Shown piece after piece: positions 1 through 64,000 of a stretch of 64,000 nt of DNA (positions within the stretch are counted from its first letter, which is position 1; every line of letters starts with the position of its first letter). The position numbers and the translations under genes were made by a program. Under the pieces are notes generated by a model. That model did no database searches. It was not told the origin of the DNA and saw only the letters and a program-made list of their open reading frames with translations. The stretch is from the NCBI GenBank assembly GCA_017462125.1, contig JAFTRQ010000203.1, positions 1 to 64,000 on the forward strand, written 5' to 3'. This DNA is from Clostridia bacterium (GTDB lineage Bacteria; Bacillota_A; Clostridia; Oscillospirales; CAG-272).

Positions 1-113
1 CCAAAAACTTTCAAAAAATGGCTATTATGTATCCATTTTATCCTTTTCAACCACGAATTTTGTAAAAAATTCGTGGTTCATTGAAAGTTTTGGTCGAGCT
101 TTTTCAAAAGCTC
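1..113. repeat. nested intergenic palindromes
   Basis: Three inverted repeats are packed together. An outer pair (1-14 with 81-93) encloses a 13-bp stem (49-61 with 66-78). An 8-bp stem GAGCTTTT/AAAAGCTC follows (96-103 with 106-113), with a tail containing GCCGCCGGAG. Related T/A-centred hairpins occur at 18395-18422, 22594-22642 and 44016-44053, so this is probably a genome-wide palindrome family. It lies downstream of the minus-strand RraA-like gene and may also act as its terminator. Confidence 0.6.
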
Positions 114-147
114 GCCGCCGGAGGCACGCGTCCCCATAAATTGCAAT

Positions 148-1056
148 TTATAGCGCGGATTGTGTGTCGGTGGGGTCGCCGTTGATGGCGAGATCGTATT
201 CGTGAGACCAATCAAGACCTCTGTAATCCGCCGCGCGATCATCGTTCTCGATAAATTCCATCAGAAGATCAAGCATTTCCTTTGACCAGGTATTTTTGTC
301 GATCTGTGCTGTGGTGAATTTGTTCTGACTGATCATTTCAAAGCCGAAAAGGTCCTTGACCTGCGTTTTTGCCGCGCCTCCTACCACCTCGGCAACGAGA
401 TGAGAGGGGATGAACAAAACTCCGCCACCTGCGCCGAAGACCACATCGCCGGGAAGACAGACTGCGTTTCCTATGCGGGTGGTTGTATTGTAGCCGGTCA
501 TTATAAAGTCGCGGATAGGCGTGGGGTCGATGCCGCGGTAGTAAACCTGAGTGTGCTCGACCTTCATCATCTGCTCTGTGTCGCGTATTCCGCCCCAGAT
601 GACCGCGCCGCCGTTTTCATTCTTGGTCTTGTTTTTTAGCGCGGTGGTAAGATTTCCACCGAGAAAGGTGCCTTTGTAGATCTTGTCGTACATATCGATG
701 ACGGGAACATCGTATTCCATAAGGTTGTCGATGACCCATTGATTGTAGGTTCCCGTTCTGCCCTCGCTACGGCCCAAGTCCTTGGTGAAGGCGTCGAGGT
801 CGGGACGGTAGGGGCAGTACGTAGCGGTGACAGCGCGGCCGATGAGCTTTCTGCCGTCGGTATGCAGGGTTTGGAGCCTGCCCTCGAATTGGCTTTCGTA
901 TCCCTTTACGAATATGGGCTTCCATACCTCTTCAAGGGTCAGTGTTCGAAGGGCCTTCAGATATTTTTCTTCAACCTTGGGGCGTCCGTCAGGCAATCTT
1001 TCTCCCGTCCACATAGGTGTTAATGCGATGATCTCGTCTCTGTCGTTGAAATGCAT
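148..1056 (-). CDS. RraA/HMG-aldolase family protein
   Basis: This 302-residue protein belongs to the RraA-like fold, which includes 4-hydroxy-4-methyl-2-oxoglutarate/oxaloacetate-type aldolases and RNase E inhibitors. The family signature GGIRDTEQM, with the metal/substrate Arg-Asp pair, lies near residue 165. A PGDVVF segment follows, but the usual acidic residues after it are replaced by glycine and alanine (GAGGGVLFIP). The ATG at 1056 is chosen because CAGGAG lies 7 nt upstream; a longer frame to 1089 has no such site. It lies 23 bp behind the enolase-superfamily gene and is surely co-transcribed. That pairing suggests cleavage or handling of a 2-keto-3-deoxy acid made by the dehydratase; the exact reaction is inferred. 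Confidence 0.8.
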   Translation of the reverse strand: MHFNDRDEIIALTPMWTGERLPDGRPKVEEKYLKALRTLTLEEVWKPIFVKGYESQFEGRLQTLHTDGRKLIGRAVTATYCPYRPDLDAFTKDLGRSEGRTGTYNQWVIDNLMEYDVPVIDMYDKIYKGTFLGGNLTTALKNKTKNENGGAVIWGGIRDTEQMMKVEHTQVYYRGIDPTPIRDFIMTGYNTTTRIGNAVCLPGDVVFGAGGGVLFIPSHLVAEVVGGAAKTQVKDLFGFEMISQNKFTTAQIDKNTWSKEMLDLLMEFIENDDRAADYRGLDWSHEYDLAINGDPTDTQSAL

Positions 1057-1079
1057 AGTTTTTCTCCTGTTTTTTATTT

Positions 1080-2426
1080 TTACGACCATTCGCGGTCATT
1101 TGCCCATTCGTTGTTCCATTCGTCGGTGGGCTCCCAAAGACCCGGGTAATCTGCGTGAATGTGTTCTGCAATAAGCTCTTCGTTCAGGCTTTCGATTCCC
1201 AAACCGTGGGTGTTCGGGACTTCGACAAAACCGTCTTTGAAGAGGGGATTTGCGATGCCATATGCCAGATCGTTCCACCAAGGGATGTCCACGGAATGGA
1301 ATTCCATAGCCATCACATTCTGTATCGCCGCCGCGGTGTGTACCGCCGCCATACAAGCAATGGGGCTCTCCGCCATATGTATTGCCATTCCGATGCCGTA
1401 TTTTTCGCACATATCTCCGAGCTTTTTGGTCTCAAGCGCGCCGCCGATAGTCAGAAGATCGGGGTGAGCTATGGCGATGCCGTGCTTTTCAAAAAGCGGT
1501 CTGAAGCCCTCGGCAAGATAGATGTCCTCACCCGTGGCAAGAGGCACGTTGCATTTGTTTGCGATGTGAACGTAATGGTCGGTCATGTGCCAGGGTTGAA
1601 TGTCCTCTACCCAAGCGATATTGTATTTTTCGAGCCGCTTGAGAAATTTGATGCAATCCTCCATGGAAACGTGACCGAAGTGGTCGATTGCCAAAGGCAC
1701 CTCGTAGCCTACCACGTCTCTGACCTGCTTGACGTAATCCTCAGGATAGTCCATGCCCTTTTCGGTTATGTGGATTCCCGTCGCGTAGTGGGGGATCGTG
1801 AACACCTCGTAGTTCTTGCCTCTCATAAGAGACTTGTCGATAGAGCCTGATTGATGCTGTATTGCCTTTGAGGAATACTTCTGCATTTCCTCAAGCATAC
1901 CGAGGGGAGCGTTGAGACAGCCCGGCTCGTCGTAAAGCAGCTCGATGCCAAGATCCATTTTGACGATAGTAAAGCCCATATCTATTCGCTTTTTGATAGC
2001 GTGACCCATATCTGTGCCGGTGTGCTTGCCGTCAACGTCGGTGTCGCCGTAAACGCGCACCTTGTCGCGGAATTTGCCGCCAAGCAGCTGCCAAAGAGGA
2101 ACTCCCCAAGCCTTGCCCGCTAAATCCCACAGCGCGATTTCAATGCCCGAAACGCCGCCGCCACGGCGGGAGGGACCTCCAAATTGCTTGATGCGCCTGA
2201 AAAGCTTGTCCACGTTGCAGGGGTTTTCGCCTATAAGACGAGATTTCAGCATTAAGGCATAGGTGGCACTGGAGGCATCTCTCACCTCTCCATACCCCAC
2301 CAATCCTTGATTGGTGTATATTTTAATAAGGGGACAGTGCTTGGGCGCGCCGTTAAGGTTTGCTACCCGAATGTCCGTTATTTTTAACTCCGAAGGTTCG
2401 GAGCGTCTGTTTGCGTTGATTTCCAT
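1080..2426 (-). CDS. enolase-superfamily acid-sugar dehydratase/racemase (MR/MLE)
   Basis: The 448-residue product has the N-terminal capping domain and (beta/alpha)7-beta barrel of the mandelate racemase/muconate-lactonizing group. Visible catalytic-order motifs are VKMDLG (second strand), AIDHFG (metal Asp), WVEDIQPW (metal Glu), TGEDIY (metal Glu), HPD and then AIHMAES (Asp-His dyad). This pattern fits Mg-dependent proton abstraction from a sugar acid, usually dehydration to a 2-keto-3-deoxy acid. The start is the ATG at 2426 behind AGAGGTAA; upstream in-frame codons have no ribosome site. It is the first gene of the RraA operon and divergent from an AraC regulator. Substrate (mannonate, galactonate or other) cannot be told from sequence alone. 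Confidence 0.88.
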   Translation of the reverse strand: MEINANRRSEPSELKITDIRVANLNGAPKHCPLIKIYTNQGLVGYGEVRDASSATYALMLKSRLIGENPCNVDKLFRRIKQFGGPSRRGGGVSGIEIALWDLAGKAWGVPLWQLLGGKFRDKVRVYGDTDVDGKHTGTDMGHAIKKRIDMGFTIVKMDLGIELLYDEPGCLNAPLGMLEEMQKYSSKAIQHQSGSIDKSLMRGKNYEVFTIPHYATGIHITEKGMDYPEDYVKQVRDVVGYEVPLAIDHFGHVSMEDCIKFLKRLEKYNIAWVEDIQPWHMTDHYVHIANKCNVPLATGEDIYLAEGFRPLFEKHGIAIAHPDLLTIGGALETKKLGDMCEKYGIGMAIHMAESPIACMAAVHTAAAIQNVMAMEFHSVDIPWWNDLAYGIANPLFKDGFVEVPNTHGLGIESLNEELIAEHIHADYPGLWEPTDEWNNEWANDREWS

Positions 2427-2481
2427 AGTGTTACCTCTTGACACGAAATGATTTGTGTGATATGATTGATCTGATGAAATC

Positions 2482-2510
2482 AGTATAGCACAAACAGCAG
2501 GATAATACAA
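2482..2510 (-). promoter_or_regulatory. sigma-A promoter of the dehydratase-RraA operon
   Basis: On the minus strand, TTGTAT (2505-2510) and TATACT (2482-2487) are separated by 17 nt, about 55 nt upstream of the start codon. The AraC gene that diverges here is the obvious candidate regulator. Confidence 0.6.
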
Positions 2511-2556
2511 TCCTTTATCTTTAGAAGTTTGTCCACTATATTACGAAAGGATAAAT

Positions 2557-3396
2557 ATGAGATTTAACGAAAACGTCTATTTTGACGACAGCGGTGCTGT
2601 GATGATCAAGACCTATCGCTCCGCTGCGGTCAGCCGAAAAAATTACTATTTTGAGCACCATCATACCGAGTGTGAGGTTTGCCTTTGCGTCAGAGGCGGC
2701 GGTATCTACACCGTGGGCGATAAAAGGTATGAGTTTTGCGCGGGGGATGCATTTCTTTTCGGCAGTAACGAGGCGCATTGTATTACCGATACATTTGACG
2801 ATATTGAATTGCTGAATTTGCAATTTGAACCGAGAATATTGTGGGAAAATAGGGAAAACACCGTGCTTTTGGCTCTTTTTAATGCACGAAATCAACGCTT
2901 TGACAATAAATTTCAAGATGAGCGAAAAATATTTGATCTTATGCACGCCCTTGAAGCCGAGCTTTCGGAAAAACGGGCCGGATACGGAGTGGCGGCAAGG
3001 TCCTTGGTCTTTTCGATGCTCATTCATTTTTTGAGGGAGTACGATTGCGTATCGTGCGAACAAGGCGCGCTGAAGCTTGGCTCATCAGCAGAAAAAATGA
3101 GCGCGGCTATGGACTTTATTAATGAGAATCTTGAAAAAAAGCTGTCATTGAAATCTATTGCCGACGTGGCTTGTATGACACCCACCTATTTTTCGTCGGT
3201 GTTCAAAAAATTCAACGGCATCTCTCCCTGGGAATATATTACGATCAAGAGAGTCGACCGTGCTATCCATATGATAAGGAGCACCGATATGACGAAGGTT
3301 GAGATCGCCGAGCGATGCGGATTTTCAAGTCCGTCGCATTTTTACAAGGCTTTTCGGGAGATAACGGGGAAAAGCCCCAAGGATTTTGTACCGTGA
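2557..3396 (+). CDS. AraC-family transcriptional regulator
   Basis: A 279-residue regulator with an N-terminal cupin-like sensor (roughly residues 20-95, with the HHHTECE metal/sugar-pocket type motif and GDAFLFG). Its C-terminal double helix-turn-helix spans about residues 180-279, including the second HTH stretch IAERCGFSSPSHFYKAFRE. GAAAGGA precedes the ATG. It is divergent from the dehydratase-RraA operon and immediately precedes the TIM-barrel gene. It therefore probably activates one or both in response to a sugar or sugar acid. The ligand is unknown. Confidence 0.88.
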   Translation: MRFNENVYFDDSGAVMIKTYRSAAVSRKNYYFEHHHTECEVCLCVRGGGIYTVGDKRYEFCAGDAFLFGSNEAHCITDTFDDIELLNLQFEPRILWENRENTVLLALFNARNQRFDNKFQDERKIFDLMHALEAELSEKRAGYGVAARSLVFSMLIHFLREYDCVSCEQGALKLGSSAEKMSAAMDFINENLEKKLSLKSIADVACMTPTYFSSVFKKFNGISPWEYITIKRVDRAIHMIRSTDMTKVEIAERCGFSSPSHFYKAFREITGKSPKDFVP

Positions 3397-3419
3397 TTGC
3401 AAAAAAATCGTTATAACGA

Positions 3420-3448
3420 TTGACAAACATACAAAAATTTGATATAAT
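3420..3448 (+). promoter_or_regulatory. consensus sigma-A promoter
   Basis: TTGACA (3420-3425), a 17-nt spacer and TATAAT (3443-3448) form a perfect vegetative promoter. It lies just after the AraC stop and 40 nt before the GTG start of the TIM-barrel gene. The TTG at 3420 is therefore promoter, not a start codon. Confidence 0.85.
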
Positions 3449-3488
3449 AAATCTATCTATTGGCAAACGAACGGAAAGGAGGCAGAGC

Positions 3489-4364
3489 GTGAGCAATATT
3501 TTGATATGTGCACCGTCGAGAATATACGAGGATCATCCGCAGGGCAGATTTTCATATACTGCTATGGTGGATTATTTCGCGTCCGTCGGCATCGGTGCTA
3601 TCGATATGTCTTTTGAGTCGCTGACAAGGCTTGACGATTCGAAAAACGCTGTGCTGTATGCGGCGGCAAGACGAGCAAAAGAAAAGAATATTAGAATACC
3701 CGTCTGTCACCTGTCCTTTTATATGCCCGACCCGAGAAACGCGGCGCTTATGGCAAAGTACAGCCGCGAGCTTACGGACGGCTTGGATATGGCTGCTTTG
3801 ATGCAGATCCCGATGGCGGTGGTTCATCCGATTGCTTGGTATTCCTCACAGGTAAGCTACGGCGATTGGGTCAGAGCCAATATGGCGTTTCTGTCGCCTG
3901 TTGCGGAGTATGCAAAGAAAAAGGGAATCAAGCTTTGCGTTGAGAATATGCCATCCGACAGAGAAGCCGAGGGCAACCACCTTTACGGCTCCTGCGCGTT
4001 AAATATCTCGGCGCTTGCAGAAAAGCTTGGCATTGGTATCTGCTGGGACGTGGGTCACGCCAACGTCAGCGGCTATAAGCAAAGCGAGCAGATGCAGATA
4101 TTAAAGGGCAAGATCGACGTTCTGCATATTCACGATAACGGTGGAAAGGGGCAAAAGGATGCTCATCTGTTGCCGTTTGACGGAACCGTTGATTGGGAGG
4201 ACGTCGCGTTCGGTATGCGATGTTGCGATTTTAACGGAATACTTGACGTAGAGGTTACCGCGTGGGCCTTGTCGGGTGAGGAACGATTGAGGGCTGAGTT
4301 TGGCGGTAAGGCGCTGAGCCGAGCAAAAAGACTTTTGCACATCGCCGAGCGGATCAAAAGCTGA
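3489..4364 (+). CDS. sugar phosphate isomerase/epimerase-like TIM barrel
   Basis: A 291-residue AP-endonuclease-2/xylose-isomerase-like barrel. Metal-ligand segments of the family are visible: LCVENMP (Glu), CWDVGHAN (Asp/His), VLHIHDN (His) and LDVEVTAW (Glu). Such enzymes isomerise or epimerise keto-sugars or act on inosose-type substrates with a divalent metal. The GTG at 3489 is preferred because AAAGGAGG sits 6 nt upstream. It follows the AraC gene and has its own strong promoter; cysS starts 34 bp downstream with no terminator between. It probably belongs functionally with the dehydratase-RraA operon across the AraC gene, but this is inference. Confidence 0.8.
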   Translation: MSNILICAPSRIYEDHPQGRFSYTAMVDYFASVGIGAIDMSFESLTRLDDSKNAVLYAAARRAKEKNIRIPVCHLSFYMPDPRNAALMAKYSRELTDGLDMAALMQIPMAVVHPIAWYSSQVSYGDWVRANMAFLSPVAEYAKKKGIKLCVENMPSDREAEGNHLYGSCALNISALAEKLGIGICWDVGHANVSGYKQSEQMQILKGKIDVLHIHDNGGKGQKDAHLLPFDGTVDWEDVAFGMRCCDFNGILDVEVTAWALSGEERLRAEFGGKALSRAKRLLHIAERIKS

Positions 4365-4398
4365 CGAAAATAATATTACACAAATTTGGAGATAGATT

Positions 4399-5853
4399 AT
4401 GATACTGTACAATTCACTTACAAGAACAAGAGAAGAATTCAAGAGCCGTGAAGAGGGCAAGGTCAGTATGTACACCTGCGGACCTACCGTTTACCATTTC
4501 GCTCATATCGGAAACCTTCGTACCTACATTATGGAGGACGTGCTTGAAAAGTACTTGACTTATATCGGATACGACGTAAACCGCGTTATGAACATCACCG
4601 ACGTGGGACACCTGTCCAGCGACGGCGATACCGGTGAAGATAAGATGCTCAAGGGCGCGAAGAGAGAGAAGAAGACAGTGCTTGAGATCGCACAGTTCTA
4701 TACCGATGCTTTCTTTGCGGATTGCGCAAAGCTGAACATCAAGATCCCGGGCACCGTTCAGCCCGCTACAGGCTGTATTGCAGAGTTTATCCAGCTTGTT
4801 CAGGGTCTGCTTGACAAGGGATACGCTTACGTTGCAGGTGGAAACGTTTACTTTGACACCTCCAAGCTGGACGAGTATTACAAGTTCAACGACTTTACCG
4901 AGGAAGACCTTGAGGTAGGTGTGCGCGAGGGAGTTGAGGGTGATGAGAACAAGAAGAATAAGGCAGACTTCGTGCTTTGGTTTACAAAGTCCAAGTTTGA
5001 CGATCAGGAGCTGAAGTGGGATTCCCCTTGGGGTATCGGTTATCCCGGATGGCACATCGAGTGCTCGGGTATTTCCATGAAGTACCTCGGTGAGTATCTT
5101 GACATCCATTGCGGCGGTATCGACAACCAGTTCCCCCACCACACCAACGAGATCGCACAGTCCGAGTCCTATATCGGTCATAAGTGGTGTAATTATTGGT
5201 TCCACGTATATCACCTGAACACCAATTCGGGTAAGATGAGTAAGTCCAGCGGAGAGTTCTTGACCGTGTCTCTCCTTGAGAGCAAGGGATACGATCCTCT
5301 CGTTTACAGATTCTTCTGCCTGCAGTCCCACTACCGCAAGTCGCTTGTATTCTCTTATGAGAATCTTGATAACGCGACCATTGCCTACAACAAGCTGATC
5401 GCAAGGATCGCACAGCTTGATCCCAAGGACGGCAAGGTTGATGAGGCGGCTCTTGCCGAGCTGAAGGCTAAATTTACAGCTGCTATGGATAATGACCTCA
5501 ACACAGCTCTTGCGGTTACAGCGGTCTACGACGTGCTGAAGGCAAGAGTGAACGGTGCTACCAAGCTTGCGGCACTTGCCGATTTTGATAAGGTTCTCTG
5601 CGTCGGTATGCTTGAAGCGGCAGAGAAGGTAAGAGAAGCAAAGGCTGCCGAGGAAGCGACGAAGGCAAGCGCTGCTCCCGAGTACGACGTGAACGATCCT
5701 CTTGTTGCCGAGGTGCTTGATCTTATCGAAAAGAGAAAGCAGGCGAAGAAGGAGAAGAACTTTGCCGAGGCTGACCGCATCCGTCAGTATCTCGCAGACA
5801 AGGGCGTTACGCTGATCGACGATCGCTCCGGTACAACCTTCAAGATTGGTTAA
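4399..5853 (+). CDS. cysS: cysteinyl-tRNA synthetase
   Basis: A 484-residue class I aminoacyl-tRNA synthetase charging tRNA-Cys in the cytoplasm. Visible are the first zinc cysteine (C27 in YTCGPTVY), the HIGH-type motif HIGN at 36-39, WHIECSG with a further zinc ligand, HHTNE, and KMSKS at 279-283. The C-terminal DALR/anticodon region ends normally. No T-box leader is present: only 34 bp separate it from the upstream gene, so transcription from the promoter at 3420-3448 is likely. gtrA follows at once. Confidence 0.97.
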
Positions 5854-5859
5854 TGCGTG

Positions 5860-6378
5860 ATGGGAAAAATGAAAACGCTTTTTGAAAAATACCGCGAGAT
5901 CATTTTGTATCTTGTGTTCGGTGTTCTGACCACGGCTGTGGGATGGATCGTCTACTTTGCGGTGCTTTGGGCGCTAAAGGGCGTGATGGGTATTCCTGTT
6001 GAAGACACCTCCAGCGGAAAATATATCGGCGCGTATACCGCGGCACAGATCATTCAATGGGTAGCGGCGGTGCTGTTCGCCTTCTTTACCAACCGCAAAT
6101 GGGTCTTTGCCGATGCGGATAAAACCGCCTCCGTGCCGATCCAGCTTGTAAAATTCTCGGCGGGAAGAGTCCTCACGTTTTTCATCGATTACCTTGTAAC
6201 ACTGTTCGGCGCAATGGCGCTTGCGGCTTTGATTCCGTCTATGACAAAGGCTTTGTTTCTCGGTCGCGAGTGGAATTTCGCGGAGATCGGCGCCAAGGTG
6301 CTTGCGGCGGTGATCGTAATCGTGTGCAACTATATTTTCAGTAAGATATTCGTGTTCAAAAAGAAGACGGATGAATAA
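5860..6378 (+). CDS. GtrA-family membrane protein
   Basis: A small (172 aa) protein with four predicted membrane segments and the GtrA/DPMS-type signatures NRKWVF and NYIFSKIFVFK. The family is implicated in moving lipid-linked sugars (undecaprenyl-phosphate glucose in O-antigen or teichoic-acid decoration) across the membrane. It begins within 7 bp of the cysS stop; the ATG at 5860 is used, though 5857 (GTG) and 5869 (ATG) are also possible. A terminator hairpin follows. No partner glycosyltransferase is adjacent. Confidence 0.85.
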   Translation: MGKMKTLFEKYREIILYLVFGVLTTAVGWIVYFAVLWALKGVMGIPVEDTSSGKYIGAYTAAQIIQWVAAVLFAFFTNRKWVFADADKTASVPIQLVKFSAGRVLTFFIDYLVTLFGAMALAALIPSMTKALFLGREWNFAEIGAKVLAAVIVIVCNYIFSKIFVFKKKTDE

Positions 6379-6382
6379 CAAG

Positions 6383-6415
6383 AAGCGGGAAGCTCCTTTT
6401 AGGGACTTCCTGCTT
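6383..6415 (+). terminator. terminator after gtrA
   Basis: Stem AAGCGGGAAG (6383-6392) pairs with CTTCCTGCTT (6406-6415) with one G-U pair and is followed by a short T run. It closes the cysS-gtrA unit. Confidence 0.65.
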
Positions 6416-6487
6416 GCTTTTGTCGAAAAGCATTGAATTTTTTCTTCTTAAAATTTATAAAATGCTTTTTGGTTTTGCAAAAAACTC

Positions 6488-6516
6488 TTGACAAGAGGAT
6501 AAAAATGTATTACAAT
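6488..6516 (+). promoter_or_regulatory. sigma-A promoter of the yicC-remA-rpoZ-priA run
   Basis: TTGACA (6488-6493), a 17-nt spacer and TACAAT (6511-6516) lie about 105 nt upstream of the YicC gene. No terminator is seen for several genes downstream, so this may drive the whole housekeeping run. Confidence 0.75.
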
Positions 6517-6620
6517 AAATATATATGCCTTTCGGATCAGACGGCACTTGCGCCATTGTTTTCTTCCGAAAAATACTGTAAAAGTCGCTTCGCTGTGCGG
6601 TGCGGCAGGTAGGAGTATTT

Positions 6621-7508
6621 ATGTTTAAAAGCATGACCGCGTTCGGTCGGGACAGACAGAGCGTGGGTGGAAAGGATATCACGGTGGAGCTGAAATCCGT
6701 GAACAACCGATACTTCGATTGCTCGGTCAAGCTTCCCCATATATATTCGCCTCTGGAGCAGAGAATAAAGCCCTATCTGCAGGAGAAGGGGCTCTCCCGA
6801 GGAAAGGTTGACGTGGGAGTTTTCGTGGACTTTGCCGAGACGTGTAACAGCGAGATCTCGGTGAATACCGAATACGCCGAAAAATACATTGCCGCGCTCA
6901 AGGAGCTGAAGGAGCGGTTTTCCTTAGCAGGTGAGATCACCGTGATGGAGGTCGCCCGCGACAGAGAGGTGTTCGCGGTAAAAAAGCCCGAGGAGGACGT
7001 GGAACGCGATTGGGAGGATCTCAAGACCGTTTTGGACAACGCTGTGGCTCGCTTTCTCGACTCGAGAGCGTCGGAGGGCAAGCGTATCGAGAATGACCTC
7101 TGCGCCAAGATCGATCACATCAAGGCGGTAGTCGAGCAGATCGAATCCTACTCTGAGGAGGATATCGGAGGGTATCGCGCGCGGCTTGAGGAAAAGCTGA
7201 AGGCGGTGCTTGCCGACAACAACGTCACCATCGACGAAAACAGAATCCTTACGGAATGCGCGATCTATGCCGACCGTGCGGCGATCGATGAGGAGATCGT
7301 TCGCTTGAAGTCTCATTTTTGCGCGTTTTACGATTACGTGAAGAAGGACGAGCCCGTAGGCAGAAGCCTGGATTTCCTGATCCAGGAAATGAACCGAGAG
7401 ATCAATACCATCGGCTCTAAATGCGGAAACTCTAAGATCGCACATCTCGTTGTGGAGTGCAAGACCGAGATGGAAAAGATCCGTGAGCAGATACAGAATA
7501 TTGAGTGA
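6621..7508 (+). CDS. YicC/YloC-family endoribonuclease
   Basis: A 295-residue protein with the hallmark start MFKSMTAFGR and the C-terminal signature EMNREINTIGSK, typical of YicC_N plus DUF1732. Family members are endoribonucleases taking part in RNA turnover. The start at 6621 is supported by AGGTAGGAG five nt upstream; the frame extends 7 codons further without support. In Bacillus this gene (yloC) also precedes remA, the order seen here. Confidence 0.92.
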   Translation: MFKSMTAFGRDRQSVGGKDITVELKSVNNRYFDCSVKLPHIYSPLEQRIKPYLQEKGLSRGKVDVGVFVDFAETCNSEISVNTEYAEKYIAALKELKERFSLAGEITVMEVARDREVFAVKKPEEDVERDWEDLKTVLDNAVARFLDSRASEGKRIENDLCAKIDHIKAVVEQIESYSEEDIGGYRARLEEKLKAVLADNNVTIDENRILTECAIYADRAAIDEEIVRLKSHFCAFYDYVKKDEPVGRSLDFLIQEMNREINTIGSKCGNSKIAHLVVECKTEMEKIREQIQNIE

Positions 7509-7523
7509 CGCGGAGGAGAGACT

Positions 7524-7796
7524 ATGAAGTTTATCAATATCGGATACGGAAATATGGTAGCCGCCCACAGGATCATCACTCTGACAGGTCCCGAATCGGC
7601 ACCGATCAAAAGAATCATTCAGGACGCAAAGGATGCGGGTCGCGTGATCGACGCTACCTGCGGCAGAAAAACACGCGCGGTGATCATTACAGACTCCGAC
7701 CACGTGATCTTATCGGCACTTCAGGCGGAAACGGTTGCAAACAGACTTGCAAGCGACGCGGAGGTAACCGATGAGGACGAGGCGGAAGAGGAATGA
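7524..7796 (+). CDS. remA: RemA-type extracellular matrix regulator (DUF370)
   Basis: A 90-residue DUF370 protein. B. subtilis RemA is a DNA-binding activator of biofilm-matrix and osmoprotection genes. Family features seen are [10 protein letters not shown] at the N-terminus and the [19 protein letters not shown] core. The C-terminal tail is acidic (DEDEAEEE). It lies 15 bp after yicC. In most Firmicutes gmk follows directly; here rpoZ does, so gmk must lie elsewhere. Confidence 0.92.
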
Positions 7797-7843
7797 TCCT
7801 GCATACTTAAAAATTGAAATAATATCAGATTGGAGTTATCAAT

Positions 7844-8239
7844 ATGCTTTACCCAACCATCAATGACCTTACAAAGGGACAGTTTAACCGTTATGAGCTT
7901 TCTCTTGCTACCGCAAGATGCGCACGTATCGTAACAGACGAGTATGTGAAGCAGAGAGAGGACGCAGAAAAATCCCAGACGGGTAACAAGGATACCGACC
8001 GTCCCATCAACACAATGATCAACAAGGAGCTTCGTGACGAAAAAGCCGTTAAGACCGCCATCAAGAGAATCCATGACGGTGAGTATGTGATCGTCCGCCG
8101 CCCCGAGGGCTACGTTCCCGAGGCAAAGAAGATCGAAGAGCCCGCACCTGAGCCTGTCGATCTCAAGAAGATCTTTGCAGAGGCGGATGACGCTGAGGAT
8201 GCAGAGCTTTCCGAGGTGGAAGGCGAAGAGGAAAACTGA
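7844..8239 (+). CDS. rpoZ: RNA polymerase omega subunit
   Basis: A 131-residue protein whose first 70 residues match omega: YELSLATARCARIV and a KAVKTAIKRIHDGEY helix. Omega chaperones beta-prime during RNA polymerase assembly. The C-terminal half is an acidic, proline-containing extension (EEPAPEPVDLKK to SEVEGEEEN), longer than the about 70-residue bacillar form. Position between remA and priA supports the assignment. The sequence is divergent, so similarity alone would be modest evidence. Confidence 0.85.
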   Translation: MLYPTINDLTKGQFNRYELSLATARCARIVTDEYVKQREDAEKSQTGNKDTDRPINTMINKELRDEKAVKTAIKRIHDGEYVIVRRPEGYVPEAKKIEEPAPEPVDLKKIFAEADDAEDAELSEVEGEEEN

Positions 8240-8321
8240 TTTGTAAATACCACGACGGCGCGGCTCTGTACAGGGCGGCGCCACGCGGTTTTTATAAGAA
8301 GTCGGGAAAGGAGAAGGTGAA

Positions 8322-10817
8322 ATGGCAGACAACTCGTTTGAGTATGCAAGCGTCTACCTTTTGGACGCGCCTTACTGTATCGACAGTAAGTATGATTATT
8401 TTATACCGTTGGATATGAGAAAGCAGATCATGCGAGGAAGCTTTGTCACCGTTCCCTTCGGAAGAGGAAACCGTAAGCAGATGGCCGTGGTTTGGGAGCT
8501 GCATCACTGTCCCTACAGCGGAGATATCAAAACGATTTCCGAGCTTTGCGCGGACAGAGCCGTGCTGGACGAGGAGCTTCTTTCTTTGTGTGACTATATG
8601 AAGGAGCATTATCTCTGCACCTTCGGAGAAGCCGTCAGATGTGCCGTTCCTGCCTCGGCTTTGGGAAAAATGTCCGAATACTATTATCCGATACCCTCCA
8701 AGGGGCCGGACGCGTCCGCAGGATTTGCTCCGGCGGATTTGTTTGTTTATAATTATCTTTGCTCCACGGGAGGAAAGAGCTTTGAGGCGTTGAAAACCAA
8801 ATTCGGCGCAGGCGTGGCGGCGGAGGCGGTAAAAAAATTGCTTGCCAAAGGATATATCGGCAAAGAGCTGATACAGGGCAAGACGGCATCCGATGCCTTT
8901 GAAGCCTATTATTCGCTTGCCATAACACCCGAGGAGTGCGAAGGCATCCTTATGGGCAAGGGAGCTGTAAAATTGCGCTCCGAAAAGCACAAGGCGATCC
9001 TTTCCGCTTTGCTTCGGGAGGGTGAGGCCGTTTCGGCAGTGCAGCTGATTGGCAGTGCGGAGGTCACGACGGCACAGCTGAAGGCGCTGGTAGACAAGGG
9101 CTTGATCTGCTTGGAGCAGCGTCGGATCTGGCGACAGCCGTATGAGATTTGCGAAGAAAATAAAATTGAGTATAAGCTGAACGCGGAACAGCAAGCCGCA
9201 TTTGAGACGGTCAAGGTACATCTGGAAGCAGATAAAGCCTCGGCGATTTTGTTGCACGGCGTTACGGGAAGCGGAAAGACCAGCGTGATCATTCGCGCCA
9301 TCGACGAGGCGCTTGATAGCGGCAAGGGCGTGTTGATGCTCCTTCCCGAGATCGCTCTGACTCCGCAGACGCTGAAGATCTTCAGCACCCGTTACGGAGA
9401 CAGGATCGCATTGGTTCATTCGGGTCTGTCTGCGGGCGAGCGCTACGATTCATATGTAAAGATCCGCTCGGGAAAGGCCGATCTGGTCATCGGTACCCGC
9501 TCGGCAATCTTCGCTCCCGTGAAAAATCTCGGTCTGGTGATCATTGACGAGGAGCACGAGACCACTTATAAATCGGAAACATCTCCGAAATACCACGCAA
9601 GAGACGTGGCAAGATGGCGTTGCGTTTACAACAATGCGGTATTGCTTCTCGCCTCTGCCACTCCGTCTATCGAAAGCTATACCAAGGCGATGGACGGCAA
9701 ATACACCCTTGTGAAGCTGCGCGAGCGCTATGGTGGCGCAGAGCTTCCCGAGGTCGTGATCTACGATATGAGAAACGAGCAGAGAACGGGAAATATGTCT
9801 CCCATCGGCAGAGTGCTCCGTGAGGAGCTGAAAAACGTGACCGACCGCGATGAGCAGGCGATCCTGTTTCTCAACAGGCGAGGATATAACACCTCGGTCA
9901 GCTGTAAATCCTGCGGTCAGGTGGTAACCTGCCCACATTGCTCGATTTCAATGAATTACCATACGAGAAAAGGCAATTACGATCAAGGCTTTTTGTTCTG
10001 CCATTGGTGCGGACAAAAGCTTCCGATGCCAAAGACCTGTCCGTCCTGCTCCTCGGAGCATCTGGTCAAGATCGGCTTCGGCACGCAGAGGATCGAGCAG
10101 GAGATGTCGGAGCTTTTGCCCGACAAGACTGTCATCAGAATGGATGCTGACAGCACCGCGGCGAAGAATTCGTTGGAGGGTCTGCTTACCGAATTCAAGG
10201 AGAGACGCGCAGACGTGCTGTTGGGTACTCAGATGGTGACCAAGGGCCACGATTTTCCCGACGTAACGCTTGTAGGCGTCCTTTTAGCGGATATGTCGCT
10301 GTATATGGACGATTATCACGCCAACGAGCGAACCTTTTCGATGCTGACGCAGGTCATCGGCCGCGCGGGCAGATCCAAAAAGAAGGGTATGGCGATCATT
10401 CAGACCAACAATCCCGATAACGATACCATTCGACTTGCCTGCAAGCAGGATTACGAGGCGTTTTATGCATCGGAGATCCGATTGCGCAAGCTGTTGGTGT
10501 TCCCGCCCTATTGCGATATTGCGCTGCTCACCCTCACAGGTACGGACGAAAAGCAGGTTTTGATCGGTGCCAACGTGCTCCGTCAGGAGATCAATAAGCT
10601 GATCTTTACCCGCTACAGAGACATTCAGATGGTGATCTTCGGTCCCTTTGAGTCGCCCGTCTATAAGGTTGAGGAGAAGTACAGAATGCGATTGGTCATC
10701 AAGTGCAGATTGAATCGCGAGAGCCGCGAGCTTTTTGCCACGCTTCTATCCGATTTCGGAAGCAACAGCAAGGGAAAGACTGCGCTGTCCATCGACTTTA
10801 ACCCCACGGGCTTGTAA
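8322..10817 (+). CDS. priA: primosomal protein N' (replication restart helicase)
   Basis: An 831-residue superfamily 2 3'-to-5' helicase that reloads the replisome at stalled forks. In order: N-terminal 3'-DNA-binding domain, Walker A GVTGSGKT (313-320), Walker B DEEH (409-412), and a zinc module with eight Cys (CKSCG, CPHC, CHWCG, CPSC). The helicase motif VIGRAGR and the C-terminal domain follow. Length is normal for PriA. GGAAAGGAG precedes the ATG. coaBC, which often lies between rpoZ and priA in Firmicutes, is absent. Confidence 0.97.
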   Translation: MADNSFEYASVYLLDAPYCIDSKYDYFIPLDMRKQIMRGSFVTVPFGRGNRKQMAVVWELHHCPYSGDIKTISELCADRAVLDEELLSLCDYMKEHYLCTFGEAVRCAVPASALGKMSEYYYPIPSKGPDASAGFAPADLFVYNYLCSTGGKSFEALKTKFGAGVAAEAVKKLLAKGYIGKELIQGKTASDAFEAYYSLAITPEECEGILMGKGAVKLRSEKHKAILSALLREGEAVSAVQLIGSAEVTTAQLKALVDKGLICLEQRRIWRQPYEICEENKIEYKLNAEQQAAFETVKVHLEADKASAILLHGVTGSGKTSVIIRAIDEALDSGKGVLMLLPEIALTPQTLKIFSTRYGDRIALVHSGLSAGERYDSYVKIRSGKADLVIGTRSAIFAPVKNLGLVIIDEEHETTYKSETSPKYHARDVARWRCVYNNAVLLLASATPSIESYTKAMDGKYTLVKLRERYGGAELPEVVIYDMRNEQRTGNMSPIGRVLREELKNVTDRDEQAILFLNRRGYNTSVSCKSCGQVVTCPHCSISMNYHTRKGNYDQGFLFCHWCGQKLPMPKTCPSCSSEHLVKIGFGTQRIEQEMSELLPDKTVIRMDADSTAAKNSLEGLLTEFKERRADVLLGTQMVTKGHDFPDVTLVGVLLADMSLYMDDYHANERTFSMLTQVIGRAGRSKKKGMAIIQTNNPDNDTIRLACKQDYEAFYASEIRLRKLLVFPPYCDIALLTLTGTDEKQVLIGANVLRQEINKLIFTRYRDIQMVIFGPFESPVYKVEEKYRMRLVIKCRLNRESRELFATLLSDFGSNSKGKTALSIDFNPTGL

Positions 10818-10874
10818 AGGGAAACATAATTTACGTTTAAGCTTTGCCAAATGGCAATACCGATATTTTTTTAT

Positions 10875-10905
10875 GCCGCTTTGAGCGGCGGAATGGAGAA
10901 TTATT
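10875..10905 (+). repeat. partial intercistronic palindromic element
   Basis: The hairpin GCCGCT-ttg-AGCGGC (10875-10889) plus GGAATGGAG equals the 3' third of the larger element at 63167-63286 and 48055-48165. Its GGAATGGAG is the ribosome-binding site of def. Confidence 0.6.
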
Positions 10906-11382
10906 ATGGCTAAATTGCAGATAGTAAAGGTTGGAGACGAGACCTTAAGAAAGGTGAGCCGTCCCGTTGATAAGATCACTCCCCGCGTTCTTACGCTTCT
11001 TGACGATATGGTGCAGACGATGCGTTCTGCGGGAGGAGTAGGTCTTGCGGCGCCTCAGGTAGGCATTTTGCGCAGGATCGTAGTGATCGAGGTGGAGGAG
11101 GGTCAGTTGCTTGAGCTGATCAATCCCAAGATCATCGCGTTCGCGGGAGAGCAGGAGGGCCTTGAGGGATGTCTGTCTTTGCCCGGTCAGTGGGGAATCG
11201 TCAAGAGACCGATGCACGTGACGGTCCGCGCAATGAACCGCAAGGGTGAGATTGTGGATTACAGCGGAAGCGAGCTGCTTGCGCGTTGCTTCTGTCATGA
11301 GCTCGATCACCTTGACGGCAAGCTCTATCCCGACGTAGCGGACAGAATGCTGACTAAGGAAGAGATCGAAGAGCTTGATTAA
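10906..11382 (+). CDS. def: peptide deformylase
   Basis: A 158-residue iron/zinc metallopeptidase that removes the N-formyl group from nascent proteins. All three family motifs are present: GVGLAAPQVG, EGCLSLPG (metal Cys) and HELDH (metal His pair and catalytic Glu). The ribosome site is GGAATGGAG, supplied by a repeat remnant. fmt, whose product installs the formyl group, starts 22 bp downstream, the usual def-fmt pairing. Confidence 0.97.
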   Translation: MAKLQIVKVGDETLRKVSRPVDKITPRVLTLLDDMVQTMRSAGGVGLAAPQVGILRRIVVIEVEEGQLLELINPKIIAFAGEQEGLEGCLSLPGQWGIVKRPMHVTVRAMNRKGEIVDYSGSELLARCFCHELDHLDGKLYPDVADRMLTKEEIEELD

Positions 11383-11404
11383 TTTGATTTGAATTGGAGA
11401 AACT

Positions 11405-12340
11405 ATGAGAATTTTATTTATGGGAACTCCCGATTTCGCTTTGCCCACCCTGCGTGCGCTCTGCGACGCGGGACATGAGATCGTTGGCGCGGTTACCAAG
11501 ATCGATAAGCCCAGCGGCAGAGGTCACCGTATGATGCCCACGCCCATCAAGGTGTATGCGTTGGAGCAGAATATTCCCGTATATCAGCCTACCACACTAA
11601 AGGGCGATGAATTTGCAGAACTGCTTGCAGAGCTTGATCCCGAGATGATCGTTGTCGTTGCCTTTGGCAAGATCTTGCCGAGAAACGTGTTGGATTATCC
11701 GAAATACGGCTGTGTTAACGTACACGGCTCGCTCCTTCCCGAGTACAGAGGCGCGGCACCGATGCAGAGAGCGATCATCGACGGTAAAAGGGTGACAGGT
11801 ATTACCACGATGCTGATGGCTGACGGAATCGATACGGGGGATATGCTGCTGAAGGCAGAGGTTGAGATCGGCGAAAACGACAATTTTGAAGTAATTCACG
11901 ATTGCCTTGCCGAATGCGGAGCCAAGCTTCTTATCGAGACGGTCGATAAGCTTGAAAAGGGTGAGATCGTGCCCGAAAAGCAGGACGACAGCCTTGCAAC
12001 TCACGCCGCAAAGATCGAAAAAGAGGATTGTTTGCTCGATTTTTCGCGTTCTGCGAAGGAGCTTCACGATCTGATCCGCGGACTTTCGCCGATTCCGCTT
12101 TCCTTCACCCACACGCCGGACGGAAAGCTGCTCAAGGTGGTCGAGAGCCGCGTTTATGATGCGGAAAAGACGGTAAAAGCGCTTCCGGGAACCGTTTTGT
12201 CGGTTGGAGACGATATCAAGGTTGTCTGCGGACAGGGAATACTGTCGCTTTTGAAGGTGGTGCCCGAGGGTAAGGGCAAAATGAGCGCGGCGGACTTTGT
12301 TCGCGGCAGAAAGATCGCCGAGGGCGACCTGCTCTCTTAA
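11405..12340 (+). CDS. fmt: methionyl-tRNA formyltransferase
   Basis: A 311-residue enzyme transferring the formyl group of 10-formyl-THF to initiator Met-tRNA. The N-terminal formyltransferase fold begins MRILFMGTPDFA and contains the catalytic-loop signature HGSLLPEYRGAAP and IDTGDML. The C-terminal OB-type domain follows from about residue 205. Length is typical. TTGGAG precedes the ATG. A 250-bp repeat-rich spacer separates it from the next gene. Confidence 0.97.
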   Translation: MRILFMGTPDFALPTLRALCDAGHEIVGAVTKIDKPSGRGHRMMPTPIKVYALEQNIPVYQPTTLKGDEFAELLAELDPEMIVVVAFGKILPRNVLDYPKYGCVNVHGSLLPEYRGAAPMQRAIIDGKRVTGITTMLMADGIDTGDMLLKAEVEIGENDNFEVIHDCLAECGAKLLIETVDKLEKGEIVPEKQDDSLATHAAKIEKEDCLLDFSRSAKELHDLIRGLSPIPLSFTHTPDGKLLKVVESRVYDAEKTVKALPGTVLSVGDDIKVVCGQGILSLLKVVPEGKGKMSAADFVRGRKIAEGDLLS

Positions 12341-12398
12341 TTGCTTGATAAAAAATACCTTGTTTTTTTGAACGGAAAACGAAACAGACTATTTTTAA

Positions 12399-12590
12399 AT
12401 CAGCGTGAACAGCACTTCCCACTTATAGGTAATTCAACTTGTTCACGCACGAATTTTGCCTGCTCGGCAAAATTCACCGATTGCATTATTCTGCCACAGG
12501 GGCTTTCAAAGCGAATTAAATATGATTTTTGGCCCCCTGCGGCAAATGAAGATCAGCGTGAACAGCACTTCCGCTGAATTGGAGATTGAT
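12399..12590 (+). repeat. intercistronic palindromic element, expanded copy
   Basis: This copy contains the modules GCGTGAAC...GTTCACGC and GAATTTTGCC...GGCAAAATTC (about 12451-12473). A longer version of the third stem follows (CCACAGGGG...CCCCCTGCGG, about 12494-12543), then TTGGAG before the next start codon. A 21-bp direct repeat beginning ATCAGCGTGAACAGC occurs at 12399-12419 and 12552-12572, consistent with an internal duplication or insertion. The same modules are at 48055-48165 (minus) and 63167-63286. Confidence 0.75.
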
Positions 12591-13325
12591 ATGTTTTTTG
12601 GTTTATTTTACGGAGATTGGACGGTATTGCTCCTTCTCCCCGCTATGATCTTTGCCTTTATCGCGCAGATCAAGGTGAATTCAACGTTTAAAAAATATAA
12701 CCGCGTGAGAACAGCCCGTCGCATCAGCGGTGCCGAGGCGGCAAGACGGATACTTGACCGTAACGGGCTCTATCAGGTGAGAGTGGAGCGTGTGCACGGG
12801 CATCTGACCGACCATTACGATCCTCGCGCCAATGTGATACGTCTCTCCGAGGCGACCTATGACAGCACCAGCGTTGCGGCGCTGGGTGTTGCGGCGCACG
12901 AGGCAGGACACGCGGTTCAGCACGCGACGGATTACGCACCGATCAAGCTTCGCGCGGCGATCATACCCGTTACGCAGATCGGTTCAAGATTGGCGATGCC
13001 GGTCTTTCTGATCGGACTGCTTTTGACCTATATGACTTACGTGGATCTGTACGTTGGCAGTATCATTATGGTGGTGGGCATCGTTTTGTTCTCTCTGACG
13101 GCGCTGTTTCAGCTGATCACCCTGCCTACCGAGTTCAACGCATCTGCCCGCGCGCTCAAGATTCTTGAGGAGAGTGAGATCCTGTACGGCGATGAGGTCA
13201 AGGGTGCAAGAAAGGTGCTGTCGGCAGCCGCAATGACCTACGTTGCCGCGCTTGCAACCTCACTTGCGTACCTGCTTCGCTTTATTCTGATCGCCGCAGG
13301 GGCATCGGGCAGACGAAGATCATAA
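12591..13325 (+). CDS. YugP-family neutral zinc metallopeptidase
   Basis: A 244-residue membrane protein of the zinc peptidase 2 family (PF04298 type). The zinc motif HEAGH (in AAHEAGHAVQH) follows a first membrane segment. Two or three further hydrophobic helices lie at about residues 125-170 and near the C-terminus. TLPTEFNASARA carries the third-ligand region. The substrate is unknown in the family. The ATG at 12591 has TTGGAG upstream; a longer open frame into the repeat element is an artefact of that repeat. It lies between fmt and rsmB, inside a translation/RNA-modification run. Confidence 0.9.
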   Translation: MFFGLFYGDWTVLLLLPAMIFAFIAQIKVNSTFKKYNRVRTARRISGAEAARRILDRNGLYQVRVERVHGHLTDHYDPRANVIRLSEATYDSTSVAALGVAAHEAGHAVQHATDYAPIKLRAAIIPVTQIGSRLAMPVFLIGLLLTYMTYVDLYVGSIIMVVGIVLFSLTALFQLITLPTEFNASARALKILEESEILYGDEVKGARKVLSAAAMTYVAALATSLAYLLRFILIAAGASGRRRS

Positions 13326-13331
13326 AGAAAA

Positions 13332-13350
13332 AAGGGATCTTGGATCCCTT
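13332..13350. other. short perfect hairpin before rsmB
   Basis: AAGGGATC-ttg-GATCCCTT forms an 8-bp stem in the yugP-rsmB gap, without a following T run. It could be a weak terminator or an mRNA processing/stabilising structure. Confidence 0.4.
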
Positions 13351-13380
13351 GACGACTGTTTAAAACAGAAAGGAGTAGCT

Positions 13381-14694
13381 ATGACGCCCAGAGAATTGGC
13401 TTATAAAATATTAAAGAACGCCTCGACGGGCGCGACCTATTCCAATATTGCCATCGACAACGCGCTGAAGAAAAACACGCTTTCCTCGGCAGATGCGGGG
13501 CTGTTGACCGCTATCGTGATGGGAGTGACCGAGAGACGTCTGACCTTGGATCATCTGATCGACAGGCTTTCCGCGCGCCCCGAGAAGGTGGACAGCGATG
13601 CCCGCATATTGCTTGAAATGGGTATTTATCAGATCCTTTTCCTCGACCGTATTCCCGCTTATGCGGCGGTCAACGAAACGGTGGATCTGGCACCCAGGAG
13701 GAGCGCGGGCTTTGTCAATGCCGTTATGCGTGAGCTGTTGCGGCGAAAGCAGAAGGGAACGCTTGCCGAGCTGTATCCCGATGAGGCGCAGGACCCTGTG
13801 GCACATCTTTCCGTAGTGTATTCGTTTCCGCAGGACGTGTGTCAACGCTTCCTGCAGATATACGGATATGAGAGGACGAAAGTGATCTTTGAAATATTTA
13901 ACCGCCCGCCTAAGCTTACGCTGCGCGTCAACTCGCTGAAGATCAGCCGAGAGGATTATGCCGCGCTGCTTGAGGAGCGAGGCATCGGATATCAGCTTTC
14001 GGAAAGGCTTGAGCAGGCAATTTTGCTTGAAAACGTCAGCTTTTCCTCGCTTCCGGGATTTGACGAGGGATACTTTTTCGTGCAGGATGAGGCCTCGCAG
14101 ATCTGCGTGGAGGCGGTTGGCGCAGAGCCCGATATGCTGATGATCGATTCCTGCTCCTGCCCGGGCTCAAAGGCCTTTGGATCGGCGATCAAGATGGAAA
14201 ACAGGGGCAAGATCCTGTCCTTCGACCTTCATGAAAGCAAGCTGAAGCTGATCGGTAAAAGCGCAGCGCGCCTTGGAATCGATATCATAACCGCCAACGT
14301 TCGCGACGGAAGATTGCTTGATGAATCGCTTGTGGGACAAGCCGACAGAGTGCTTTGTGACGTACCTTGCTCAGGACTCGGCGTGATCGCCAAAAAGCCC
14401 GAAATCCGATACAAGAGCCTCTCCGATTTCGCAAGATTGCCCGAGATCCAATACGCGATCCTTGACAATTGCTCCCGTTACGTGAAAAAAGGCGGCGTGC
14501 TGGTCTATTCCACCTGCACGGTATTGCCCGAGGAAAATGATGCCAATGCGGACAGATTCCTTGCGGAGCATCCCGAATTTAAGGCGGTGGATTTTTCGGT
14601 TGGTGACGTCAGAAGCGAGGGGGGAAAATTGTCGCTCTCTCCCGACCTTCACGGAACGGACGGATTTTTCGTGGCAAAATTTATAAAGAATTAA
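13381..14694 (+). CDS. rsmB: 16S rRNA (cytosine-967-C5) methyltransferase
   Basis: A 437-residue NusB-domain plus Fmu/RsmB methyltransferase. The N-terminal NusB-like RNA-binding domain (about 1-135) precedes the SAM-binding Rossmann domain with SCSCPGSKA, the DVPCSGLG motif containing one catalytic cysteine, and VYSTCT containing the other. It methylates C967 of 16S rRNA. GAAAGGAG precedes the ATG. rlmN follows 11 bp downstream, the standard Firmicutes order. Confidence 0.95.
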   Translation: MTPRELAYKILKNASTGATYSNIAIDNALKKNTLSSADAGLLTAIVMGVTERRLTLDHLIDRLSARPEKVDSDARILLEMGIYQILFLDRIPAYAAVNETVDLAPRRSAGFVNAVMRELLRRKQKGTLAELYPDEAQDPVAHLSVVYSFPQDVCQRFLQIYGYERTKVIFEIFNRPPKLTLRVNSLKISREDYAALLEERGIGYQLSERLEQAILLENVSFSSLPGFDEGYFFVQDEASQICVEAVGAEPDMLMIDSCSCPGSKAFGSAIKMENRGKILSFDLHESKLKLIGKSAARLGIDIITANVRDGRLLDESLVGQADRVLCDVPCSGLGVIAKKPEIRYKSLSDFARLPEIQYAILDNCSRYVKKGGVLVYSTCTVLPEENDANADRFLAEHPEFKAVDFSVGDVRSEGGKLSLSPDLHGTDGFFVAKFIKN

Positions 14695-14705
14695 GATAGA
14701 GATTT

Positions 14706-15755
14706 ATGAAGAACATATTATCATATACACCCGATGAGCTACGAGAGCTGATGGCATCTGTGGGCGAGCCTGCCTACAGAGCGAAGCAGATCTTTACGCA
14801 GCTTCACAAGGGGATCCTGCTCGACGAAATGACCAACGTGGGCAAGGTTACCAAGGAAAAACTACACAACGCTGCAGATTGCACTCTGCCATCTGTTAAG
14901 AGAAAGCTGGTGTCACGGCTGGACGGAACGGTCAAATATCTGTTTGAGCTTTCCGACGGCAACTGTATCGAGTCTGTGGTGATGAAATACGAGCACGGCT
15001 ATACCATCTGTGTGTCCTCGCAGGTGGGATGTCGGATGGGGTGCAAATTTTGCGCGTCCACCGTGGCGGGTAGAGTTCGTGACCTCGAAGCGGGAGAGAT
15101 CTTAGGTCAGTTGATCTCGGCGCAGAGAGATCTGAACGTGCGCATATCCAATATCGTTATGATGGGAATCGGCGAGCCGCTTGACAATTATGACAACGTG
15201 GTCAGCTTTCTGAATATTGTTAATCTCCCCGACGGAGTGAATATCGGCTATCGCCATATTTCGCTTTCCACCTGTGGAGTCGTGCCCAAAATATACGAGC
15301 TGGCTAAGCTGAACCTGCCTATTACGCTTTCGGTATCGCTTCACGCGTCGGACGATGACACTCGCTCCGAGATCATGCCTGTCAACAAGGCGTGGGGTGT
15401 GGACGAGCTTCTCAATGCCTGTCGTGATTATTACAAAACCACCGAGCGGCGCATTTCCTTTGAATATACGCTGATCGCGGGCAAGAACGACACCAAGCAG
15501 AATGCGCTTCATCTGGCAAATACCTTGAACGCAAAGCTTCGAAGCCGTACCGAGACTATGCCTATCCACGTCAATCTGATCCCTGTCAACGAGGTTACCG
15601 AGTCGGGATTCAAAAGCTCTGACAGAGATGCGGTGAAACGGTTTGCGGCAACGCTTGAGGCGCACGGTATCCGCGCTACGGTTCGTCGCACGTTGGGCTC
15701 CGATATCAATGCCTCCTGCGGACAGCTGCGCCGTGAGGACGCAGGAGAGGCCTAA
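14706..15755 (+). CDS. rlmN: dual-specificity 23S rRNA/tRNA methyltransferase
   Basis: A 349-residue radical-SAM enzyme making 2-methyladenosine at A2503 of 23S rRNA and A37 of tRNAs. The [4Fe-4S] motif is C109-x3-C113-x2-C116 (in QVGCRMGCKFC); MMGIGEP and the C-terminal resolving cysteine (DINASCGQL) are present. Length is normal. In other Firmicutes prpC and prkC follow directly; here a PASTA-only gene follows 64 bp later. Confidence 0.97.
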   Translation: MKNILSYTPDELRELMASVGEPAYRAKQIFTQLHKGILLDEMTNVGKVTKEKLHNAADCTLPSVKRKLVSRLDGTVKYLFELSDGNCIESVVMKYEHGYTICVSSQVGCRMGCKFCASTVAGRVRDLEAGEILGQLISAQRDLNVRISNIVMMGIGEPLDNYDNVVSFLNIVNLPDGVNIGYRHISLSTCGVVPKIYELAKLNLPITLSVSLHASDDDTRSEIMPVNKAWGVDELLNACRDYYKTTERRISFEYTLIAGKNDTKQNALHLANTLNAKLRSRTETMPIHVNLIPVNEVTESGFKSSDRDAVKRFAATLEAHGIRATVRRTLGSDINASCGQLRREDAGEA

Positions 15756-15819
15756 AAAAGACTATGGCGCGCTTTGAAGGGCACCTTTACATAAACCTAT
15801 ATGGAATATAAGGAGCCTT

Positions 15820-16620
15820 ATGAAAGCGAAAGATAATTCCCTGAAAAAAGCAATAGCTGCGGCTACGGTATCCGCCTTGGTTTTTGCGGTGACGTCGATA
15901 TGCGTATTTGCCTTCTTTTTCGTCAGCAACCGTCGTCATCGGGAGACTGTTACGATCCCATCGTTCGTCGGTCAGCAGTTTTCCTCTATTATGCCTGTGG
16001 ATCGCATCACAGTTGAGCATGAGCTGGTCTTTTCGGATGAGGTGCCCGCGGGAGAGGTCATTTCTCAGTTTCCGTATGCGGGTGCTCGCAGAAAGGTCGC
16101 AGACGGAGATGCATACACGGTAAAACTGACGGTCAGCTTGGGAAAAGAGCAATTGCGCGTTCCCACTCTTGCAAGCTACGGTTATCTTGAAGCCGCCGCG
16201 GCATTGCGGATGCTCGGCGCACGGGTGCGCGTCGTTTCGATATATAACGGAGATGCGGATCACGATACGGTGCTGTCAACCTCGCCTGCCGCGGGCGAGA
16301 TGATCGAAGCAGGACAGCAGGTCACGCTTTTTGTCAGCAGACACCGCGTAGAGGGGTCGATACTCGTCAGAGATTTTACGGGTATGCCTCAGGAGCAAGC
16401 CTGCGCAGAGCTTCTTTCCGACGGATTTTTGGTCGGGGAGATTGAGCTTGTATGCTCCGATGAGGGGGAGGCGGGCTGTGTGATCGGGCAAAGCCTCGCT
16501 CCGGGCACCTACGTCAGGCACGAAAGCCGCATTGACCTGACGGTCAGCGCGGGTAAAAATACGGAAGAAAAGCATCCCTTTGGCAGAGGATTGACAGAGG
16601 GTGCTCATAACGGAGAATAG
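15820..16620 (+). CDS. membrane-anchored PASTA-repeat protein without kinase domain
   Basis: A 266-residue protein with a short basic N-terminus, one membrane segment (about residues 10-36), and then three PASTA-like repeats. These lie at about 43-107 (VTIPSFVGQQF), 111-173 (LRVPTLASYGY) and 178-243 (ILVRDFTGMPQEQA), each with a PxxG or PAxGE turn. The tail is hydrophilic. PASTA repeats bind muropeptides or lipid II and are normally the extracellular part of the kinase PrkC/PknB. AAGGAG precedes the ATG, and nothing kinase-like lies between rlmN and this start. It occupies exactly the prkC position before rsgA and ends 1 bp before that gene, so it is probably translated in coupling. A wall-sensing or scaffold role is inferred. 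Confidence 0.88.
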   Translation: MKAKDNSLKKAIAAATVSALVFAVTSICVFAFFFVSNRRHRETVTIPSFVGQQFSSIMPVDRITVEHELVFSDEVPAGEVISQFPYAGARRKVADGDAYTVKLTVSLGKEQLRVPTLASYGYLEAAAALRMLGARVRVVSIYNGDADHDTVLSTSPAAGEMIEAGQQVTLFVSRHRVEGSILVRDFTGMPQEQACAELLSDGFLVGEIELVCSDEGEAGCVIGQSLAPGTYVRHESRIDLTVSAGKNTEEKHPFGRGLTEGAHNGE

Positions 16621-16621
16621 A

Positions 16622-17542
16622 ATGGATTTGAAAGTTAAAGGACGGATCGTCAGCCTTCTTGGCGGTCTTTACACCGTCAGAGTTAAGGAGGACGGAGAAT
16701 ATAGGGAGATCCCGTGCCGCGCAAGAGGAATCTTTCGGCACAGCAATACGTCGCCTTTGGTGGGGGATACGGTGACCCTTGATCTTGGAGACGGCGAGGA
16801 AAATGCGATCATTGACGAGATCGTGGACAGACGAAGCGCGCTGATCCGCCCTCCGCTTGCCAATCTTGACGTTGTTTTTGTGACGATGGCGGCAAGATCG
16901 CCCGCGCCTATGCCCGATATGACCGATAAGCTGACTGCGATTCTGGAGTACAATGATATCAAGCCTGTCATCGTGATCGGAAAATGCGAGTTGGATAGGG
17001 AGAGCGCGGAGGCGCTGAAGCAGACCTATGAAAAGGCGGGATATGAGGTTTTCGTCCTTTCCTGTGCAACGGGAGAAGGGATTGATGCCTTGAAGGAGTA
17101 TATAGACTCTGCCCTTGACGGCAAGATCGCCGCATTTGCGGGCGCGTCGGGTGTGGGAAAATCCACCTTGATGAATCGGCTTTTTCCTTCGCTTGATCTC
17201 GGCACGGGCGACGTTAGCCGTAAGACCGCGCGAGGCAGGCATACGACGAGAGCGGTCAATCTTTTCCCCATTACGGAAACGGCATACCTTGCCGATACCC
17301 CCGGATTTTCTATGCTGGATTTTGAGCGCTTCGATTTCTTTGATCTTGAAAACCTGCCCCTCTGCTTTCCCGAGATAAATGAGCGTATCGGACAGTGCAA
17401 GTATACCAAATGCACGCACATCAAGGAAGAGGGATGCGCCGTGGTAGAGGCAGTAAAGCGCGGAGAGATGGCAAAAACAAGGCATGAAAGCTACGTTTTG
17501 CTTTACGATATTTTAAAAAACAAGCATAAGTGGGATAAATAA
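16622..17542 (+). CDS. rsgA: ribosome small-subunit-dependent GTPase A
   Basis: A 306-residue circularly permuted GTPase for 30S assembly. The OB fold (1-65) precedes G4/G5, then G1 GASGVGKST, G3 DTPGF, and a C-terminal zinc finger (C-x7-C-x4-C-x-H-x5-C type, ending KEEGC). The G4 guanine-recognition motif, usually N/TKxD, reads GKCE here, which is unusual. The ATG at 16622 follows GGAG and lies one base after the PASTA stop. thiN follows 2 bp later. rpe, usually between rsgA and thiN, is missing. Confidence 0.94.
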   Translation: MDLKVKGRIVSLLGGLYTVRVKEDGEYREIPCRARGIFRHSNTSPLVGDTVTLDLGDGEENAIIDEIVDRRSALIRPPLANLDVVFVTMAARSPAPMPDMTDKLTAILEYNDIKPVIVIGKCELDRESAEALKQTYEKAGYEVFVLSCATGEGIDALKEYIDSALDGKIAAFAGASGVGKSTLMNRLFPSLDLGTGDVSRKTARGRHTTRAVNLFPITETAYLADTPGFSMLDFERFDFFDLENLPLCFPEINERIGQCKYTKCTHIKEEGCAVVEAVKRGEMAKTRHESYVLLYDILKNKHKWDK

Positions 17543-17544
17543 CG

Positions 17545-18168
17545 ATGAAAGCATACATATTTACAGGCGGTGAGATCCATCACCAATATATAGCCGAAAG
17601 ACCCGAGGAGGGGGATCTTGTGATCTCTGCCGACGCGGGCTATCGCAATGCCACTCTTATGGGTGTGCACACCAATATTCTGATCGGGGATTTTGATTCT
17701 CTTGGCAGTATTCCCGAGGACGTAGACGAGGTCCGACAGCTTCCTGTAGAGAAGGATCTCACAGATACGCAGGTTGCGGTGGAGATCGCGATGGAAAAGG
17801 AAGCTGAGGAAATCATCATTGTGGGCAGTACCGCGGGTAGATTTGACCACGCGCTCTCTACGATTGCGATCTTGGAAAAATATTGGGAGTCTCGCGTTCC
17901 AATGTATATTGTCAACGGCCAGAATCGCGTCAGATTTATCCGTAACAGCGGATTTATCGTTGTGCGCAGTCAATATAAGTATTTTTCGTTGATCGCCGCA
18001 GACGAAAAGGTTAAGGGCGTCAGCATTGACGGCGCAAAGTACCCGCTGGTCAATGCTACGCTGACACGCAAGCATCAGTTTGCGGTGTCCAATGAGATCA
18101 CCAAGAATTGCGCGTTGATCAACGTGAAAAAGGGCGGAATTTTTATTATCGAGTCGAGAGATCTTTGA
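17545..18168 (+). CDS. thiN: thiamine diphosphokinase
   Basis: A 207-residue enzyme converting thiamine and ATP to thiamine diphosphate. Family motifs are ISADAGYRN, IGDFDSLG, the catalytic EKDLTDTQ and GRFDHAL, followed by the C-terminal beta-sandwich. It starts 2 bp after rsgA and precedes spoVM, the same order as in Bacillus (rsgA-rpe-thiN-spoVM, minus rpe). Confidence 0.95.
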   Translation: MKAYIFTGGEIHHQYIAERPEEGDLVISADAGYRNATLMGVHTNILIGDFDSLGSIPEDVDEVRQLPVEKDLTDTQVAVEIAMEKEAEEIIIVGSTAGRFDHALSTIAILEKYWESRVPMYIVNGQNRVRFIRNSGFIVVRSQYKYFSLIAADEKVKGVSIDGAKYPLVNATLTRKHQFAVSNEITKNCALINVKKGGIFIIESRDL

Positions 18169-18237
18169 TTTTTTCGTACGGTTGGAGGCCTTCGGGCATA
18201 TAATGTTGGTGAAAACATTATTTGCAGGAGGTCTCTT

Positions 18238-18327
18238 ATGAAAATAGTTCTCGTTCGCTCCCCGTCCTTTCTTTCTCCTATCTTGAGAAAGATCTTTGGA
18301 ATAAAGAAAGAGAAGAAAAAAAGATAA
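18238..18327 (+). CDS. spoVM: stage V sporulation protein M (29 aa)
   Basis: A 29-codon gene preceded by the very strong ribosome site GCAGGAGG, six nt before the ATG. The peptide starts MKIVLVRSPSFLSPILRK and ends in a lysine-rich tail (FGIKKEKKKR). This matches the amphipathic-helix SpoVM pattern (MK-hydrophobic-x-x-P-x-FL...I-R). SpoVM recognises the convex forespore membrane and anchors SpoIVA to start coat assembly. Its location just after thiN is the conserved spoVM position in Firmicutes. A possible sporulation or sigma-A -10 element CATATAAT lies about 40 nt upstream (18197-18204). It is too short for routine gene callers. Confidence 0.9.
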   Translation: MKIVLVRSPSFLSPILRKIFGIKKEKKKR

Positions 18328-18394
18328 ACCACATCATCAAGATTTATAAAACGGCTTTAACAAAGACTATCCTTATTGAAGGTTTTTGAAGTTT

Positions 18395-18422
18395 TTAGAA
18401 ACTTTTTCCAAAAAGTTTCTAA
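18395..18422. repeat. perfect 13-bp palindrome before the YgiQ gene
   Basis: TTAGAAACTTTTT (18395-18407) and its exact complement (18410-18422) are separated by 2 nt and followed by a GCCGTCGGAG tail resembling the GCCGCCGGAG after the hairpins at 1-113. It may terminate spoVM transcription, and it belongs to the same palindrome family. Confidence 0.55.
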
Positions 18423-18438
18423 GCCGTCGGAGACAAAA

Positions 18439-20457
18439 ATGAAAGAAAAAATGTTTTTTCCCGTAACAAGGGAGGAGATGGAAGCGAGGGGCTGGGAAGA
18501 GCCCGATTTCGTATACGTTTGCGGTGATGCCTACGTGGATCATCCGTCCTTTGGCGCGACGATTATCTGCCGCGTCCTTGAGGATAAGGGCTTCAGAGTA
18601 GCGTTCCTTTCTCAACCCGATTACAAGAGCTGTGAGGAGTTCAAGAAATTCGGTCGTCCAAGGCTTGGCTTCCTCGTCAGCGCGGGTAATATCGACTCTA
18701 TGGTGGCGCACTATACCGCGGCGAAAAAGAAGCGTACCTATGATTACTATTCGCCCGGTGGTAAGATGGGCAAACGCCCCGACCGCGCATTGATCGTCTA
18801 TTCCAACCGTATCCGTGAGGCTTACGGCGACGTGCCGATCATTCTCGGCGGTCTTGAAGCATCCTTGCGCCGATTTGCGCATTATGATTATTGGGACGAT
18901 AAGGTCCGCCGAAGCGTGCTGGTGGATAGCCGCGCCGACATACTGACCTACGGTATGGGCGAGAAGATCCTTGTCCGAATCGCAGAGCTTCTGGATAAGG
19001 GCGTGCCGATCAAAAAGATACGCGACGTCAGAGGTACCGTCTACCTTGCAAAGCCCGAGGATAAGATCAACTATCCCGTGGCGGCAACCTTTGATTATAA
19101 CGACCTTAAGACCGACAAAAGAAAGTATGCTGAGGCGTTCGGTGTGCAGTATAAGAATCAGGACAGCATAAACGGAAAGGCGATTTGCGAGATCTATGAC
19201 GGTAAGATGCTGGTGCAGAATCCACCTATGCCGCCTCTTGAGCGCGAGGAGCTTGACCACGTTTATAGCCTGCCGTATATGCGCGCGTACCACCCGATGT
19301 ATGAAGCCGAGGGAGGAGTTCCCGCTATTGAGGAGGTCAAATTCTCCCTGACTCACAACCGCGGCTGCTTCGGCGCCTGCAACTTCTGCGCTTTGGCATT
19401 CCACCAAGGCAGAACGGTGCGTTCGCGCAGCATACAAAGTGTGGTTGAGGAGGCAAAGATCATCGCAGAAATGCCTGATTTTAAGGGCTACATACACGAC
19501 GTTGGCGGCCCTACGGCAAATTTCCGCTATCCCTCTTGCGACAAGCAGCTTGAGAGCGGTGTCTGCCCTAACCGCAAATGTCTCGCTCCCACACCCTGCA
19601 AGAATCTGAAGGTCGATCACAGCGAATATATCAAGTTGATCGAGGAGATCGAGAGGATACCGAGAGTCAAGAAGGTCTTCGTTCGCTCGGGTATTCGATT
19701 TGACTATCTGATGTGCGATAAGGACGACAGCTTTTTCCGCAAGCTTGTCCGCGATAACGTTTCGGGACAGCTGAAGGTTGCCCCCGAGCATTGCTCAAGT
19801 CCTGTGCTGAGATGTATGGGCAAGCCCGATTTTCAAGTCTATCAAGGCTTCAGAAAGAAGTTTTTTGAGATCACCAAGGAGATGGGGAAGGAGCAATATC
19901 TCGTTCCGTATCTGATGTCAAGCCATCCCGGATCCACCTTGAACGATGCCATAGAGCTGGCGGTCTGTCTCAAGCGTGATCATTATGCCCCCGAGCAGGT
20001 GCAGGATTATTATCCCACCCCCGGAACTGCATCCACGGTTATGTATTATACGGGCATCAATCCCCTTGATATGAAGCCTGTCTACGTTGCTACCGATTAC
20101 CACGAAAAGCAGCTTCAGCGCGCGCTTTTGCAGTATAACCGTCCGCAGAATGCCGACCTCGTCCGCGAGGCGCTTGTAAAGGCAGGCAGGGAAGACCTTA
20201 TCGGTTACGGTGAAGAATGTCTCGTCCGTCCCGCAGGCGGAAAGGCTCAAATTTCGGGCAGACCCGCGCAAAAGGGCGGAAACAACCCCAAAACGCAGGT
20301 GAGAACTGAAAGAGCGGGCGCTAAAAAGGCGGATTCTAAGCCGAAAAGCGATAAAACCGCAAAAAATACAACGCAATTGCCTCAAAAATCACAAAAACCC
20401 ACCTATAAAGCCGGTTGGGCAAAGCCAAAGGCGAAAAAAGGCGGGAAGAAGAAATAA
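18439..20457 (+). CDS. YgiQ-family radical SAM protein (UPF0313)
   Basis: A 672-residue protein with the YgiQ N-terminal domain (DFVYVCGDAYVDHPSFG) and PIILGGLEASLRRFAHYDYW. The radical-SAM cluster motif is CFGACNFC, and a conserved C-terminal domain contains VQDYYPTPGT. The last 70 residues are a basic, low-complexity K/Q/P-rich tail ending KKGGKKK, which may bind nucleic acid. The biochemical function of the family is not established. ATG 18439 is used, with CGGAG upstream; an extension to 18376 runs through a palindrome and is unlikely. A strong terminator follows. Confidence 0.92.
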   Translation: MKEKMFFPVTREEMEARGWEEPDFVYVCGDAYVDHPSFGATIICRVLEDKGFRVAFLSQPDYKSCEEFKKFGRPRLGFLVSAGNIDSMVAHYTAAKKKRTYDYYSPGGKMGKRPDRALIVYSNRIREAYGDVPIILGGLEASLRRFAHYDYWDDKVRRSVLVDSRADILTYGMGEKILVRIAELLDKGVPIKKIRDVRGTVYLAKPEDKINYPVAATFDYNDLKTDKRKYAEAFGVQYKNQDSINGKAICEIYDGKMLVQNPPMPPLEREELDHVYSLPYMRAYHPMYEAEGGVPAIEEVKFSLTHNRGCFGACNFCALAFHQGRTVRSRSIQSVVEEAKIIAEMPDFKGYIHDVGGPTANFRYPSCDKQLESGVCPNRKCLAPTPCKNLKVDHSEYIKLIEEIERIPRVKKVFVRSGIRFDYLMCDKDDSFFRKLVRDNVSGQLKVAPEHCSSPVLRCMGKPDFQVYQGFRKKFFEITKEMGKEQYLVPYLMSSHPGSTLNDAIELAVCLKRDHYAPEQVQDYYPTPGTASTVMYYTGINPLDMKPVYVATDYHEKQLQRALLQYNRPQNADLVREALVKAGREDLIGYGEECLVRPAGGKAQISGRPAQKGGNNPKTQVRTERAGAKKADSKPKSDKTAKNTTQLPQKSQKPTYKAGWAKPKAKKGGKKK

Positions 20458-20464
20458 TATAACA

Positions 20465-20498
20465 AAAAGCAGTTGAGCCCGAGGGTTCAACTGCTTTT
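20465..20498. terminator. bidirectional terminator
   Basis: AAAAGCAGTTGA and TCAACTGCTTTT form a stem with GC pairs above it, lying between the convergent YgiQ and GH127 genes. Confidence 0.8.
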
Positions 20499-20565
20499 CG
20501 TATTTGAAGATTCGCTTTCAAAAAGATCACCAATCAATCAAAATTTGAAGCATTTACGTATGTTT

Positions 20566-22332
20566 TTATTTCTCGAAAAGCGGGAAGCAAACGAAATGCT
20601 CACCGGGGATGATCTCGTAGTAGGGTACCATATCGTAGCCGTCCATGTCCTTGATCTTGAAATGAAGCGGCTTGCCGCGTTTTTTGGTCAGACGGGCGGG
20701 AAGCTCCTCTCCCTTTCCCGTGACGGTAACTCCGTTGGGATGGTTTCGCGGTCCGCGCAGGGCGTAGAGCAGAGGGCCGTAGGTGTACGCCATGCGGCTG
20801 TAGCCCTCCACGTCATGCTCACCCGAGTAGCCGTGGCATTTCCAGGAGAATGGGATCTCGAATTCGATCCTGTCCCCACTCTGCCAAAGTCTTGTGAGGG
20901 TCACGTAGGTTCCCGCCTCGCCCTCGGCGATCTGCTCTCCGTTCAGATAGATCGACACGCTTGATTTGGCGTAGCAGGGGATACGGAGCTTGACGGTATA
21001 GTCGTGAGGCGCGTCGCTTTCAAACAGGAAGGAGACTTTTCCGTCAAAGGGATAGTTGGTTTTTTCGGTTACCTTGACGTTGCCAAGCTCTCTCTCCCAA
21101 TTCAGCTCCGCGTCGGCGTAAATATCGCAGTACAGCGTATTTTCGTTGAGAGTGAAAAGATACTCGGGGAGACACGCCATGATCTTCGTTCCCGTACCCG
21201 AGCAACAGCTGTTGGGACGAACGGGCTCGCGGACGCACTCGTCAAGCATGGCGAAGGAGCGGATGTCTACGTGAGAGTATTGCAGAGCGAAGACGACGTT
21301 GTATAGAGATTGCTCGATCTCAAAGACGTATGCCTCCACGTCGGGGTAGAGACGGTGCATGCGTTGATTGAGCCCGATCCAGAAGGCGCTGGTGCAAAGC
21401 TCGTTGTACCGCTGATCCTTGCTGTTGTAGATCAGACGGTGTCCCTGCGCCGCGCCGCCGAAGCGCTCGCACATAATGATGCCTCCACCGGGATGTTGCC
21501 AGTCGCGCCTGTATTGCAAAAGCACGTTTCTTACGGCGTTGAGATAATAGGGCGCTCCCGTATAGCGATAGAGGTCAAGATAGCCTTCAAATGCCTCAAG
21601 CTCGCTTCCGTGAGGGTGAGGCTCAACACCCGGCTGCTTTCTTGTGCAGACCGCCATGGGCTCGTTGTGCAAAAACTGCCCGAGACGCCAATCCTCCTCA
21701 TAGGTCTCGCGGGATATCTTGATATCGTCCTCACAGCCAATAGGGGAAAGATAGACCTGCGGGGAGGCGACCACGCCCTGAAAGGCCAGCTCGAGATACT
21801 TGATCACGGGCAGATCGGCACAACGGTTGAACCAGTCCTGCCAGAGACGGAGCATTCGGTAGGCCCGCTTTTCTCCCGCCATTCCCGCCGCCAAAAGTCC
21901 GTAGGTCAGCCAGATGCGGACGTAGTGGGGATATTCGCGCCAAGCAAAGTCGGCTTTGTTGATGGGCATCAGAAAGCCATCGATCTCCTGTGAGTCCTCC
22001 AGAAAATCCAGCACCTCATTCATGCCCTTTCGCAATTCCTCGTTTTCCTCCCAGCGTAGGGCGTTGCCCGCGCACATGAGATATTGAGAGGCGGTCTGCC
22101 CCTTCAGATTGTCCTCAAAATGCCCCGAATAGCGGATGCCCTTAGGCTCCCGTCCTGCTTTTACGTCGAACCAGTATCGCATACGGTCCATATCCAGCTG
22201 TGTGAGATTGAATTTGACGTTGTCGTCAAATACCTGACGGAAAAGTCCGCCCGTGAGCCTTACTCCGTGCAGTGGAGTGAAGATCCTGTCGGGAATACGG
22301 AGCTTTTGATTGTAGTTTTCGTATTGTTTCAT
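20566..22332 (-). CDS. GH127/DUF1680 beta-L-arabinofuranosidase-like glycosidase
   Basis: A 588-residue (alpha/alpha)6-barrel glycosidase with a C-terminal beta-sandwich. Diagnostic pieces are GFLMPI near the N-terminus, YNELCTSAFW (Glu and Cys of the zinc/active-site region) and NSCCSGTG, the double-cysteine motif whose first Cys is the GH127 nucleophile. The enzymes release L-arabinofuranose or related sugars. No signal peptide is present, so the substrate must be imported oligosaccharide. The ATG at 22332 follows GGAGG by five bases. It is monocistronic with a long leader. Confidence 0.85.
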   Translation of the reverse strand: MKQYENYNQKLRIPDRIFTPLHGVRLTGGLFRQVFDDNVKFNLTQLDMDRMRYWFDVKAGREPKGIRYSGHFEDNLKGQTASQYLMCAGNALRWEENEELRKGMNEVLDFLEDSQEIDGFLMPINKADFAWREYPHYVRIWLTYGLLAAGMAGEKRAYRMLRLWQDWFNRCADLPVIKYLELAFQGVVASPQVYLSPIGCEDDIKISRETYEEDWRLGQFLHNEPMAVCTRKQPGVEPHPHGSELEAFEGYLDLYRYTGAPYYLNAVRNVLLQYRRDWQHPGGGIIMCERFGGAAQGHRLIYNSKDQRYNELCTSAFWIGLNQRMHRLYPDVEAYVFEIEQSLYNVVFALQYSHVDIRSFAMLDECVREPVRPNSCCSGTGTKIMACLPEYLFTLNENTLYCDIYADAELNWERELGNVKVTEKTNYPFDGKVSFLFESDAPHDYTVKLRIPCYAKSSVSIYLNGEQIAEGEAGTYVTLTRLWQSGDRIEFEIPFSWKCHGYSGEHDVEGYSRMAYTYGPLLYALRGPRNHPNGVTVTGKGEELPARLTKKRGKPLHFKIKDMDGYDMVPYYEIIPGEHFVCFPLFEK

Positions 22333-22656
22333 GAAACCTCCAATTTTAGTCCGCTTCGTCATCCCCGTATCGTCCGGCGGACAGATGCGAAATCTGCGGT
22401 GTTATTGCCGTCAAGGTAAACTGCGATAAAGAGGGGCATTCGACGGCCCGTCGATGCTTGTCCTCCCATCCTGTGCGTTTTGCCTTGACGTTGCATTCAT
22501 TATAACATAATCTTACAGATTTTTCTATACTTTTTTGAATTTTGATCGGTTTTTTATGAAAACATTTTTGAGGTTTTTGGAAGAGAGGAGAGCGCGAGAG
22601 GGGAGAAACCTTTTTCCTAAAAAAAGGTTTCTCCCCTCTCGCATATTAAAAACTAA
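22333..22656 (-). other. GH127 leader region and downstream hairpin of the CD1247-type gene
   Basis: No gene is seen in these 324 bp. On the minus strand a TATAAT (revcomp at about 22500) lies about 165 nt upstream of the GH127 start without a clear -35. The resulting leader contains a GCATCGACGG/CCGTCGAATGC hairpin. At 22594-22642 a perfect 22-bp palindrome (5-nt loop) forms the terminator of the next minus-strand gene. Confidence 0.5.
22594..22642 (-). terminator. 22-bp palindromic terminator
   Basis: Arms 22594-22615 and 22621-22642 are perfectly complementary around cctaa, with a T/A-rich tip and GC-rich base, 14 bp after the minus-strand stop codon at 22657. It belongs to the same T/A-centred palindrome family as the element at 44016-44053. 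Confidence 0.75.
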
Positions 22657-23130
22657 TTATTCCTCAACAGGGTCAACGTCGTCCTCTTCGATTGCGCAAT
22701 CAAAAGGGCTCTGGCAAGCGGGGCAGATAAGGTCTTCTGTGTCCATGCTGCTGTCGATGCAAACGATCTCGCCGCAAGAAGGGCACTGGATCTCAAAGTA
22801 GTCCTCGTCATCGCAGAATTCGCAGTCGCCACAGCAATCGCAAGCGTCGCAATCGCCGTCGCACTCCTCGTCATCCCATTCATCGTCCCATTCGTCTTCG
22901 TCGTCCTCGTCAACAAGAACCTCTTCAACGTCACCAAGATCCTCATCAAGCTCCTCGCAGTAGTCGTGAAGATCCTCAACGTCGCACTGAAGTCCTTCGA
23001 TCTCCTCTGCCATATCCTGACAGAGGTCAAGAAGCGCCTTGATTACCTTTGCCTCGGCAGAATCCGCCTTATCGAATCCAAGACCCTCACAAAGGCCCTT
23101 AATGTATGCTGTTTTTTCAAGAAGTGTCAT
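22657..23130 (-). CDS. CD1247-type protein with acidic/Cys-rich linker and zinc ribbon
   Basis: A 157-residue cytoplasmic protein. The N-terminus (MTLLEKTAYIKGLCEGLG to about residue 60) matches the clostridial CD1247 N-terminal helical domain. A very acidic stretch of Asp/Glu/Trp follows, then a dense cysteine run (CDGDCDACDCCGDCEFC) and a C-terminal zinc ribbon with CPSCG and CPAC. The function is unknown; the Cys clusters suggest metal binding. The start at 23130 has GGAGG upstream. It lies downstream of efp, from which a terminator separates it. Confidence 0.75.
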   Translation of the reverse strand: MTLLEKTAYIKGLCEGLGFDKADSAEAKVIKALLDLCQDMAEEIEGLQCDVEDLHDYCEELDEDLGDVEEVLVDEDDEDEWDDEWDDEECDGDCDACDCCGDCEFCDDEDYFEIQCPSCGEIVCIDSSMDTEDLICPACQSPFDCAIEEDDVDPVEE

Positions 23131-23168
23131 TTTTATTTCCTCCGAATTATGTAATCTGTTTGAAAAGC

Positions 23169-23217
23169 ATAAAACGGGAGCCTTGCGCACAAGTTGTACA
23201 AAAGCCTCCCGTTTTAT
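23169..23217 (-). terminator. terminator after efp
   Basis: ATAAAACGGGAG (23169-23180) pairs with CTCCCGTTTTAT (23206-23217) just after the efp stop on the minus strand. Confidence 0.75.
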
Positions 23218-23228
23218 AAGTTTAGTGA

Positions 23229-23786
23229 TCAAGCACGGGACAGATATTCACCTGTACGGGTGTCGATCTTAAGAACGTCGCCAACGTTGATGAAGAGCGG
23301 AACCTTGATAACAGCGCCTGTTTCAAGAGTTGCGGGCTTCAGAGCGTTAGTAGCAGTGTTTCCTGCGAAACCGGGGTCGGTCTCGGTAACCTCAAGCTCA
23401 ACGAATGTGGGAGCTTCAACTCCGAATACGTTGCCCTTGTAGGAAATGATCTTACACATCATCTCTTCCTTAACGAACTTGAACGCGTCGCCAAGCTTGT
23501 CCGCATTAAGGGGAAGCATGTCGAACGTTTCCATGTCCATGAAGTAGTAAAGATCGCCATCGTTGTAGGAATACTGCATATCCTTTCTTTCGATGTATGC
23601 GTTCTCATACTTATCTGTAGGGCTGAAGGTCTTTTCGATAACTGCTCCGGAAATAACATTCTTGAGCTTTGTACGAACGAAAGCCGCGCCCTTACCGGGT
23701 TTTACGTGCTGGAACTCGATAACCTGATATACGTTACCTTCCATTTCAAAAGTAATACCGTTTTTAAAATCGCCGGCTACTACCAT
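23229..23786 (-). CDS. efp: elongation factor P
   Basis: A 185-residue three-domain translation factor that rescues ribosomes at polyproline stretches. The KOW-like domain I loop carries PGKG with the tip residue K32 ([12 protein letters not shown]), and the C-terminal OB domain ends with the signature [18 protein letters not shown]. The start at 23786 follows GGAGG by about nine bases. It has its own promoter and terminator. Confidence 0.97.
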
Positions 23787-23840
23787 ATTGATGTACCTCC
23801 AAATTAGCACTGATTTTTAGTTGTGCATAGTTTACATTTC

Positions 23841-23869
23841 ATTATATAACAAAAATACGATTTTTTCAA
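23841..23869 (-). promoter_or_regulatory. sigma-A promoter of efp
   Basis: On the minus strand, TTGAAA (23864-23869), a 17-nt spacer and TATAAT (23841-23846) lie about 55 nt before the efp start. Confidence 0.75.
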
Positions 23870-23922
23870 GAGGACTTGGCATAAAAAATGTAAATTTTCT
23901 GTTACGAGCGCGCTTGCGTGCC

Positions 23923-24471
23923 TCAAAAGCAATGGCTTTCCAGAATTTTGCCGTCAAAGTCCTTGATAGCGATGCAACCGTTTTCGTAGACCGCGTAGGT
24001 TTTGGAATTGCCGCCCTTGGGTAGACTTACCGAGCCGGGATTGACACAGGGGACACCGTTTACATCGGTTTTTCCAAGCAAGTGAGTATGGCCGTAAAGG
24101 AAAACAACCCTTCCGGACAGAGGCGGTAGGTTATCGGGGGAATACTTGTGACCGTGGGACATGAACAAAGTAAGCTTGGCCTCGCTGTCATAAACAAAAG
24201 CGGTGTCCGAAAGCACAGGGAAGGAAAGCACCATCTGATCCACCTCGGTGTCGCAGTTGCCACGCACGCAGAGCAGCTTGTCCGCCACGGGATTCAGCAA
24301 TTCAATGACCTTTTTGGGGGCATAGCCCTCGGGCAGATCGTTTCTGGGGCCGTGGTACAAAATATCACCGAGAATCAGTATTTTTTCGGCATTTTCCTTT
24401 TCTGCCGCGTCAAGCATAGCCTGACAGCAGGCGGCGTCGCCGTGGATGTCGGAAGCAATCAATAACTTCAT
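23923..24471 (-). CDS. YfcE/MJ0936-family metallophosphodiesterase
   Basis: A 182-residue calcineurin-like phosphodiesterase with the full metal-site set: SDIHGD, ILGDILYHG, RGNCD, SHGH and YGHTH. Family enzymes hydrolyse phosphodiesters, often of unknown physiological nature. Its ATG overlaps the proA stop by the ATGA arrangement (24468-24471), so translation is coupled. It is the last gene of the flavin reductase-proA operon. Confidence 0.92.
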   Translation of the reverse strand: MKLLIASDIHGDAACCQAMLDAAEKENAEKILILGDILYHGPRNDLPEGYAPKKVIELLNPVADKLLCVRGNCDTEVDQMVLSFPVLSDTAFVYDSEAKLTLFMSHGHKYSPDNLPPLSGRVVFLYGHTHLLGKTDVNGVPCVNPGSVSLPKGGNSKTYAVYENGCIAIKDFDGKILESHCF

Positions 24472-25721
24472 CGTATCTGTCCCTCTCCTCTGATAAGATA
24501 TTTTTGCGTTGTCAATGCCGCAAGACCCATAGGGCCTCTTGCGTGGAGCTTTTGCGTGGAGATGCCGATTTCTGCACCAAAGCCAAACTCGCCGCCGTCG
24601 GTAAATCTGGTGGATGCGTTGACGTAGACCGCCGCCGCGTCCACGTATTTGCGGAAATATTCGGCGTTCTTCTCGTCATTCGTGATGATCGCCTCGCTGT
24701 GACCGGTGTTGTATTTGTTGATGTGCTCAACCGCTTCTTCGGTAGAGCCGACTATCTTGACCGCAAGAATAAAATCGTCGTATTCGGTGTCAAAATCCTC
24801 GTCGGTTGCTGCTTTGCAGGAAACAATTTTTTGCGTTTCGGCACAGCCGCGGATCTCAAGAGCATATTTTTTGCCAACTTCATCGACGAATTTGGGCAAA
24901 AATTCGTTTGCTACCGAGCGATGGACAAGCATCGTCTCGATTGCGTTACATACTGCGGGACGGGAGCATTTTGCGTTGATGGCAACGTTGATTGCCATAG
25001 CAAGATCGGCAGACTCGTCAACATAAAGGTGACAGTTGCCCGCGCCGGTCTCGATGACGGGAACCTTTGCGTTGGTTACAACGGCTTGAATCAGCCTCTT
25101 GCCACCGCGGGGAATCAGCACGTCCACAAGACCGCGCGCCCCCATAAGGACGTTTGCGCTTTCGTGTCCCTCTCCCGGCTCAACAAAGCCGAGAATATCG
25201 GGATCGATTCTGCAGGACTTGATCGCATCCTTCATAATGTCAATCAGACAAAGGTTGGTATTGACCGCCTCGCGGCCACCGCGGAGAACTACCGCGTTAC
25301 CTGTTTTCAGGCACAATGCCGCCGCGTCAACGGTAACGTTTGGGCGCGCCTCATAAATGATAGCGACTACACCGAGAGGCACTCTTTGGCATGCTATTTC
25401 AAGACCGTTGGGCGTTGTAAACACCTCGCCCGAGCCTACGGGGTCCTTCAATCCGGTTAAAAAGAGCAGAGAATCGGCGATATCGTGTATTCTGCGCTCG
25501 TTGAGCATCAGTCGGTCAAGCATAGGCTTGGGAACGCCGTTTGCCTCGGCACTGTCAAGATCAAGCTTGTTTGCGGCGACGATTTCGTCTCTGCGCTCCA
25601 TGAGAGAGTTGGAGATCTTTATCAGTATTTCGTTTTTCTTTTTTGTGTTCTGCGCCGCAAAGGAGCGGGAAGCCTCCTTTGCTCTTTTGCATATATCCAA
25701 TACTTTTTCTTGAGTAGTCAT
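24468..25721 (-). CDS. proA: gamma-glutamyl phosphate reductase
   Basis: A 417-residue aldehyde-dehydrogenase-fold enzyme reducing gamma-glutamyl phosphate to glutamate semialdehyde in proline synthesis. The N-terminal NADPH-binding domain includes VVAIIYEARPNVT and NAVVLRGG; the catalytic cysteine is in CSRPAVCNAIETML. AAAGGA precedes the ATG. proB, its usual neighbour, is not adjacent; instead a flavin reductase gene precedes it by 12 bp and a phosphodiesterase overlaps its end. Confidence 0.96.
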   Translation of the reverse strand: MTTQEKVLDICKRAKEASRSFAAQNTKKKNEILIKISNSLMERRDEIVAANKLDLDSAEANGVPKPMLDRLMLNERRIHDIADSLLFLTGLKDPVGSGEVFTTPNGLEIACQRVPLGVVAIIYEARPNVTVDAAALCLKTGNAVVLRGGREAVNTNLCLIDIMKDAIKSCRIDPDILGFVEPGEGHESANVLMGARGLVDVLIPRGGKRLIQAVVTNAKVPVIETGAGNCHLYVDESADLAMAINVAINAKCSRPAVCNAIETMLVHRSVANEFLPKFVDEVGKKYALEIRGCAETQKIVSCKAATDEDFDTEYDDFILAVKIVGSTEEAVEHINKYNTGHSEAIITNDEKNAEYFRKYVDAAAVYVNASTRFTDGGEFGFGAEIGISTQKLHARGPMGLAALTTQKYLIRGEGQIR

Positions 25722-25733
25722 TTGATTGTTCCT

Positions 25734-26246
25734 TTATTGCTTTACAAGAATTTTTTCGATTTCAAGAATATAGAAGCGGTGGAAATCTCCGTCATAGTGG
25801 GAAAGATGGGAACGGTCGATAAATTTTTCTTCCTTGAGGTCATCGGCGTACAGCTTTTTACAGACCATAATGACATCCGCTTCCGCAATGGCGGGCACAC
25901 CCTCGGCATCCGTTACCGTGAGCCCGCACTCACGGAGCTTATCACGGTCGCGACCCGACTTGGTTCCGCAGAAGGACAAAGCCTTCTTGTATTTCTCGGA
26001 AAGGAAGCAGAGAGAAAGTCTATCGGCATCTTCGGTCAATTTGTAGGTGTATCTTTGCGGACGGATATATACCGTTGCAACCGGTCTGTTCCAAAGCACT
26101 CCAAGGCCTCCCCAACTGGCTGTCATTGCGTTGGCCCCGCTTTCCTTCGTTTTATCAGCGGCGGTGATCAGCATCCATTCCTTGCCGATGAGTCGGAAGG
26201 GGGAGCGGTCAAGCTCCTCGGGAGATATTTCACGGTAGTTGTTCAT
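25734..26246 (-). CDS. flavin reductase family protein (FMN-binding split barrel)
   Basis: A 170-residue member of the flavin reductase-like split-barrel family. MLITAADKTKESGANAMTASWGG and the aromatic/Arg segment AtVYIRPQRYTYKL form the FMN pocket in relatives. It probably reduces or binds FMN for a partner oxidoreductase. The start at 26246 follows GGAGGA; an upstream extension is unsupported. It is the first gene of an operon with proA. Confidence 0.85.
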   Translation of the reverse strand: MNNYREISPEELDRSPFRLIGKEWMLITAADKTKESGANAMTASWGGLGVLWNRPVATVYIRPQRYTYKLTEDADRLSLCFLSEKYKKALSFCGTKSGRDRDKLRECGLTVTDAEGVPAIAEADVIMVCKKLYADDLKEEKFIDRSHLSHYDGDFHRFYILEIEKILVKQ

Positions 26247-26288
26247 AAATTCCTCCGTTATTGCTTTAGTTTGATAAATTATAGGGAT

Positions 26289-26317
26289 ATTATAGCACAA
26301 TTCTCTGCGGATTTCAA
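26289..26317 (-). promoter_or_regulatory. sigma-A promoter of the flavin reductase-proA-yfcE operon
   Basis: TTGAAA (26312-26317), a 17-nt spacer and TATAAT (26289-26294) on the minus strand, about 43 nt before the start codon. Confidence 0.75.
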
Positions 26318-26412
26318 TAGGCGCGATAAAAAAGTGCAATTTTCTTTTTCAGTATATGATAGAGCTTGATGCCACGTTACTGCAAATGCCCGAATGGATA
26401 TGCTTATAAAGA

Positions 26413-26439
26413 ATCTCCCCTCGCCGCGCGAGGGGAGAT
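26413..26439 (-). terminator. terminator after SBP paralog 1
   Basis: ATCTCCCCTCGC-cgc-GCGAGGGGAGAT, a perfect 12-bp stem, lies 6 bp after the stop at 26446 on the minus strand. Confidence 0.8.
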
Positions 26440-26445
26440 GAGATA

Positions 26446-27933
26446 TTACGGGAGCTTGGAGGCAAGTGTCATCAATTTTTTCAGCTTCTTGTTTACGGTA
26501 GATTCCTTGCTGGCAATGAAGGATCCAATGTTTTGTGTGCTGTTTTCAAAGGTTAAATAAGGAACCACGTAGAGGATCTGCGTATCGGTCATAGAGCTGT
26601 AATAGGTTTGGGCGATATCGGAGCAAAGTCCATCCCAAACGATCTCAAGCATCTTCTGGTCGATAGGAGAGTCGGCAACCTGCTTTCCGAGAAGCTTATT
26701 ATAAAATGCGTTGTTGACCTCGGCACTGTAGAAGGTCATCATTTCCAGCGTGTCGCCGATCAATGCAGGATCTCTCATATAGGAGGGAACACAAAGGTAA
26801 CCTCCCCACTGAAGTGAACGGTAGCCAACGTCCTTCTGTGCTTCTTCATACATAGGATAGGGAAGAACACCGAAGTTGATATCATAATTCAAATAACCGG
26901 GCAGATGGTTGGTGGGAGAGAGGGAAAGAAGTGCCTTGCCGGCATAGAAGTTGACGTCGTTTCCGGATCTCATTTTCCAAAACCAAGCGCAATCGGATTT
27001 TACCAGATTGCCGATCTTTTCAATGACATCGGTGGTTTTTGCCTTATTTACTTCATTGAATACCGATAACTCGTAGTCACCTGCGGCGTTTATTTCGATG
27101 ATATTGATATTGCTGGAATGCAAAAATCCGCAGAATGCGATATCGTGCAGACCAACGATGCCGAATGTGTCGTCCTTGGTCTTGCCGTCGCTGGTTTCAT
27201 CAACGTATACCATATTGGCAATAGAGATCATCTGATCAAGAGTCCAATGGTAGTTTTCAACCATTTCATATACGGATTCTTCCATTGAATCCTCATACTT
27301 TGCCATCATATCCTTGTTAAAGGCAACGACGTGCGTGTAGAGAATATTGAAATCGCTAAATCCAAGGTACATACGGTCGTTGATAGAGATGCTTTCCATC
27401 ACGCTGGAATTCCAGTAATCTGCATTCAGATTAAGTCCTTCGATATTCTTGAAGTCGGTCAGATAGTTTTCTGTTACGAAGCCATCGATTCCGTGATATA
27501 CGTGAGTCAGAAGCGTGTCGACAGAGCCGTCCTTGTTCTTGACCGCGGTTTTAAAGGGCTCAATGTAGCTGCTGGAATTTCCTACGGGAGTGGCGAGAAT
27601 TTCGACGCCGAGATAATCCTTGACCTTCACCTGACGGTTGTAGATTGCCTGAGAGAGAACGTCGTTGCTGCTCTCCTCAACCCAATAAAAATCTATGGGG
27701 TTGGAATCGGTATGAATCGTGATGAAGAAGGAATCGTTATAGTCGTTTTTCTTTATGTCAGGGAAAAACGTGGTTTCAAGTTCTGTTTTGGCTTCTGTCG
27801 AAGTGTCTACCGTTGTCGCCTCGGATGATTCCTGCACGGTTTCCTGCGTGTCGCTGTTGTCACAAGCGACAAAGCAAGAGAGAACTATAAGAAGAGCGAG
27901 AATCAAGGAGATAATTTTCAAATATGCTTTCAT
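26446..27933 (-). CDS. solute-binding lipoprotein, array paralog 1
   Basis: A 495-residue exported lipoprotein with lipidated C24 (in CFVACDN), a Ser/Thr/Glu-rich linker to about residue 55, then an extracellular family-1 solute-binding fold. Fold landmarks are FYWVEESSNDVLSQAIY, LNADYWNSSV, LGFSDFNI, VVAFNKDMM, YHWTLDQM, DDTFGIVG and SLQWGGYLCVPSY. Carbohydrate-specific ABC receptors share the ADYW, fNK and WTLD segments. It has its own promoter and terminator; no permease or ATPase gene is nearby. It is one of seven paralogs here and most like paralog 3 (29865-31355). The ligand is unknown, probably a sugar. Confidence 0.88.
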   Translation of the reverse strand: MKAYLKIISLILALLIVLSCFVACDNSDTQETVQESSEATTVDTSTEAKTELETTFFPDIKKNDYNDSFFITIHTDSNPIDFYWVEESSNDVLSQAIYNRQVKVKDYLGVEILATPVGNSSSYIEPFKTAVKNKDGSVDTLLTHVYHGIDGFVTENYLTDFKNIEGLNLNADYWNSSVMESISINDRMYLGFSDFNILYTHVVAFNKDMMAKYEDSMEESVYEMVENYHWTLDQMISIANMVYVDETSDGKTKDDTFGIVGLHDIAFCGFLHSSNINIIEINAAGDYELSVFNEVNKAKTTDVIEKIGNLVKSDCAWFWKMRSGNDVNFYAGKALLSLSPTNHLPGYLNYDINFGVLPYPMYEEAQKDVGYRSLQWGGYLCVPSYMRDPALIGDTLEMMTFYSAEVNNAFYNKLLGKQVADSPIDQKMLEIVWDGLCSDIAQTYYSSMTDTQILYVVPYLTFENSTQNIGSFIASKESTVNKKLKKLMTLASKLP

Positions 27934-27969
27934 ACTGTTTCCCTTTCTGTAATTGATATTAACATTTAT

Positions 27970-27998
27970 ATTATATCAAAGTATTTGCGGCTTGTCAA
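27970..27998 (-). promoter_or_regulatory. consensus promoter of SBP paralog 1
   Basis: TTGACA (27993-27998), a 17-nt spacer and TATAAT (27970-27975) on the minus strand, about 37 nt before the start codon. Confidence 0.88.
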
Positions 27999-28042
27999 GA
28001 AAAATAAAGTTGAAGATCAGTTTTTTGCCTCGCATATCAAAA

Positions 28043-28072
28043 AGCACCCCTCCGCCAAAGCGAAGGGATGCG
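28043..28072 (-). terminator. terminator after SBP paralog 2
   Basis: A GC-rich stem (GCACCCCTCCGC with GCGAAGGGATGC, two mismatches), followed on the minus strand by a T run, sits just after the stop at 28079. Confidence 0.7.
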
Positions 28073-28078
28073 AATTGA

Positions 28079-29563
28079 TTATTTACCCATTTTATCAAGA
28101 AGCGTAAAGAATTTATCGATCTGCTTGTTTACAGATTTTTCAATACGTGCCACAAAGGAGGCAATGTTTTCCGTAGCGTCGGGGAATGTTGTGTAGGGAA
28201 TGATATGGAATACCTGTGTATCCATATAGATGCTGTAGAAGGTCTGTGTGAAGTCTGTACCGATACCGTCCCAAACGATCTCAAGCATTCTGGTATCGTC
28301 GGGAGTGTCAGATGCCTGCTTACCAAGGATCTTCTCGTAGAAGGTGGTGTTAACGTCCTTGCTGTAGAAAGACATTACCTCAAGTGTGTCGCCGACCATA
28401 GTGGGCTGCTCAACGTAAGAGGGGATGCAGAGGTAACCGCCCCACTGAAGGGTACGGTAGCCAACGTCCTTCTGATTTTCATCGTACATAGGATAGGGAA
28501 GAACTCCAAAGCTGAGGTCCTGTGTGGAGTAATAGGGAAGCTGATATGTGGAGCAGAGAGTCATCAGCACGCGTTGGCTGGGCAGATTGAGAGTCTCGGA
28601 ACTGTTATACTTCCAGAACCAAGCGCAATTGGATTTTGCAAGATTCTGAAGCTTTTCAACGATATCGGTGGTTTTTGCTCTGTTCACGTCATTGTAGATT
28701 GCAAGCTGGTATTTGCCCTCTTCATTGGGGGCGATCATCTGGATATCAAATGCCAGAGGGAAGCTGCTGAAGGGCGCGTTATGCTCGGCGCTGATGCCAA
28801 AGGTATCGTCAAGTGTCTTGCCGTCACCTGTTGCGTCGATGTAAACGAGATTTGCGAGGCTGATCATCTTGTCGAGGGTCCAATGATAGTTGTCTACCAT
28901 CTCGTAGACCGATTCATCGAGAGCGTCATCATATTTGTCAAGGATGTCCTTGTTGAAGGCAACTACGAATGCACGCAGAATATTGAAGTCACTCATACCA
29001 AGGTAGTAATGGCCGTTGATCGCAACGTCCTCCATGATCTGGGTGTACCAATAGTCTGCCGTTATGTTGATCTGAGCGTAATCGTTGTAGTCTGCAAGAT
29101 AGTTTCCGGTAATAAAGCCGTCGATTCCGTGGTACTGATGCGTCATCAAGGCATCTACGGAGCCGTCCTTGTTCTTGATTGCGTTTTTGAAGGGCTCGGC
29201 ATATTCGAGAGATGCAATGGTCTCTGTAGCGATCAGATTTACGCCAAGATATTCACGCACCTTCTGCTGACGGGCATAGATCGCCTGGGACATCGCGTCG
29301 TTGGAGCTCTCCTCTACCCAATGGTATTCCATAAAGCTGGCGGTGGGCATAATGGAGAGGAAAAAATCGGTATTGTAATCTGTGCGCTCGATTGCGGGGA
29401 CATATTCGGTCTCCGCTTCCGTTGCAGCGGCGGTGTCCGTGCTTTCGGAGACAGGAGCGCTTGTGTCAATTGTTTCTTCCTCGCCACTGTCGCAGGAAGC
29501 AAAGCAGGAGATCAGCATGATCAAAGCAAGAAAGAGGGATATGAGCTTGAAATGTTTTTTCAT
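28079..29563 (-). CDS. solute-binding lipoprotein, array paralog 2
   Basis: A 494-residue lipoprotein (C24 in CFASCDS) with the family frame: YHWVEESSNDAMSQAIY, ITADYWYTQI, LGMSDFNI, YHWTLDKM, DDTFGIS and TLQWGGYLCIPSY. It differs from paralogs 1 and 3 in the middle (PFSSFPLAFDIQMI replaces CGFLH), suggesting different ligand specificity. The start is set at ATG 29563; a GTG at 29575 directly after AAAGGTA is possible. It is monocistronic with a perfect promoter. Codon choice looks adapted to high expression. Confidence 0.87.
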   Translation of the reverse strand: MKKHFKLISLFLALIMLISCFASCDSGEEETIDTSAPVSESTDTAAATEAETEYVPAIERTDYNTDFFLSIMPTASFMEYHWVEESSNDAMSQAIYARQQKVREYLGVNLIATETIASLEYAEPFKNAIKNKDGSVDALMTHQYHGIDGFITGNYLADYNDYAQINITADYWYTQIMEDVAINGHYYLGMSDFNILRAFVVAFNKDILDKYDDALDESVYEMVDNYHWTLDKMISLANLVYIDATGDGKTLDDTFGISAEHNAPFSSFPLAFDIQMIAPNEEGKYQLAIYNDVNRAKTTDIVEKLQNLAKSNCAWFWKYNSSETLNLPSQRVLMTLCSTYQLPYYSTQDLSFGVLPYPMYDENQKDVGYRTLQWGGYLCIPSYVEQPTMVGDTLEVMSFYSKDVNTTFYEKILGKQASDTPDDTRMLEIVWDGIGTDFTQTFYSIYMDTQVFHIIPYTTFPDATENIASFVARIEKSVNKQIDKFFTLLDKMGK

Positions 29564-29599
29564 GAATTTCAACACTACCTTTCATAATAATATAAATAA

Positions 29600-29628
29600 A
29601 TTATAACACGACTTAATTGCCGTGTCAA
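29600..29628 (-). promoter_or_regulatory. consensus promoter of SBP paralog 2
   Basis: TTGACA (29623-29628), a 17-nt spacer and TATAAT (29600-29605) on the minus strand. Confidence 0.88.
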
Positions 29629-29789
29629 GCACGAGAAGGTAAAAATAAACAATTTTACAGCACAAAAAACAGATCAAATTGTAGAAAAGGGGCTGATTCG
29701 GTCAGATTCGGAAGGTGTGAGGTTGTTTTCAACGGCGCACACAGGGGCAAGTCGGAGAGCGAAGCGCGACCGGAAACTGCAAAAAAGAG

Positions 29790-29820
29790 GAAAACCGCCG
29801 AGTATTTTTCGGCGGTTTTC
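29790..29820 (-). terminator. terminator after SBP paralog 3
   Basis: GAAAACCGCCGA and TCGGCGGTTTTC flank a short loop 44 bp after the stop at 29865 on the minus strand. The stem has A/T flanks on both sides. Confidence 0.75.
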
Positions 29821-29864
29821 AATGCTGGGCTTTTGTTCTTCGCTTTATGAGCCGTCACGTGGGA

Positions 29865-31355
29865 TCATTGCAGCTTGGATACCAGCTGAATAAATTTGTT
29901 GATTTTTTTGTTGATAGTGGATTCCTTGCTGGCGATGAAGGACGCAATATTGGGAGTTGTATCCTCATACGTGAGATAGGGAACGATATACAAGATCTGC
30001 GTGTCGAGGATCGCGCTGTAATAGGACTGTGCGAAGTCTGTGCAAAGGCTGTCCCATACGATCTCAAGCATTCTTCTGTCATCGGGAGAGTCGGATGCTT
30101 GCTTGCCCAGCAGCTTGTCGTAGAATGCGTTGTTCACGTCCGCGCTGAAGAAGGAGAGCATTTCCAGCGTGTCACCAACAAGCTCGGGGCTGGTGACGTA
30201 GGAGGGAATACAGATGTAGCCGCCCCACTGAAGGGAACGGTAGCCCGTGTCCTTTTGATTTTCATCATACATCGGATAGGGAAGAACACCGAAGCTGATA
30301 TCGTAGTTGGGGTAGGAGGGGAGCATTCCCTTGGTGTCGGAAAGCGCGAAAAGAACCTTACCCGAGACGAAGCTGACGGTGTCGCTTGCCTGATATTTCC
30401 AGAACCATGCGCAGTCAGACTTGGCAAGGTTGTGGATCTTTTCGATAATGTCGGTGGTTTTTGCCTTGTTGACGTCGCTGTATGCGGAAAGGATATATTC
30501 GCCCTTTTCATCGGGCTCGATAATGTTTATATTGCAAGCGTGCAAGAATCCGCAAAAGGCGATATCCTGACATCCGATGATTCCGAATGTGTCGTCGATC
30601 GTTTGGCCGTCGCTACCCTCGTCGATGTAGACAAGGTTGGCAATGCTGATCATCTGATCCAGCGTCCAGCTGTAGTTGTCGACCATGCTGTAAACCGATT
30701 CGCCAAGCGCGTCTCCGTATTTGTCCATCATATCCTTGTTGAAGGCGATCACAAAGGTCCACAGAATGTTGAAATCGCTTTTGCCAAGATACATCCTGCC
30801 GTTTATGGAGGCTTCCTCCATAATGTCAAGATCCCAATAATCCGCGCTCAGATTGATCTGGGAGTAGTCGTTAAAATCTGCAAGATAGTTTCCTGAAATA
30901 AAGCCGTCGATTCCGTGATATACGTGGCTTAAAAGCGTATCAACGGAGCCGTCCTTGTTTTTGACTGCGTTTTTAAAGGGATCAACGTAATTTCTGCTTG
31001 TTTCGGTCACGGTTCCGAGGATCTCCACGCCAAGGTAATCGTAGATCCTTTGCTGACGGTCATAGATCGCTTGCGACATAACGTCGTTTTCGCTTTCCTC
31101 GACCCAGTGATATTTAACGGGGTTGTTATCGGGATGGATAGACAGGAAAAACTCGGAATCATAGTTTTTTTCTTCTATCGCGGGGGTGTATTCGGTCTCG
31201 GCTTCCACGGTCACGGTATCTGTGGCATCCGTGCCTTCGGAGATCGGCACATTGGTTTCAACCGTTTGCTCCTCGGCGCTGTCGCAGGAGACAACACAGG
31301 AGATCAGCATAATCAAAGCGAGAGTCAAGGAAATGAGCTTCAAATATTTTTTCAT
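29865..31355 (-). CDS. solute-binding lipoprotein, array paralog 3
   Basis: A 496-residue lipoprotein (C24 in CVVSCDS) with the array fold: YHWVEESENDVMSQAIY, LSADYWDLDI, LGKSDFNI, YSWTLDQM, DDTFGIIG, CGFLHACNI and SLQWGGYICIPSY. The central CGFLH segment and DCAWFWK agree with paralog 1, so these two probably share a ligand type. The ATG at 31355 is used, though a GTG four codons upstream lies right behind AAAGGTA. It is monocistronic. Confidence 0.88.
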   Translation of the reverse strand: MKKYLKLISLTLALIMLISCVVSCDSAEEQTVETNVPISEGTDATDTVTVEAETEYTPAIEEKNYDSEFFLSIHPDNNPVKYHWVEESENDVMSQAIYDRQQRIYDYLGVEILGTVTETSRNYVDPFKNAVKNKDGSVDTLLSHVYHGIDGFISGNYLADFNDYSQINLSADYWDLDIMEEASINGRMYLGKSDFNILWTFVIAFNKDMMDKYGDALGESVYSMVDNYSWTLDQMISIANLVYIDEGSDGQTIDDTFGIIGCQDIAFCGFLHACNINIIEPDEKGEYILSAYSDVNKAKTTDIIEKIHNLAKSDCAWFWKYQASDTVSFVSGKVLFALSDTKGMLPSYPNYDISFGVLPYPMYDENQKDTGYRSLQWGGYICIPSYVTSPELVGDTLEMLSFFSADVNNAFYDKLLGKQASDSPDDRRMLEIVWDSLCTDFAQSYYSAILDTQILYIVPYLTYEDTTPNIASFIASKESTINKKINKFIQLVSKLQ

Positions 31356-31390
31356 GAGCCTTAACACTACCTTTCATTGAGATTAATTTG

Positions 31391-31420
31391 ATTATAGCAT
31401 AGCGTAAAGGATCTTGTCAA
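31391..31420 (-). promoter_or_regulatory. promoter of SBP paralog 3
   Basis: TTGACA (31415-31420), an 18-nt spacer and TATAAT (31391-31396) on the minus strand. Confidence 0.85.
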
Positions 31421-31465
31421 GCACTATTTTGCCGAAAACGTGACGCACGGCTATCATAACAGAGA

Positions 31466-31499
31466 CCCCCTCTCCGCGTTTTGCGAGGCGAAGAGGGGG
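31466..31499 (-). terminator. terminator after SBP paralog 4
   Basis: CCCCCTCT (31466-31473) pairs with AGAGGGGG (31492-31499), with a further CGC/GCG step inside, just after the stop at 31506. Confidence 0.75.
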
Positions 31500-31505
31500 A
31501 ATGCG

Positions 31506-32996
31506 TTATTTTTTCAGCTTTTCCACCGAGAGTATGAATTTCTCTATCTTTTTATTGAGCGAGGATTCCTTGGCGGCTACAAAGGATGCAACGCTTTGCG
31601 TAGCGTTCTCGGGGGTTAATTTGGGCATCAGGTGGAAGATCTCGGTATCGATGAACGCGCCGTAGAAGGTCTGGGCGAAGTCGGTTCCTATACCTTCCCA
31701 AACGATCTCAAGCATTCTGGAATCATCGGGTACGTCGGCGACCTGCTTGCCAAGAAGCTTTTCATAGAAGGTAACGTTGACGTCCTTACTGAAGAAGGAG
31801 AGCACCTCAAGGGTATCACCCACCATTTCGGGATTGCTGACGTAAGAGGGGATACAGGTGAATCCGCCGAACTGAAGGGAACGGTAGCCCACGTCCTTTT
31901 GCTCTTCGTCGTACATCGGATAAGGAAGAACACCGAAGCTGATGTCATAGTTGAGATAATAGGGAAGTCTGTTGGTGTTGGACAGGATCATCAACGATCT
32001 GCCGGATTGGAAATCAACGGCGTCGGGGCTTGCCCAAGGCCAAAACCAGGCGCTATCGGATTTGGAGAGCTCGTGAAGCTTTTCGACGATGGCTGTGGTC
32101 TTTTCCTTGTTGATCTCGTTGAATACCGAGAGGACGTAGTCGCCTTCCTCGTTAGGAGAGATCATACTGACGTTGCCTGCCAGCAAGAATCCGCATACTG
32201 CGGCATCCTGCTCACCAATAATGCCGAAGGTGTCGTCAATGGTCTGACCGTTGCCTGTTTCATCGACGTATACGAGATTTGCCAGGCTGATCATCCGGTC
32301 CAGAGTCCATGTGTAATTGTCCACCATCTCATAGACCGATTGCTCCATTGCGTCATCGTACTTATCCATCATCTCCTTATTGAAAAGGATCACGTAGGTG
32401 CATAGAATATTGAAATCGCTCTTTCCAAGGAACATGGATCCGCTGATCTCCACGGCCTCCATAATGTCCCGATTCCAATAATCTGCGTTCAGATTGATCT
32501 GCGTATAGTCGTTATAATCAGCCACGTAGTTTCCGGAAATAAAGGCGTCAATACCGTGATAATGATGGGTCAGAACGGTATCCACCGAGCCGTCCTTGTT
32601 TTTTACGGCGATCTTGAAGGGATCGATGTAGGTCTTGCTGGTTCCAACCTTTGTGCCGACGATCTTGACACCGAGATATTCCTCGACCAATTGCTGTCTG
32701 TTGTAGATCGCTTGAGACAAGGCATCGTTGTCGCTTTCCTCAACCCAATGGTATTCAAAATAGTTGGAGTCGGGCTGTACGGAAAGGTAGAATTCAGCGT
32801 TGTAATCGGTTTTTGCAACGTCGGGTGCATATTCGGTCTCGGTTTCCGACGCTTCGGTAGCGGGCGCTTCGGTGCCGACGGTTGCAGACTCGCCCGAGGC
32901 AGTAGTATCATCCTCGCTTCCGTCACAGGCCGTGAAGCATGGGAGGAGCATCAGTATTGTGAGGAGAACAGAGAGGACTTTGACATACGTTTTCAT
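31506..32996 (-). CDS. solute-binding lipoprotein, array paralog 4
   Basis: A 496-residue lipoprotein (C24 in CFTACDG) with the family landmarks YHWVEESDNDALSQAIY, LNADYWNRDI, LGKSDFNI, YTWTLDRM, DDTFGIIG and SLQFGGFTCIPSY. The central segment reads CGFLLAGNVSMI and the radical-pair region DSAWFWPW, both different from paralogs 1-3. ATG 32996 is chosen; a TTG at 33008 is the alternative. It has its own promoter and terminator. Confidence 0.88.
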   Translation of the reverse strand: MKTYVKVLSVLLTILMLLPCFTACDGSEDDTTASGESATVGTEAPATEASETETEYAPDVAKTDYNAEFYLSVQPDSNYFEYHWVEESDNDALSQAIYNRQQLVEEYLGVKIVGTKVGTSKTYIDPFKIAVKNKDGSVDTVLTHHYHGIDAFISGNYVADYNDYTQINLNADYWNRDIMEAVEISGSMFLGKSDFNILCTYVILFNKEMMDKYDDAMEQSVYEMVDNYTWTLDRMISLANLVYVDETGNGQTIDDTFGIIGEQDAAVCGFLLAGNVSMISPNEEGDYVLSVFNEINKEKTTAIVEKLHELSKSDSAWFWPWASPDAVDFQSGRSLMILSNTNRLPYYLNYDISFGVLPYPMYDEEQKDVGYRSLQFGGFTCIPSYVSNPEMVGDTLEVLSFFSKDVNVTFYEKLLGKQVADVPDDSRMLEIVWEGIGTDFAQTFYGAFIDTEIFHLMPKLTPENATQSVASFVAAKESSLNKKIEKFILSVEKLKK

Positions 32997-33032
32997 ACTA
33001 TTTTCCAACTTTCATATATATTTGATAATACG

Positions 33033-33061
33033 ATTATAACACGAAAAAAACATACTGTCAA
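33033..33061 (-). promoter_or_regulatory. consensus promoter of SBP paralog 4
   Basis: TTGACA (33056-33061), a 17-nt spacer and TATAAT (33033-33038) on the minus strand. Confidence 0.88.
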
Positions 33062-33148
33062 GTGTCGGATGCCAACGTTGCCATTCTTTCGCTTCTCGCG
33101 GTACTCTGCGTTTGTACCGTTATGAAGACGGTTATGAGAAGGGTACGC

Positions 33149-34633
33149 TTATTTGCCATAGTTTTTTTCAACCCTTTTTTCGAACTTTTCCAGAGTACTG
33201 TTGCCCGTGCGTTCTGCGCCGGCTATATAGGAGGCGAGATTCTGTCCGGATTCGGGCCAGGTGACCGTTGGCAGGATAAACAGGATCCTTGCCGCTTCAT
33301 CCGAGAAGGTCTGACCGAAGTCGGTGCAAACGCTTTCCCAAATAATGTCCAGCATCTGCTTGTCGTCCGGAACGTCTGCGACCTGCTTGCCGAGCATCTT
33401 CTCGTAAAAGGTGATCTTTACGTCGTCGCTGTAAAAGGCAAGCACCTCAAGCGTTTCACCTACCATAAGCTCATTTTCAAGATAGGTGGGGATGCAGAGG
33501 TAACCGCCCCATTGGAGGGATTGGTAGCCGACGGTATCCTTTTGTGCCTCGTCCCACATAGGATAGGGGAGTACGCCGAAGGAAATATCATAATCAAGGA
33601 AGCTTACAAGTCCGTAGGTTGATTCCAGGAAGAGAAGCACGCGGCCCGAGGTAAAGGGAACGGATGTGACAGACGTGGTCATATAATCCAGATAGGCATT
33701 GTCAGACGTTGTCAGTGCGGTCAGCATATCCACAAGCGCGGAGGTCTTCTCCTTGTTCAGCTCGTTCATTACCGAGATCTTATGGGCGCCGGATTCATCA
33801 ACGTCGACCAGCTTGATACCGCAAGCCTGCATAAAGCCGATCCACGGTACCCATTGACGGCCCGCGAGACCGAAGGTGTCGTCCACCGTTTTGCCGTCGG
33901 AGGTAGCGTCGATATACACAAGGTTAACGATCTCGATCATTTTGTCAAGAGTCCAGGTGTTGTTTCGAACACGGTCGTAAAGAGGAACGTCGATGGCATC
34001 GGCATATTGATCCATCATGGTTTTGTTAAAGGCTACGACGTTTGTGTAAAGAATGTTAAAGTCGCTGAAGCCGAGAAAATGGTGATCGGCGATCGCCAGG
34101 GAATCCATAAAGTCAAGATTCCAATACGAGCTGTTCAGATCAATTCCCGACATATCATCAAAGGAGCGGAGATATCCCTCGGAAACAATGCCTGCAACAC
34201 CCGTGTTGGAGTGGGAGAGCAGCGTATCAACCGAGCCGTCCTTGTTTTTGACTGCGGTTTTGAAGGGTGTGACGTAGGTCATATGGTTGAGACCGGCGCC
34301 AACGTTTATGATTTCAACGCCCAACCACTCGTACAGCTTTTGCTGACGCGCAAAGACTGCCTCGCTCATCGCGCTGTTGTCGCTTTCCTCGACCCAATAG
34401 TAATCAGGCGGATTGACGTCAGACAGAATCGACAGATAAAATTCAGCGCCGTAGTCCTTTTTTTCAACCGCACCGGGAGTTGCCTCGGTCACAGCCTCGG
34501 TTTGCGTCTCGCTGACGGTCTCGAGCGCCGAATCGGTCTCGGTTGCAGTCTCCTTGCCGCTGTCGCAGGCCGCAAGAGTTGGGATCACCAGGGCAATTGC
34601 CAATAGAAACGAAATAAGCTTAATGTTTTTCAT
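33149..34633 (-). CDS. solute-binding lipoprotein, array paralog 5
   Basis: A 494-residue lipoprotein (C23 in TLAACDSG) and the most divergent member of the first block. YYWVEESDNSAMSEAVF, LNSSYWNLDF, LGFSDFNI, NTWTLDKM, DDTFGLAG and SLQWGGYLCIPTY keep the family frame. The middle (VPWIGFMQACGIKLV) resembles paralogs 6 and 7 more than 1-4. The start is ATG 34633 behind AAAGGT; the open frame continues upstream only by chance. It is the first gene after the AraC regulator on this strand, but it has a separate promoter. No clear terminator was seen. Confidence 0.87.
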   Translation of the reverse strand: MKNIKLISFLLAIALVIPTLAACDSGKETATETDSALETVSETQTEAVTEATPGAVEKKDYGAEFYLSILSDVNPPDYYWVEESDNSAMSEAVFARQQKLYEWLGVEIINVGAGLNHMTYVTPFKTAVKNKDGSVDTLLSHSNTGVAGIVSEGYLRSFDDMSGIDLNSSYWNLDFMDSLAIADHHFLGFSDFNILYTNVVAFNKTMMDQYADAIDVPLYDRVRNNTWTLDKMIEIVNLVYIDATSDGKTVDDTFGLAGRQWVPWIGFMQACGIKLVDVDESGAHKISVMNELNKEKTSALVDMLTALTTSDNAYLDYMTTSVTSVPFTSGRVLLFLESTYGLVSFLDYDISFGVLPYPMWDEAQKDTVGYQSLQWGGYLCIPTYLENELMVGETLEVLAFYSDDVKITFYEKMLGKQVADVPDDKQMLDIIWESVCTDFGQTFSDEAARILFILPTVTWPESGQNLASYIAGAERTGNSTLEKFEKRVEKNYGK

Positions 34634-34676
34634 TTTGTGTAACCTTTCTGTGTCGAAAATAGAATTGAAGAAATAT

Positions 34677-34705
34677 ATTGTACACGACGGAGATTCCGTT
34701 GTAAA
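34677..34705 (-). promoter_or_regulatory. promoter of SBP paralog 5
   Basis: TTTACA (34700-34705), a 17-nt spacer and TACAAT (34677-34682) on the minus strand. It lies between the AraC stop and the gene, so paralog 5 is not strictly in the AraC operon. Confidence 0.75.
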
Positions 34706-34728
34706 TAAAAATTTATAGGACATTAAAA

Positions 34729-35505
34729 TCAGGGATTGATCCGCTTCTTGTATTCGGATGGCGTGATCCCAACACTTTTTTTGAAAACACGGCAAAAATA
34801 GGAGACCGAAGAGAATCCGCAACGCTCGGCAACGTCCACAGGAGAGAGGTATTCTGCCGTCAGCAGCTCCTTGGCGCGGGCGATGCGGCAATCGGTAATG
34901 AACTTTGCGGGAGAAACTCCCATTACCGATTTAAAGAGCTTTCGGAAATAGACCTCACTCATTTCCGCGCGAACGGCAAGGCTGTATATGCTTGGCGGGT
35001 TCTGCGGATCTTTCGATATCGTCGTAATTGCCTCATCTATCTTTTCCCGCAAGCCGTTTGGCAGATAACTGTTTTTTTGAGACAGAATCAGATCGTTGTA
35101 AATATGATAGAGCAGAGCGGTTTTGTATGTAAGGGTCGTTCTGGTGCTGTCCTTCAGCGTTTGGAAAAACAGCCCTTCGGTTTTATCGGTGTTTTTCAGC
35201 TTGAAAACGTTGCTGGCACGTGCGCCCTCGCAATCAAAGAAAAAATTGATACAGACAAAATCATATCTTTCAAGCACGTCCATTTTGTAGACCGCGCCGT
35301 GAGCAAGGTAGAGCAGATCTCCTGCCGAAGCCTTGAAGCTTCGGTTATCATCCCGCAGAGTATATTTGCAAGAGCCCCCGAGAATGTAGACGAAGGCATC
35401 GCAGTACCTTGGGCGACAATAAGGAATCTTTCGTGGGGCAATATAGTCCTGGTGTACTCCCTCGAAGCATTTGACGTAAAGCTCATTTTTTGAAATGTCA
35501 ATCAA
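34729..35505 (-). CDS. AraC-family regulator divergent from the glycyl-radical enzyme
   Basis: A 258-residue regulator with an N-terminal cupin-like sensor (about 1-120; YRLPR-type region, GDLLYLAHG) and a C-terminal AraC double HTH (about 155-258, including VAERCGFSSVSYFCRVFKKSVG). The start is the TTG at 35505, since no in-frame ATG lies near. The start codon falls in one arm of a perfect 12-bp inverted repeat that also overlaps the promoter. It diverges from the glycyl-radical enzyme and its activase and likely controls them, perhaps also the SBP genes. The inducer is unknown. Confidence 0.85.
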   Translation of the reverse strand: MIDISKNELYVKCFEGVHQDYIAPRKIPYCRPRYCDAFVYILGGSCKYTLRDDNRSFKASAGDLLYLAHGAVYKMDVLERYDFVCINFFFDCEGARASNVFKLKNTDKTEGLFFQTLKDSTRTTLTYKTALLYHIYNDLILSQKNSYLPNGLREKIDEAITTISKDPQNPPSIYSLAVRAEMSEVYFRKLFKSVMGVSPAKFITDCRIARAKELLTAEYLSPVDVAERCGFSSVSYFCRVFKKSVGITPSEYKKRINP

Positions 35506-35558
35506 AGAAAATCACCGCCCTTTTCTTTGATTTTAACACTTTTTCCAGAAAAAATCAA
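35500..35558 (-). promoter_or_regulatory. promoter and overlapping palindrome of the second AraC gene
   Basis: On the minus strand, TTGATT (35553-35558) and TAAAAT (35530-35535) have a 17-nt spacer. Overlapping the -10, the transcription start and the TTG codon is a perfect inverted repeat, AATCAAAGAAAA (35500-35511) with TTTTCTTTGATT (35521-35532). It may be an autoregulatory operator or a translation-blocking hairpin. Confidence 0.6.
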
Positions 35559-35609
35559 GGATTTTGAAAAAATAGTGTTTCGAAAAGTGCAATAATATTG
35601 TTTTCTGAC

Positions 35610-35638
35610 TTTACAATCTGCCCTTTGTGTCGTATAAT
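35610..35638 (+). promoter_or_regulatory. promoter of the glycyl-radical enzyme operon
   Basis: TTTACA (35610-35615), a 17-nt spacer and TATAAT (35633-35638) lie 27 nt before the start codon. They leave about 50 bp to the divergent AraC promoter for regulator binding. Confidence 0.82.
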
Positions 35639-35665
35639 GGAGTCAGAAAGCCTTGGAGGTGCGTT

Positions 35666-37777
35666 ATGAATATTATCAACGAGCGCAACAGCGATTCTTA
35701 CAGAATCCCCTTTGAAAAAGCGAAGCAGATGATCGATACGCGCGGCGAGAAGAGCCACGCGAGGAATGATGCGGATATTATTATGATGATTCTCGATCAC
35801 GCCGAGCCGTATTACGAGACTTACGAGGAGGTCTGCGGCAGATTCCCTCATGAAAATATGATGCTTCGCATGACCTGGCGCCGTCAAGGTATGATGAATC
35901 ACAGATTTATGGGTGACCCCAATATCGTCAAGCATCAGGCAGGCTGTGACGTTCTTGCTTACGACGGTTGGTGCGACTACGGACACACCTCGCCCGGTTG
36001 GGACGATCTGCTTTCCTTGGGCTTTACGGGCATTCTGAAAAGACTTGAGGATAAGCTTGAGACCGAAGGACTTGACGAGGAGCAGAGGGATTTTTATTCC
36101 TCCTGTGCCGACGTTTGGAGGGCGACCCTCGAATATATGAAAAAGAGCGCGGATGTTGCCGAGACGCTTGGCAAGGTCGAGATCGCCGAGACTCTGCGTG
36201 ATCTGACCCTTCACGCTCCTCGGACGCTTTGGGAGGCTATAACCACCGTCGTACAGTATTACGATATGCAGCAGTCTGTGGAGTGTACGCCCGTCAGAGC
36301 GCTGGCAAGAGTGGACCACCTTCTCTATCCCTTTTATAAAAAGGATATCGAAGAGGGAAGGATCACGCCCGAGATCGCGGTAGAAATGACCGACAAGTTT
36401 CTCCGTAAGCTGAACGATTTTAAGGTGCCTGCCAATATCGCTCTGGCGATCGCGGGAACGAAATATGACGGAACAAATTACGTAAACGAGTATTCATATA
36501 TATTGCTTCGCAGGCTTGTTGAATTGAAGTTGCCCTTTGTAAAGGTGCATTTCCTGTATGATACCACGCTCCCCGAGGACTTTATGCGTATCGTTTTCGA
36601 AGGTATCCGCAAAGGCTCAAACAGCTTTGTTTTCATCAGCGACAGGGCAACGAAGGCTGCGCTTGAGGGCATCGGTATTTCCCGCGAGGATGCAGATTAT
36701 TACACGGTCATCGGCTGTTACGAGACCGCGGGGTTTGAAGAGGTCCCCTGCACCTGCGCGGGCAGAGTCAATCTGGCAAAGGCGCTTGAGCTGACCCTGA
36801 CAGGCGGGTACGATATTCTGACGGGCAAGCAGGTAGACAGCTTAAAGGACAACGATTTTGCAAGCTTTGAGGAGCTTTTTGAGGCATATCTCTGCCGTGT
36901 TGACGAGTGCTGTGAGGCGGTCTTCGACCTCCTTGACACAAGAGAAGCGATGATGGCGGATTTCCATACTTCTCCATATTTTTCGGCAACCTTGAGAACG
37001 CCCCTTGAGCGCGGAAGGGATATTTACGCGTCGGGCGGAAAGTACAACAATACTTCAATCAATGCCCTTGGCGTTGCTACCGTTGCGGATTCCTTGGCGG
37101 CGATCAAGAAGCTGGTGTATGATGACAGAAAGCTGACGCTCTCCGAGCTTGTCCAGCTTTTGAAAAACAATTGGGAAGGCAACGAAATGCTTCACCAAAG
37201 GGTGAAAAAGACCTTCCCAAAATACGGAATGGGCGACTCTGCGGTCGATTCCTATGCGCGCCTATCGCTTGAGAGGCTTGCGAACAGGATCAACGGCAGA
37301 CCTAATGCTAAGGGAGGCGTTTACCGCTTTGGCTCGTTTACCGTTGATTGGAGATTCCCCTTTGGTGAAAAAACTGCAGCTTCTGCCGACGGAAGACTTG
37401 CGGGAGAGACCCTGTCCAAAAACCTGTGTGCGACGCTTGGCTGTGACCGCGAGGGTGTGACGGCGCATATCGCGTCCGCGGCAAAGCTTGGTGGTACGAT
37501 CACTCCCAACGGAAGTGTTGTTGACGTTAGCTTCCACTCATCGGCGGTCAGCGGAGAGAACGGAATGAATGCTATGATCTCCTCGCTTAAAGCATTCGTA
37601 GAGGCGGGCGGTACCGCGATACAGTATAACGTGCTCAATGCCGAGACCCTGCGTGATGCGCAAAAGCATCCGGAAAATTATCCCAATCTGCAGGTGAGAG
37701 TCTGCGGCTGGAACGCTACGTTTATAAGTCTCACCGAGAAAGAACAGAACGAATTTATCGAGCAGGCGGAGGCGTGA
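35666..37777 (+). CDS. glycyl-radical enzyme, eliminase-type, unknown substrate
   Basis: A 703-residue member of the pyruvate formate-lyase superfamily. The thiyl cysteine is C351 in IGCYETAG and is followed by E353. This Cys-x-Glu arrangement is typical of eliminase-type members (diol and hydroxyproline dehydratases, choline lyase). It is unlike the Cys-Cys of pyruvate formate-lyase itself. The C-terminal glycyl-radical loop is RVCGWNATF with G681, departing from the usual RV[SA]GY. At 703 residues it is shorter than most (about 760-850). GGAGGT precedes the ATG, and the activase follows 1 bp later. It acts in anaerobic cytoplasm. The substrate cannot be assigned; no shell proteins or dedicated downstream enzyme are present. 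Confidence 0.9.
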   Translation: MNIINERNSDSYRIPFEKAKQMIDTRGEKSHARNDADIIMMILDHAEPYYETYEEVCGRFPHENMMLRMTWRRQGMMNHRFMGDPNIVKHQAGCDVLAYDGWCDYGHTSPGWDDLLSLGFTGILKRLEDKLETEGLDEEQRDFYSSCADVWRATLEYMKKSADVAETLGKVEIAETLRDLTLHAPRTLWEAITTVVQYYDMQQSVECTPVRALARVDHLLYPFYKKDIEEGRITPEIAVEMTDKFLRKLNDFKVPANIALAIAGTKYDGTNYVNEYSYILLRRLVELKLPFVKVHFLYDTTLPEDFMRIVFEGIRKGSNSFVFISDRATKAALEGIGISREDADYYTVIGCYETAGFEEVPCTCAGRVNLAKALELTLTGGYDILTGKQVDSLKDNDFASFEELFEAYLCRVDECCEAVFDLLDTREAMMADFHTSPYFSATLRTPLERGRDIYASGGKYNNTSINALGVATVADSLAAIKKLVYDDRKLTLSELVQLLKNNWEGNEMLHQRVKKTFPKYGMGDSAVDSYARLSLERLANRINGRPNAKGGVYRFGSFTVDWRFPFGEKTAASADGRLAGETLSKNLCATLGCDREGVTAHIASAAKLGGTITPNGSVVDVSFHSSAVSGENGMNAMISSLKAFVEAGGTAIQYNVLNAETLRDAQKHPENYPNLQVRVCGWNATFISLTEKEQNEFIEQAEA

Positions 37778-37778
37778 A

Positions 37779-38672
37779 ATGAAGGGCAGAATATTTGCAA
37801 TAAAGCGATTTGCCGTGCACGACGGAGACGGCATCAGAACAACGGTCTTTTTCAAGGGCTGTCCTTTGCGTTGCGTGTGGTGTCACAATCCCGAGAGTAT
37901 TTCCTTTGCGCCCCAAGTCGCCGCTTACGCGCATAAATGCGTTGGCTGTGGCGAGTGCCTTGCCTGTCCGGAGCATGCCTGCGCGATGATCGACGGCCGA
38001 GCTGTGGTCGATCGTGAAAAATGCATTTCCTGCGGAAAATGTGCCGAAAGCTGTGTTTTCTTTGCGCGTGAGCTTTTCGGCAAGGACGTTGACGTCAACG
38101 ACTTGGCGGACGAGCTTTGCGCTGACAAAAGCTTCTTCGAAAGCAGTGGCGGCGGAGTCACCTTGTCGGGCGGAGAATGCCTGGCACAGCCCGAGTTTGC
38201 TCTTGCGCTTCTGAAAGCGTTGAAGGAAAGGGAAATTCACACCGCCGTTGATACCTGCGGCTACGTTTCGAGGCAGATCCTTGAATCGGTCATTCCCTAC
38301 GTTGACACCTTCCTGTATGATATAAAAGCCATCGATCCCGAGGTGCATAAGGCGTGCACGGGAAGGGATAATCAACGTATTCTGTCCAATTTCGACTATC
38401 TTTGCCAAAACGGATGCCGCATTGAGGTTCGCATCCCGTACGTGGTAGGCTGTAACGATGGAGAGATCGACAGGATCGGTGCTTTTCTCGCGGGCAAGCC
38501 CATCCGCAAGGTGACGGTTCTTCAATATCACGATATGGCACGTTCCAAATATGCCTCGGTAGCTATGGAGGACAGTATGCCCGAAAATCTGACCGACCGC
38601 AGGGATGTTGCGGATGCGGTCGAAAGGTTAAAGCAATTCGGCCTTCCCGCCATTTCGGGAAGTGAAGATTGA
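37779..38672 (+). CDS. glycyl-radical enzyme activase (radical SAM)
   Basis: A 297-residue activating enzyme that abstracts hydrogen from G681 of its partner. The radical-SAM cluster is C28-x3-C32-x2-C35 (GCPLRCVWCHNPE). Two extra ferredoxin-like [4Fe-4S] sites follow (C54, C57, C60, C63 and C82, C85, C88, C92), as in activases of dehydratase-type glycyl-radical enzymes. Pyruvate formate-lyase activase itself lacks this insert. The SAM-binding GGE appears in TLSGGECLAQPEF. It starts one base after the partner's stop, so the two are translationally coupled; a terminator follows. Confidence 0.93.
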   Translation: MKGRIFAIKRFAVHDGDGIRTTVFFKGCPLRCVWCHNPESISFAPQVAAYAHKCVGCGECLACPEHACAMIDGRAVVDREKCISCGKCAESCVFFARELFGKDVDVNDLADELCADKSFFESSGGGVTLSGGECLAQPEFALALLKALKEREIHTAVDTCGYVSRQILESVIPYVDTFLYDIKAIDPEVHKACTGRDNQRILSNFDYLCQNGCRIEVRIPYVVGCNDGEIDRIGAFLAGKPIRKVTVLQYHDMARSKYASVAMEDSMPENLTDRRDVADAVERLKQFGLPAISGSED

Positions 38673-38682
38673 ATACATAACA

Positions 38683-38710
38683 ATATCTCCCCGCTGTGGC
38701 GGGGAGATAT
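38683..38710 (+). terminator. terminator of the glycyl-radical operon
   Basis: ATATCTCCCCGC-tgtg-GCGGGGAGATAT, a perfect 12-bp stem followed by a T-rich tail. Confidence 0.82.
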
Positions 38711-38747
38711 TCTCTGTTTAGTTAAATTCTGATCCAGTTAAATTCCG

Positions 38748-38774
38748 AATTTCAAATGCTCCGCATTTGAAATT
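38748..38774 (-). terminator. hairpin at the stop of SBP paralog 6
   Basis: AATTTCAAATGC-tcc-GCATTTGAAATT, a perfect 12-bp stem, begins at the minus-strand stop codon of paralog 6. Confidence 0.65.
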
Positions 38775-40245
38775 AACCCAGCTTTTCAACCTCAAGAAGG
38801 AACTTTTTGATCTTCTTGTTGGAGGAGGATTCCTTGGACTTTACGTAGGAAGCAACGTTCTGAGTAGCGTTGACCCAAGTCAGCTCGGGGAGCATATAGA
38901 GCCAGCTGCCGGAAGCCTCGGCGTATGCCTGACCGAACTCAGGGCAGATGGTATCCCATACAAGCTCGAGCATCTGTCTGTCAAGGGGCATATCCGCAAC
39001 CTGCTTACCGAGAAGCTTCTCATAGAAGGTAACGTTAACGTCATCGCTGAAGTATGCGAGCATTTCTACCGTTTCACCGATCATAACGGGATTGGAGGAG
39101 TAAGAGGGAACGCAGAGGTAACCGCCCCACTGGAGATGACGGTAGCCAACGTCCTTCTGTGCTTCATCATACATAGGATAGGGAAGTACACCGAATTCTA
39201 CGTCGTAGTCGCAGAGGTTGGGAAGGCTGTTGGTAGAGATAATTCCCATAAGAGTACGTCCTGTGTTGACGTTGATAACAGGCGTATCCTCGATTCTGTA
39301 ACGGAACCAAGCATAGTCGGAAGCAACCATCTGAGAGAGCTTATCGATCAGGTCTGCGGTCTTTGCCTGATTGAGCTCGTTATAAACGACGATCTCATAT
39401 TTACCGGAGTCGCCGATGTCGATATAGTTAAGTCCGCTTGCGTGCAGGAAGCCGATGAATTCAACCCACTGAATACCTGTGATACCGAAGGTGTCGTCCG
39501 CGGTCTTACCGTCGGAGGTTGCATCGATATATACCATGCTTGCAAGGCTGATCATCTGGTCAAGGGTCCACTTGTAGTCGTTAACCAAAGTGTAAACGTC
39601 ACTCTCCAAAGCATCACCGTACTGGTCCATCATCTTCTTGTTGAAGGTGATAACGTTTGTGTAAAGGATGTTGAAGTTGTTGTTTCCGAGATACATATGG
39701 TCATTGAGAGCAAGACCTTCCATGAAGTTCATGTTCCAATAATCGTTATCAAGGTTGATCTCATCGATTGTTGTGAAGTCGCGGAGATAGTTACCGGTGA
39801 TCAGGGATTCGATGCCGGAGTGTACGTGGGAGAGCATCAGCTGGATCGAGTCGTCCTTGTTCTTGACAGCGGTCTTGAATGCTTCTGTGTAGGTCATATG
39901 GCTACCGCCCTCGGAGGCAACGATCTCAACGCCAAGATATTCACGAATCATTTCCTGACGGGCAAAGATCGACTCAGAGAGCGCGTCTCCCGAGCTTTCC
40001 TCTACCCAGTGATATTTGGTTACGTTAGAGGATTGCTGATTGTAGAGGTGGAAGGTGGTGCCGTAATCCTTCTTTGCAATGTCGGGGAAATACTCGGATT
40101 CTGTTTCCTGCACGGTCGATTCAACGGTCTGCTCGTTTTCGGCGGTTGTGGTGTTCTCCTCCTCGGCGCCATCACAAGAGACGAAGGTGGAAAGAGTAAT
40201 CACGAGTGCGAGGATGAGAGAGAGAATTCTGAAACTCTTTTTCAT
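38773..40245 (-). CDS. solute-binding lipoprotein, array paralog 6
   Basis: A 490-residue lipoprotein (C24 in TFVSCDG) with the array landmarks YHWVEESSGDALSESIF, LDNDYWNMNF, LGNNNFNI, YKWTLDQM, DDTFGITG, VEFIGFLHASGLNYI and HLQWGGYLCVPSY. It is very close to paralog 7 along the whole length and clearly a recent duplicate. Both differ from paralogs 1-4 in the ligand-cleft region (DYAWFRYRIE replaces DCAWFWK). ATG 40245 follows AAAGGAA. It has its own promoter with an about 95-nt leader. Confidence 0.89.
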   Translation of the reverse strand: MKKSFRILSLILALVITLSTFVSCDGAEEENTTTAENEQTVESTVQETESEYFPDIAKKDYGTTFHLYNQQSSNVTKYHWVEESSGDALSESIFARQEMIREYLGVEIVASEGGSHMTYTEAFKTAVKNKDDSIQLMLSHVHSGIESLITGNYLRDFTTIDEINLDNDYWNMNFMEGLALNDHMYLGNNNFNILYTNVITFNKKMMDQYGDALESDVYTLVNDYKWTLDQMISLASMVYIDATSDGKTADDTFGITGIQWVEFIGFLHASGLNYIDIGDSGKYEIVVYNELNQAKTADLIDKLSQMVASDYAWFRYRIEDTPVINVNTGRTLMGIISTNSLPNLCDYDVEFGVLPYPMYDEAQKDVGYRHLQWGGYLCVPSYSSNPVMIGETVEMLAYFSDDVNVTFYEKLLGKQVADMPLDRQMLELVWDTICPEFGQAYAEASGSWLYMLPELTWVNATQNVASYVKSKESSSNKKIKKFLLEVEKLG

Positions 40246-40289
40246 AAAATGATTCCTTTCGAAATGATTGTTATATATGAGCATAAAAT

Positions 40290-40322
40290 ATGTCTGTCTT
40301 GATGAGTGGATAGGACAGACAT
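40290..40322 (-). other. conserved leader hairpin upstream of SBP paralog 6
   Basis: ATGTCTGTC (40290-40298) and GACAGACAT (40314-40322) form a 9-bp stem. Its loop side holds GAGTGGATAGGAC, which recurs at 41998-42010 upstream of paralog 7 (plus-strand reading). It may be a regulatory leader copied with the gene. Confidence 0.45.
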
Positions 40323-40347
40323 TTTTTGCGCACTTATATTATTAAAT

Positions 40348-40376
40348 ATAATATCATAATATGCAATGCTTGTCAA
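40348..40376 (-). promoter_or_regulatory. promoter of SBP paralog 6
   Basis: TTGACA (40371-40376), a 17-nt spacer and TATTAT (40348-40353) on the minus strand. Confidence 0.8.
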
Positions 40377-40408
40377 GGGCAGATTTGTTAACTTTTATGG
40401 TGAACAAT

Positions 40409-40443
40409 ATCGGCGTGACGCTTATTTGGAGCATCACGCCGAT
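40409..40443 (-). terminator. terminator after SBP paralog 7
   Basis: ATCGGCGTGA (40409-40418) and TCACGCCGAT (40434-40443) form the stem, 23 bp after the stop at 40467. Confidence 0.75.
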
Positions 40444-40466
40444 GAATTTTGCTGTTTTGTATGCGA

Positions 40467-41939
40467 TTATCCTAATTTTTCAACCTCAAGAAGGAACTTT
40501 TTGATCTTCTTGTTGGAGGAGGATTCCTTGGATTTTACGTAGGAAGCGAGGTTCTGAGTTGCGTTGACCCAGGTCAGCTCGGGGAGCATATAGAGCCAAC
40601 TACCGGTAGCCTCGGTATAAGCCTGACCGAATTCGGGGCAGATGGTATCCCATACAAGCTCCAGCATCTGTCTGTCAAGGGGCATATCCGCAACCTGCTT
40701 ACCCAGCAGCTTTTCGTAGAAGGTGACGTTAACGTCCTCGCTGAAGAATGCGAGCATTTCAAGTGCCTCGCCAACCATCACGGGGTCTGCGGTGTAGGAG
40801 GGAACACAGAGATATCCACCCCACTGGAGATGACGGTAGCCAACGTCCTTCTGCGCTTCGTCGTACATAGGATAGGGAAGTACACCGAATTCTACGTCGT
40901 AGTCGCAGAGGTTGGGAAGGCTGTTAGTAGAAATAAGGCTCATAAGCGCGCGTCCGGTATGAAGATCAACGGTGGGAGTGCTTTCGATTCTGTAACGGAA
41001 CCAAGCGTAGTCGGATGCAACCATTTGAGAAAGCTTTTCAACAAGATCGGCGGTTTTTGCCTGATTGAGCTCGTTATAAACGACGACCTCATAGTTACCG
41101 GAATCGCCCAGACCGATATAATTCAGTCCGCTTGCCTGAAGAAATCCGATAAACTCAACCCATTGAATACCTGTAATACCGAAGGTGTCGTCCTCGGTCT
41201 TGCCGTCTGCGGTTGCATCGATATAAACCGTGCTGGCGAGATTGATCATCTTATCGAGCGTCCACTCATAATCGTTTACCATGGTGTAGACGTCTTTTTC
41301 AAGAACGTCACCGTACTGCTCCATCATTTTCTTGTTAAACGCAAGCACGTTGGTGCGGAGAATGTTGAAGTTGCTGTTGCCGAGATACATGTGGTCGTTG
41401 ATAGCAAGACCTTCCATGAAGTTCATATTCCAATAGTCGTTGTCGAGATTGACTTGATCGATTGTATTGAAGTCACGGAGGAAGTTTCCTGTAACCAGAC
41501 CCTCAATGCCGCTATGTACGTGAGAGAGCATCAGCTGTATCGAGTCATCCTTGTTCTTAACGGCTGTTTTGAAGGTTTCGGTATAGGTGGTGTGTTCGCC
41601 GACATGAGAGCAAACGATCTCCAAGCCGAGATGCTCGTAAATCTTTTCCTGACGGGCAAAGATCGCCTCGGAAAGCGCATCTCCCGAGCTTTCCTCAACC
41701 CAGTGGTATTCGGTTTTGTTGCTGTCGTGCTGAATGTAAATGTGGAAGGTAGTACCGTAATCCTTCTTTGCAATGTCGGGGAAATACTCGGTTTCTGTTT
41801 CCTGCGCGGTCGATTCAACGGTCTGCTCGTTTTCGGCGGTTGTGGTGATCTCCTCCTCGGTGCCGTCACAAGAGACGAGGGTGGAAAGAGCGATCACAAG
41901 CGCGAGAATTAGAGAGAGAATTCTGAGATTCTTTTTCAT
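40467..41939 (-). CDS. solute-binding lipoprotein, array paralog 7
   Basis: A 490-residue lipoprotein (C24 in TLVSCDG), nearly identical to paralog 6 in its second half (WVNATQNLASYVKSKESSSN). It has modest differences in the first 250 residues. Landmarks are YHWVEESSGDALSEAIF, LDNDYWNMNF, LGNSNFNI, YEWTLDKM, FGITGIQWVEFIGFLQASG and HLQWGGYLCVPSY. The ATG at 41939 follows GAAAGGAA. It is divergent from the GH35 galactosidase gene, whose promoter lies about 90 bp upstream of its own. This spatial link makes a galactoside ligand conceivable, but that is inference. Confidence 0.89.
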   Translation of the reverse strand: MKKNLRILSLILALVIALSTLVSCDGTEEEITTTAENEQTVESTAQETETEYFPDIAKKDYGTTFHIYIQHDSNKTEYHWVEESSGDALSEAIFARQEKIYEHLGLEIVCSHVGEHTTYTETFKTAVKNKDDSIQLMLSHVHSGIEGLVTGNFLRDFNTIDQVNLDNDYWNMNFMEGLAINDHMYLGNSNFNILRTNVLAFNKKMMEQYGDVLEKDVYTMVNDYEWTLDKMINLASTVYIDATADGKTEDDTFGITGIQWVEFIGFLQASGLNYIGLGDSGNYEVVVYNELNQAKTADLVEKLSQMVASDYAWFRYRIESTPTVDLHTGRALMSLISTNSLPNLCDYDVEFGVLPYPMYDEAQKDVGYRHLQWGGYLCVPSYTADPVMVGEALEMLAFFSEDVNVTFYEKLLGKQVADMPLDRQMLELVWDTICPEFGQAYTEATGSWLYMLPELTWVNATQNLASYVKSKESSSNKKIKKFLLEVEKLG

Positions 41940-42036
41940 CGATAAATTCCTTTCAAAATTATTGTTAAAATAAGAATAAAATATGCTGCTGCGGTTGAGT
42001 GGATAGGACTGACTTTTATCATTTTTTTACATTGAT

Positions 42037-42065
42037 ATCTTACCATAACGTGCAACCGTTGTCAA
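42037..42065 (-). promoter_or_regulatory. promoter of SBP paralog 7
   Basis: TTGACA (42060-42065), a 17-nt spacer and TAAGAT (42037-42042) on the minus strand. Confidence 0.75.
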
Positions 42066-42150
42066 GAAAGGAATTGTGAATATTCATCAGAAAGATGCGT
42101 TTTTATAGGCTTTGTTTATTTATTTTATAAAAAATGTAACGGATTTTGGA

Positions 42151-42179
42151 TTGACAACCCGTTTATGCCGTGTTATAAT
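42151..42179 (+). promoter_or_regulatory. consensus promoter of the GH35 gene
   Basis: TTGACA (42151-42156), a 17-nt spacer and TATAAT (42174-42179), 52 nt before the start codon. Confidence 0.88.
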
Positions 42180-42230
42180 AAATTCACCTTTGAATAAAAG
42201 CAATAATTTTTATAGCAAAAGGAGAACGGT

Positions 42231-44003
42231 ATGAGTATTCTTTCTTATAAAGACAGGCAGTTCTATATGGATGGCGAGCCCTTTGTGGTGATTTCGGGTG
42301 CGATGCACTATTTCCGTATTCCGCAGGAATATTGGCACGACAGACTTCTGAAGCTGAAGGAATGCGGCTTCAACTGTGTGGAGACCTACACCTGCTGGAA
42401 TCTTCACGAGCCCGAGGAGGGTAAGTTTGATTTTTCGGGTATGCTGGACATCGAAAAATACGTAAAGACAGCGGCAGAGCTTGGGCTCTACGTTGTGCTG
42501 CGTCCCGGTCCTTACATCTGTGCCGAGTGGGATTTTGGCGGCCTTCCCGCGTGGTTGCTTAAATATAACGATATGGATCTGCGTTGTATGGACGAGCAGT
42601 TCATCTCCAAGGTGCGCCGCTACTATAATGAGCTTCTTGAGCGTCTCCGCCCCCATTTTGCCGTAAATGGCGGTAATATCGTCATGCTTCAGGTAGAGAA
42701 TGAGTACGGAAGCTTTGGCAACGACAAGGATTATCTTAACGCGATCCTTGATATTTATAAGGATATGGGCATTGAGAGTCTCTTCTTTACCTCCGACGGC
42801 CCCAGCTACACGATGCTGAACGGCGGAACGCTGCCGGGTATTCTCAGCGTGGCAAACTTCGGCTCGCGCCCCGATATACAGAGCAGAGTCATGTTCGAGC
42901 TTTTCCCCAAGCAGCCCTTTATGTGCGGTGAGTATTGGAACGGTTGGTTTGAGCATTGGGGCGAGAAGGCGCACGAGAGAGACCCCCAGGAGGTTATTGA
43001 CGACTTCAAGATCTTTATGGATAACGATTGGTCGATCAACGTCTATATGTTCCACGGTGGCACCAACTTTGGCTTTACCAACGGAGCAAACGATCCCGGA
43101 ACCTATCAGCCCACCATTACAAGCTACGATTATGGCGCATTCCTTACCGAGGCAGGCGACAGAACCGAGACCTATTACAAGATTCGTGATATTCTCGTCG
43201 AAAAGTTTGGCGACAAGGTGCCCGCGTTGACCGCCACCGAGACACCTAAGGCGGCTTACGGCAAGGTAACGCTGACCGAGCAGGCGAAGCTTTTCGATAA
43301 CATTGACAATCTTTCTGCTCCCGTTCACGTTGTAAAGCCCAAATATATGGAGGATATCGGACAAAGCTTCGGTTATGTCCTTTACAGAACCACAATCAAG
43401 GGTCCCATGAACGGTGACGGCTTCCTTTTCCACTATCTGACCCTTCACGACAGAGCGCAGGCATTTGTCAATGGCGAATATAAGGCAACCTATTGGCGCA
43501 ACACAGATCCTACCAACGAGGAGAGAATTAAGCTTCCTCTCGGCAGAGACGCATCGGCTCAGCTGGATATTCTGGTTGAGAATATGGGCAGAGTCAACTA
43601 CGGAAGACATATGGGCGACAAGAAAGGAATGACGGGTATGAGCTTCGGCAACCAGCTCCATTTCGGCTGGGATATGTACCCCCTTCCTATGGATAACCTT
43701 GATAAGGTGGATTTCAAGCCTCTTGAGGATGGCGAGATCGCAGGCCCTGTCTTCCTGCGCGGAGAACTCAATATCGAAGGTAAGCCCTGTGATACCTTCC
43801 TCCGTCTTGACGGCTTCAAGAAGGGATTTGTAACGGTCAACGGCTTCAACCTCGGCAGATATTGGGAGATCGGCCCTACAAAGACGCTCTTCGTTCCCGC
43901 TCCTATGCTGAAGGAGGGCAAGAACGAGATCATCGTCTTTGAATCCGACGGAACTAACAGCACTACTGTCGAATTCTTCGCAGAGCCCGATCTTGGTAAA
44001 TAA
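42231..44003 (+). CDS. GH35 beta-galactosidase
   Basis: A 590-residue retaining glycosidase. The TIM-barrel domain contains SGAMHYFRIP, ETYTCWNLHEPEEG, RPGPYICAEWDFGGLP and the acid/base E158 (QVENEYGSFG). The nucleophile is E234 in CGEYWNGWFEHWG. Beta-sandwich domains follow and end with GFNLGRYWEIGP. There is no signal peptide, so it works on imported galactosides. AAAGGAG precedes the ATG. It is monocistronic with a perfect promoter, divergent from SBP paralog 7, and followed by a palindromic terminator. Confidence 0.96.
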   Translation: MSILSYKDRQFYMDGEPFVVISGAMHYFRIPQEYWHDRLLKLKECGFNCVETYTCWNLHEPEEGKFDFSGMLDIEKYVKTAAELGLYVVLRPGPYICAEWDFGGLPAWLLKYNDMDLRCMDEQFISKVRRYYNELLERLRPHFAVNGGNIVMLQVENEYGSFGNDKDYLNAILDIYKDMGIESLFFTSDGPSYTMLNGGTLPGILSVANFGSRPDIQSRVMFELFPKQPFMCGEYWNGWFEHWGEKAHERDPQEVIDDFKIFMDNDWSINVYMFHGGTNFGFTNGANDPGTYQPTITSYDYGAFLTEAGDRTETYYKIRDILVEKFGDKVPALTATETPKAAYGKVTLTEQAKLFDNIDNLSAPVHVVKPKYMEDIGQSFGYVLYRTTIKGPMNGDGFLFHYLTLHDRAQAFVNGEYKATYWRNTDPTNEERIKLPLGRDASAQLDILVENMGRVNYGRHMGDKKGMTGMSFGNQLHFGWDMYPLPMDNLDKVDFKPLEDGEIAGPVFLRGELNIEGKPCDTFLRLDGFKKGFVTVNGFNLGRYWEIGPTKTLFVPAPMLKEGKNEIIVFESDGTNSTTVEFFAEPDLGK

Positions 44004-44015
44004 TGAATATAGAAT

Positions 44016-44053
44016 GTGGGGAGAAAACTTTTTTCAAAAGGTTTTCTCCCCAC
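44016..44053. terminator. palindromic terminator after GH35
   Basis: GTGGGGAGAAAAC (44016-44028) pairs with GTTTTCTCCCCAC (44041-44053) through a T/A-rich tip. It belongs to the same T/A-centred palindrome family as 22594-22642. Confidence 0.7.
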
Positions 44054-44150
44054 ACCCCTTTTTCAAAAATTTTTTGAGAAGGATAAAACGTGCGGTAACG
44101 CCTAAAGCGGTGATTGAGCAACAATTTTTTAACGTTCAATTACTTCTTTA

Positions 44151-44179
44151 TTGACCCGGCGGCGCTTTTGGGGTATAAT
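44151..44179 (+). promoter_or_regulatory. promoter of the repeat-containing XRE regulator
   Basis: TTGACC (44151-44156), a 17-nt spacer and TATAAT (44174-44179), 50 nt before the start codon. Confidence 0.8.
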
Positions 44180-44228
44180 GATGGCAGAAAAGCTTTTCGT
44201 ACCATAAATCAAAAAGAGAGGATTTATT

Positions 44229-45164
44229 ATGTTTGATATGCAAAAGGTCGGTAAAAGGATCATTTCTTTGAGAAAAAAGTGTAATTTGACGCAGCTTGAG
44301 CTTGCCGATAAAATGGGAATCAGTTTTCAGGCGATCTCGGGCTGGGAGAGAGGGATCAGTATGCCCGATATTTCCAAATTGCCCGAGCTTGCCCAAATAT
44401 TTAACGTGACGATTGATGAGCTGTTGGGCGAAAAATCAGATTTTATTGAGGCGGTGGCGAAGGATGACGTGGATGCTTATTTGAATAGTGAAGCGTTTTC
44501 CACCGACGAGATCGCCAATGCCGTTCCGCTTTTAAAGCCCGATCAAGCGGAGCAGGTGATCGAAAAGGTGGGTACTGATATGTTTTCAGACATTTCTCCG
44601 TTTCTGCCGTTTATGAGTGAGCGCGACGTGAAAGAGTTTGCTGTAAAGGCATATGAAAACGGGGAATCTGTAAGGGAGTTTTTGGCCTTTATGTCCGAGA
44701 ATGACGTAAATCAGTTGGCTGAAAAGGCTGCCCGAAACGGAGAAGCTGTTGCGGAATTTCTTCCGTTTATGTCTGAGGACGGCGTAGGCCGACTTGCTGA
44801 AAGGGTAGCGCAGAAGGGAAAATCCACGGCGGATTTTCTTCCATTTATGTCGGAGGCTTATGTAGGACAGCTTGCAATGAAAGCGCTTGAAAAAAGCGAA
44901 GACGTTTCCGAATTCTTGCCGTTTATGTCCGAGAATGATGTAAACCGACTTGCTGAAAGGGTAGCGCAGAAGGGAAAATCCACGGCGGATTTTCTTCCAT
45001 TTATGTCGGAGGCTTATGTAGGACAGCTTGCAATGAAAGCGCTTGAAAAAAGCGAAGACGTTTCCGAATACTTACCCTTCATGACCGAGGATGACGTAAA
45101 AAAGCTTGCCCTTCTGTCGATCAAAAAAGGGAAAAACGCAGACGCATTTCAATCCTTTCTGTAA
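44229..45164 (+). CDS. XRE-family regulator with a 26-residue repeat array
   Basis: A 311-residue protein. Residues 8-66 form an XRE/Cro helix-turn-helix (LTQLELADKMGISFQAISGW...LPELAQIFNVTIDELLG). The rest is built from six to seven tandem 26-residue units of the form FLPFMSExxVxxLAxKAxxxGExxxE. The first is degenerate, starting near residue 123, and the last is truncated (FQSFL). Units 3-4 were copied exactly as a 52-residue block. The units are predicted amphipathic helix pairs, likely a small solenoid for protein or ligand binding. No function is known to me. It is monocistronic with promoter and terminator. Confidence 0.85.
   Translation: MFDMQKVGKRIISLRKKCNLTQLELADKMGISFQAISGWERGISMPDISKLPELAQIFNVTIDELLGEKSDFIEAVAKDDVDAYLNSEAFSTDEIANAVPLLKPDQAEQVIEKVGTDMFSDISPFLPFMSERDVKEFAVKAYENGESVREFLAFMSENDVNQLAEKAARNGEAVAEFLPFMSEDGVGRLAERVAQKGKSTADFLPFMSEAYVGQLAMKALEKSEDVSEFLPFMSENDVNRLAERVAQKGKSTADFLPFMSEAYVGQLAMKALEKSEDVSEYLPFMTEDDVKKLALLSIKKGKNADAFQSFL
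44789..45069 (+). repeat. 156-bp tandem duplication inside the regulator gene
   Basis: Bases 44789-44913 recur identically at 44945-45069, offset by 156 bp (52 codons, two repeat units). The identity of 125 bp shows a recent unequal exchange or slippage. The protein repeat number is therefore probably variable between strains. Confidence 0.9.
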
Positions 45165-45180
45165 TACGTAGATATAGAAC

Positions 45181-45212
45181 AAAAACGCTTGTGATCATTC
45201 ACAAGCGTTTTT
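45181..45212. terminator. bidirectional terminator
   Basis: AAAAACGCTTGTGA-tcat-TCACAAGCGTTTTT, a 14-bp stem between the convergent XRE regulator and metallophosphoesterase genes. Confidence 0.88.
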
Positions 45213-45223
45213 GCTTTTAGTGA

Positions 45224-46756
45224 TTATAAATGATAAACTATCGACTTAAATCCGCCGTCAAGGTCTCTCGCGCGGAGGGCGATATAGCCCTTGGTGTCGG
45301 AAGGAAGCAAAATGCTGTTTTCAAAGGAAACCTGCTCGCCGTCAAGATACCACTCGTAGCAGATGCCTGTGGGATGCTCGGCTTTTGCGAAAAGCCTGAG
45401 CCTGCCGTCCTTTTCCTCTCGTTCGATCCGAATCTCACCCGAATTGCAGGGCTTTTTGAAGATCATTTCGCTGTGTCCGAGGGATATCCATTCTCCTGTG
45501 GAGCAGTTGCGTCCGCGGATCAGGATTCCGTTCTCGTAGACCTCTGCCACCGTGCCGTGTGAGATATTGTACTGAGTCATTGGAGGTGGATCGATGGTTG
45601 TCGTCATTCCGCCGTTGTGGAGATGGGAGGGGAACTCCTGCCTGCCGTCGATGGCGTTTCTGACGGGGGTATCGAGTGTGTAGTGCGAGTGTCCCGAAAC
45701 GTAGATCACCGTGGGATGCTTGGCGAATATCTTTTTCAATTCGTCAAGGTCGGTGAAGTTGGCATAAGCTGTCTTTTTATTGAGTCTGGGGTCAATCGGG
45801 CTGTGACCCATAACGAAGATCGGCTTTCCGCTCTCCTCGCCGTCGAAGAGCACGCGATCCAACCATTTCAGCTCCTGCTCACCGATCAGATGGTGGGGAG
45901 CGTAGGGGTGCGGCGCCTCGGTGAAGACGAATTTGTGCCCCTTGATTGTCGTTTCATAATAGTGGACGCTTTCGTCACGCTCTATATGGTGCTCGTATTT
46001 GCCGCTTTTCTCGGATTCCTTGATGTGCTTGGTGAGATACTCGCCGAAATAGTCGCGATTGCCGCACATAGGCGACCAATGATCCTCGTCGATGATGTCG
46101 TGATTGCCCTGACAGTGGTATACGGGGATCGTAAAGCCTGCCATATACTCTTCAAGCATCTGCCATTGAGATCTTCCCGTTTCAACGTACTGCGGATCCC
46201 GCTCTCCGTTGTCGCCCCATTTGTTTGTATCTCTGTTGTAGTTGTATTTTTTGAATTCCTCGCCGGAGTAGCAACCGTGCCATTGAATCAGATCACCCTC
46301 GGTGACGAGAAAGTCCACAAGGCGGTTAAATTCATCCCTCGCCTTGACAAGACCCTCCTTAGGGCAGGCATCACTGCCCCATCCGCCAATATGAAAGTCG
46401 GAAGCGAAGCCTACGGTGTAAAGCGGTGTCCCTCTGTCAATCGGCAGCTTTTCCTTGGGGATTGCAATGGCAGCGATTTCATTCAGGTCTCCGTCGGTCA
46501 GCATTGCCAGAAGCAGAGTTGCCTTTTCGGGAATGCAGAGCTCCTTGTCGATCACGTAGCCCTCTGCCATCGCCTCGGCATTCTGTCGGGTAATTGCGGT
46601 ATACTCGGGCAATGGAATGTATTCACCGTTATCCTCCATTCCCCAAAAAAGCGTGATCACAGCTTCTGCGGAGAACTTGTGCTCTGTAAGGTCGAGCGTT
46701 ATGATACCGTCGGCTGTGCCGGGTCTTGTGTTTTTAAATTGATAGTTCAGTTTCAT
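45224..46756 (-). CDS. calcineurin-like metallophosphoesterase
   Basis: A 510-residue protein with an N-terminal beta-type domain (about 1-110), a metallophosphoesterase core and a C-terminal beta domain. Metal motifs are SDFHIGG, VTEGDLIQW, QGNHD, MGHSP and SGHSH. It has no signal peptide, so it is cytoplasmic or peripheral. Its ATG lies 9 bp after the stop of the DHHW gene without a clear ribosome site, implying re-initiation or coupled translation. The operon context (algI, DHHW protein) suggests a role linked to a surface polymer or its precursors; the substrate is unknown. Confidence 0.88.
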   Translation of the reverse strand: MKLNYQFKNTRPGTADGIITLDLTEHKFSAEAVITLFWGMEDNGEYIPLPEYTAITRQNAEAMAEGYVIDKELCIPEKATLLLAMLTDGDLNEIAAIAIPKEKLPIDRGTPLYTVGFASDFHIGGWGSDACPKEGLVKARDEFNRLVDFLVTEGDLIQWHGCYSGEEFKKYNYNRDTNKWGDNGERDPQYVETGRSQWQMLEEYMAGFTIPVYHCQGNHDIIDEDHWSPMCGNRDYFGEYLTKHIKESEKSGKYEHHIERDESVHYYETTIKGHKFVFTEAPHPYAPHHLIGEQELKWLDRVLFDGEESGKPIFVMGHSPIDPRLNKKTAYANFTDLDELKKIFAKHPTVIYVSGHSHYTLDTPVRNAIDGRQEFPSHLHNGGMTTTIDPPPMTQYNISHGTVAEVYENGILIRGRNCSTGEWISLGHSEMIFKKPCNSGEIRIEREEKDGRLRLFAKAEHPTGICYEWYLDGEQVSFENSILLPSDTKGYIALRARDLDGGFKSIVYHL

Positions 46757-46765
46757 ATGATAAAG

Positions 46766-48046
46766 TTATTTTATAATGTCCGCAAGCTCGTTGAGACGCG
46801 CCGCGGTGGATGTGTTGCTTACCACGTTCAGAAAGAGTACGTCGTCGATACCGTTGTCAATGACGAAATCGGCAAGATTGCCCGACCAATATCGGTAGTC
46901 GATGACGTAAACGTACTCGTAGGAATCCACGAGGAAGGGAACGAATGCGTTTCCGTAGGATTCCTTTACCACCACAATGGACGAGCCATTTGCGATGCTT
47001 TCGTTGTGTATCTCGGAGATCGGATTGTCACCCGCGATGAAGCAGTTATATTTCGAGCCTGCGGCGGTGTACCACGCGTCGGTGTAGCGATTGACCACGC
47101 TGTATTCGGTGACCTTGCCGCTCTTTTCCGTAACGGCGATCACGTTTGTGCCCTTGGGAAGGAATGCCTCCACGTAGTCAGGGTTGTTTTTCATTGCGGA
47201 GGGCTGTCCCGCTTCGGCGTAAAGCGTGCCGAGAAAGCCGTCAAATTGTAATCTTTCGTAGCTTTCAAGGGGAGTGGGTGTCACACCCTTTGCCTCGCAG
47301 AAGGCAACGAACGCATAGTATGCGCCTCTTGCCGTCCAGTGGTGGTCGGCACGGAAGTAGAGATACTCGTCGTTATGCGCGATCAATTGAGGCAGGGTAT
47401 CTACGGCAATCACGCTGTCGGATAGACTCTGATACATATAATCGATGGCCTGCTCGCAATCGCTGGCACCGAATTTGCTTGCGGTGTCCTTGGATAGTGC
47501 GATCTCGTAGTGCAGGGGCACGATCATATCATAGACGGTTGCCTTGCCGTCCACTTGTGAAGCGAAGCTGTTGATAAGCGCTATGTAGCTGTCGCTGTTT
47601 TGCTGATTGAAGGCATAGAGCTGATAGGCGGTATCGCCGTTGACGTAAAGTCCTTGGATCTTTTCGCCGCCTCCGTCGTCGGTGGGGTTAAAGACCACCT
47701 CGGAGTCGGGATCCTTGGGGGCATCGGGAATGTCATCGGCATTTTCACCCATAATGACCTGCTCGTCACGAACGCCGTAAAGCGATTGCATCGAGCTGTT
47801 TGCCGCGATCATTCCTTCGCGCAAGGGGTAGGTGTCGGAATACCACAGACTTACCTGACTTGTCCATTCGCCCGAAAGGAAGCTTGATATTGTAAATTTC
47901 GGAAAATTTGTCAGATCGCGCTTCTCGTTCTCCGATCTTTCGGGACGGGCAAAAAATGCAAGTCCGATTACGAAGAAGGCGACCATCGCACCTGTAAAGA
48001 GGACGATCTTGACGGCGTCTGTTTTTTTGTTGAAGTTGTCGTTCAT
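46766..48046 (-). CDS. DHHW-motif protein (AlgJ/AlgX-like acetyltransfer partner)
   Basis: A 426-residue protein with an N-terminal membrane anchor (about 13-33) and a long extracytoplasmic SGNH-like domain containing DHHW at 234-237 (FRADHHWTARGAYYAF). A later segment VVVKESYGNAFVPFL carries the family's serine region. Such proteins work with an MBOAT partner to O-acetylate exported polysaccharide. ATG 48046 is preceded by GGAATGGAG, which is part of the intercistronic repeat. An apparent longer frame upstream is only translation of that repeat. The operon partner is the MBOAT gene upstream. Confidence 0.9.
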   Translation of the reverse strand: MNDNFNKKTDAVKIVLFTGAMVAFFVIGLAFFARPERSENEKRDLTNFPKFTISSFLSGEWTSQVSLWYSDTYPLREGMIAANSSMQSLYGVRDEQVIMGENADDIPDAPKDPDSEVVFNPTDDGGGEKIQGLYVNGDTAYQLYAFNQQNSDSYIALINSFASQVDGKATVYDMIVPLHYEIALSKDTASKFGASDCEQAIDYMYQSLSDSVIAVDTLPQLIAHNDEYLYFRADHHWTARGAYYAFVAFCEAKGVTPTPLESYERLQFDGFLGTLYAEAGQPSAMKNNPDYVEAFLPKGTNVIAVTEKSGKVTEYSVVNRYTDAWYTAAGSKYNCFIAGDNPISEIHNESIANGSSIVVVKESYGNAFVPFLVDSYEYVYVIDYRYWSGNLADFVIDNGIDDVLFLNVVSNTSTAARLNELADIIK

Positions 48047-48054
48047 TTCAATCT

Positions 48055-48165
48055 CCATTCCGCCGCTCGCGGCGGCACAAATAGTAATCGATGAATTTTG
48101 CCGGGCAGGCAAAATTCGTGCGTGAAACAGTTAAATTTCCTATAAGTGGGAAGTAACTTTCACGC
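48055..48165 (-). repeat. intercistronic palindromic element, copy B
   Basis: Read on the minus strand, it starts GCGTGAAAGTTACTTCCC and contains the palindromes GCGTGAAA/TTTCACGC, GAATTTTGCC/GGCAAAATTC and GCCGCCGCGAGCGGCGG, then GGAATGGAG. Almost the same sequence occupies 63167-63286 on the plus strand, and a modified form 12399-12590. It sits between algI and the DHHW gene and supplies the latter's ribosome site. Confidence 0.85.
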
Positions 48166-48177
48166 TAGTCCTCCTTA

Positions 48178-49623
48178 TCAGAATTGGAAATACATAAAGG
48201 GATTGTAGCTGTCACCCGCCAAGGCAAGAGAGGAGAGCACCACCAACAGCACCGGTGTTACGGTGCCGACGATCTCAGCCACACGTGAGGTGAGCTGTGT
48301 GCGGCTCATAAGCCGTCTGATCGCGGGAACGACAGGAGTGCAGGCTACAGAGGAAAGAACAATAAAGAAGATATTGTTTTTAAAGAGCGTGGCTGTTTGC
48401 ACGTCCGAAAATCCCTGACCGTTGGAGTTGAAGATGCCAAGAAGCGCTTCTCCGAGACACGCAAGGTCGGTAAATTTGAAGATCATAAAGCTGATGAAGA
48501 CGATCACAAGAGTTCCGAGCGTTCTCGGTATGCGTATCAGCAGAGAGGGGTCCTTTTGGGGCTTGATCAGATATTTTTCAAGCACAAGGAATATGAAGAA
48601 GAAGAGTCCCCAGAAAATAAAGTTCCAATTTGCGCCGTGCCAGATGCCTGTCAGCGCCCAAACGGCGAACATATTGAAAACGTGGCGGGGGATCGATACG
48701 CGATTGCCGCCAAGCGGGATGTAAACGTAGTCGCGGAAAAAGCTGGATAGGGAGATATGCCACCTTCTCCAGAAATCCGTAACGGAATCTGCGATAAAGG
48801 GGTAGTTGAAGTTTTCCTTGTAATGGAAACCGACCATCAGACCCATACCGATCGCCATATCGGAGTATGCCGAGAAGTCGAGATAGATCTGAAGCATATA
48901 GCAGAAGCAGCCCAAAAGGATCGCGGCACTGGAAAGCCCCGCAATGCCCTCGGCATTCAGAGCCACACCCTGTGCGTCGTTGAAGATGCTGTCACAGATG
49001 GCGCCACAGCCGTTGGCAAGGATCGCCTTTTTGGCAAGTCCCACCGCGAATCTTGTAATACCCGCGCTGACCTCCTCACGCTTGATCACACGGTTTTCAA
49101 TGTCGAAATTTACGTCGGCATAACGAACGATCGGTCCTGCGATACATTGATGAAACAGCGATGCATAAAGCAAAAGGAGCCAATATTTTCTCTGCGCTTC
49201 AACCTCGCCGCGGCAAACGTCCACAACGTATGACAGCAGCTGGAAGGTGTAAAAAGAGATGCCGATGGGGAGCGCGATAGAGGGAATGGCGCTGTCGATC
49301 CCAAACAGAGAAAAGGTGGTTGACAGCACGAATCCGGTGTATTTATAAACGAACAGGATGGCAAGACAGATTGCGACGGTAATGCCACAGAGCGCCTTCC
49401 GCTTTCTGCCGTCAAAGGTTTGCGAGATCAGAATACCGCCGATCCAGCACAGATATGTCATCAGACACAAAAGAAGCACCAGAGAGGGGCCGCCCCATGC
49501 GTAGAAGATCAGCGAGAAGACTAAAAGTATGACGTTGCGTGCCTTCATTGTTTTGGCAAAGAAATAACAGCCGTAGCACAAAACCAAAAAGAAAAACGCG
49601 AAAAATAAGCTTGAAAATACCAT
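48178..49623 (-). CDS. MBOAT O-acyltransferase (AlgI/PatA type)
   Basis: A 481-residue polytopic membrane protein with about 10-12 helices. MBOAT landmarks are GISFYTFQLLSYVVDV, GPIVRYADV, DFWRRWHISLSSFFRDYV, YIPLGGN and the catalytic-His segment TGIWHGANWNFIFWG. It moves acetyl groups across the membrane to an extracytoplasmic acceptor with the help of the DHHW/AlgJ-like protein encoded next. In Gram-positives this is commonly wall polysaccharide, teichoic acid or exopolysaccharide. It is the first gene of the three-gene operon. Confidence 0.94.
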   Translation of the reverse strand: MVFSSLFFAFFFLVLCYGCYFFAKTMKARNVILLVFSLIFYAWGGPSLVLLLCLMTYLCWIGGILISQTFDGRKRKALCGITVAICLAILFVYKYTGFVLSTTFSLFGIDSAIPSIALPIGISFYTFQLLSYVVDVCRGEVEAQRKYWLLLLYASLFHQCIAGPIVRYADVNFDIENRVIKREEVSAGITRFAVGLAKKAILANGCGAICDSIFNDAQGVALNAEGIAGLSSAAILLGCFCYMLQIYLDFSAYSDMAIGMGLMVGFHYKENFNYPFIADSVTDFWRRWHISLSSFFRDYVYIPLGGNRVSIPRHVFNMFAVWALTGIWHGANWNFIFWGLFFFIFLVLEKYLIKPQKDPSLLIRIPRTLGTLVIVFISFMIFKFTDLACLGEALLGIFNSNGQGFSDVQTATLFKNNIFFIVLSSVACTPVVPAIRRLMSRTQLTSRVAEIVGTVTPVLLVVLSSLALAGDSYNPFMYFQF

Positions 49624-49684
49624 TTTAAATTCCTTTTTCAGAGAGCGGTTCGGATTTGCTTACAATAAAATTTGATTAATAATA

Positions 49685-49714
49685 ATTATAACATATAAGG
49701 GTTACCTCTTGCAA
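49685..49714 (-). promoter_or_regulatory. promoter of the algI operon
   Basis: TTGCAA (49709-49714), an 18-nt spacer and TATAAT (49685-49690) on the minus strand, 62 nt before the algI start. Confidence 0.6.
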
Positions 49715-49812
49715 TAGTGAAAAGCCATAATCTTTTTGCAATTTTTTGTGGATTTTGACATTTTTTAAATTGGCGAATTTTTTTGTTTTTTTGTGAAATT
49801 TCGGTGGATTGC

Positions 49813-49840
49813 TTGACAAACGGCGAATTCGTGATATAAT
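49813..49840 (+). promoter_or_regulatory. promoter of the folT-folC operon
   Basis: TTGACA (49813-49818), a 16-nt spacer and TATAAT (49835-49840), about 40 nt upstream of the riboswitch. Confidence 0.8.
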
Positions 49841-49881
49841 ATAATCAAGGCGACGTCTTCGTTGCCCGAATTTTTATTAAA

Positions 49882-50065
49882 GAAGAGTAAAAGCTTTGGC
49901 GTTAAGTGCCGACGGGACGGGGAGTTGCCGGTCGGACGAAAACAGACGTTCATCCGCAAAGCGGATGAAGTCGGTCAATTTGCACGGCAAATTGACAAGC
50001 TTGATGCGGCTTCGATGATCGGAGCTGTGAGTGAGCGTTGCGGTCAAGGCTTTGCATCCCGCTTC
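49882..50065 (+). promoter_or_regulatory. tetrahydrofolate (THF) riboswitch
   Basis: The aptamer opens GAAGAGTA and contains the hallmark GCGTTAAGTG at 49899-49908. P2 pairs AAAGCTTTG (49890-49898) with CAAGGCTTT (50045-50053), followed by the conserved GCATCCCGC and P1 closure GAAG/CTTC (49882-49885 with 50062-50065). THF riboswitches regulate folate uptake and synthesis. It lies directly upstream of a FolT transporter and folC. It is about twice the usual length because of two extra perfect hairpins, CATCCGC-aa-GCGGATG type and GTCAATTTG-cacgg-CAAATTGAC, in the variable arm. Confidence 0.85.
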
Positions 50066-50083
50066 ATACGGCACCCAAAGAGT

Positions 50084-50120
50084 ATCTTCTTTCCTGCCAT
50101 ATGCTGTGAGGAAAGGAGAT
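50084..50120 (+). promoter_or_regulatory. ribosome-site-sequestering hairpin of folT
   Basis: ATCTTCTTTCCT (50084-50095) pairs over 12 positions (one G-U) with AGGAAAGGAGAT (50109-50120), which is the ribosome-binding site of folT. It lies 18 nt after the riboswitch and probably forms the expression platform acting on translation. Confidence 0.75.
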
Positions 50121-50125
50121 TTTTT

Positions 50126-50695
50126 ATGCAAAAAAACGAAAAAAACGAAAGAAACAGAACGAAGCTGGCACTTTTCGGAAGCCTGAAGGTCATGGTCATG
50201 TCGGCAATGCTTTGCGCTATGAGCGTTGTGATCGGTATCTTTTGCAAAAGCTTTTTGAATTTTGGCGGAGGATTGTTCAGAATCACCTTTGAAAACCTGC
50301 CTATCCTGCTTTCGGGAATCATGTTCGGGCCTATTGTCGGGGGAATCGTCGGCGCGGCTACGGATATTATCAGCTATTTCCTCTCGGGTCAGGTCTATCC
50401 CATAAATCTGCTCGTGACCTTGGGAGCCACCGCCATCGGAGTGGTTTCGGGATTTTGCGCGCGGTACGTTTTCAAAAGAAAGGGCGCCTTGAGGATCGTT
50501 TTGTCCTGCTCGGTGGCTCATATGATCGGCTCAATGATCATCAAGCCCATAGGACTTTTCACCTTTTACAGCTGGACGGTGCTTTGGCGCGTGCCTCTGT
50601 ATCTTGTTATCGCGCCCCTTGAGATCGTGATTCTGTGTATGATGTACCGTAATCACACGGTGCGCCGCTTGATAGACGGAGGTTTCGGAGAATGA
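50126..50695 (+). CDS. folT: folate-specific ECF transporter substrate-binding protein
   Basis: A 189-residue S-component with about five to six membrane helices. It has FENLPILLSGIMFGPIVGGIVG and ATDIISYF, typical of the FolT/ECF family that binds folate for a shared ECF energising module. No ECF ATPase or T-subunit gene is nearby. ATG 50126 is set by AAAGGAG; an apparent upstream extension is translation of the riboswitch. It overlaps folC by three bases. Control by the THF riboswitch confirms the folate assignment. Confidence 0.92.
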   Translation: MQKNEKNERNRTKLALFGSLKVMVMSAMLCAMSVVIGIFCKSFLNFGGGLFRITFENLPILLSGIMFGPIVGGIVGAATDIISYFLSGQVYPINLLVTLGATAIGVVSGFCARYVFKRKGALRIVLSCSVAHMIGSMIIKPIGLFTFYSWTVLWRVPLYLVIAPLEIVILCMMYRNHTVRRLIDGGFGE

Positions 50696-51975
50696 GTATG
50701 AATTATAACGAGGCTATTGAATATATCCACTCGGTGAATTGGATGTTCTGCAATCCCGGCCTTGACAGGGTCAGGGCGCTTTGCCGCGCTCTTGGCGATC
50801 CGCAGGATTCTCTGAAATTCATTCACGTAGCGGGAACGAACGGAAAGGGCTCCTTCTGCTCGATGTTGGACAGTATTTTGCGCGCGCAGGGATACCGCGT
50901 GGGCTTGTTTACCTCGCCCTATATTCTTGAATTCGGCGAGCGAATGAGAGTGGACGGCGAGAATATCTCCGAAAAGGAGCTGTGCGAGCTTGTTGAGACG
51001 GTCAGACCGATCGCCGACGCTATGGAGGACAAGCCTACAGAGTTTGAGCTGATTACAGCGCTTGCTTTCCTGTATTTTGCCAACCATAACTGTGATTACG
51101 TGGTGCTTGAATGCGGACTTGGCGGAAGACTTGACGCTACCAACATTATCAAAACGCCGATCCTTTCCGTGATCACGGGAATTGCTCTTGACCATACCGC
51201 GATCCTCGGAGACACCGAGGAAAAGATCGCCGCAGAGAAGGCGGGCATTATCAAAAATGCTGTGCCTGTGCTCTGGTGCGGCACTCATAAGGGCGCTGAG
51301 CAGGTTATCAGAAGCCGCGCCTTGGAAATGAATGCGCCGGTGCTGACGGTTGACCGCTCGTTGCTTGCCATAAAGGAAATGTCGTTGAACGGAACCGATT
51401 TTGATTTCGGTAATCACAAGGATATACATATTCCGTTGCTTGGCAGCTACCAGCCCCTCAATGCCTCCAACGTGTTAACCGCAGTGGACGCTTTGCGCGC
51501 ACAGAGTGTAGAGATCGGAGAGGATGCGGTCAGAAGCGGACTTGCAAGCACGGTTTGGCACGCCAGATTTGAGGTGATTCATAAGAACCCGCTTGTGATC
51601 GCCGACGGAGGACACAATCCCGAGGGAATCGACGGCGCTGTGGAAAGCATCAAACGCTATTTCCCCAACGGGCGAGTTGGGATCGTGACGGGTGTGATGG
51701 CGGATAAGGATTACCGCTATATGGCGGGACGAATGGCGGAGGTAGGGAAGCAGGTCTTTTGTCTGACTCCCGACAATCCGAGAGCCCTGTCGGCCTCTGA
51801 ATATGCACAGGTCTTCGAAGGACTCGGTATTCCTGCTGTAGCTTGCGATACCGTTGAGAATGCGGTGACACGGGCGCTGGCATGGGGAAAAGAGAGCGGC
51901 ACGCCCATCGTTTGTCTTGGTTCGCTCTATATGTACGGCGAGGTCGTCAAGGCTATCGGGACTCGTGATCTTTGA
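50692..51975 (+). CDS. folC: folylpolyglutamate synthase/dihydrofolate synthase
   Basis: A 427-residue Mur-ligase-like enzyme adding glutamate to (dihydro)folate. The P-loop is GTNGKGS (48-54). FTSPYILEFGERMRV, the ECGLGGRLDATN Mg/folate region, DHTAILGDT and the C-terminal DGGHNPEG follow. It starts within the folT stop (ATGA overlap) behind GGAG. Pairing uptake with polyglutamylation traps imported folate in the cell. Confidence 0.96.
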   Translation: MSMNYNEAIEYIHSVNWMFCNPGLDRVRALCRALGDPQDSLKFIHVAGTNGKGSFCSMLDSILRAQGYRVGLFTSPYILEFGERMRVDGENISEKELCELVETVRPIADAMEDKPTEFELITALAFLYFANHNCDYVVLECGLGGRLDATNIIKTPILSVITGIALDHTAILGDTEEKIAAEKAGIIKNAVPVLWCGTHKGAEQVIRSRALEMNAPVLTVDRSLLAIKEMSLNGTDFDFGNHKDIHIPLLGSYQPLNASNVLTAVDALRAQSVEIGEDAVRSGLASTVWHARFEVIHKNPLVIADGGHNPEGIDGAVESIKRYFPNGRVGIVTGVMADKDYRYMAGRMAEVGKQVFCLTPDNPRALSASEYAQVFEGLGIPAVACDTVENAVTRALAWGKESGTPIVCLGSLYMYGEVVKAIGTRDL

Positions 51976-51997
51976 TAAATGTCATAAAATAATAAAA

Positions 51998-52086
51998 AAG
52001 TGAGTTCGAAACCATCCTCACTTAAAATAAAACTATGGAGCTTTTTTCGCCGTCGCGCGAAAAAAGGGCGGAGTGTGAAAAGCTCC
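51998..52086 (+). promoter_or_regulatory. candidate preQ1 riboswitch (class III-like) before queT
   Basis: A 7-bp stem AAGTGAG/CTCACTT (51998-52004 with 52017-52023) closes a 12-nt loop, TTCGAAACCATC. Loop CCAT (52012-52015) can pair with ATGG at 52035-52038 to make an H-type pseudoknot across an A-rich linker. Downstream are two mutually exclusive stems: CTTTTTTCGC/GCGAAAAAAG (52041-52050 with 52057-52066) and GGAGCTTTT/AAAAGCTCC (52037-52045 with 52078-52086). The downstream gene is queT. PreQ1-III riboswitches are known in Ruminococcaceae before queT. The class is inferred, not proven. Confidence 0.6.
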
Positions 52087-52099
52087 GTCGTGCGAAAAC

Positions 52100-52636
52100 A
52101 TGAGAAACAACAAAACAAGACGTCAACTGATCTGGCTTTGTCAAGCGGCGATCATTGCCGCGCTCTACGTGGTGCTGACCTATCTTGCCATGGCGTTTGG
52201 GCTTGACAAGAACGCGGTGCAGATCCGATTTTCCGAAGCGTTGATCGTGCTGGCATACTTCACGCCTGCCGCAATACCGGGGCTGTACGTAGGCTGCCTG
52301 CTTGCCAACATATTGACAGGCTGTGCGGCGCTTGATATTCTCCTTGGGCCGATCGCAACTCTGATCGGAGCAGTGGGAGCTTATCTGATCGGGCGGATGA
52401 AGAATGAAAGACTTTCAAGGTATCTGTGTACGATCCCGAATATCGTGGCCAACGTGGTGATCGTATCGTTTATCTGTACGGTCTGTTATACAGCGCCCGA
52501 GGCGCGAAATGCATCGGCTTTCGGGTTCTATGCCTTGACGGTCGGTATCGGCGAGGTCATTTCAAGCGGAATTATGGGTACGTTGCTCCTGCTCGGAGCG
52601 GAGAAAACGATCCGCCGTGTTTTAAAGACGAACTGA
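52100..52636 (+). CDS. queT: QueT-type queuosine precursor ECF transporter subunit
   Basis: A 178-residue membrane protein with five to six helices and QueT-family signatures: ALYVVLTYLAMAFG, VQIRFSEALIVLAYFTPAAIPGL, GCLLANILTG and LDILLGPIATLIGA. It likely imports preQ1 or a related queuosine precursor with a shared ECF module. ATG 52100 is the only in-frame start after a stop, and it lacks a normal ribosome site nearby. This fits control by the structured leader. A strong terminator follows. Confidence 0.9.
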   Translation: MRNNKTRRQLIWLCQAAIIAALYVVLTYLAMAFGLDKNAVQIRFSEALIVLAYFTPAAIPGLYVGCLLANILTGCAALDILLGPIATLIGAVGAYLIGRMKNERLSRYLCTIPNIVANVVIVSFICTVCYTAPEARNASAFGFYALTVGIGEVISSGIMGTLLLLGAEKTIRRVLKTN

Positions 52637-52672
52637 AAAGAACTGCCTTACAAAAAGTAAGGCAGTTCTTTT
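52636..52672. terminator. bidirectional terminator
   Basis: AAAAGAACTGCCTTAC-aaaaa-GTAAGGCAGTTCTTTT, a 16-bp stem with T run, between the convergent queT and foldase genes. Confidence 0.9.
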
Positions 52673-52679
52673 TTGCTTA

Positions 52680-53918
52680 TTAGTCTCCGTATGTAACCGT
52701 ACAGTTGGCGATCAGCATGGTGTTGACCTTTTCAAAGAGCGCGTGCTGCTTGAGAAAGTCTGCTCCCAGACCCTGCTCAACATCCTCAGCGGTATAGCTG
52801 TAGCCCTGAGAGGTGTAGTAATCAACGTAGTACTGAATGCTGTTCTGATAATCCGTATCGGTGATGATGATATCCTCGTTTTGCGCGATCGCGTGGAATA
52901 CAAGATTCTGCGCAACATCGATCTTACAGGATTCGCGGGTCTCCGCCTTCCAATCCGCACCCTCGTCAAGTCCGAGGTATGCGATCACAAACTCGTCAAG
53001 AGTAGCGAAGCTGTAGCCATAGTATGTATAATACTGCATGTAATATTCATACTGATCGAGATAGGAATTATAGTAATACTCGATCTCGCTTTCAGGATAC
53101 TCGGTTACGGTAGCCTGGTCGAGAAGCTGTTCCCAGATGCTGTTGCGGATCGCGGTCTGCTCGTACGTTGCCATTTCAGCCTTCAGCTGCTCCAATAGGT
53201 GCGCCTCAAACTCTTCCTTTACGTTGTCGGTTTGGGGTACGTATTCCAGAGTTTCGGTGATAAACGCATCGTCGTATGCGGGGAGCTCGTATTCAACGGA
53301 ATAAACGACCCATACGTTGAATACAACCGCCTTGCCGGCAAGATTTTCGTAATAGTTTTCGGGGAAGGTCACGTTGACGGGGAAGGGGTTCTCCTCGGAG
53401 GTGTTTGCGGGGATCACACCGATCAGTCCGTCCTCAAAGCCGGGGACGAAGCTTCCGGAGCCGATGACAAGCTCAAAGGGCTCATCATCATCCCAATTGG
53501 AGCCGCCTTCAAATTCTTCTCCGTCAAGGAAGCCCTTGTAATAAATAAATGCAGAGTCGCCCTTGGCGATGGGCTGATCGGTGACCTGCTCGGTTCCGTT
53601 TTTGGCAACGCGGTTGGCGATGCGCTCGCTCTCCACGTAGGTCTGCACGTCTTCGTTGTCAATGATATAATCACTGCTAAGCTCGACCTTCATATTGGAA
53701 TATACCGATCTGTCAATGGTGATGTAGGGGGTCAGATCGGTGTTGAAATAATCGAATCTGTTTGATGCGGCAGCGCCTGTTTCCGCTTCTGTGCCGCTTT
53801 CCGTCTCTGCCGCGGAGGTGTCTGCGGTGGATTCCTCCTCCGTTTTATTGCAGGCTGTGAACAAGGTCACGCACATCAGCGCCGCCAGAAGACAAGCGAG
53901 TATTCTTTTCAAAATCAT
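52680..53918 (-). CDS. trigger-factor-like peptidyl-prolyl isomerase lipoprotein
   Basis: A 412-residue lipoprotein (C23 in FTACNK) with a Ser/Thr/Glu linker and a short N-terminal module. An FKBP-type domain spans about 105-210 (KGDSAFIYYKGFLDGEEFEGG; GSGSFVPGFEDGLIG). A trigger-factor-like C-terminal helical arm rich in Tyr/Gln/Glu follows. Classical trigger factor is cytoplasmic and starts with a ribosome-binding domain, which is missing here. The protein is therefore probably an extracytoplasmic foldase, in a PrsA-like role for secreted proteins. ATG 53918 follows GAAAGGT. It is monocistronic. Confidence 0.88.
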   Translation of the reverse strand: MILKRILACLLAALMCVTLFTACNKTEEESTADTSAAETESGTEAETGAAASNRFDYFNTDLTPYITIDRSVYSNMKVELSSDYIIDNEDVQTYVESERIANRVAKNGTEQVTDQPIAKGDSAFIYYKGFLDGEEFEGGSNWDDDEPFELVIGSGSFVPGFEDGLIGVIPANTSEENPFPVNVTFPENYYENLAGKAVVFNVWVVYSVEYELPAYDDAFITETLEYVPQTDNVKEEFEAHLLEQLKAEMATYEQTAIRNSIWEQLLDQATVTEYPESEIEYYYNSYLDQYEYYMQYYTYYGYSFATLDEFVIAYLGLDEGADWKAETRESCKIDVAQNLVFHAIAQNEDIIITDTDYQNSIQYYVDYYTSQGYSYTAEDVEQGLGADFLKQHALFEKVNTMLIANCTVTYGD

Positions 53919-54123
53919 AGAGATATACCTTTCTTTTACTGTTTTTGATCATACTTCACTATAATAACCTATTTTTCAAGCAAAATCAAGTCTATTTTGA
54001 AAACTTTATTCATATTTCCTTAAATTCTTGACAGAAAGAGGTTTTGATAGTATAATATAAGAATCTACAGGACGATTATATCGCGGTTTTATGACGGTTT
54101 TATGGTGAAGGAGAGTAGGGGCT

Positions 54124-54894
54124 GTGATTTCTGCCGAAAGCATTCAAAAATATATTCATAATAAAGAATTGACCGTTAAGGTCTTCGGGCAGATCGACTC
54201 TACCAATGCCGAGGCGCGGCGGTATGCCGCCGCGGCCGAGAGCTTTTCGCCCGTGCTGTTCGTTGCGGAGGAGCAGAGCGCGGGAAGGGGACGGCTGGGC
54301 AGAAGCTTTTTGAGCCGTGCCGCTTGCGGCATCTATATGTCGCTTCTGTATTTTACCGATCACGGTCTTGCGGATGCTGTCAACGTCACCACCGCCGCCG
54401 CGGTAGCCGTTGCCGCCGCGATAGAGAGCGTCACGGGAAACCCGATGAAGATCAAATGGGTAAACGACGTATATAACGAGAGCGGTAAGGTTTGCGGAAT
54501 CCTCGCCGAAACCCTGCCTGTTGAGGGGCGGATCGCCATCATTGTGGGAGTGGGCATCAATACGGGGGATATCAGCTTTCCCGAGGAGCTGCAGGGCATC
54601 GCTTCCACCGTGGGGGATCTTCACGGTGAGGACGCGCGGTTGATCGCCGAGGTCACAAACGGCCTTATGTCCTATGCCGCCGATCCCTCCGACAGGTCCT
54701 ATATGCAGGGCTACAGAGCGCGCTTTATGCTGACGGATGCTTACGTTGATCTGCTTCGCGCGGGTGAGAGGATTGCCTGCGGGCGAGTTCTCGGAGTTGA
54801 CGAGGATGGAGGCTTGCTTTTCCTGCCGGATGGAGAAGATGCGCCTCAGACGGTTCGGAGCGGAGAGGTAAGCGTGAGAAAAAAGCAATCATAA
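54124..54894 (+). CDS. birA: biotin-[acetyl-CoA carboxylase] ligase, no HTH
   Basis: A 256-residue biotin protein ligase that adenylates biotin and attaches it to carboxylase carriers. The biotin-loop AGRGRLGRSF, KIKWVNDVY and VGINT are present, with an SH3-like C-terminal domain (YVDLLRAGERIACGRVLGVD). The usual N-terminal winged HTH of bifunctional BirA is absent, so it cannot act as the biotin repressor. The start is the GTG at 54124. A terminator overlaps its stop. Confidence 0.94.
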   Translation: MISAESIQKYIHNKELTVKVFGQIDSTNAEARRYAAAAESFSPVLFVAEEQSAGRGRLGRSFLSRAACGIYMSLLYFTDHGLADAVNVTTAAAVAVAAAIESVTGNPMKIKWVNDVYNESGKVCGILAETLPVEGRIAIIVGVGINTGDISFPEELQGIASTVGDLHGEDARLIAEVTNGLMSYAADPSDRSYMQGYRARFMLTDAYVDLLRAGERIACGRVLGVDEDGGLLFLPDGEDAPQTVRSGEVSVRKKQS

Positions 54895-55184
54895 AAAGCA
54901 CGGTTACGGAAACCGTGCTTTTCAGACTGTCGAAAAAGCCGTTATACCGCAAGAAGATAAAGAAAAGAGCGAGAACAATTTAAAAATTGCAATATATAAT
55001 GAATCCCAAGGCACTCACCGAGAGTGCCTTGGGATTTCTTGCTTTTTCCGTTCTTACACTCTGCCGTACCCTCGTACGGCGACGAATGTAAGAACGAAAA
55101 ATATACCTACCTTTTTCGACCTCTGCCATCGTGTCGAGATTTTCTCGACACGATGAAAAGCACGGTTCCAGAAACCGTGCTTTT
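54894..55184. other. cluster of five hairpins
   Basis: No gene is visible in this 290-bp stretch, but it is crowded with stems. AAAAGCACGGTT/AACCGTGCTTTT (54894-54922) recurs almost identically at 55156-55184. Between them are AATCCCAAGGCACTC/GAGTGCCTTGGGATT (55002-55036), a nested pair CGTTCTTACA/TGTAAGAACG around GCCGTAC/GTACGGC (55049-55096), and CATCGTGTCGAGA/TCTCGACACGATG (55127-55155). The outer two act as terminators for birA and the SLOG gene. Confidence 0.75.
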
Positions 55185-55187
55185 TCG

Positions 55188-55688
55188 TTAAATCAATTCA
55201 TAGAGATTGATTACCTCAAGCCCCTGCTCAAGGGCGTAGGCGTATGTGTATGCGGAGCCGCCTCCGCTGTGAGCAAGATATGCGATACAGATCTGACTTC
55301 CCGCCACAAGACGGCGATTGCGCTCGTGCATACACCAGCTCGTAAAATACTCGCTGACGTATTCGACCGAGGAGGCATTGGAAAGAATGAAATCGTAAAC
55401 GGCGCGGTTGCTTTCGTTCCAAAGCTTCGTCTGATCACGGCACGGAAGCACAAGATCCAAGGAGATCCCGGGATGCTTTTCCCGAAGCTCAAGCACACAA
55501 AGTGCGGCAATGGTGTCAAATCCCATAGCACCCCCTGTGCGGAATCTGCAGGCACCTCGCGCGATCAGCTCCTCCATTAATGCCTTCAGCCTTCCGGGGA
55601 TTTTAACGGCCATGGAGCGCTCGATGCTTCTGTGTCCTGTAAAGCACACCGTTTCAACGGTGTTTCCGTGTAGTTTAACGTCTGCCAT
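55188..55688 (-). CDS. SLOG-superfamily (YpsA/DUF1273-like) protein
   Basis: A 166-residue Rossmann-like protein with the signatures CFTGHRSIE near the N-terminus, RTGGAMGFDTIAAL and MHERNRRLVAGSQICIAY. These match the nucleotide- or NAD-derivative-binding SLOG fold (DUF1273, as in YpsA). The ligand and function are unknown. GGAGGG precedes the ATG at 55688. It is monocistronic, between a hairpin terminator and a promoter. Confidence 0.85.
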   Translation of the reverse strand: MADVKLHGNTVETVCFTGHRSIERSMAVKIPGRLKALMEELIARGACRFRTGGAMGFDTIAALCVLELREKHPGISLDLVLPCRDQTKLWNESNRAVYDFILSNASSVEYVSEYFTSWCMHERNRRLVAGSQICIAYLAHSGGGSAYTYAYALEQGLEVINLYELI

Positions 55689-55723
55689 CCTGCCCTCCTT
55701 TGTCCTGTTTTAGTGATACAATG

Positions 55724-55752
55724 ATTATAGCACAATTGTTCTCATTTGTAAA
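55724..55752 (-). promoter_or_regulatory. promoter of the SLOG gene
   Basis: TTTACA (55747-55752), a 17-nt spacer and TATAAT (55724-55729) on the minus strand. Confidence 0.78.
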
Positions 55753-55840
55753 GAGAAAAACCGAAATTTATAAAAAAATTTTAACGGTACAAAAATCGTT
55801 CGACAAGATGCGTGGCATTGTGACAGATCATTTCAAAAAA

Positions 55841-55866
55841 ATCCCTTCGAGTCGACTCCGAGGGAT
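55841..55866 (+). terminator. terminator-like hairpin upstream of spoIIE
   Basis: ATCCCTTCGAGT and ACTCCGAGGGAT form a stem (one mismatch), preceded by A7 and followed by a T run. It would isolate spoIIE from upstream transcription; no plus-strand gene precedes it. Confidence 0.65.
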
Positions 55867-55924
55867 TCTTTTTTTCATTTTCACCCGTCCGACGACAGCC
55901 TTTTACATAAAAAGTCGTGTAAGG

Positions 55925-55958
55925 TACGACAGGTTTTGCGCGCCCGTTCCATTATAAT
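55925..55958 (+). promoter_or_regulatory. spoIIE promoter with Spo0A-box-like site
   Basis: TATAAT at 55953-55958 has no good -35. In its place, TACGACAG (55925-55932) resembles a Spo0A box (TGTCGnA on the opposite strand). A further site CGACGACAGC lies upstream (from about 55890), and the perfect TTCGACAA is at 55799. In Bacillus, spoIIE is a sigma-A promoter with wide spacing activated by Spo0A~P. Confidence 0.5.
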
Positions 55959-56023
55959 ATACGTGTGCCGAATATTTTATAAAAAATGCGACATTGGAAA
56001 TACGAAATACGAGGAATGGCTGT

Positions 56024-58702
56024 ATGCAAAACATCGAAGAGTTGAAAAAAGAAAAAGAAAATACGAAAAATGACAAAAAAGAGACAGAACATAAAAACTC
56101 CTTCTTTTTGAAGCGCTTGACCGAACGCTTGAAGCAAAAGGACGAGCGTGAAGTCAGACGAAGGCTCTCACGGGTTGTTGGTTTTTTTCTGTCTGCAGCC
56201 ATTGCCTATCTTGCAGGTGGAGCAGAGCTGTTTTTCGGCAGCTTTCCCATAGCTCTCGCGCTGATCTGCTCGTCAAAAGGGATGCTGTTGCCTGTTGGGT
56301 CAGGGCTTTTGCCGTTGCTGCTCGGTGGAGAGCTGCCACCGCTTTACGGATATAGCTGTCTTGTGATCCTGTTGATCAGAATGTTGGCTACGCTTCTCCC
56401 TGCGGTATTTCGGGGCTTGGGCAAGGCAGACGCTATGGAAACGCTGGCCTTGACGCCATACAGCGATCGCGAGGTGACGGTATCGGACAAGCAATCCCAC
56501 AGCGCGGACGAAAAAGCGGACAGTCGAAAAGGTGGACGGGACGGCAAGCAGGAGGAAAATCTTCTGGCAGAGTGCTTCGGAAGAATCTTTTGCGAGGATT
56601 TACATATCAAAATGCTCTGCGGTGCCTTAGGTGGCTTCCTTTGCGGTCTTTTTCTGATGGTGGAGGCCGATTTCTCCTTTTACAGCCTTTGCACCACGCT
56701 TTGTCTGACGCTTGGCACACCGCTCGCCGCTCTGATCGTTGGCGGCTATTTTGAAGAAAGGCGGTATAAAAGGGAATGGTACCGCCTGCTGTCATTTGTG
56801 GTGCTGCTGTGCCTTTGCGTGTATGCATCGAAGAATAAGAGCGTGCTGGGGATGCCGATGGCTCCGTTCCTTGCTATGCTGTTGACGCTGTATACCTCGT
56901 CGGACAGGGGGCTTCTTGCCGGCGCGGTGGCGGGCGTTATCTGCGGTGTCGCATTTGACGTGATCTATATCCCGTTGCTGTTGCTGTCGGCAATCCTTTT
57001 CTGTCTTGTGTCTGCGGTCAAGCGGAACGCGGGTGTGGCGGCGGTCTGCGCTCTGATCGTCGTGTGGTGCTATTATATCGGAGGGGAAAGCGGCTTGGTG
57101 GGCGTGCTTCCTCCAATGCTTTTGTCGCTTCCTGTTTACATGCTGGCGGATAAATACAGAGAGATGATGAATGCGCCATACCGCCGTATCGCCGAGCTTT
57201 CGGACGGTGTGTATTTTGCCGAGGCGGTGACCGAAAAAACGAAAAACGAGGCAGTAAAGGAGCGACTTGGCGCGCTGTCCGAGGCGTTCACCTCACTTTC
57301 CGAAACCTTTTATAAGCTTAGTGATCGCTTTCGCCGTCCTGACGTGCTGGGCTTGAAGCACATTACCGACCAAGCCTTTGAGAAGACCTGCGAGGGTTGC
57401 CGAAACTATGATCTTTGCTGGGGCGCGGATTATGCCGAGACCCTCGATGCCATCCGCTGTGTGACGGCAGGACTTCACACCAAGGGGAGCAGCGCAAGAG
57501 AAGATCTGCCCGACAGCTTTCTTGCCCGCTGTATCCGAAGCGATAAGCTGATCGAGGCCTTGAACAGTGCGGTGTCCGAAACCACCGAGCGGATCATAAA
57601 AAGCGGTAAGAACAACTTTTTTGCCGCCAATTACGATGACATCACCGCGATTCTGGAGGACGCGCTTGACAGCAGCTCCGAGGAATATGAATGTGATATC
57701 GAGCTTGGCGGAAGGATCTTTGAATATCTCTATTCCGAGGGGATGCACGTGAGCGGTGTGGTAGTCTACGGCAAGAGATGCCGCCACGTGGTGGCGAAGG
57801 GGATTTCTCTATCGGACGGGCTCGGTGCCGAGCGGATCGCGGAGATCTGCCGCGCTGTCAGCAGCCTTGTGGGAGTGGAGATGACGGAGCCTGTTTTTGA
57901 GGTAGGGAAGGACGGCACAGTGATGCTGATGTATTCCAGCCCTACGGTCAAGGCGCGTTGCGCTCACGGCAGACTGTCGCAGTCGGGGAAGGAGTGGGCA
58001 TCGGGCAAGGCGCGCGGAGAGGAGGAGCAATTTATCCCCGTTGATCCCTTTGAGGAGGGAGAGGAGGATGAGATCTGCGGGGATATGACCGATGCGTTCA
58101 TTACCGACAGCTCTTACTTCTATGCTTTGATCAGCGACGGTATGGGAAGCGGCGCGTCGGCGGCTTATACCTCGGGGGTCTGCGCGATGTTTATCGAAAA
58201 AATGCTGTCCGCGGGAAACCGTGCCGACGTGACTCTTCGTATGCTGAATAACGTGGTCAGAAGCGAAAATATGGGCTGCGGAAGCGAGTGCTCGGCAACG
58301 GTCGATCTCTTGGAGCTTGACTTGATGAGCGGTGTGGCATCCTTTATCAAAAGCGGCGCGGCTCCTACTTATATTGCAAGGGAAAATACCGTGTATAAGA
58401 TCAGCTCGAGGACGATGCCTGTGGGGATCATTAAGGATGCCGACGCGCGCATTACCAGATTCGACACCCAAAAGGGCGATATCATCGTGATGATGAGCGA
58501 CGGCTGCTGTCCCGACAGCGAGGATTGCTCCTGGCTTGTGGAATTTCTCTGCAATTATATGTCGGGAAGAAAGCGCGCGGTGGAGGTTGGCGAGGAGCTT
58601 TGCGAGTGGCTGAAAAACGAGATCATCCGCGAGGCGGTGAAGAATTTTCCCGAAGGGAAGGATAGAGACGATATCTCCGTATCCGTAGTGATTGTTGGAT
58701 AA
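56024..58702 (+). CDS. spoIIE: stage II sporulation protein E (serine phosphatase)
   Basis: An 892-residue membrane phosphatase that dephosphorylates SpoIIAA to activate sigma-F in the forespore and interacts with FtsZ. A charged N-terminus is followed by about 8-10 hydrophobic helices (residues 45-390) and a central regulatory region with Cys-rich CEGCRNYDLC. The C-terminal PP2C domain has the metal motifs ALISDGMGSG and MMSDGCCPDSED. ATG 56024 follows GAGGA; the frame extends ten codons further without support. Length fits SpoIIE (about 830). It is monocistronic with a terminator. Confidence 0.95.
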   Translation: MQNIEELKKEKENTKNDKKETEHKNSFFLKRLTERLKQKDEREVRRRLSRVVGFFLSAAIAYLAGGAELFFGSFPIALALICSSKGMLLPVGSGLLPLLLGGELPPLYGYSCLVILLIRMLATLLPAVFRGLGKADAMETLALTPYSDREVTVSDKQSHSADEKADSRKGGRDGKQEENLLAECFGRIFCEDLHIKMLCGALGGFLCGLFLMVEADFSFYSLCTTLCLTLGTPLAALIVGGYFEERRYKREWYRLLSFVVLLCLCVYASKNKSVLGMPMAPFLAMLLTLYTSSDRGLLAGAVAGVICGVAFDVIYIPLLLLSAILFCLVSAVKRNAGVAAVCALIVVWCYYIGGESGLVGVLPPMLLSLPVYMLADKYREMMNAPYRRIAELSDGVYFAEAVTEKTKNEAVKERLGALSEAFTSLSETFYKLSDRFRRPDVLGLKHITDQAFEKTCEGCRNYDLCWGADYAETLDAIRCVTAGLHTKGSSAREDLPDSFLARCIRSDKLIEALNSAVSETTERIIKSGKNNFFAANYDDITAILEDALDSSSEEYECDIELGGRIFEYLYSEGMHVSGVVVYGKRCRHVVAKGISLSDGLGAERIAEICRAVSSLVGVEMTEPVFEVGKDGTVMLMYSSPTVKARCAHGRLSQSGKEWASGKARGEEEQFIPVDPFEEGEEDEICGDMTDAFITDSSYFYALISDGMGSGASAAYTSGVCAMFIEKMLSAGNRADVTLRMLNNVVRSENMGCGSECSATVDLLELDLMSGVASFIKSGAAPTYIARENTVYKISSRTMPVGIIKDADARITRFDTQKGDIIVMMSDGCCPDSEDCSWLVEFLCNYMSGRKRAVEVGEELCEWLKNEIIREAVKNFPEGKDRDDISVSVVIVG

Positions 58703-58708
58703 TTTCAT

Positions 58709-58753
58709 AAGCTTCAACCTGCGACAGCTTTATCTTTGTCGCAGGTTGAGCTT
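58709..58753 (+). terminator. terminator after spoIIE
   Basis: AAGCTTCAACCTGCGACA pairs with TGTCGCAGGTTGAGCTT (one bulge) immediately downstream of the stop. Confidence 0.8.
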
Positions 58754-58882
58754 GTTTAAGGCGAATTTTTCAAAAGATGCGCTGTTCATAGAAAAATCAC
58801 CAAATATTCTCATTGTGTTCGCACGTTTGTGATATAATTTGCATAGACGTGATAGTCTCAAATTATGCAAGGGGGGTTATTT

Positions 58883-59602
58883 ATGAAATCAAAACGTTTA
58901 CGCTATCTGTCGCTTTTGCTGTGCTTGTTGCTTCTCTTGCCCTCCTGTGACGTGAAGCAGCCCGATGAAGGTGATTCCGACAGTGAGACAATAGCGACCG
59001 AGAGAAATACAGAGGAAGCAATAGAGGATCTGCCAAGTGAAACGCAGGCAAAAACAGAAGAGCAATCAACCGAAGAACAATCTGCCGAAGAGGTGACCAC
59101 CGAATGGATTGCTCGCTCGGAGGGTATGGAGGATACTCCTCCCGATCTTGAAAGCATTGATTATTCCAAGCTTCGTTTTTACACCGATCCCGTAGAAGCT
59201 CCCGAGGGCGGCACACTCTCTTTCGAGGGTAAAAGCTTGAAAAACGTGGTCGAATTGATTGAAACCCAAGAGAAAGAAGCAACCGTTGCCAAGGATCACG
59301 AGGAAGCCTCGGCACTTATGAATCAGATCCTTGAAAACACCGAAAACAGCTTTGTACAGATCGTGCTGATCATCAATTATACAGAAAGTCCCGGCATTTA
59401 CGCTGACGATACCTATCCTCAGCTTGAATATTGCTGTGATCTCGGAATGAACGGCGGAAACAATCAGCTTGTTTTTTGCTACGTGAAGCCAGGCGTTGCA
59501 TTTCGTACCCCGGAATATCTGATGAAAGCCTTTGAGCGCTACACAAGATATTCAACGGTTACAAGTGTGGTGGTCTCCGCGGCACCGATTTCTGTCGAAT
59601 AA
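58883..59602 (+). CDS. small lipoprotein of unknown function
   Basis: A 239-residue lipoprotein (lipobox LLPSC, followed by DVKQPDE). It has a long Glu/Thr/Ser-rich linker (to about residue 90) and a compact C-terminal domain of about 140 residues containing IVLIINYTESPGIYADDTYP and VTSVVVSAAPISVE. I do not recognise the domain. AAGGGGGG precedes the ATG at 58883. It is monocistronic, bounded by the spoIIE terminator and its own. Confidence 0.78.
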   Translation: MKSKRLRYLSLLLCLLLLLPSCDVKQPDEGDSDSETIATERNTEEAIEDLPSETQAKTEEQSTEEQSAEEVTTEWIARSEGMEDTPPDLESIDYSKLRFYTDPVEAPEGGTLSFEGKSLKNVVELIETQEKEATVAKDHEEASALMNQILENTENSFVQIVLIINYTESPGIYADDTYPQLEYCCDLGMNGGNNQLVFCYVKPGVAFRTPEYLMKAFERYTRYSTVTSVVVSAAPISVE

Positions 59603-59620
59603 TAAAACATACGTGACCTG

Positions 59621-59648
59621 AAGGGCGGCTCTTTGGAGCCGCCTTTTT
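59621..59648 (+). terminator. terminator after the small lipoprotein
   Basis: GGCGGCTC-tttg-GAGCCGCC (59624-59643) followed by TTTTT. Confidence 0.88.
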
Positions 59649-59781
59649 CGATATTTACAGTTGTTTTTTTGAAATCGGATAGAGCACACCGCAGGAAAGG
59701 TATGCAGAGACGGCAGATGATGCTGATGCCTTCCGTAACCATTGAAAAAACTCTTTTTTAGAGGTTTTTCTTTTGTTTTGC

Positions 59782-59810
59782 TTGACAAAATTTGCTATGT
59801 GGTTTATAAT
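59782..59810 (+). promoter_or_regulatory. consensus promoter of glnA
   Basis: TTGACA (59782-59787), a 17-nt spacer and TATAAT (59805-59810), 37 nt before the start codon. Confidence 0.9.
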
Positions 59811-59847
59811 GTAAAATGAGATAATATTTTGATTCAGGAGTATTGAT

Positions 59848-61953
59848 ATGACAAACATTCCCGAAATATATGGATGTATGGTCTTTAACGACGCGGTAAT
59901 GCGTCAGAGGCTTCCCAAGGACGTTTACAAGTCCTTGACCGAAACCATACAGACCGGCAAAATGATCGATGTTTCGATCGCCAATGTGGTGGCAAACGCC
60001 ATGAAGGATTGGGCAACCGAAAAGGGTGCCACCCATTACACCCACTGGTTCCAGCCCCTTACCAGCGTGACCGCAGAGAAGCACGACTCCTTTATCTCCC
60101 CCATCGGAGGCGACAAGGTGGTTATGGAATTCTCGGGCAAGGAGCTGATCAAGGGTGAGAGCGATGCCTCCTCCTTCCCGTCGGGCGGCCTGCGCAAGAC
60201 CTGTAACGCAAGAGGATATACCGCGTGGGATCCTTCCTCTTATGCCTTTATCAAGGACGGTACGCTGTACATTCCTACCGTTTTCTGCTCCTACACGGGA
60301 GATGCTCTTGATACCAAAACGCCTCTTCTGCGCTCGATGGATGCGGTCAGCGAGCAGGCTCTGCGTATCCTTGCGCTTTTTGGCGATACAACCGCAACGA
60401 GAGTGAACACCTCGGTTGGCGCGGAGCAGGAATATTTCCTGATCAACAAGGATTATTACGATAAGCGCGACGACCTGCTCTACACGGGCAGAACCCTTTT
60501 TGGCGCGTCCGCTCCCAAGGGTCAGCAGCTTGAGGATCACTATTACGGACACCTCAAGACCAAGATCGCCGCTTATATGGAGGAGCTTGACCGCGAGCTT
60601 TGGAAGCTTGGTATCAATTCCAAGACAAAGCACAACGAGGTAGCACCCTCCCAGCACGAGTTGGCTCCCATCTATGCCAATACCAACGTGGCTGTTGACC
60701 AGAACCTGATCATTATGGAGACGATGAAAACCGTTGCCGAGCGACACGGACTCGTTTGTCTTCTGCACGAAAAGCCCTATGCGGGCATCAATGGCTCGGG
60801 TAAGCATAACAACTGGTCGATCGGCACGGATACGGGCAAAAATCTGTTAAATCCCGGCAAAAATCCCGCCTCCAATACCCAATTTTTGATATTCCTGGCG
60901 GCAGTGATCAAGGCTGTTGACGACTATCAGGATCTGATCCGACTTTCGGCGGCAACACCCGGTAACGATCACCGTCTCGGTGCTGACGAGGCGCCTCCCG
61001 CCATTGTTTCGATGTTCCTCGGCGACGAGCTTGAGGAGCTTATCGACGCGATTGCCGACGACTCCAATTACATAGACAAGGCTAAAAGGACAATGGACCT
61101 TGGCGTTCCCAGCGTTCCTACCTTCCGTTACGACTCTACCGACCGAAACCGTACATCCCCCTTTGCCTTCACGGGTAATAAGTTCGAGTTCAGAATGGTG
61201 GGCTCGTCGCAGAACATTGCTATGGCCAACGTGATGATCAATACCGCCGTTGCCAAGGTGTGCAAGGATTTTGCCGATGCGCTTGAGGGTGCTGACAATA
61301 TGGAGAATGCGGCGAGAGCGCTGATCAAAAAGACCTTCAAGGATCATAGAAGAATTATCTTCAACGGAAACGGATATTCGTCAAAATGGCCTGCTGAGGC
61401 TGAGAAGAGAGGCCTTCTGAATTTCAAAACCAGCGTTGAGGCATTCTCCTGCCTGACCGCGCAGAAGAATATCGATCTCTTTACCGAGTTCGGTGTGATG
61501 AGCGAGGTTGAGCTTTGCGCGAGAGAGGATATTCTCTATGAGAATTACTCCAAGGTGATCGATATTGAGGCAAAGACCATGGTGGATATTGCCAATAAGA
61601 AGATCATTCCCGCCGTTGAGAGCTATATTGGTCGGTTGACCGAGATCGCAAAGAATAAAATGAAGGTCTTTGAGGGCAGCGGCTGCGCAACCCTGGAAAA
61701 GACCGTGGTACTCAAGCTCTCCTCCTTGAATGCGCAGGCATACGAGCTTGCGGAGAAGCTGAAGAAGGCGGCACAGCACGCGGCTGCCGAAAGAGCAAAG
61801 AACAAGAAGTATATGGATTCCGCGCTTGCGTATAAGAACAACGTGATCCCGCTGATGGAAAAGCTGAGAGAAGTGGTGGACGATATGGAGGCTGTCGTGC
61901 CGTCTGACGTCTGGCCTCTGCCTTCTTACGGTGAAATGACGATGAAGCAGTAA
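59848..61953 (+). CDS. glnA: glutamine synthetase type III
   Basis: A 701-residue GSIII, the large hexamer-of-hexamers type common in Bacteroides and Clostridia, forming glutamine from glutamate, ammonia and ATP. Signatures are YTHWFQPLT near residue 65, FPSGGLRKTCNARGYTAWD, NTSVGAEQEYF (metal Glu), KHNEVAPSQHELAP and NGSGKHNNWS. AGGAG precedes the ATG. No regulator or GlnR-type gene is adjacent. The phosphatase lipoprotein starts 23 bp downstream and could be co-transcribed. Confidence 0.96.
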   Translation: MTNIPEIYGCMVFNDAVMRQRLPKDVYKSLTETIQTGKMIDVSIANVVANAMKDWATEKGATHYTHWFQPLTSVTAEKHDSFISPIGGDKVVMEFSGKELIKGESDASSFPSGGLRKTCNARGYTAWDPSSYAFIKDGTLYIPTVFCSYTGDALDTKTPLLRSMDAVSEQALRILALFGDTTATRVNTSVGAEQEYFLINKDYYDKRDDLLYTGRTLFGASAPKGQQLEDHYYGHLKTKIAAYMEELDRELWKLGINSKTKHNEVAPSQHELAPIYANTNVAVDQNLIIMETMKTVAERHGLVCLLHEKPYAGINGSGKHNNWSIGTDTGKNLLNPGKNPASNTQFLIFLAAVIKAVDDYQDLIRLSAATPGNDHRLGADEAPPAIVSMFLGDELEELIDAIADDSNYIDKAKRTMDLGVPSVPTFRYDSTDRNRTSPFAFTGNKFEFRMVGSSQNIAMANVMINTAVAKVCKDFADALEGADNMENAARALIKKTFKDHRRIIFNGNGYSSKWPAEAEKRGLLNFKTSVEAFSCLTAQKNIDLFTEFGVMSEVELCAREDILYENYSKVIDIEAKTMVDIANKKIIPAVESYIGRLTEIAKNKMKVFEGSGCATLEKTVVLKLSSLNAQAYELAEKLKKAAQHAAAERAKNKKYMDSALAYKNNVIPLMEKLREVVDDMEAVVPSDVWPLPSYGEMTMKQ

Positions 61954-61976
61954 TGTGTTGAAAGGTGGCAACAAAG

Positions 61977-63167
61977 ATGAAGAGATTTACGATCATATGT
62001 CTTGCTTGCTTGATGCTGTTTTCTTTGATCGGCTGTGACGGAGCGAAGCAGAATGAGCAGAGCAGTATGGAGATATCCACGGAGGTTACGGAAATGACAA
62101 CAGAAGCCGAAACAGAAAAGGCAGAGAAAAAGGCAATCGAAGCGATCAGCCCTGTGAATGAGACCGTAGTGCTTGCCAACGACGAGGTTTACGAGTGGTG
62201 GAGCACCTTCCATTGGGGAAAAACCGATTCCAAGCCATATTACCGTCATGAGGATATCTATTATCCCAATGCCGTTACGTTCAGCTGGACGTGCGAGCTT
62301 GACGGCAAGGCGGCGGACTATTACAGAGTGTATCTTTCTGAAAATGCCGATATGAGCGAGTTCGAGAGCTATCTCGTCAACGAAAGCTCGCTGACCTTGA
62401 ACCATCTTCACGTGGGTACGGTATATTATTGGCAGATCGATGCAGTCGTTGGCAACAACGATCGCGTTGAGCGCAGCGAGATATTCAGCTTTACAACCGC
62501 AGACAGCCCCAGATGCGTTGAGATCGAGGGCGTCAGCAATACCCGTGATATCGGCGGTATGGCGGCGGCAGAGGGCTACCGCATCAAGCAGGGAATGATC
62601 TATCGCGGCGGCAAGCTGGAAAATATTACCGATGCCGGAAGAGATTATTTCGTCAACGTGCTGGGTGTGAAGACCGATCTTGACCTTCGTACCGTGGGAG
62701 AGGGCGGCGCGGGTGCCGGCTCACCTTTGGGAGAGAATATTAATTACGTGCTGCTTGACGGTCGTTATTATATCGGCGACAAGGGAATCTCCAATGAAAC
62801 CGGCATGAAGATCTTTGCAGACGAGATCCGCGTGTTTACCGATCCCGACAATTATCCGATCTATATTCACTGCTCGCTCGGACGTGACCGTACAGGCACG
62901 CTTGCTATGGTGATCGAGGGTCTTCTCGGTGTTGACAAGAATACCATTATGATGGATTATGAGTTGTCCGTATTCTCTGTAACGGGAACCTTGGATAACG
63001 CAAGCGTTTCCGCGATCAGAAGCAATATCCGCGCGACCTACGACTACATCAGAACCTTTAAGGGCGACAGCTTTGCGGAGAAGACGGAAAACTATCTGCT
63101 CAGCATCGGTATTACAGCCGAGGAGATACAGACGATCCGTGATCTGCTTCTTGAGGAGGTAAAGTAG
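61977..63167 (+). CDS. tyrosine-phosphatase (IphP-type) lipoprotein
   Basis: A 396-residue lipoprotein (lipobox LIGCDG) with a short acidic linker. A fibronectin-III-like beta-domain lies at about 55-175 (VTFSWTCELDG...YWQIDAVV). A cysteine-phosphatase domain follows with NTRDIGGM, MIYRGGKLENIT and the P-loop HCSLGRDRTG (C299 nucleophile, R305). Surface IphP-like enzymes act on phosphotyrosine, phosphoinositides or phytate; the substrate here is unknown. ATG 61977 follows AAAGGTGG. It is followed by a palindromic element and a second exported protein. Confidence 0.88.
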   Translation: MKRFTIICLACLMLFSLIGCDGAKQNEQSSMEISTEVTEMTTEAETEKAEKKAIEAISPVNETVVLANDEVYEWWSTFHWGKTDSKPYYRHEDIYYPNAVTFSWTCELDGKAADYYRVYLSENADMSEFESYLVNESSLTLNHLHVGTVYYWQIDAVVGNNDRVERSEIFSFTTADSPRCVEIEGVSNTRDIGGMAAAEGYRIKQGMIYRGGKLENITDAGRDYFVNVLGVKTDLDLRTVGEGGAGAGSPLGENINYVLLDGRYYIGDKGISNETGMKIFADEIRVFTDPDNYPIYIHCSLGRDRTGTLAMVIEGLLGVDKNTIMMDYELSVFSVTGTLDNASVSAIRSNIRATYDYIRTFKGDSFAEKTENYLLSIGITAEEIQTIRDLLLEEVK

Positions 63168-63286
63168 CGTGAAAGTTATTTCTTATTTATAGGGTAAATT
63201 AACTGTTTCACGCGCGAATTTTGCCTTGCCGGCAAAATTCATCGATTACTATTTGTGCCGCCACGAGCGGCGGAATGGAGATTAAT
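63167..63286 (+). repeat. intercistronic palindromic element, copy C
   Basis: It starts in the TAG stop of the phosphatase gene: GCGTGAAA (63167-63174) pairs with TTTCACGC (63206-63213). GAATTTTGCC/GGCAAAATTC (63216-63240) and GCCGCCACGAGCGGCGG follow, then GGAATGGAG, which is the ribosome site of the next gene. It is nearly identical to copy B at 48055-48165. Confidence 0.85.
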
Positions 63287-64000
63287 ATGAAAAAGCTTTT
63301 TGTAGCGCTCCTTCTCATCCTGTCTATGCTTCTTACCTCAATGCCCGTGTATGCTGCGGATGGCGTTGGCAAGGATGAGATCCCTTACGGTGATTTTTCG
63401 GGCTCGAATATCCTTTATAAATATGACACCTTTGATATGATGACCGAAGCGGAGGCGAAGGCGGCAGGTGTTCCCGAGGGCTATTCGGGATACGTATTGA
63501 AGATCACCGCCAAGCAGAACGGTGTGGGAATCGCGCTTGACTTGAGTCACATTAAGGTCAAGGACATTGAAAAAATCACCTTCCGTGTCTACTGTCCCGC
63601 TACAACCAAGTCTGACGGCGTTCGTTTGACCAATAGCTCCACGTCCTCTTGGATCATGCTGGCGAACCCCGGAAAGACCGAGCAATGGGTCGACATTGTG
63701 CTTGATGAGAGCAGCAATTTTAATACCGATGAAAAGAGCTTTGATGTTTTTGATGACGGAAACGGCTACTGCAAGGTGGTAAATTTCTGCTTCCGCTTTA
63801 CAGGTGCAAATGAGGCGGCGTATATCGACAGTATCACCGTTGAGCTGAAGGCTCCCGATACCGTGCCTCCCGTGATCACCTACGAGGGTGAGAAGACTGT
63901 CGAAACCACCGCAGGAAGGGTGTTTACGCCCGACCTTACCGCTTACGATGCGTATTACGATACCAATATCACCCCCGAATATATCTGGTCCGAGGGTGCG
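63287..64000 (+). CDS. secreted protein, start only (cut by window end)
   Basis: The first 238 codons are present and still open at base 64000. A Sec signal peptide (MKKLFVALLLILSMLLTSMP, cleavage after VYA) is followed by a beta-rich region of about 170 residues reminiscent of carbohydrate-binding or galactose-binding-like modules (DFSGSNILYKYDTFDMM). From about residue 205 an Ig-like start appears (DTVPPVITYEGEKTV). The ribosome site GGAATGGAG comes from the palindromic element. Probably a large surface or polysaccharide-associated protein; function unknown. Confidence 0.8.
   Translation, partial: MKKLFVALLLILSMLLTSMPVYAADGVGKDEIPYGDFSGSNILYKYDTFDMMTEAEAKAAGVPEGYSGYVLKITAKQNGVGIALDLSHIKVKDIEKITFRVYCPATTKSDGVRLTNSSTSSWIMLANPGKTEQWVDIVLDESSNFNTDEKSFDVFDDGNGYCKVVNFCFRFTGANEAAYIDSITVELKAPDTVPPVITYEGEKTVETTAGRVFTPDLTAYDAYYDTNITPEYIWSEGA

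Follow-up and report, generated by a model that had tools for sequence, protein, structure and literature searches.

The window analysed here, a stretch of 64,000 nucleotides from a Clostridia bacterium (contig JAFTRQ010000203.1), contains a set of genes for putative solute-binding lipoproteins beside which no permease gene was found. A permease pair encoded in the same operon is usual, even if not defining, for receptors of the MalE/UgpB type, and the locus raises the question of which membrane partner, if any, such receptors serve. We consider it about an even bet (probability of roughly 0.5) that a small number of ABC permeases is shared by many lipid-anchored receptors, where we infer both the sharing and the sugar nature of the ligands; this reading fits the ratio of receptors to permeases and the known precedents.

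Organization of the receptor array

A scan of the window for open reading frames (ORFs) placed seven members of one lipoprotein family on the minus strand between positions 26446 and 41939 (Table 1). The description given by the sequence-only reading, namely seven one-family lipoproteins of 490 to 496 aa encoded on a single strand, was borne out by the ORFs and the lipobox starts, with the protein lengths resting on the ATG starts that fit the lipobox. In particular, a lipobox signal of the Gram-positive form is present in all seven proteins, and the residues C24-D25 that follow the hydrophobic signal are invariant. Pairwise identity ranges from 47 to 63%, except for the products of genes 6 and 7, which are 85% identical. 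The array is not contiguous but interrupted in a 5+2 arrangement, with genes for an AraC-family regulator and for a glycyl-radical enzyme plus activase located between genes 5 and 6; the sequence-only reading had made no mention of these three genes.

Table 1. Coordinates of the receptor genes, of their putative expression signals and of other genes within and beside the array
Feature	Position	Strand	Basis
Receptor lipoprotein 1, 495 aa	26446..27933	-	ORF, lipobox start
Receptor lipoprotein 2, 494 aa	28079..29563	-	ORF, lipobox start
Receptor lipoprotein 3, 496 aa; protein chosen for structure model	29865..31355	-	
Receptor lipoprotein 4, 496 aa	31506..32996	-	ORF, lipobox start
Receptor lipoprotein 5, 494 aa	33149..34633	-	ORF, lipobox start
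Receptor lipoprotein 6, 490 aa	38773..40245	-	ORF, lipobox start
Receptor lipoprotein 7, 490 aa	40467..41939	-	ORF, lipobox start
Promoter-like site, gene 1	27970..27998	-	12/12, extended -10
Promoter-like site, gene 2	29600..29628	-	12/12, extended -10
Promoter-like site, gene 3	31391..31420	-	12/12, extended -10
Promoter-like site, gene 4	33033..33061	-	12/12, extended -10
Promoter-like site, gene 5	34677..34705	-	10/12
Promoter-like site, gene 6	40348..40376	-	11/12, extended -10
Promoter-like site, gene 7	42037..42065	-	10/12, extended -10
Terminator-like hairpin after gene 1	26413..26439	-	Hairpin scan
Terminator-like hairpin after gene 2	28044..28071	-	Hairpin scan
Terminator-like hairpin after gene 3	29790..29820	-	Hairpin scan
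Two-way terminator-like hairpin between activase and gene 6	38682..38711	-	Hairpin scan
AraC-family regulator (HTH_18), within array	34729..35505	-	Pfam
Glycyl-radical enzyme, PFL2/dehydratase type, within array, no receptor	35627..37777	+	Pfam
Radical-SAM activase for glycyl-radical enzyme	37779..38672	+	Pfam
GH35 beta-galactosidase flanking array; own 12/12 promoter-like site at 42151	42231..44003	+	

Each receptor gene was also said to have its own near-consensus promoter, and we could locate a promoter-like site upstream of all seven, with a full score in four cases and a score of 11/12 in one. In genes 1 to 4, the perfect TTGACA-17/18-TATAAT arrangement with an extended -10 element lies exactly 65 nt before the ATG. 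The window as a whole contains nine perfect sites, four of them at the array, against a mean of 0.0 in 20 Markov-1 shuffles; strong promoters thus occur elsewhere in the window as well. The sites of genes 5 and 7 are weaker evidence, since 18 sites of score 10 occur in the window. As for the claim that most genes end in a terminator, it is barely satisfied: the scan found terminator-like hairpins 3' of genes 1, 2, 3 and 6, that is, of four of the seven, with 24 hairpins observed in the region versus 18.7 in shuffled sequences.

The absence of a permease beside the array stood up to a Pfam search, in which none of the 33 other window proteins scanned, a subset of the window ORFs, matched BPD_transp_1 or an ABC ATPase. 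The transport protein found in the window is an ECF S-component (49862 to 50695) located behind a tetrahydrofolate riboswitch. The sequence-only reading would have been refuted by permease genes just outside the window in the same transcription unit; the array lies well inside the window, and a permease was found on neither side of it, where the flanking genes are the GH35 gene, proA-like and flavin-reductase-like ORFs (by eye) and mostly housekeeping genes.

Fold and family assignment

The model of the gene 3 protein displays the two lobes of a binding protein, on which its assignment as a receptor had been made to depend, and resembles MalE/UgpB in Foldseek. The best Foldseek match and 16 of the 50 VIA rows correspond to a dinucleotide receptor, so this fold class also binds ligands other than sugars. 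The fold matches listed are of the MalE/UgpB type and include neither SusD nor TctC, although absence from that list proves nothing. At the sequence level, neither PF01547 nor PF13416 matched any of the seven proteins at E<=0.1, and the match of one of the seven at E 0.27 is not significant. PF13416 is annotated in some of the listed homologues of the window type (precomputed annotation), and among 37 members from a relative's genome, G066, SBP_bac_1 (PF01547) was recognized in seven and SBP_bac_8 (PF13416) in four at E<=0.01. The Pfam matches that the seven proteins gave up to E 10, a range in which HMMER filters drop many weak ones, include no TctC/Bug model, and the search of the seven against the sequences of solved structures returned chance matches only (Rab8A, E about 0.1). 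The array proteins are very probably ABC-type receptors, and their ligands are most likely sugars.

Ancestry and divergence of the seven receptors

Two queries recovered 551 and 885 homologues, respectively. A quick tree was computed from the seven proteins and 113 others, all taken from the first 120 homologues listed, and in this closer homologue set, to which the count applies, starred branches (SH-aLRT of at least 95) impose seven separate origins on the array genes. Since shuffled labels on the same tree give 6.9 origins on average, the array genes are as scattered as chance labels. In particular, none of the seven has its nearest relative within the array; genes 1, 2, 4, 5 and 6 have close sisters outside the array, and genes 3 and 7 sit in unresolved forks with outside proteins. 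In a second tree, extended to remoter members, the window genes cluster with three genes from close relatives in a single group (100/100). Recent tandem amplification of one gene, which would have left copies little different in function, could account for the high identity of genes 6 and 7 and for the promoter spacing common to genes 1 to 4, but it is contradicted by the separate origins obtained with the quick tree method, and we set it aside as extremely unlikely.

Moreover, 20 positions are nearly fixed within each of six orthogroups (mean of at least 90%) but occupied by at least four different residues across orthogroups; they are located at residues 74, 145, 182-199, 220, 260-278, 311-321, 349 and 447-463. 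Together with the tree, these positions support the proposal that the family diversified into separate receptors. The variable segments to which that proposal appealed do exist, but their description as central is only roughly right, as the stretches of low conservation are scattered along the protein (about 31-50, 111-120, 161-170, 281-290, 321-330 and 441-470).

Receptor numbers in related genomes

Four related loci were found in public genomes, namely, from goat, sheep and roe-deer gut and from one Oscillospiraceae MAG. These close relatives carry three to four long members per genome, in arrays of two to three plus one single gene, and in none of the four does a PF00528 match lie near the long members. 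Each of these genomes contains 9 to 18 PF00528 matches, so that in the four closest relatives receptors do not outnumber permeases. As judged by eye, three of the four arrays are adjoined by AraC-like and GH4-like genes; at the fourth locus, an AraC-like gene is present and an overlapping ORF covers the GH4-like place.

What is surprising is the scale that the permease-less pattern reaches in some other relatives. A receptor match at E<=1e-20 was obtained in 104 of 146 genomes of a close relative's family, with at most the 10 best candidates scored per genome, and the absence of such a match from the other 42 indicates that the expansion is uneven across the family. Receptor counts for single genomes, whose completeness is not stated, are lower bounds, as at most the 150 best candidates were scored in each. 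In G066 (2.8 Mb), the window profile gave at least 147 matches (150 scored of 257 candidates), and a profile built from 37 of its own members gave at least 150, none of them above E 3e-123 (all 150 scored, of 223 candidates); the union of both amounts to at least 167 receptors, 157 of which exceed 1200 bases. They cover 238.5 kb, or 8.5% of the genome, and are arranged as 120 solitary genes, 16 pairs and 5 triplets. Genomes G029, G059 and G091 contain at least 150, 138 and 133 matches, respectively (150 scored in each), which brings to four the genomes with at least 133 to 167 receptors, and G047 and G001 contain nine and four. The window profile does not simply gather every solute-binding protein (SBP), since that of the C17 operon in G001 matched it only at E 3.7e-4 over residues 4 to 62. 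Some strain mixing in these assemblies is possible, but the 37 members fetched from G066 are 23 to 36% identical to the first one; three pairs among them are close in the tree.

In the expanded relatives, membrane partners are far fewer than receptors, as is true of G066 (18 PF00528 matches versus at least 167 receptors) and G059 (20 versus at least 138). These figures weigh against a dedicated permease for each receptor, encoded elsewhere in the genome, by which the array would consist of ordinary ABC receptors with scattered operons. The numbers allow such an arrangement for small sets, such as those of the four close relatives, but there too the neighborhoods of the long members lack PF00528, and we regard it as clearly unlikely.

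If permeases are shared instead, the seven MalE/UgpB-type lipid-anchored receptors would most likely differ in the oligosaccharide or sugar derivative that they bind; uncoupled from permeases, each would be transcribed singly from a housekeeping-type promoter, and the loaded receptors would dock onto a few carbohydrate-type ABC permease pairs encoded elsewhere. The same logic would be extreme in some relatives, where well over 100 receptors stand against no more than about nine or ten permease pairs. It is possible to hypothesize, at somewhat less than even odds, that in several family members a hub replaces the rule of one receptor for one permease, possibly including the two permease pairs of the DUF5696 operon described below. 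We propose as tentatively that such a hub would consist of well over 100 diverged, individually transcribed lipoprotein receptors on a handful of sugar permeases.

Gene neighborhoods and candidate partners

PF00528 matches lie within 2 kb of 2 of the 167 G066 receptors, a linkage that ties the family to true ABC receptors. In one case (contig C35), the row comprises an ATPase (by eye), a permease, the receptor, a permease and a second SBP, and in the tree this receptor forms a pair with an orphan (100/98). In the other (C49), the permeases are 1.7 kb off with an ORF in between, and the receptor falls among orphans (86/79). The array proteins are thus like CUT1-type receptors (MalE, UgpB, SBP_bac_1/SBP_bac_8) in predicted fold and size, and in that one relative's receptor stands in a row with an ATPase and two permeases, but they differ in being missed by the Pfam models and in having no neighboring permease. 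If anything, permeases are rarer near G066 receptors than expected (3 of 18 within 2.5 kb, versus 7.1), by a rough control in which shuffled positions may fall in receptors and most contig spans are approximated (2.23 versus 2.8 Mb), flaws that tend to raise the expected counts.

Ten G066 neighbors, a sample chosen by hand, include two GH28 genes and GH31, GH95 and alpha-galactosidase-like genes, the others being two Gfo/Idh genes, AP_endonuc_2, an esterase-like gene and an FAD oxidoreductase. A coupling of the receptors to Gfo/Idh catabolic genes was rejected, as the 54 Gfo/Idh matches of G066 show no enrichment, with 10 within 1 kb of a receptor versus 13.5 expected and 21 versus 20.4 within 2.5 kb, by the same rough control.

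The glycosidase-type genes that adjoin some receptors in this chosen sample, the strong promoter-like sites and a receptor number far above that of permeases in the expanded relatives would also suit a role in surface glycan capture, a possibility close to the surface sugar-capture layer offered by the sequence-only reading, in which the proteins would serve adhesion or hold substrate near secreted enzymes and feed no ABC permease. We consider this rather unlikely, given that the predicted fold is that of a transport receptor and that the permease-linked members are not separated from the orphans in the tree. Strong single-gene promoters are also compatible with a pure surface-binding role and count to that extent against shared permeases, as do the ability of the fold class to bind non-sugars, the lack of Gfo/Idh enrichment and the SBP that the DUF5696 operon has of its own.

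According to a further alternative, the receptors would be sensors signaling to regulators such as the AraC protein encoded within the array or to membrane kinases. The position of that gene, the AraC-like genes seen by eye beside the relatives' arrays and the discussion of sensing for orphan TctC receptors in a published account of that family (PMC5994714) speak for it, but none of the eight AraC matches in G066 (E<=1e-8) lies within 1 kb of a receptor, and PF06580, the sole kinase family searched, has no match in that genome. A sensory role appears very unlikely.

Returning to shared permeases, a natural candidate for the partner is the operon that in G002 encodes a 997-aa SBP, two permeases, a Yip1/NHL protein, a DUF5696 protein and two further permeases, with similar rows in G003 and G066. 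As the shared permease itself, this operon was not retained, because DUF5696 is present in 131 of the 146 genomes and does not discriminate among them. Moreover, it cannot be the sole partner, since it comes with an SBP of its own and since receptor matches occur in 9 of the 15 genomes that lack a DUF5696 match; of these nine, G077, G109, G141 and G148, genomes of unstated completeness, reach 10, 7, 10 and 8 matches among the 10 best candidates scored. By hand and post hoc, we could notice that three further DUF5696 matches in G066 (contigs C10, C14 and C28) each lie less than 450 bases from a receptor on the same strand; this proximity covers the three listed matches apart from the operon copy, a fifth match being unlisted.

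Relation to known systems

Large sets of surface glycan-binding lipoproteins are known from Bacteroidota, where SusD pairs with the outer-membrane protein SusC and has another fold. The receptors considered here likewise form large lipoprotein sets, but with a predicted two-lobe SBP fold instead. In the pneumococcus, the AliA and AliB genes are unlinked. The paralogous lipoprotein receptors AmiA, AliA and AliB serve one ABC permease (PMC6290326, PMC11192437); they are three peptide receptors of another class, whereas some relatives of the present locus have over a hundred. In the TctC/Bug expansions of Rhodoplanes, Bordetella and Cupriavidus, orphan receptors likewise outnumber membrane partners. 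One report counts 434 TctC receptors in the 8.2 Mb of Rhodoplanes, termed unprecedented, and 79 to 181 in Bordetella species, alongside at most four membrane components (PMC5994714); compared with these figures, receptor density in G066 is similar or higher. TctC/Bug proteins belong to another family and to tripartite tricarboxylate transporters of the Gram-negative periplasm, whereas the present proteins are MalE/UgpB-type lipoproteins of gut clostridia. By analogy, the array family is best read as a counterpart, of ABC type and in Gram-positive bacteria, of the orphan-receptor expansion known for TctC/Bug. A limited search of the open-access literature returned no report of an expansion of this receptor family in Clostridia.

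If the hub exists, it would be what Gram-positive bacteria have in place of the SusCD and Bug repertoires, and would be largely invisible to current annotation, as most members tested have no Pfam match. Sharing at this scale would mean that a plug-in repertoire of receptors sets the substrate range of these gut anaerobes, which counts of permeases or operons would greatly underestimate. It would also provide a natural library in which many hundreds of receptors have diverged under one docking rule, and would open to direct test why certain bacteria maintain orphan binding proteins by the hundred. For annotation, the consequence is that a family filling about 8% of a genome, that of G066, often goes by the name "hypothetical", as its members do in the homologue listings.

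Gene organization in related genomes

In the genome of one relative (G066), short DUF5696-like genes are found close to orphan receptors, that is, array-family lipoproteins without a neighbouring permease: all three of the extra copies listed lie at most 450 bases from such a receptor and on the same strand. Elsewhere, unlike these short copies, DUF5696 is a component of a permease operon, represented in the table by locus L035; rows resembling this operon were found in G003 and G066. As for the row at L044, in genome G001, it is possible to regard it as a linked version of many receptors per one permease.

Features in the relatives' genomes and in the window
Sequence	Position	Feature
G066, contig C10	4717-6024	short DUF5696-like gene
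G066, contig C14	12182-13510	short DUF5696-like gene
G066, contig C28	23970-25268	short DUF5696-like gene
L035	270-15078	two PF00528 permease pairs, Yip1/NHL protein, 1885-aa DUF5696 protein
L044 (G001)	1999-12052	two PF00528 permeases, then three different large lipoproteins
window	148-2510	RraA-like/enolase-superfamily pair
window	20566-22362	GH127-like beta-L-arabinofuranosidase
window	34729-38672	adjacent AraC regulator, 716-aa glycyl-radical enzyme and its activase
window	40245-40376	leader, gene 6
window	41939-42065	leader, gene 7
window	44229-45164	helix-turn-helix protein; internal near-identical repeats of EFLPFMSENDVNRLAERV kind
window	49881-50695	ECF S-component gene; tetrahydrofolate riboswitch upstream

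Leaders and neighbouring genes in the window

Inspection by eye shows that the leaders of array genes 6 and 7 are both long and have a GTCCTATCCACTCA-like stretch in common. In the gene 6 leader this stretch falls within an inverted repeat, TGTCTGTC...GACAGACA; the gene 7 leader does not conserve the repeat. Among solved structures, PFL2 (2f3o, E 4.4e-78) comes closest to the glycyl-radical enzyme inside the array. The NCBIfam scores of this enzyme fall well short of the cut-offs. The GH127-like gene and the RraA-like/enolase-superfamily pair represent additional sugar-type metabolism within the window.
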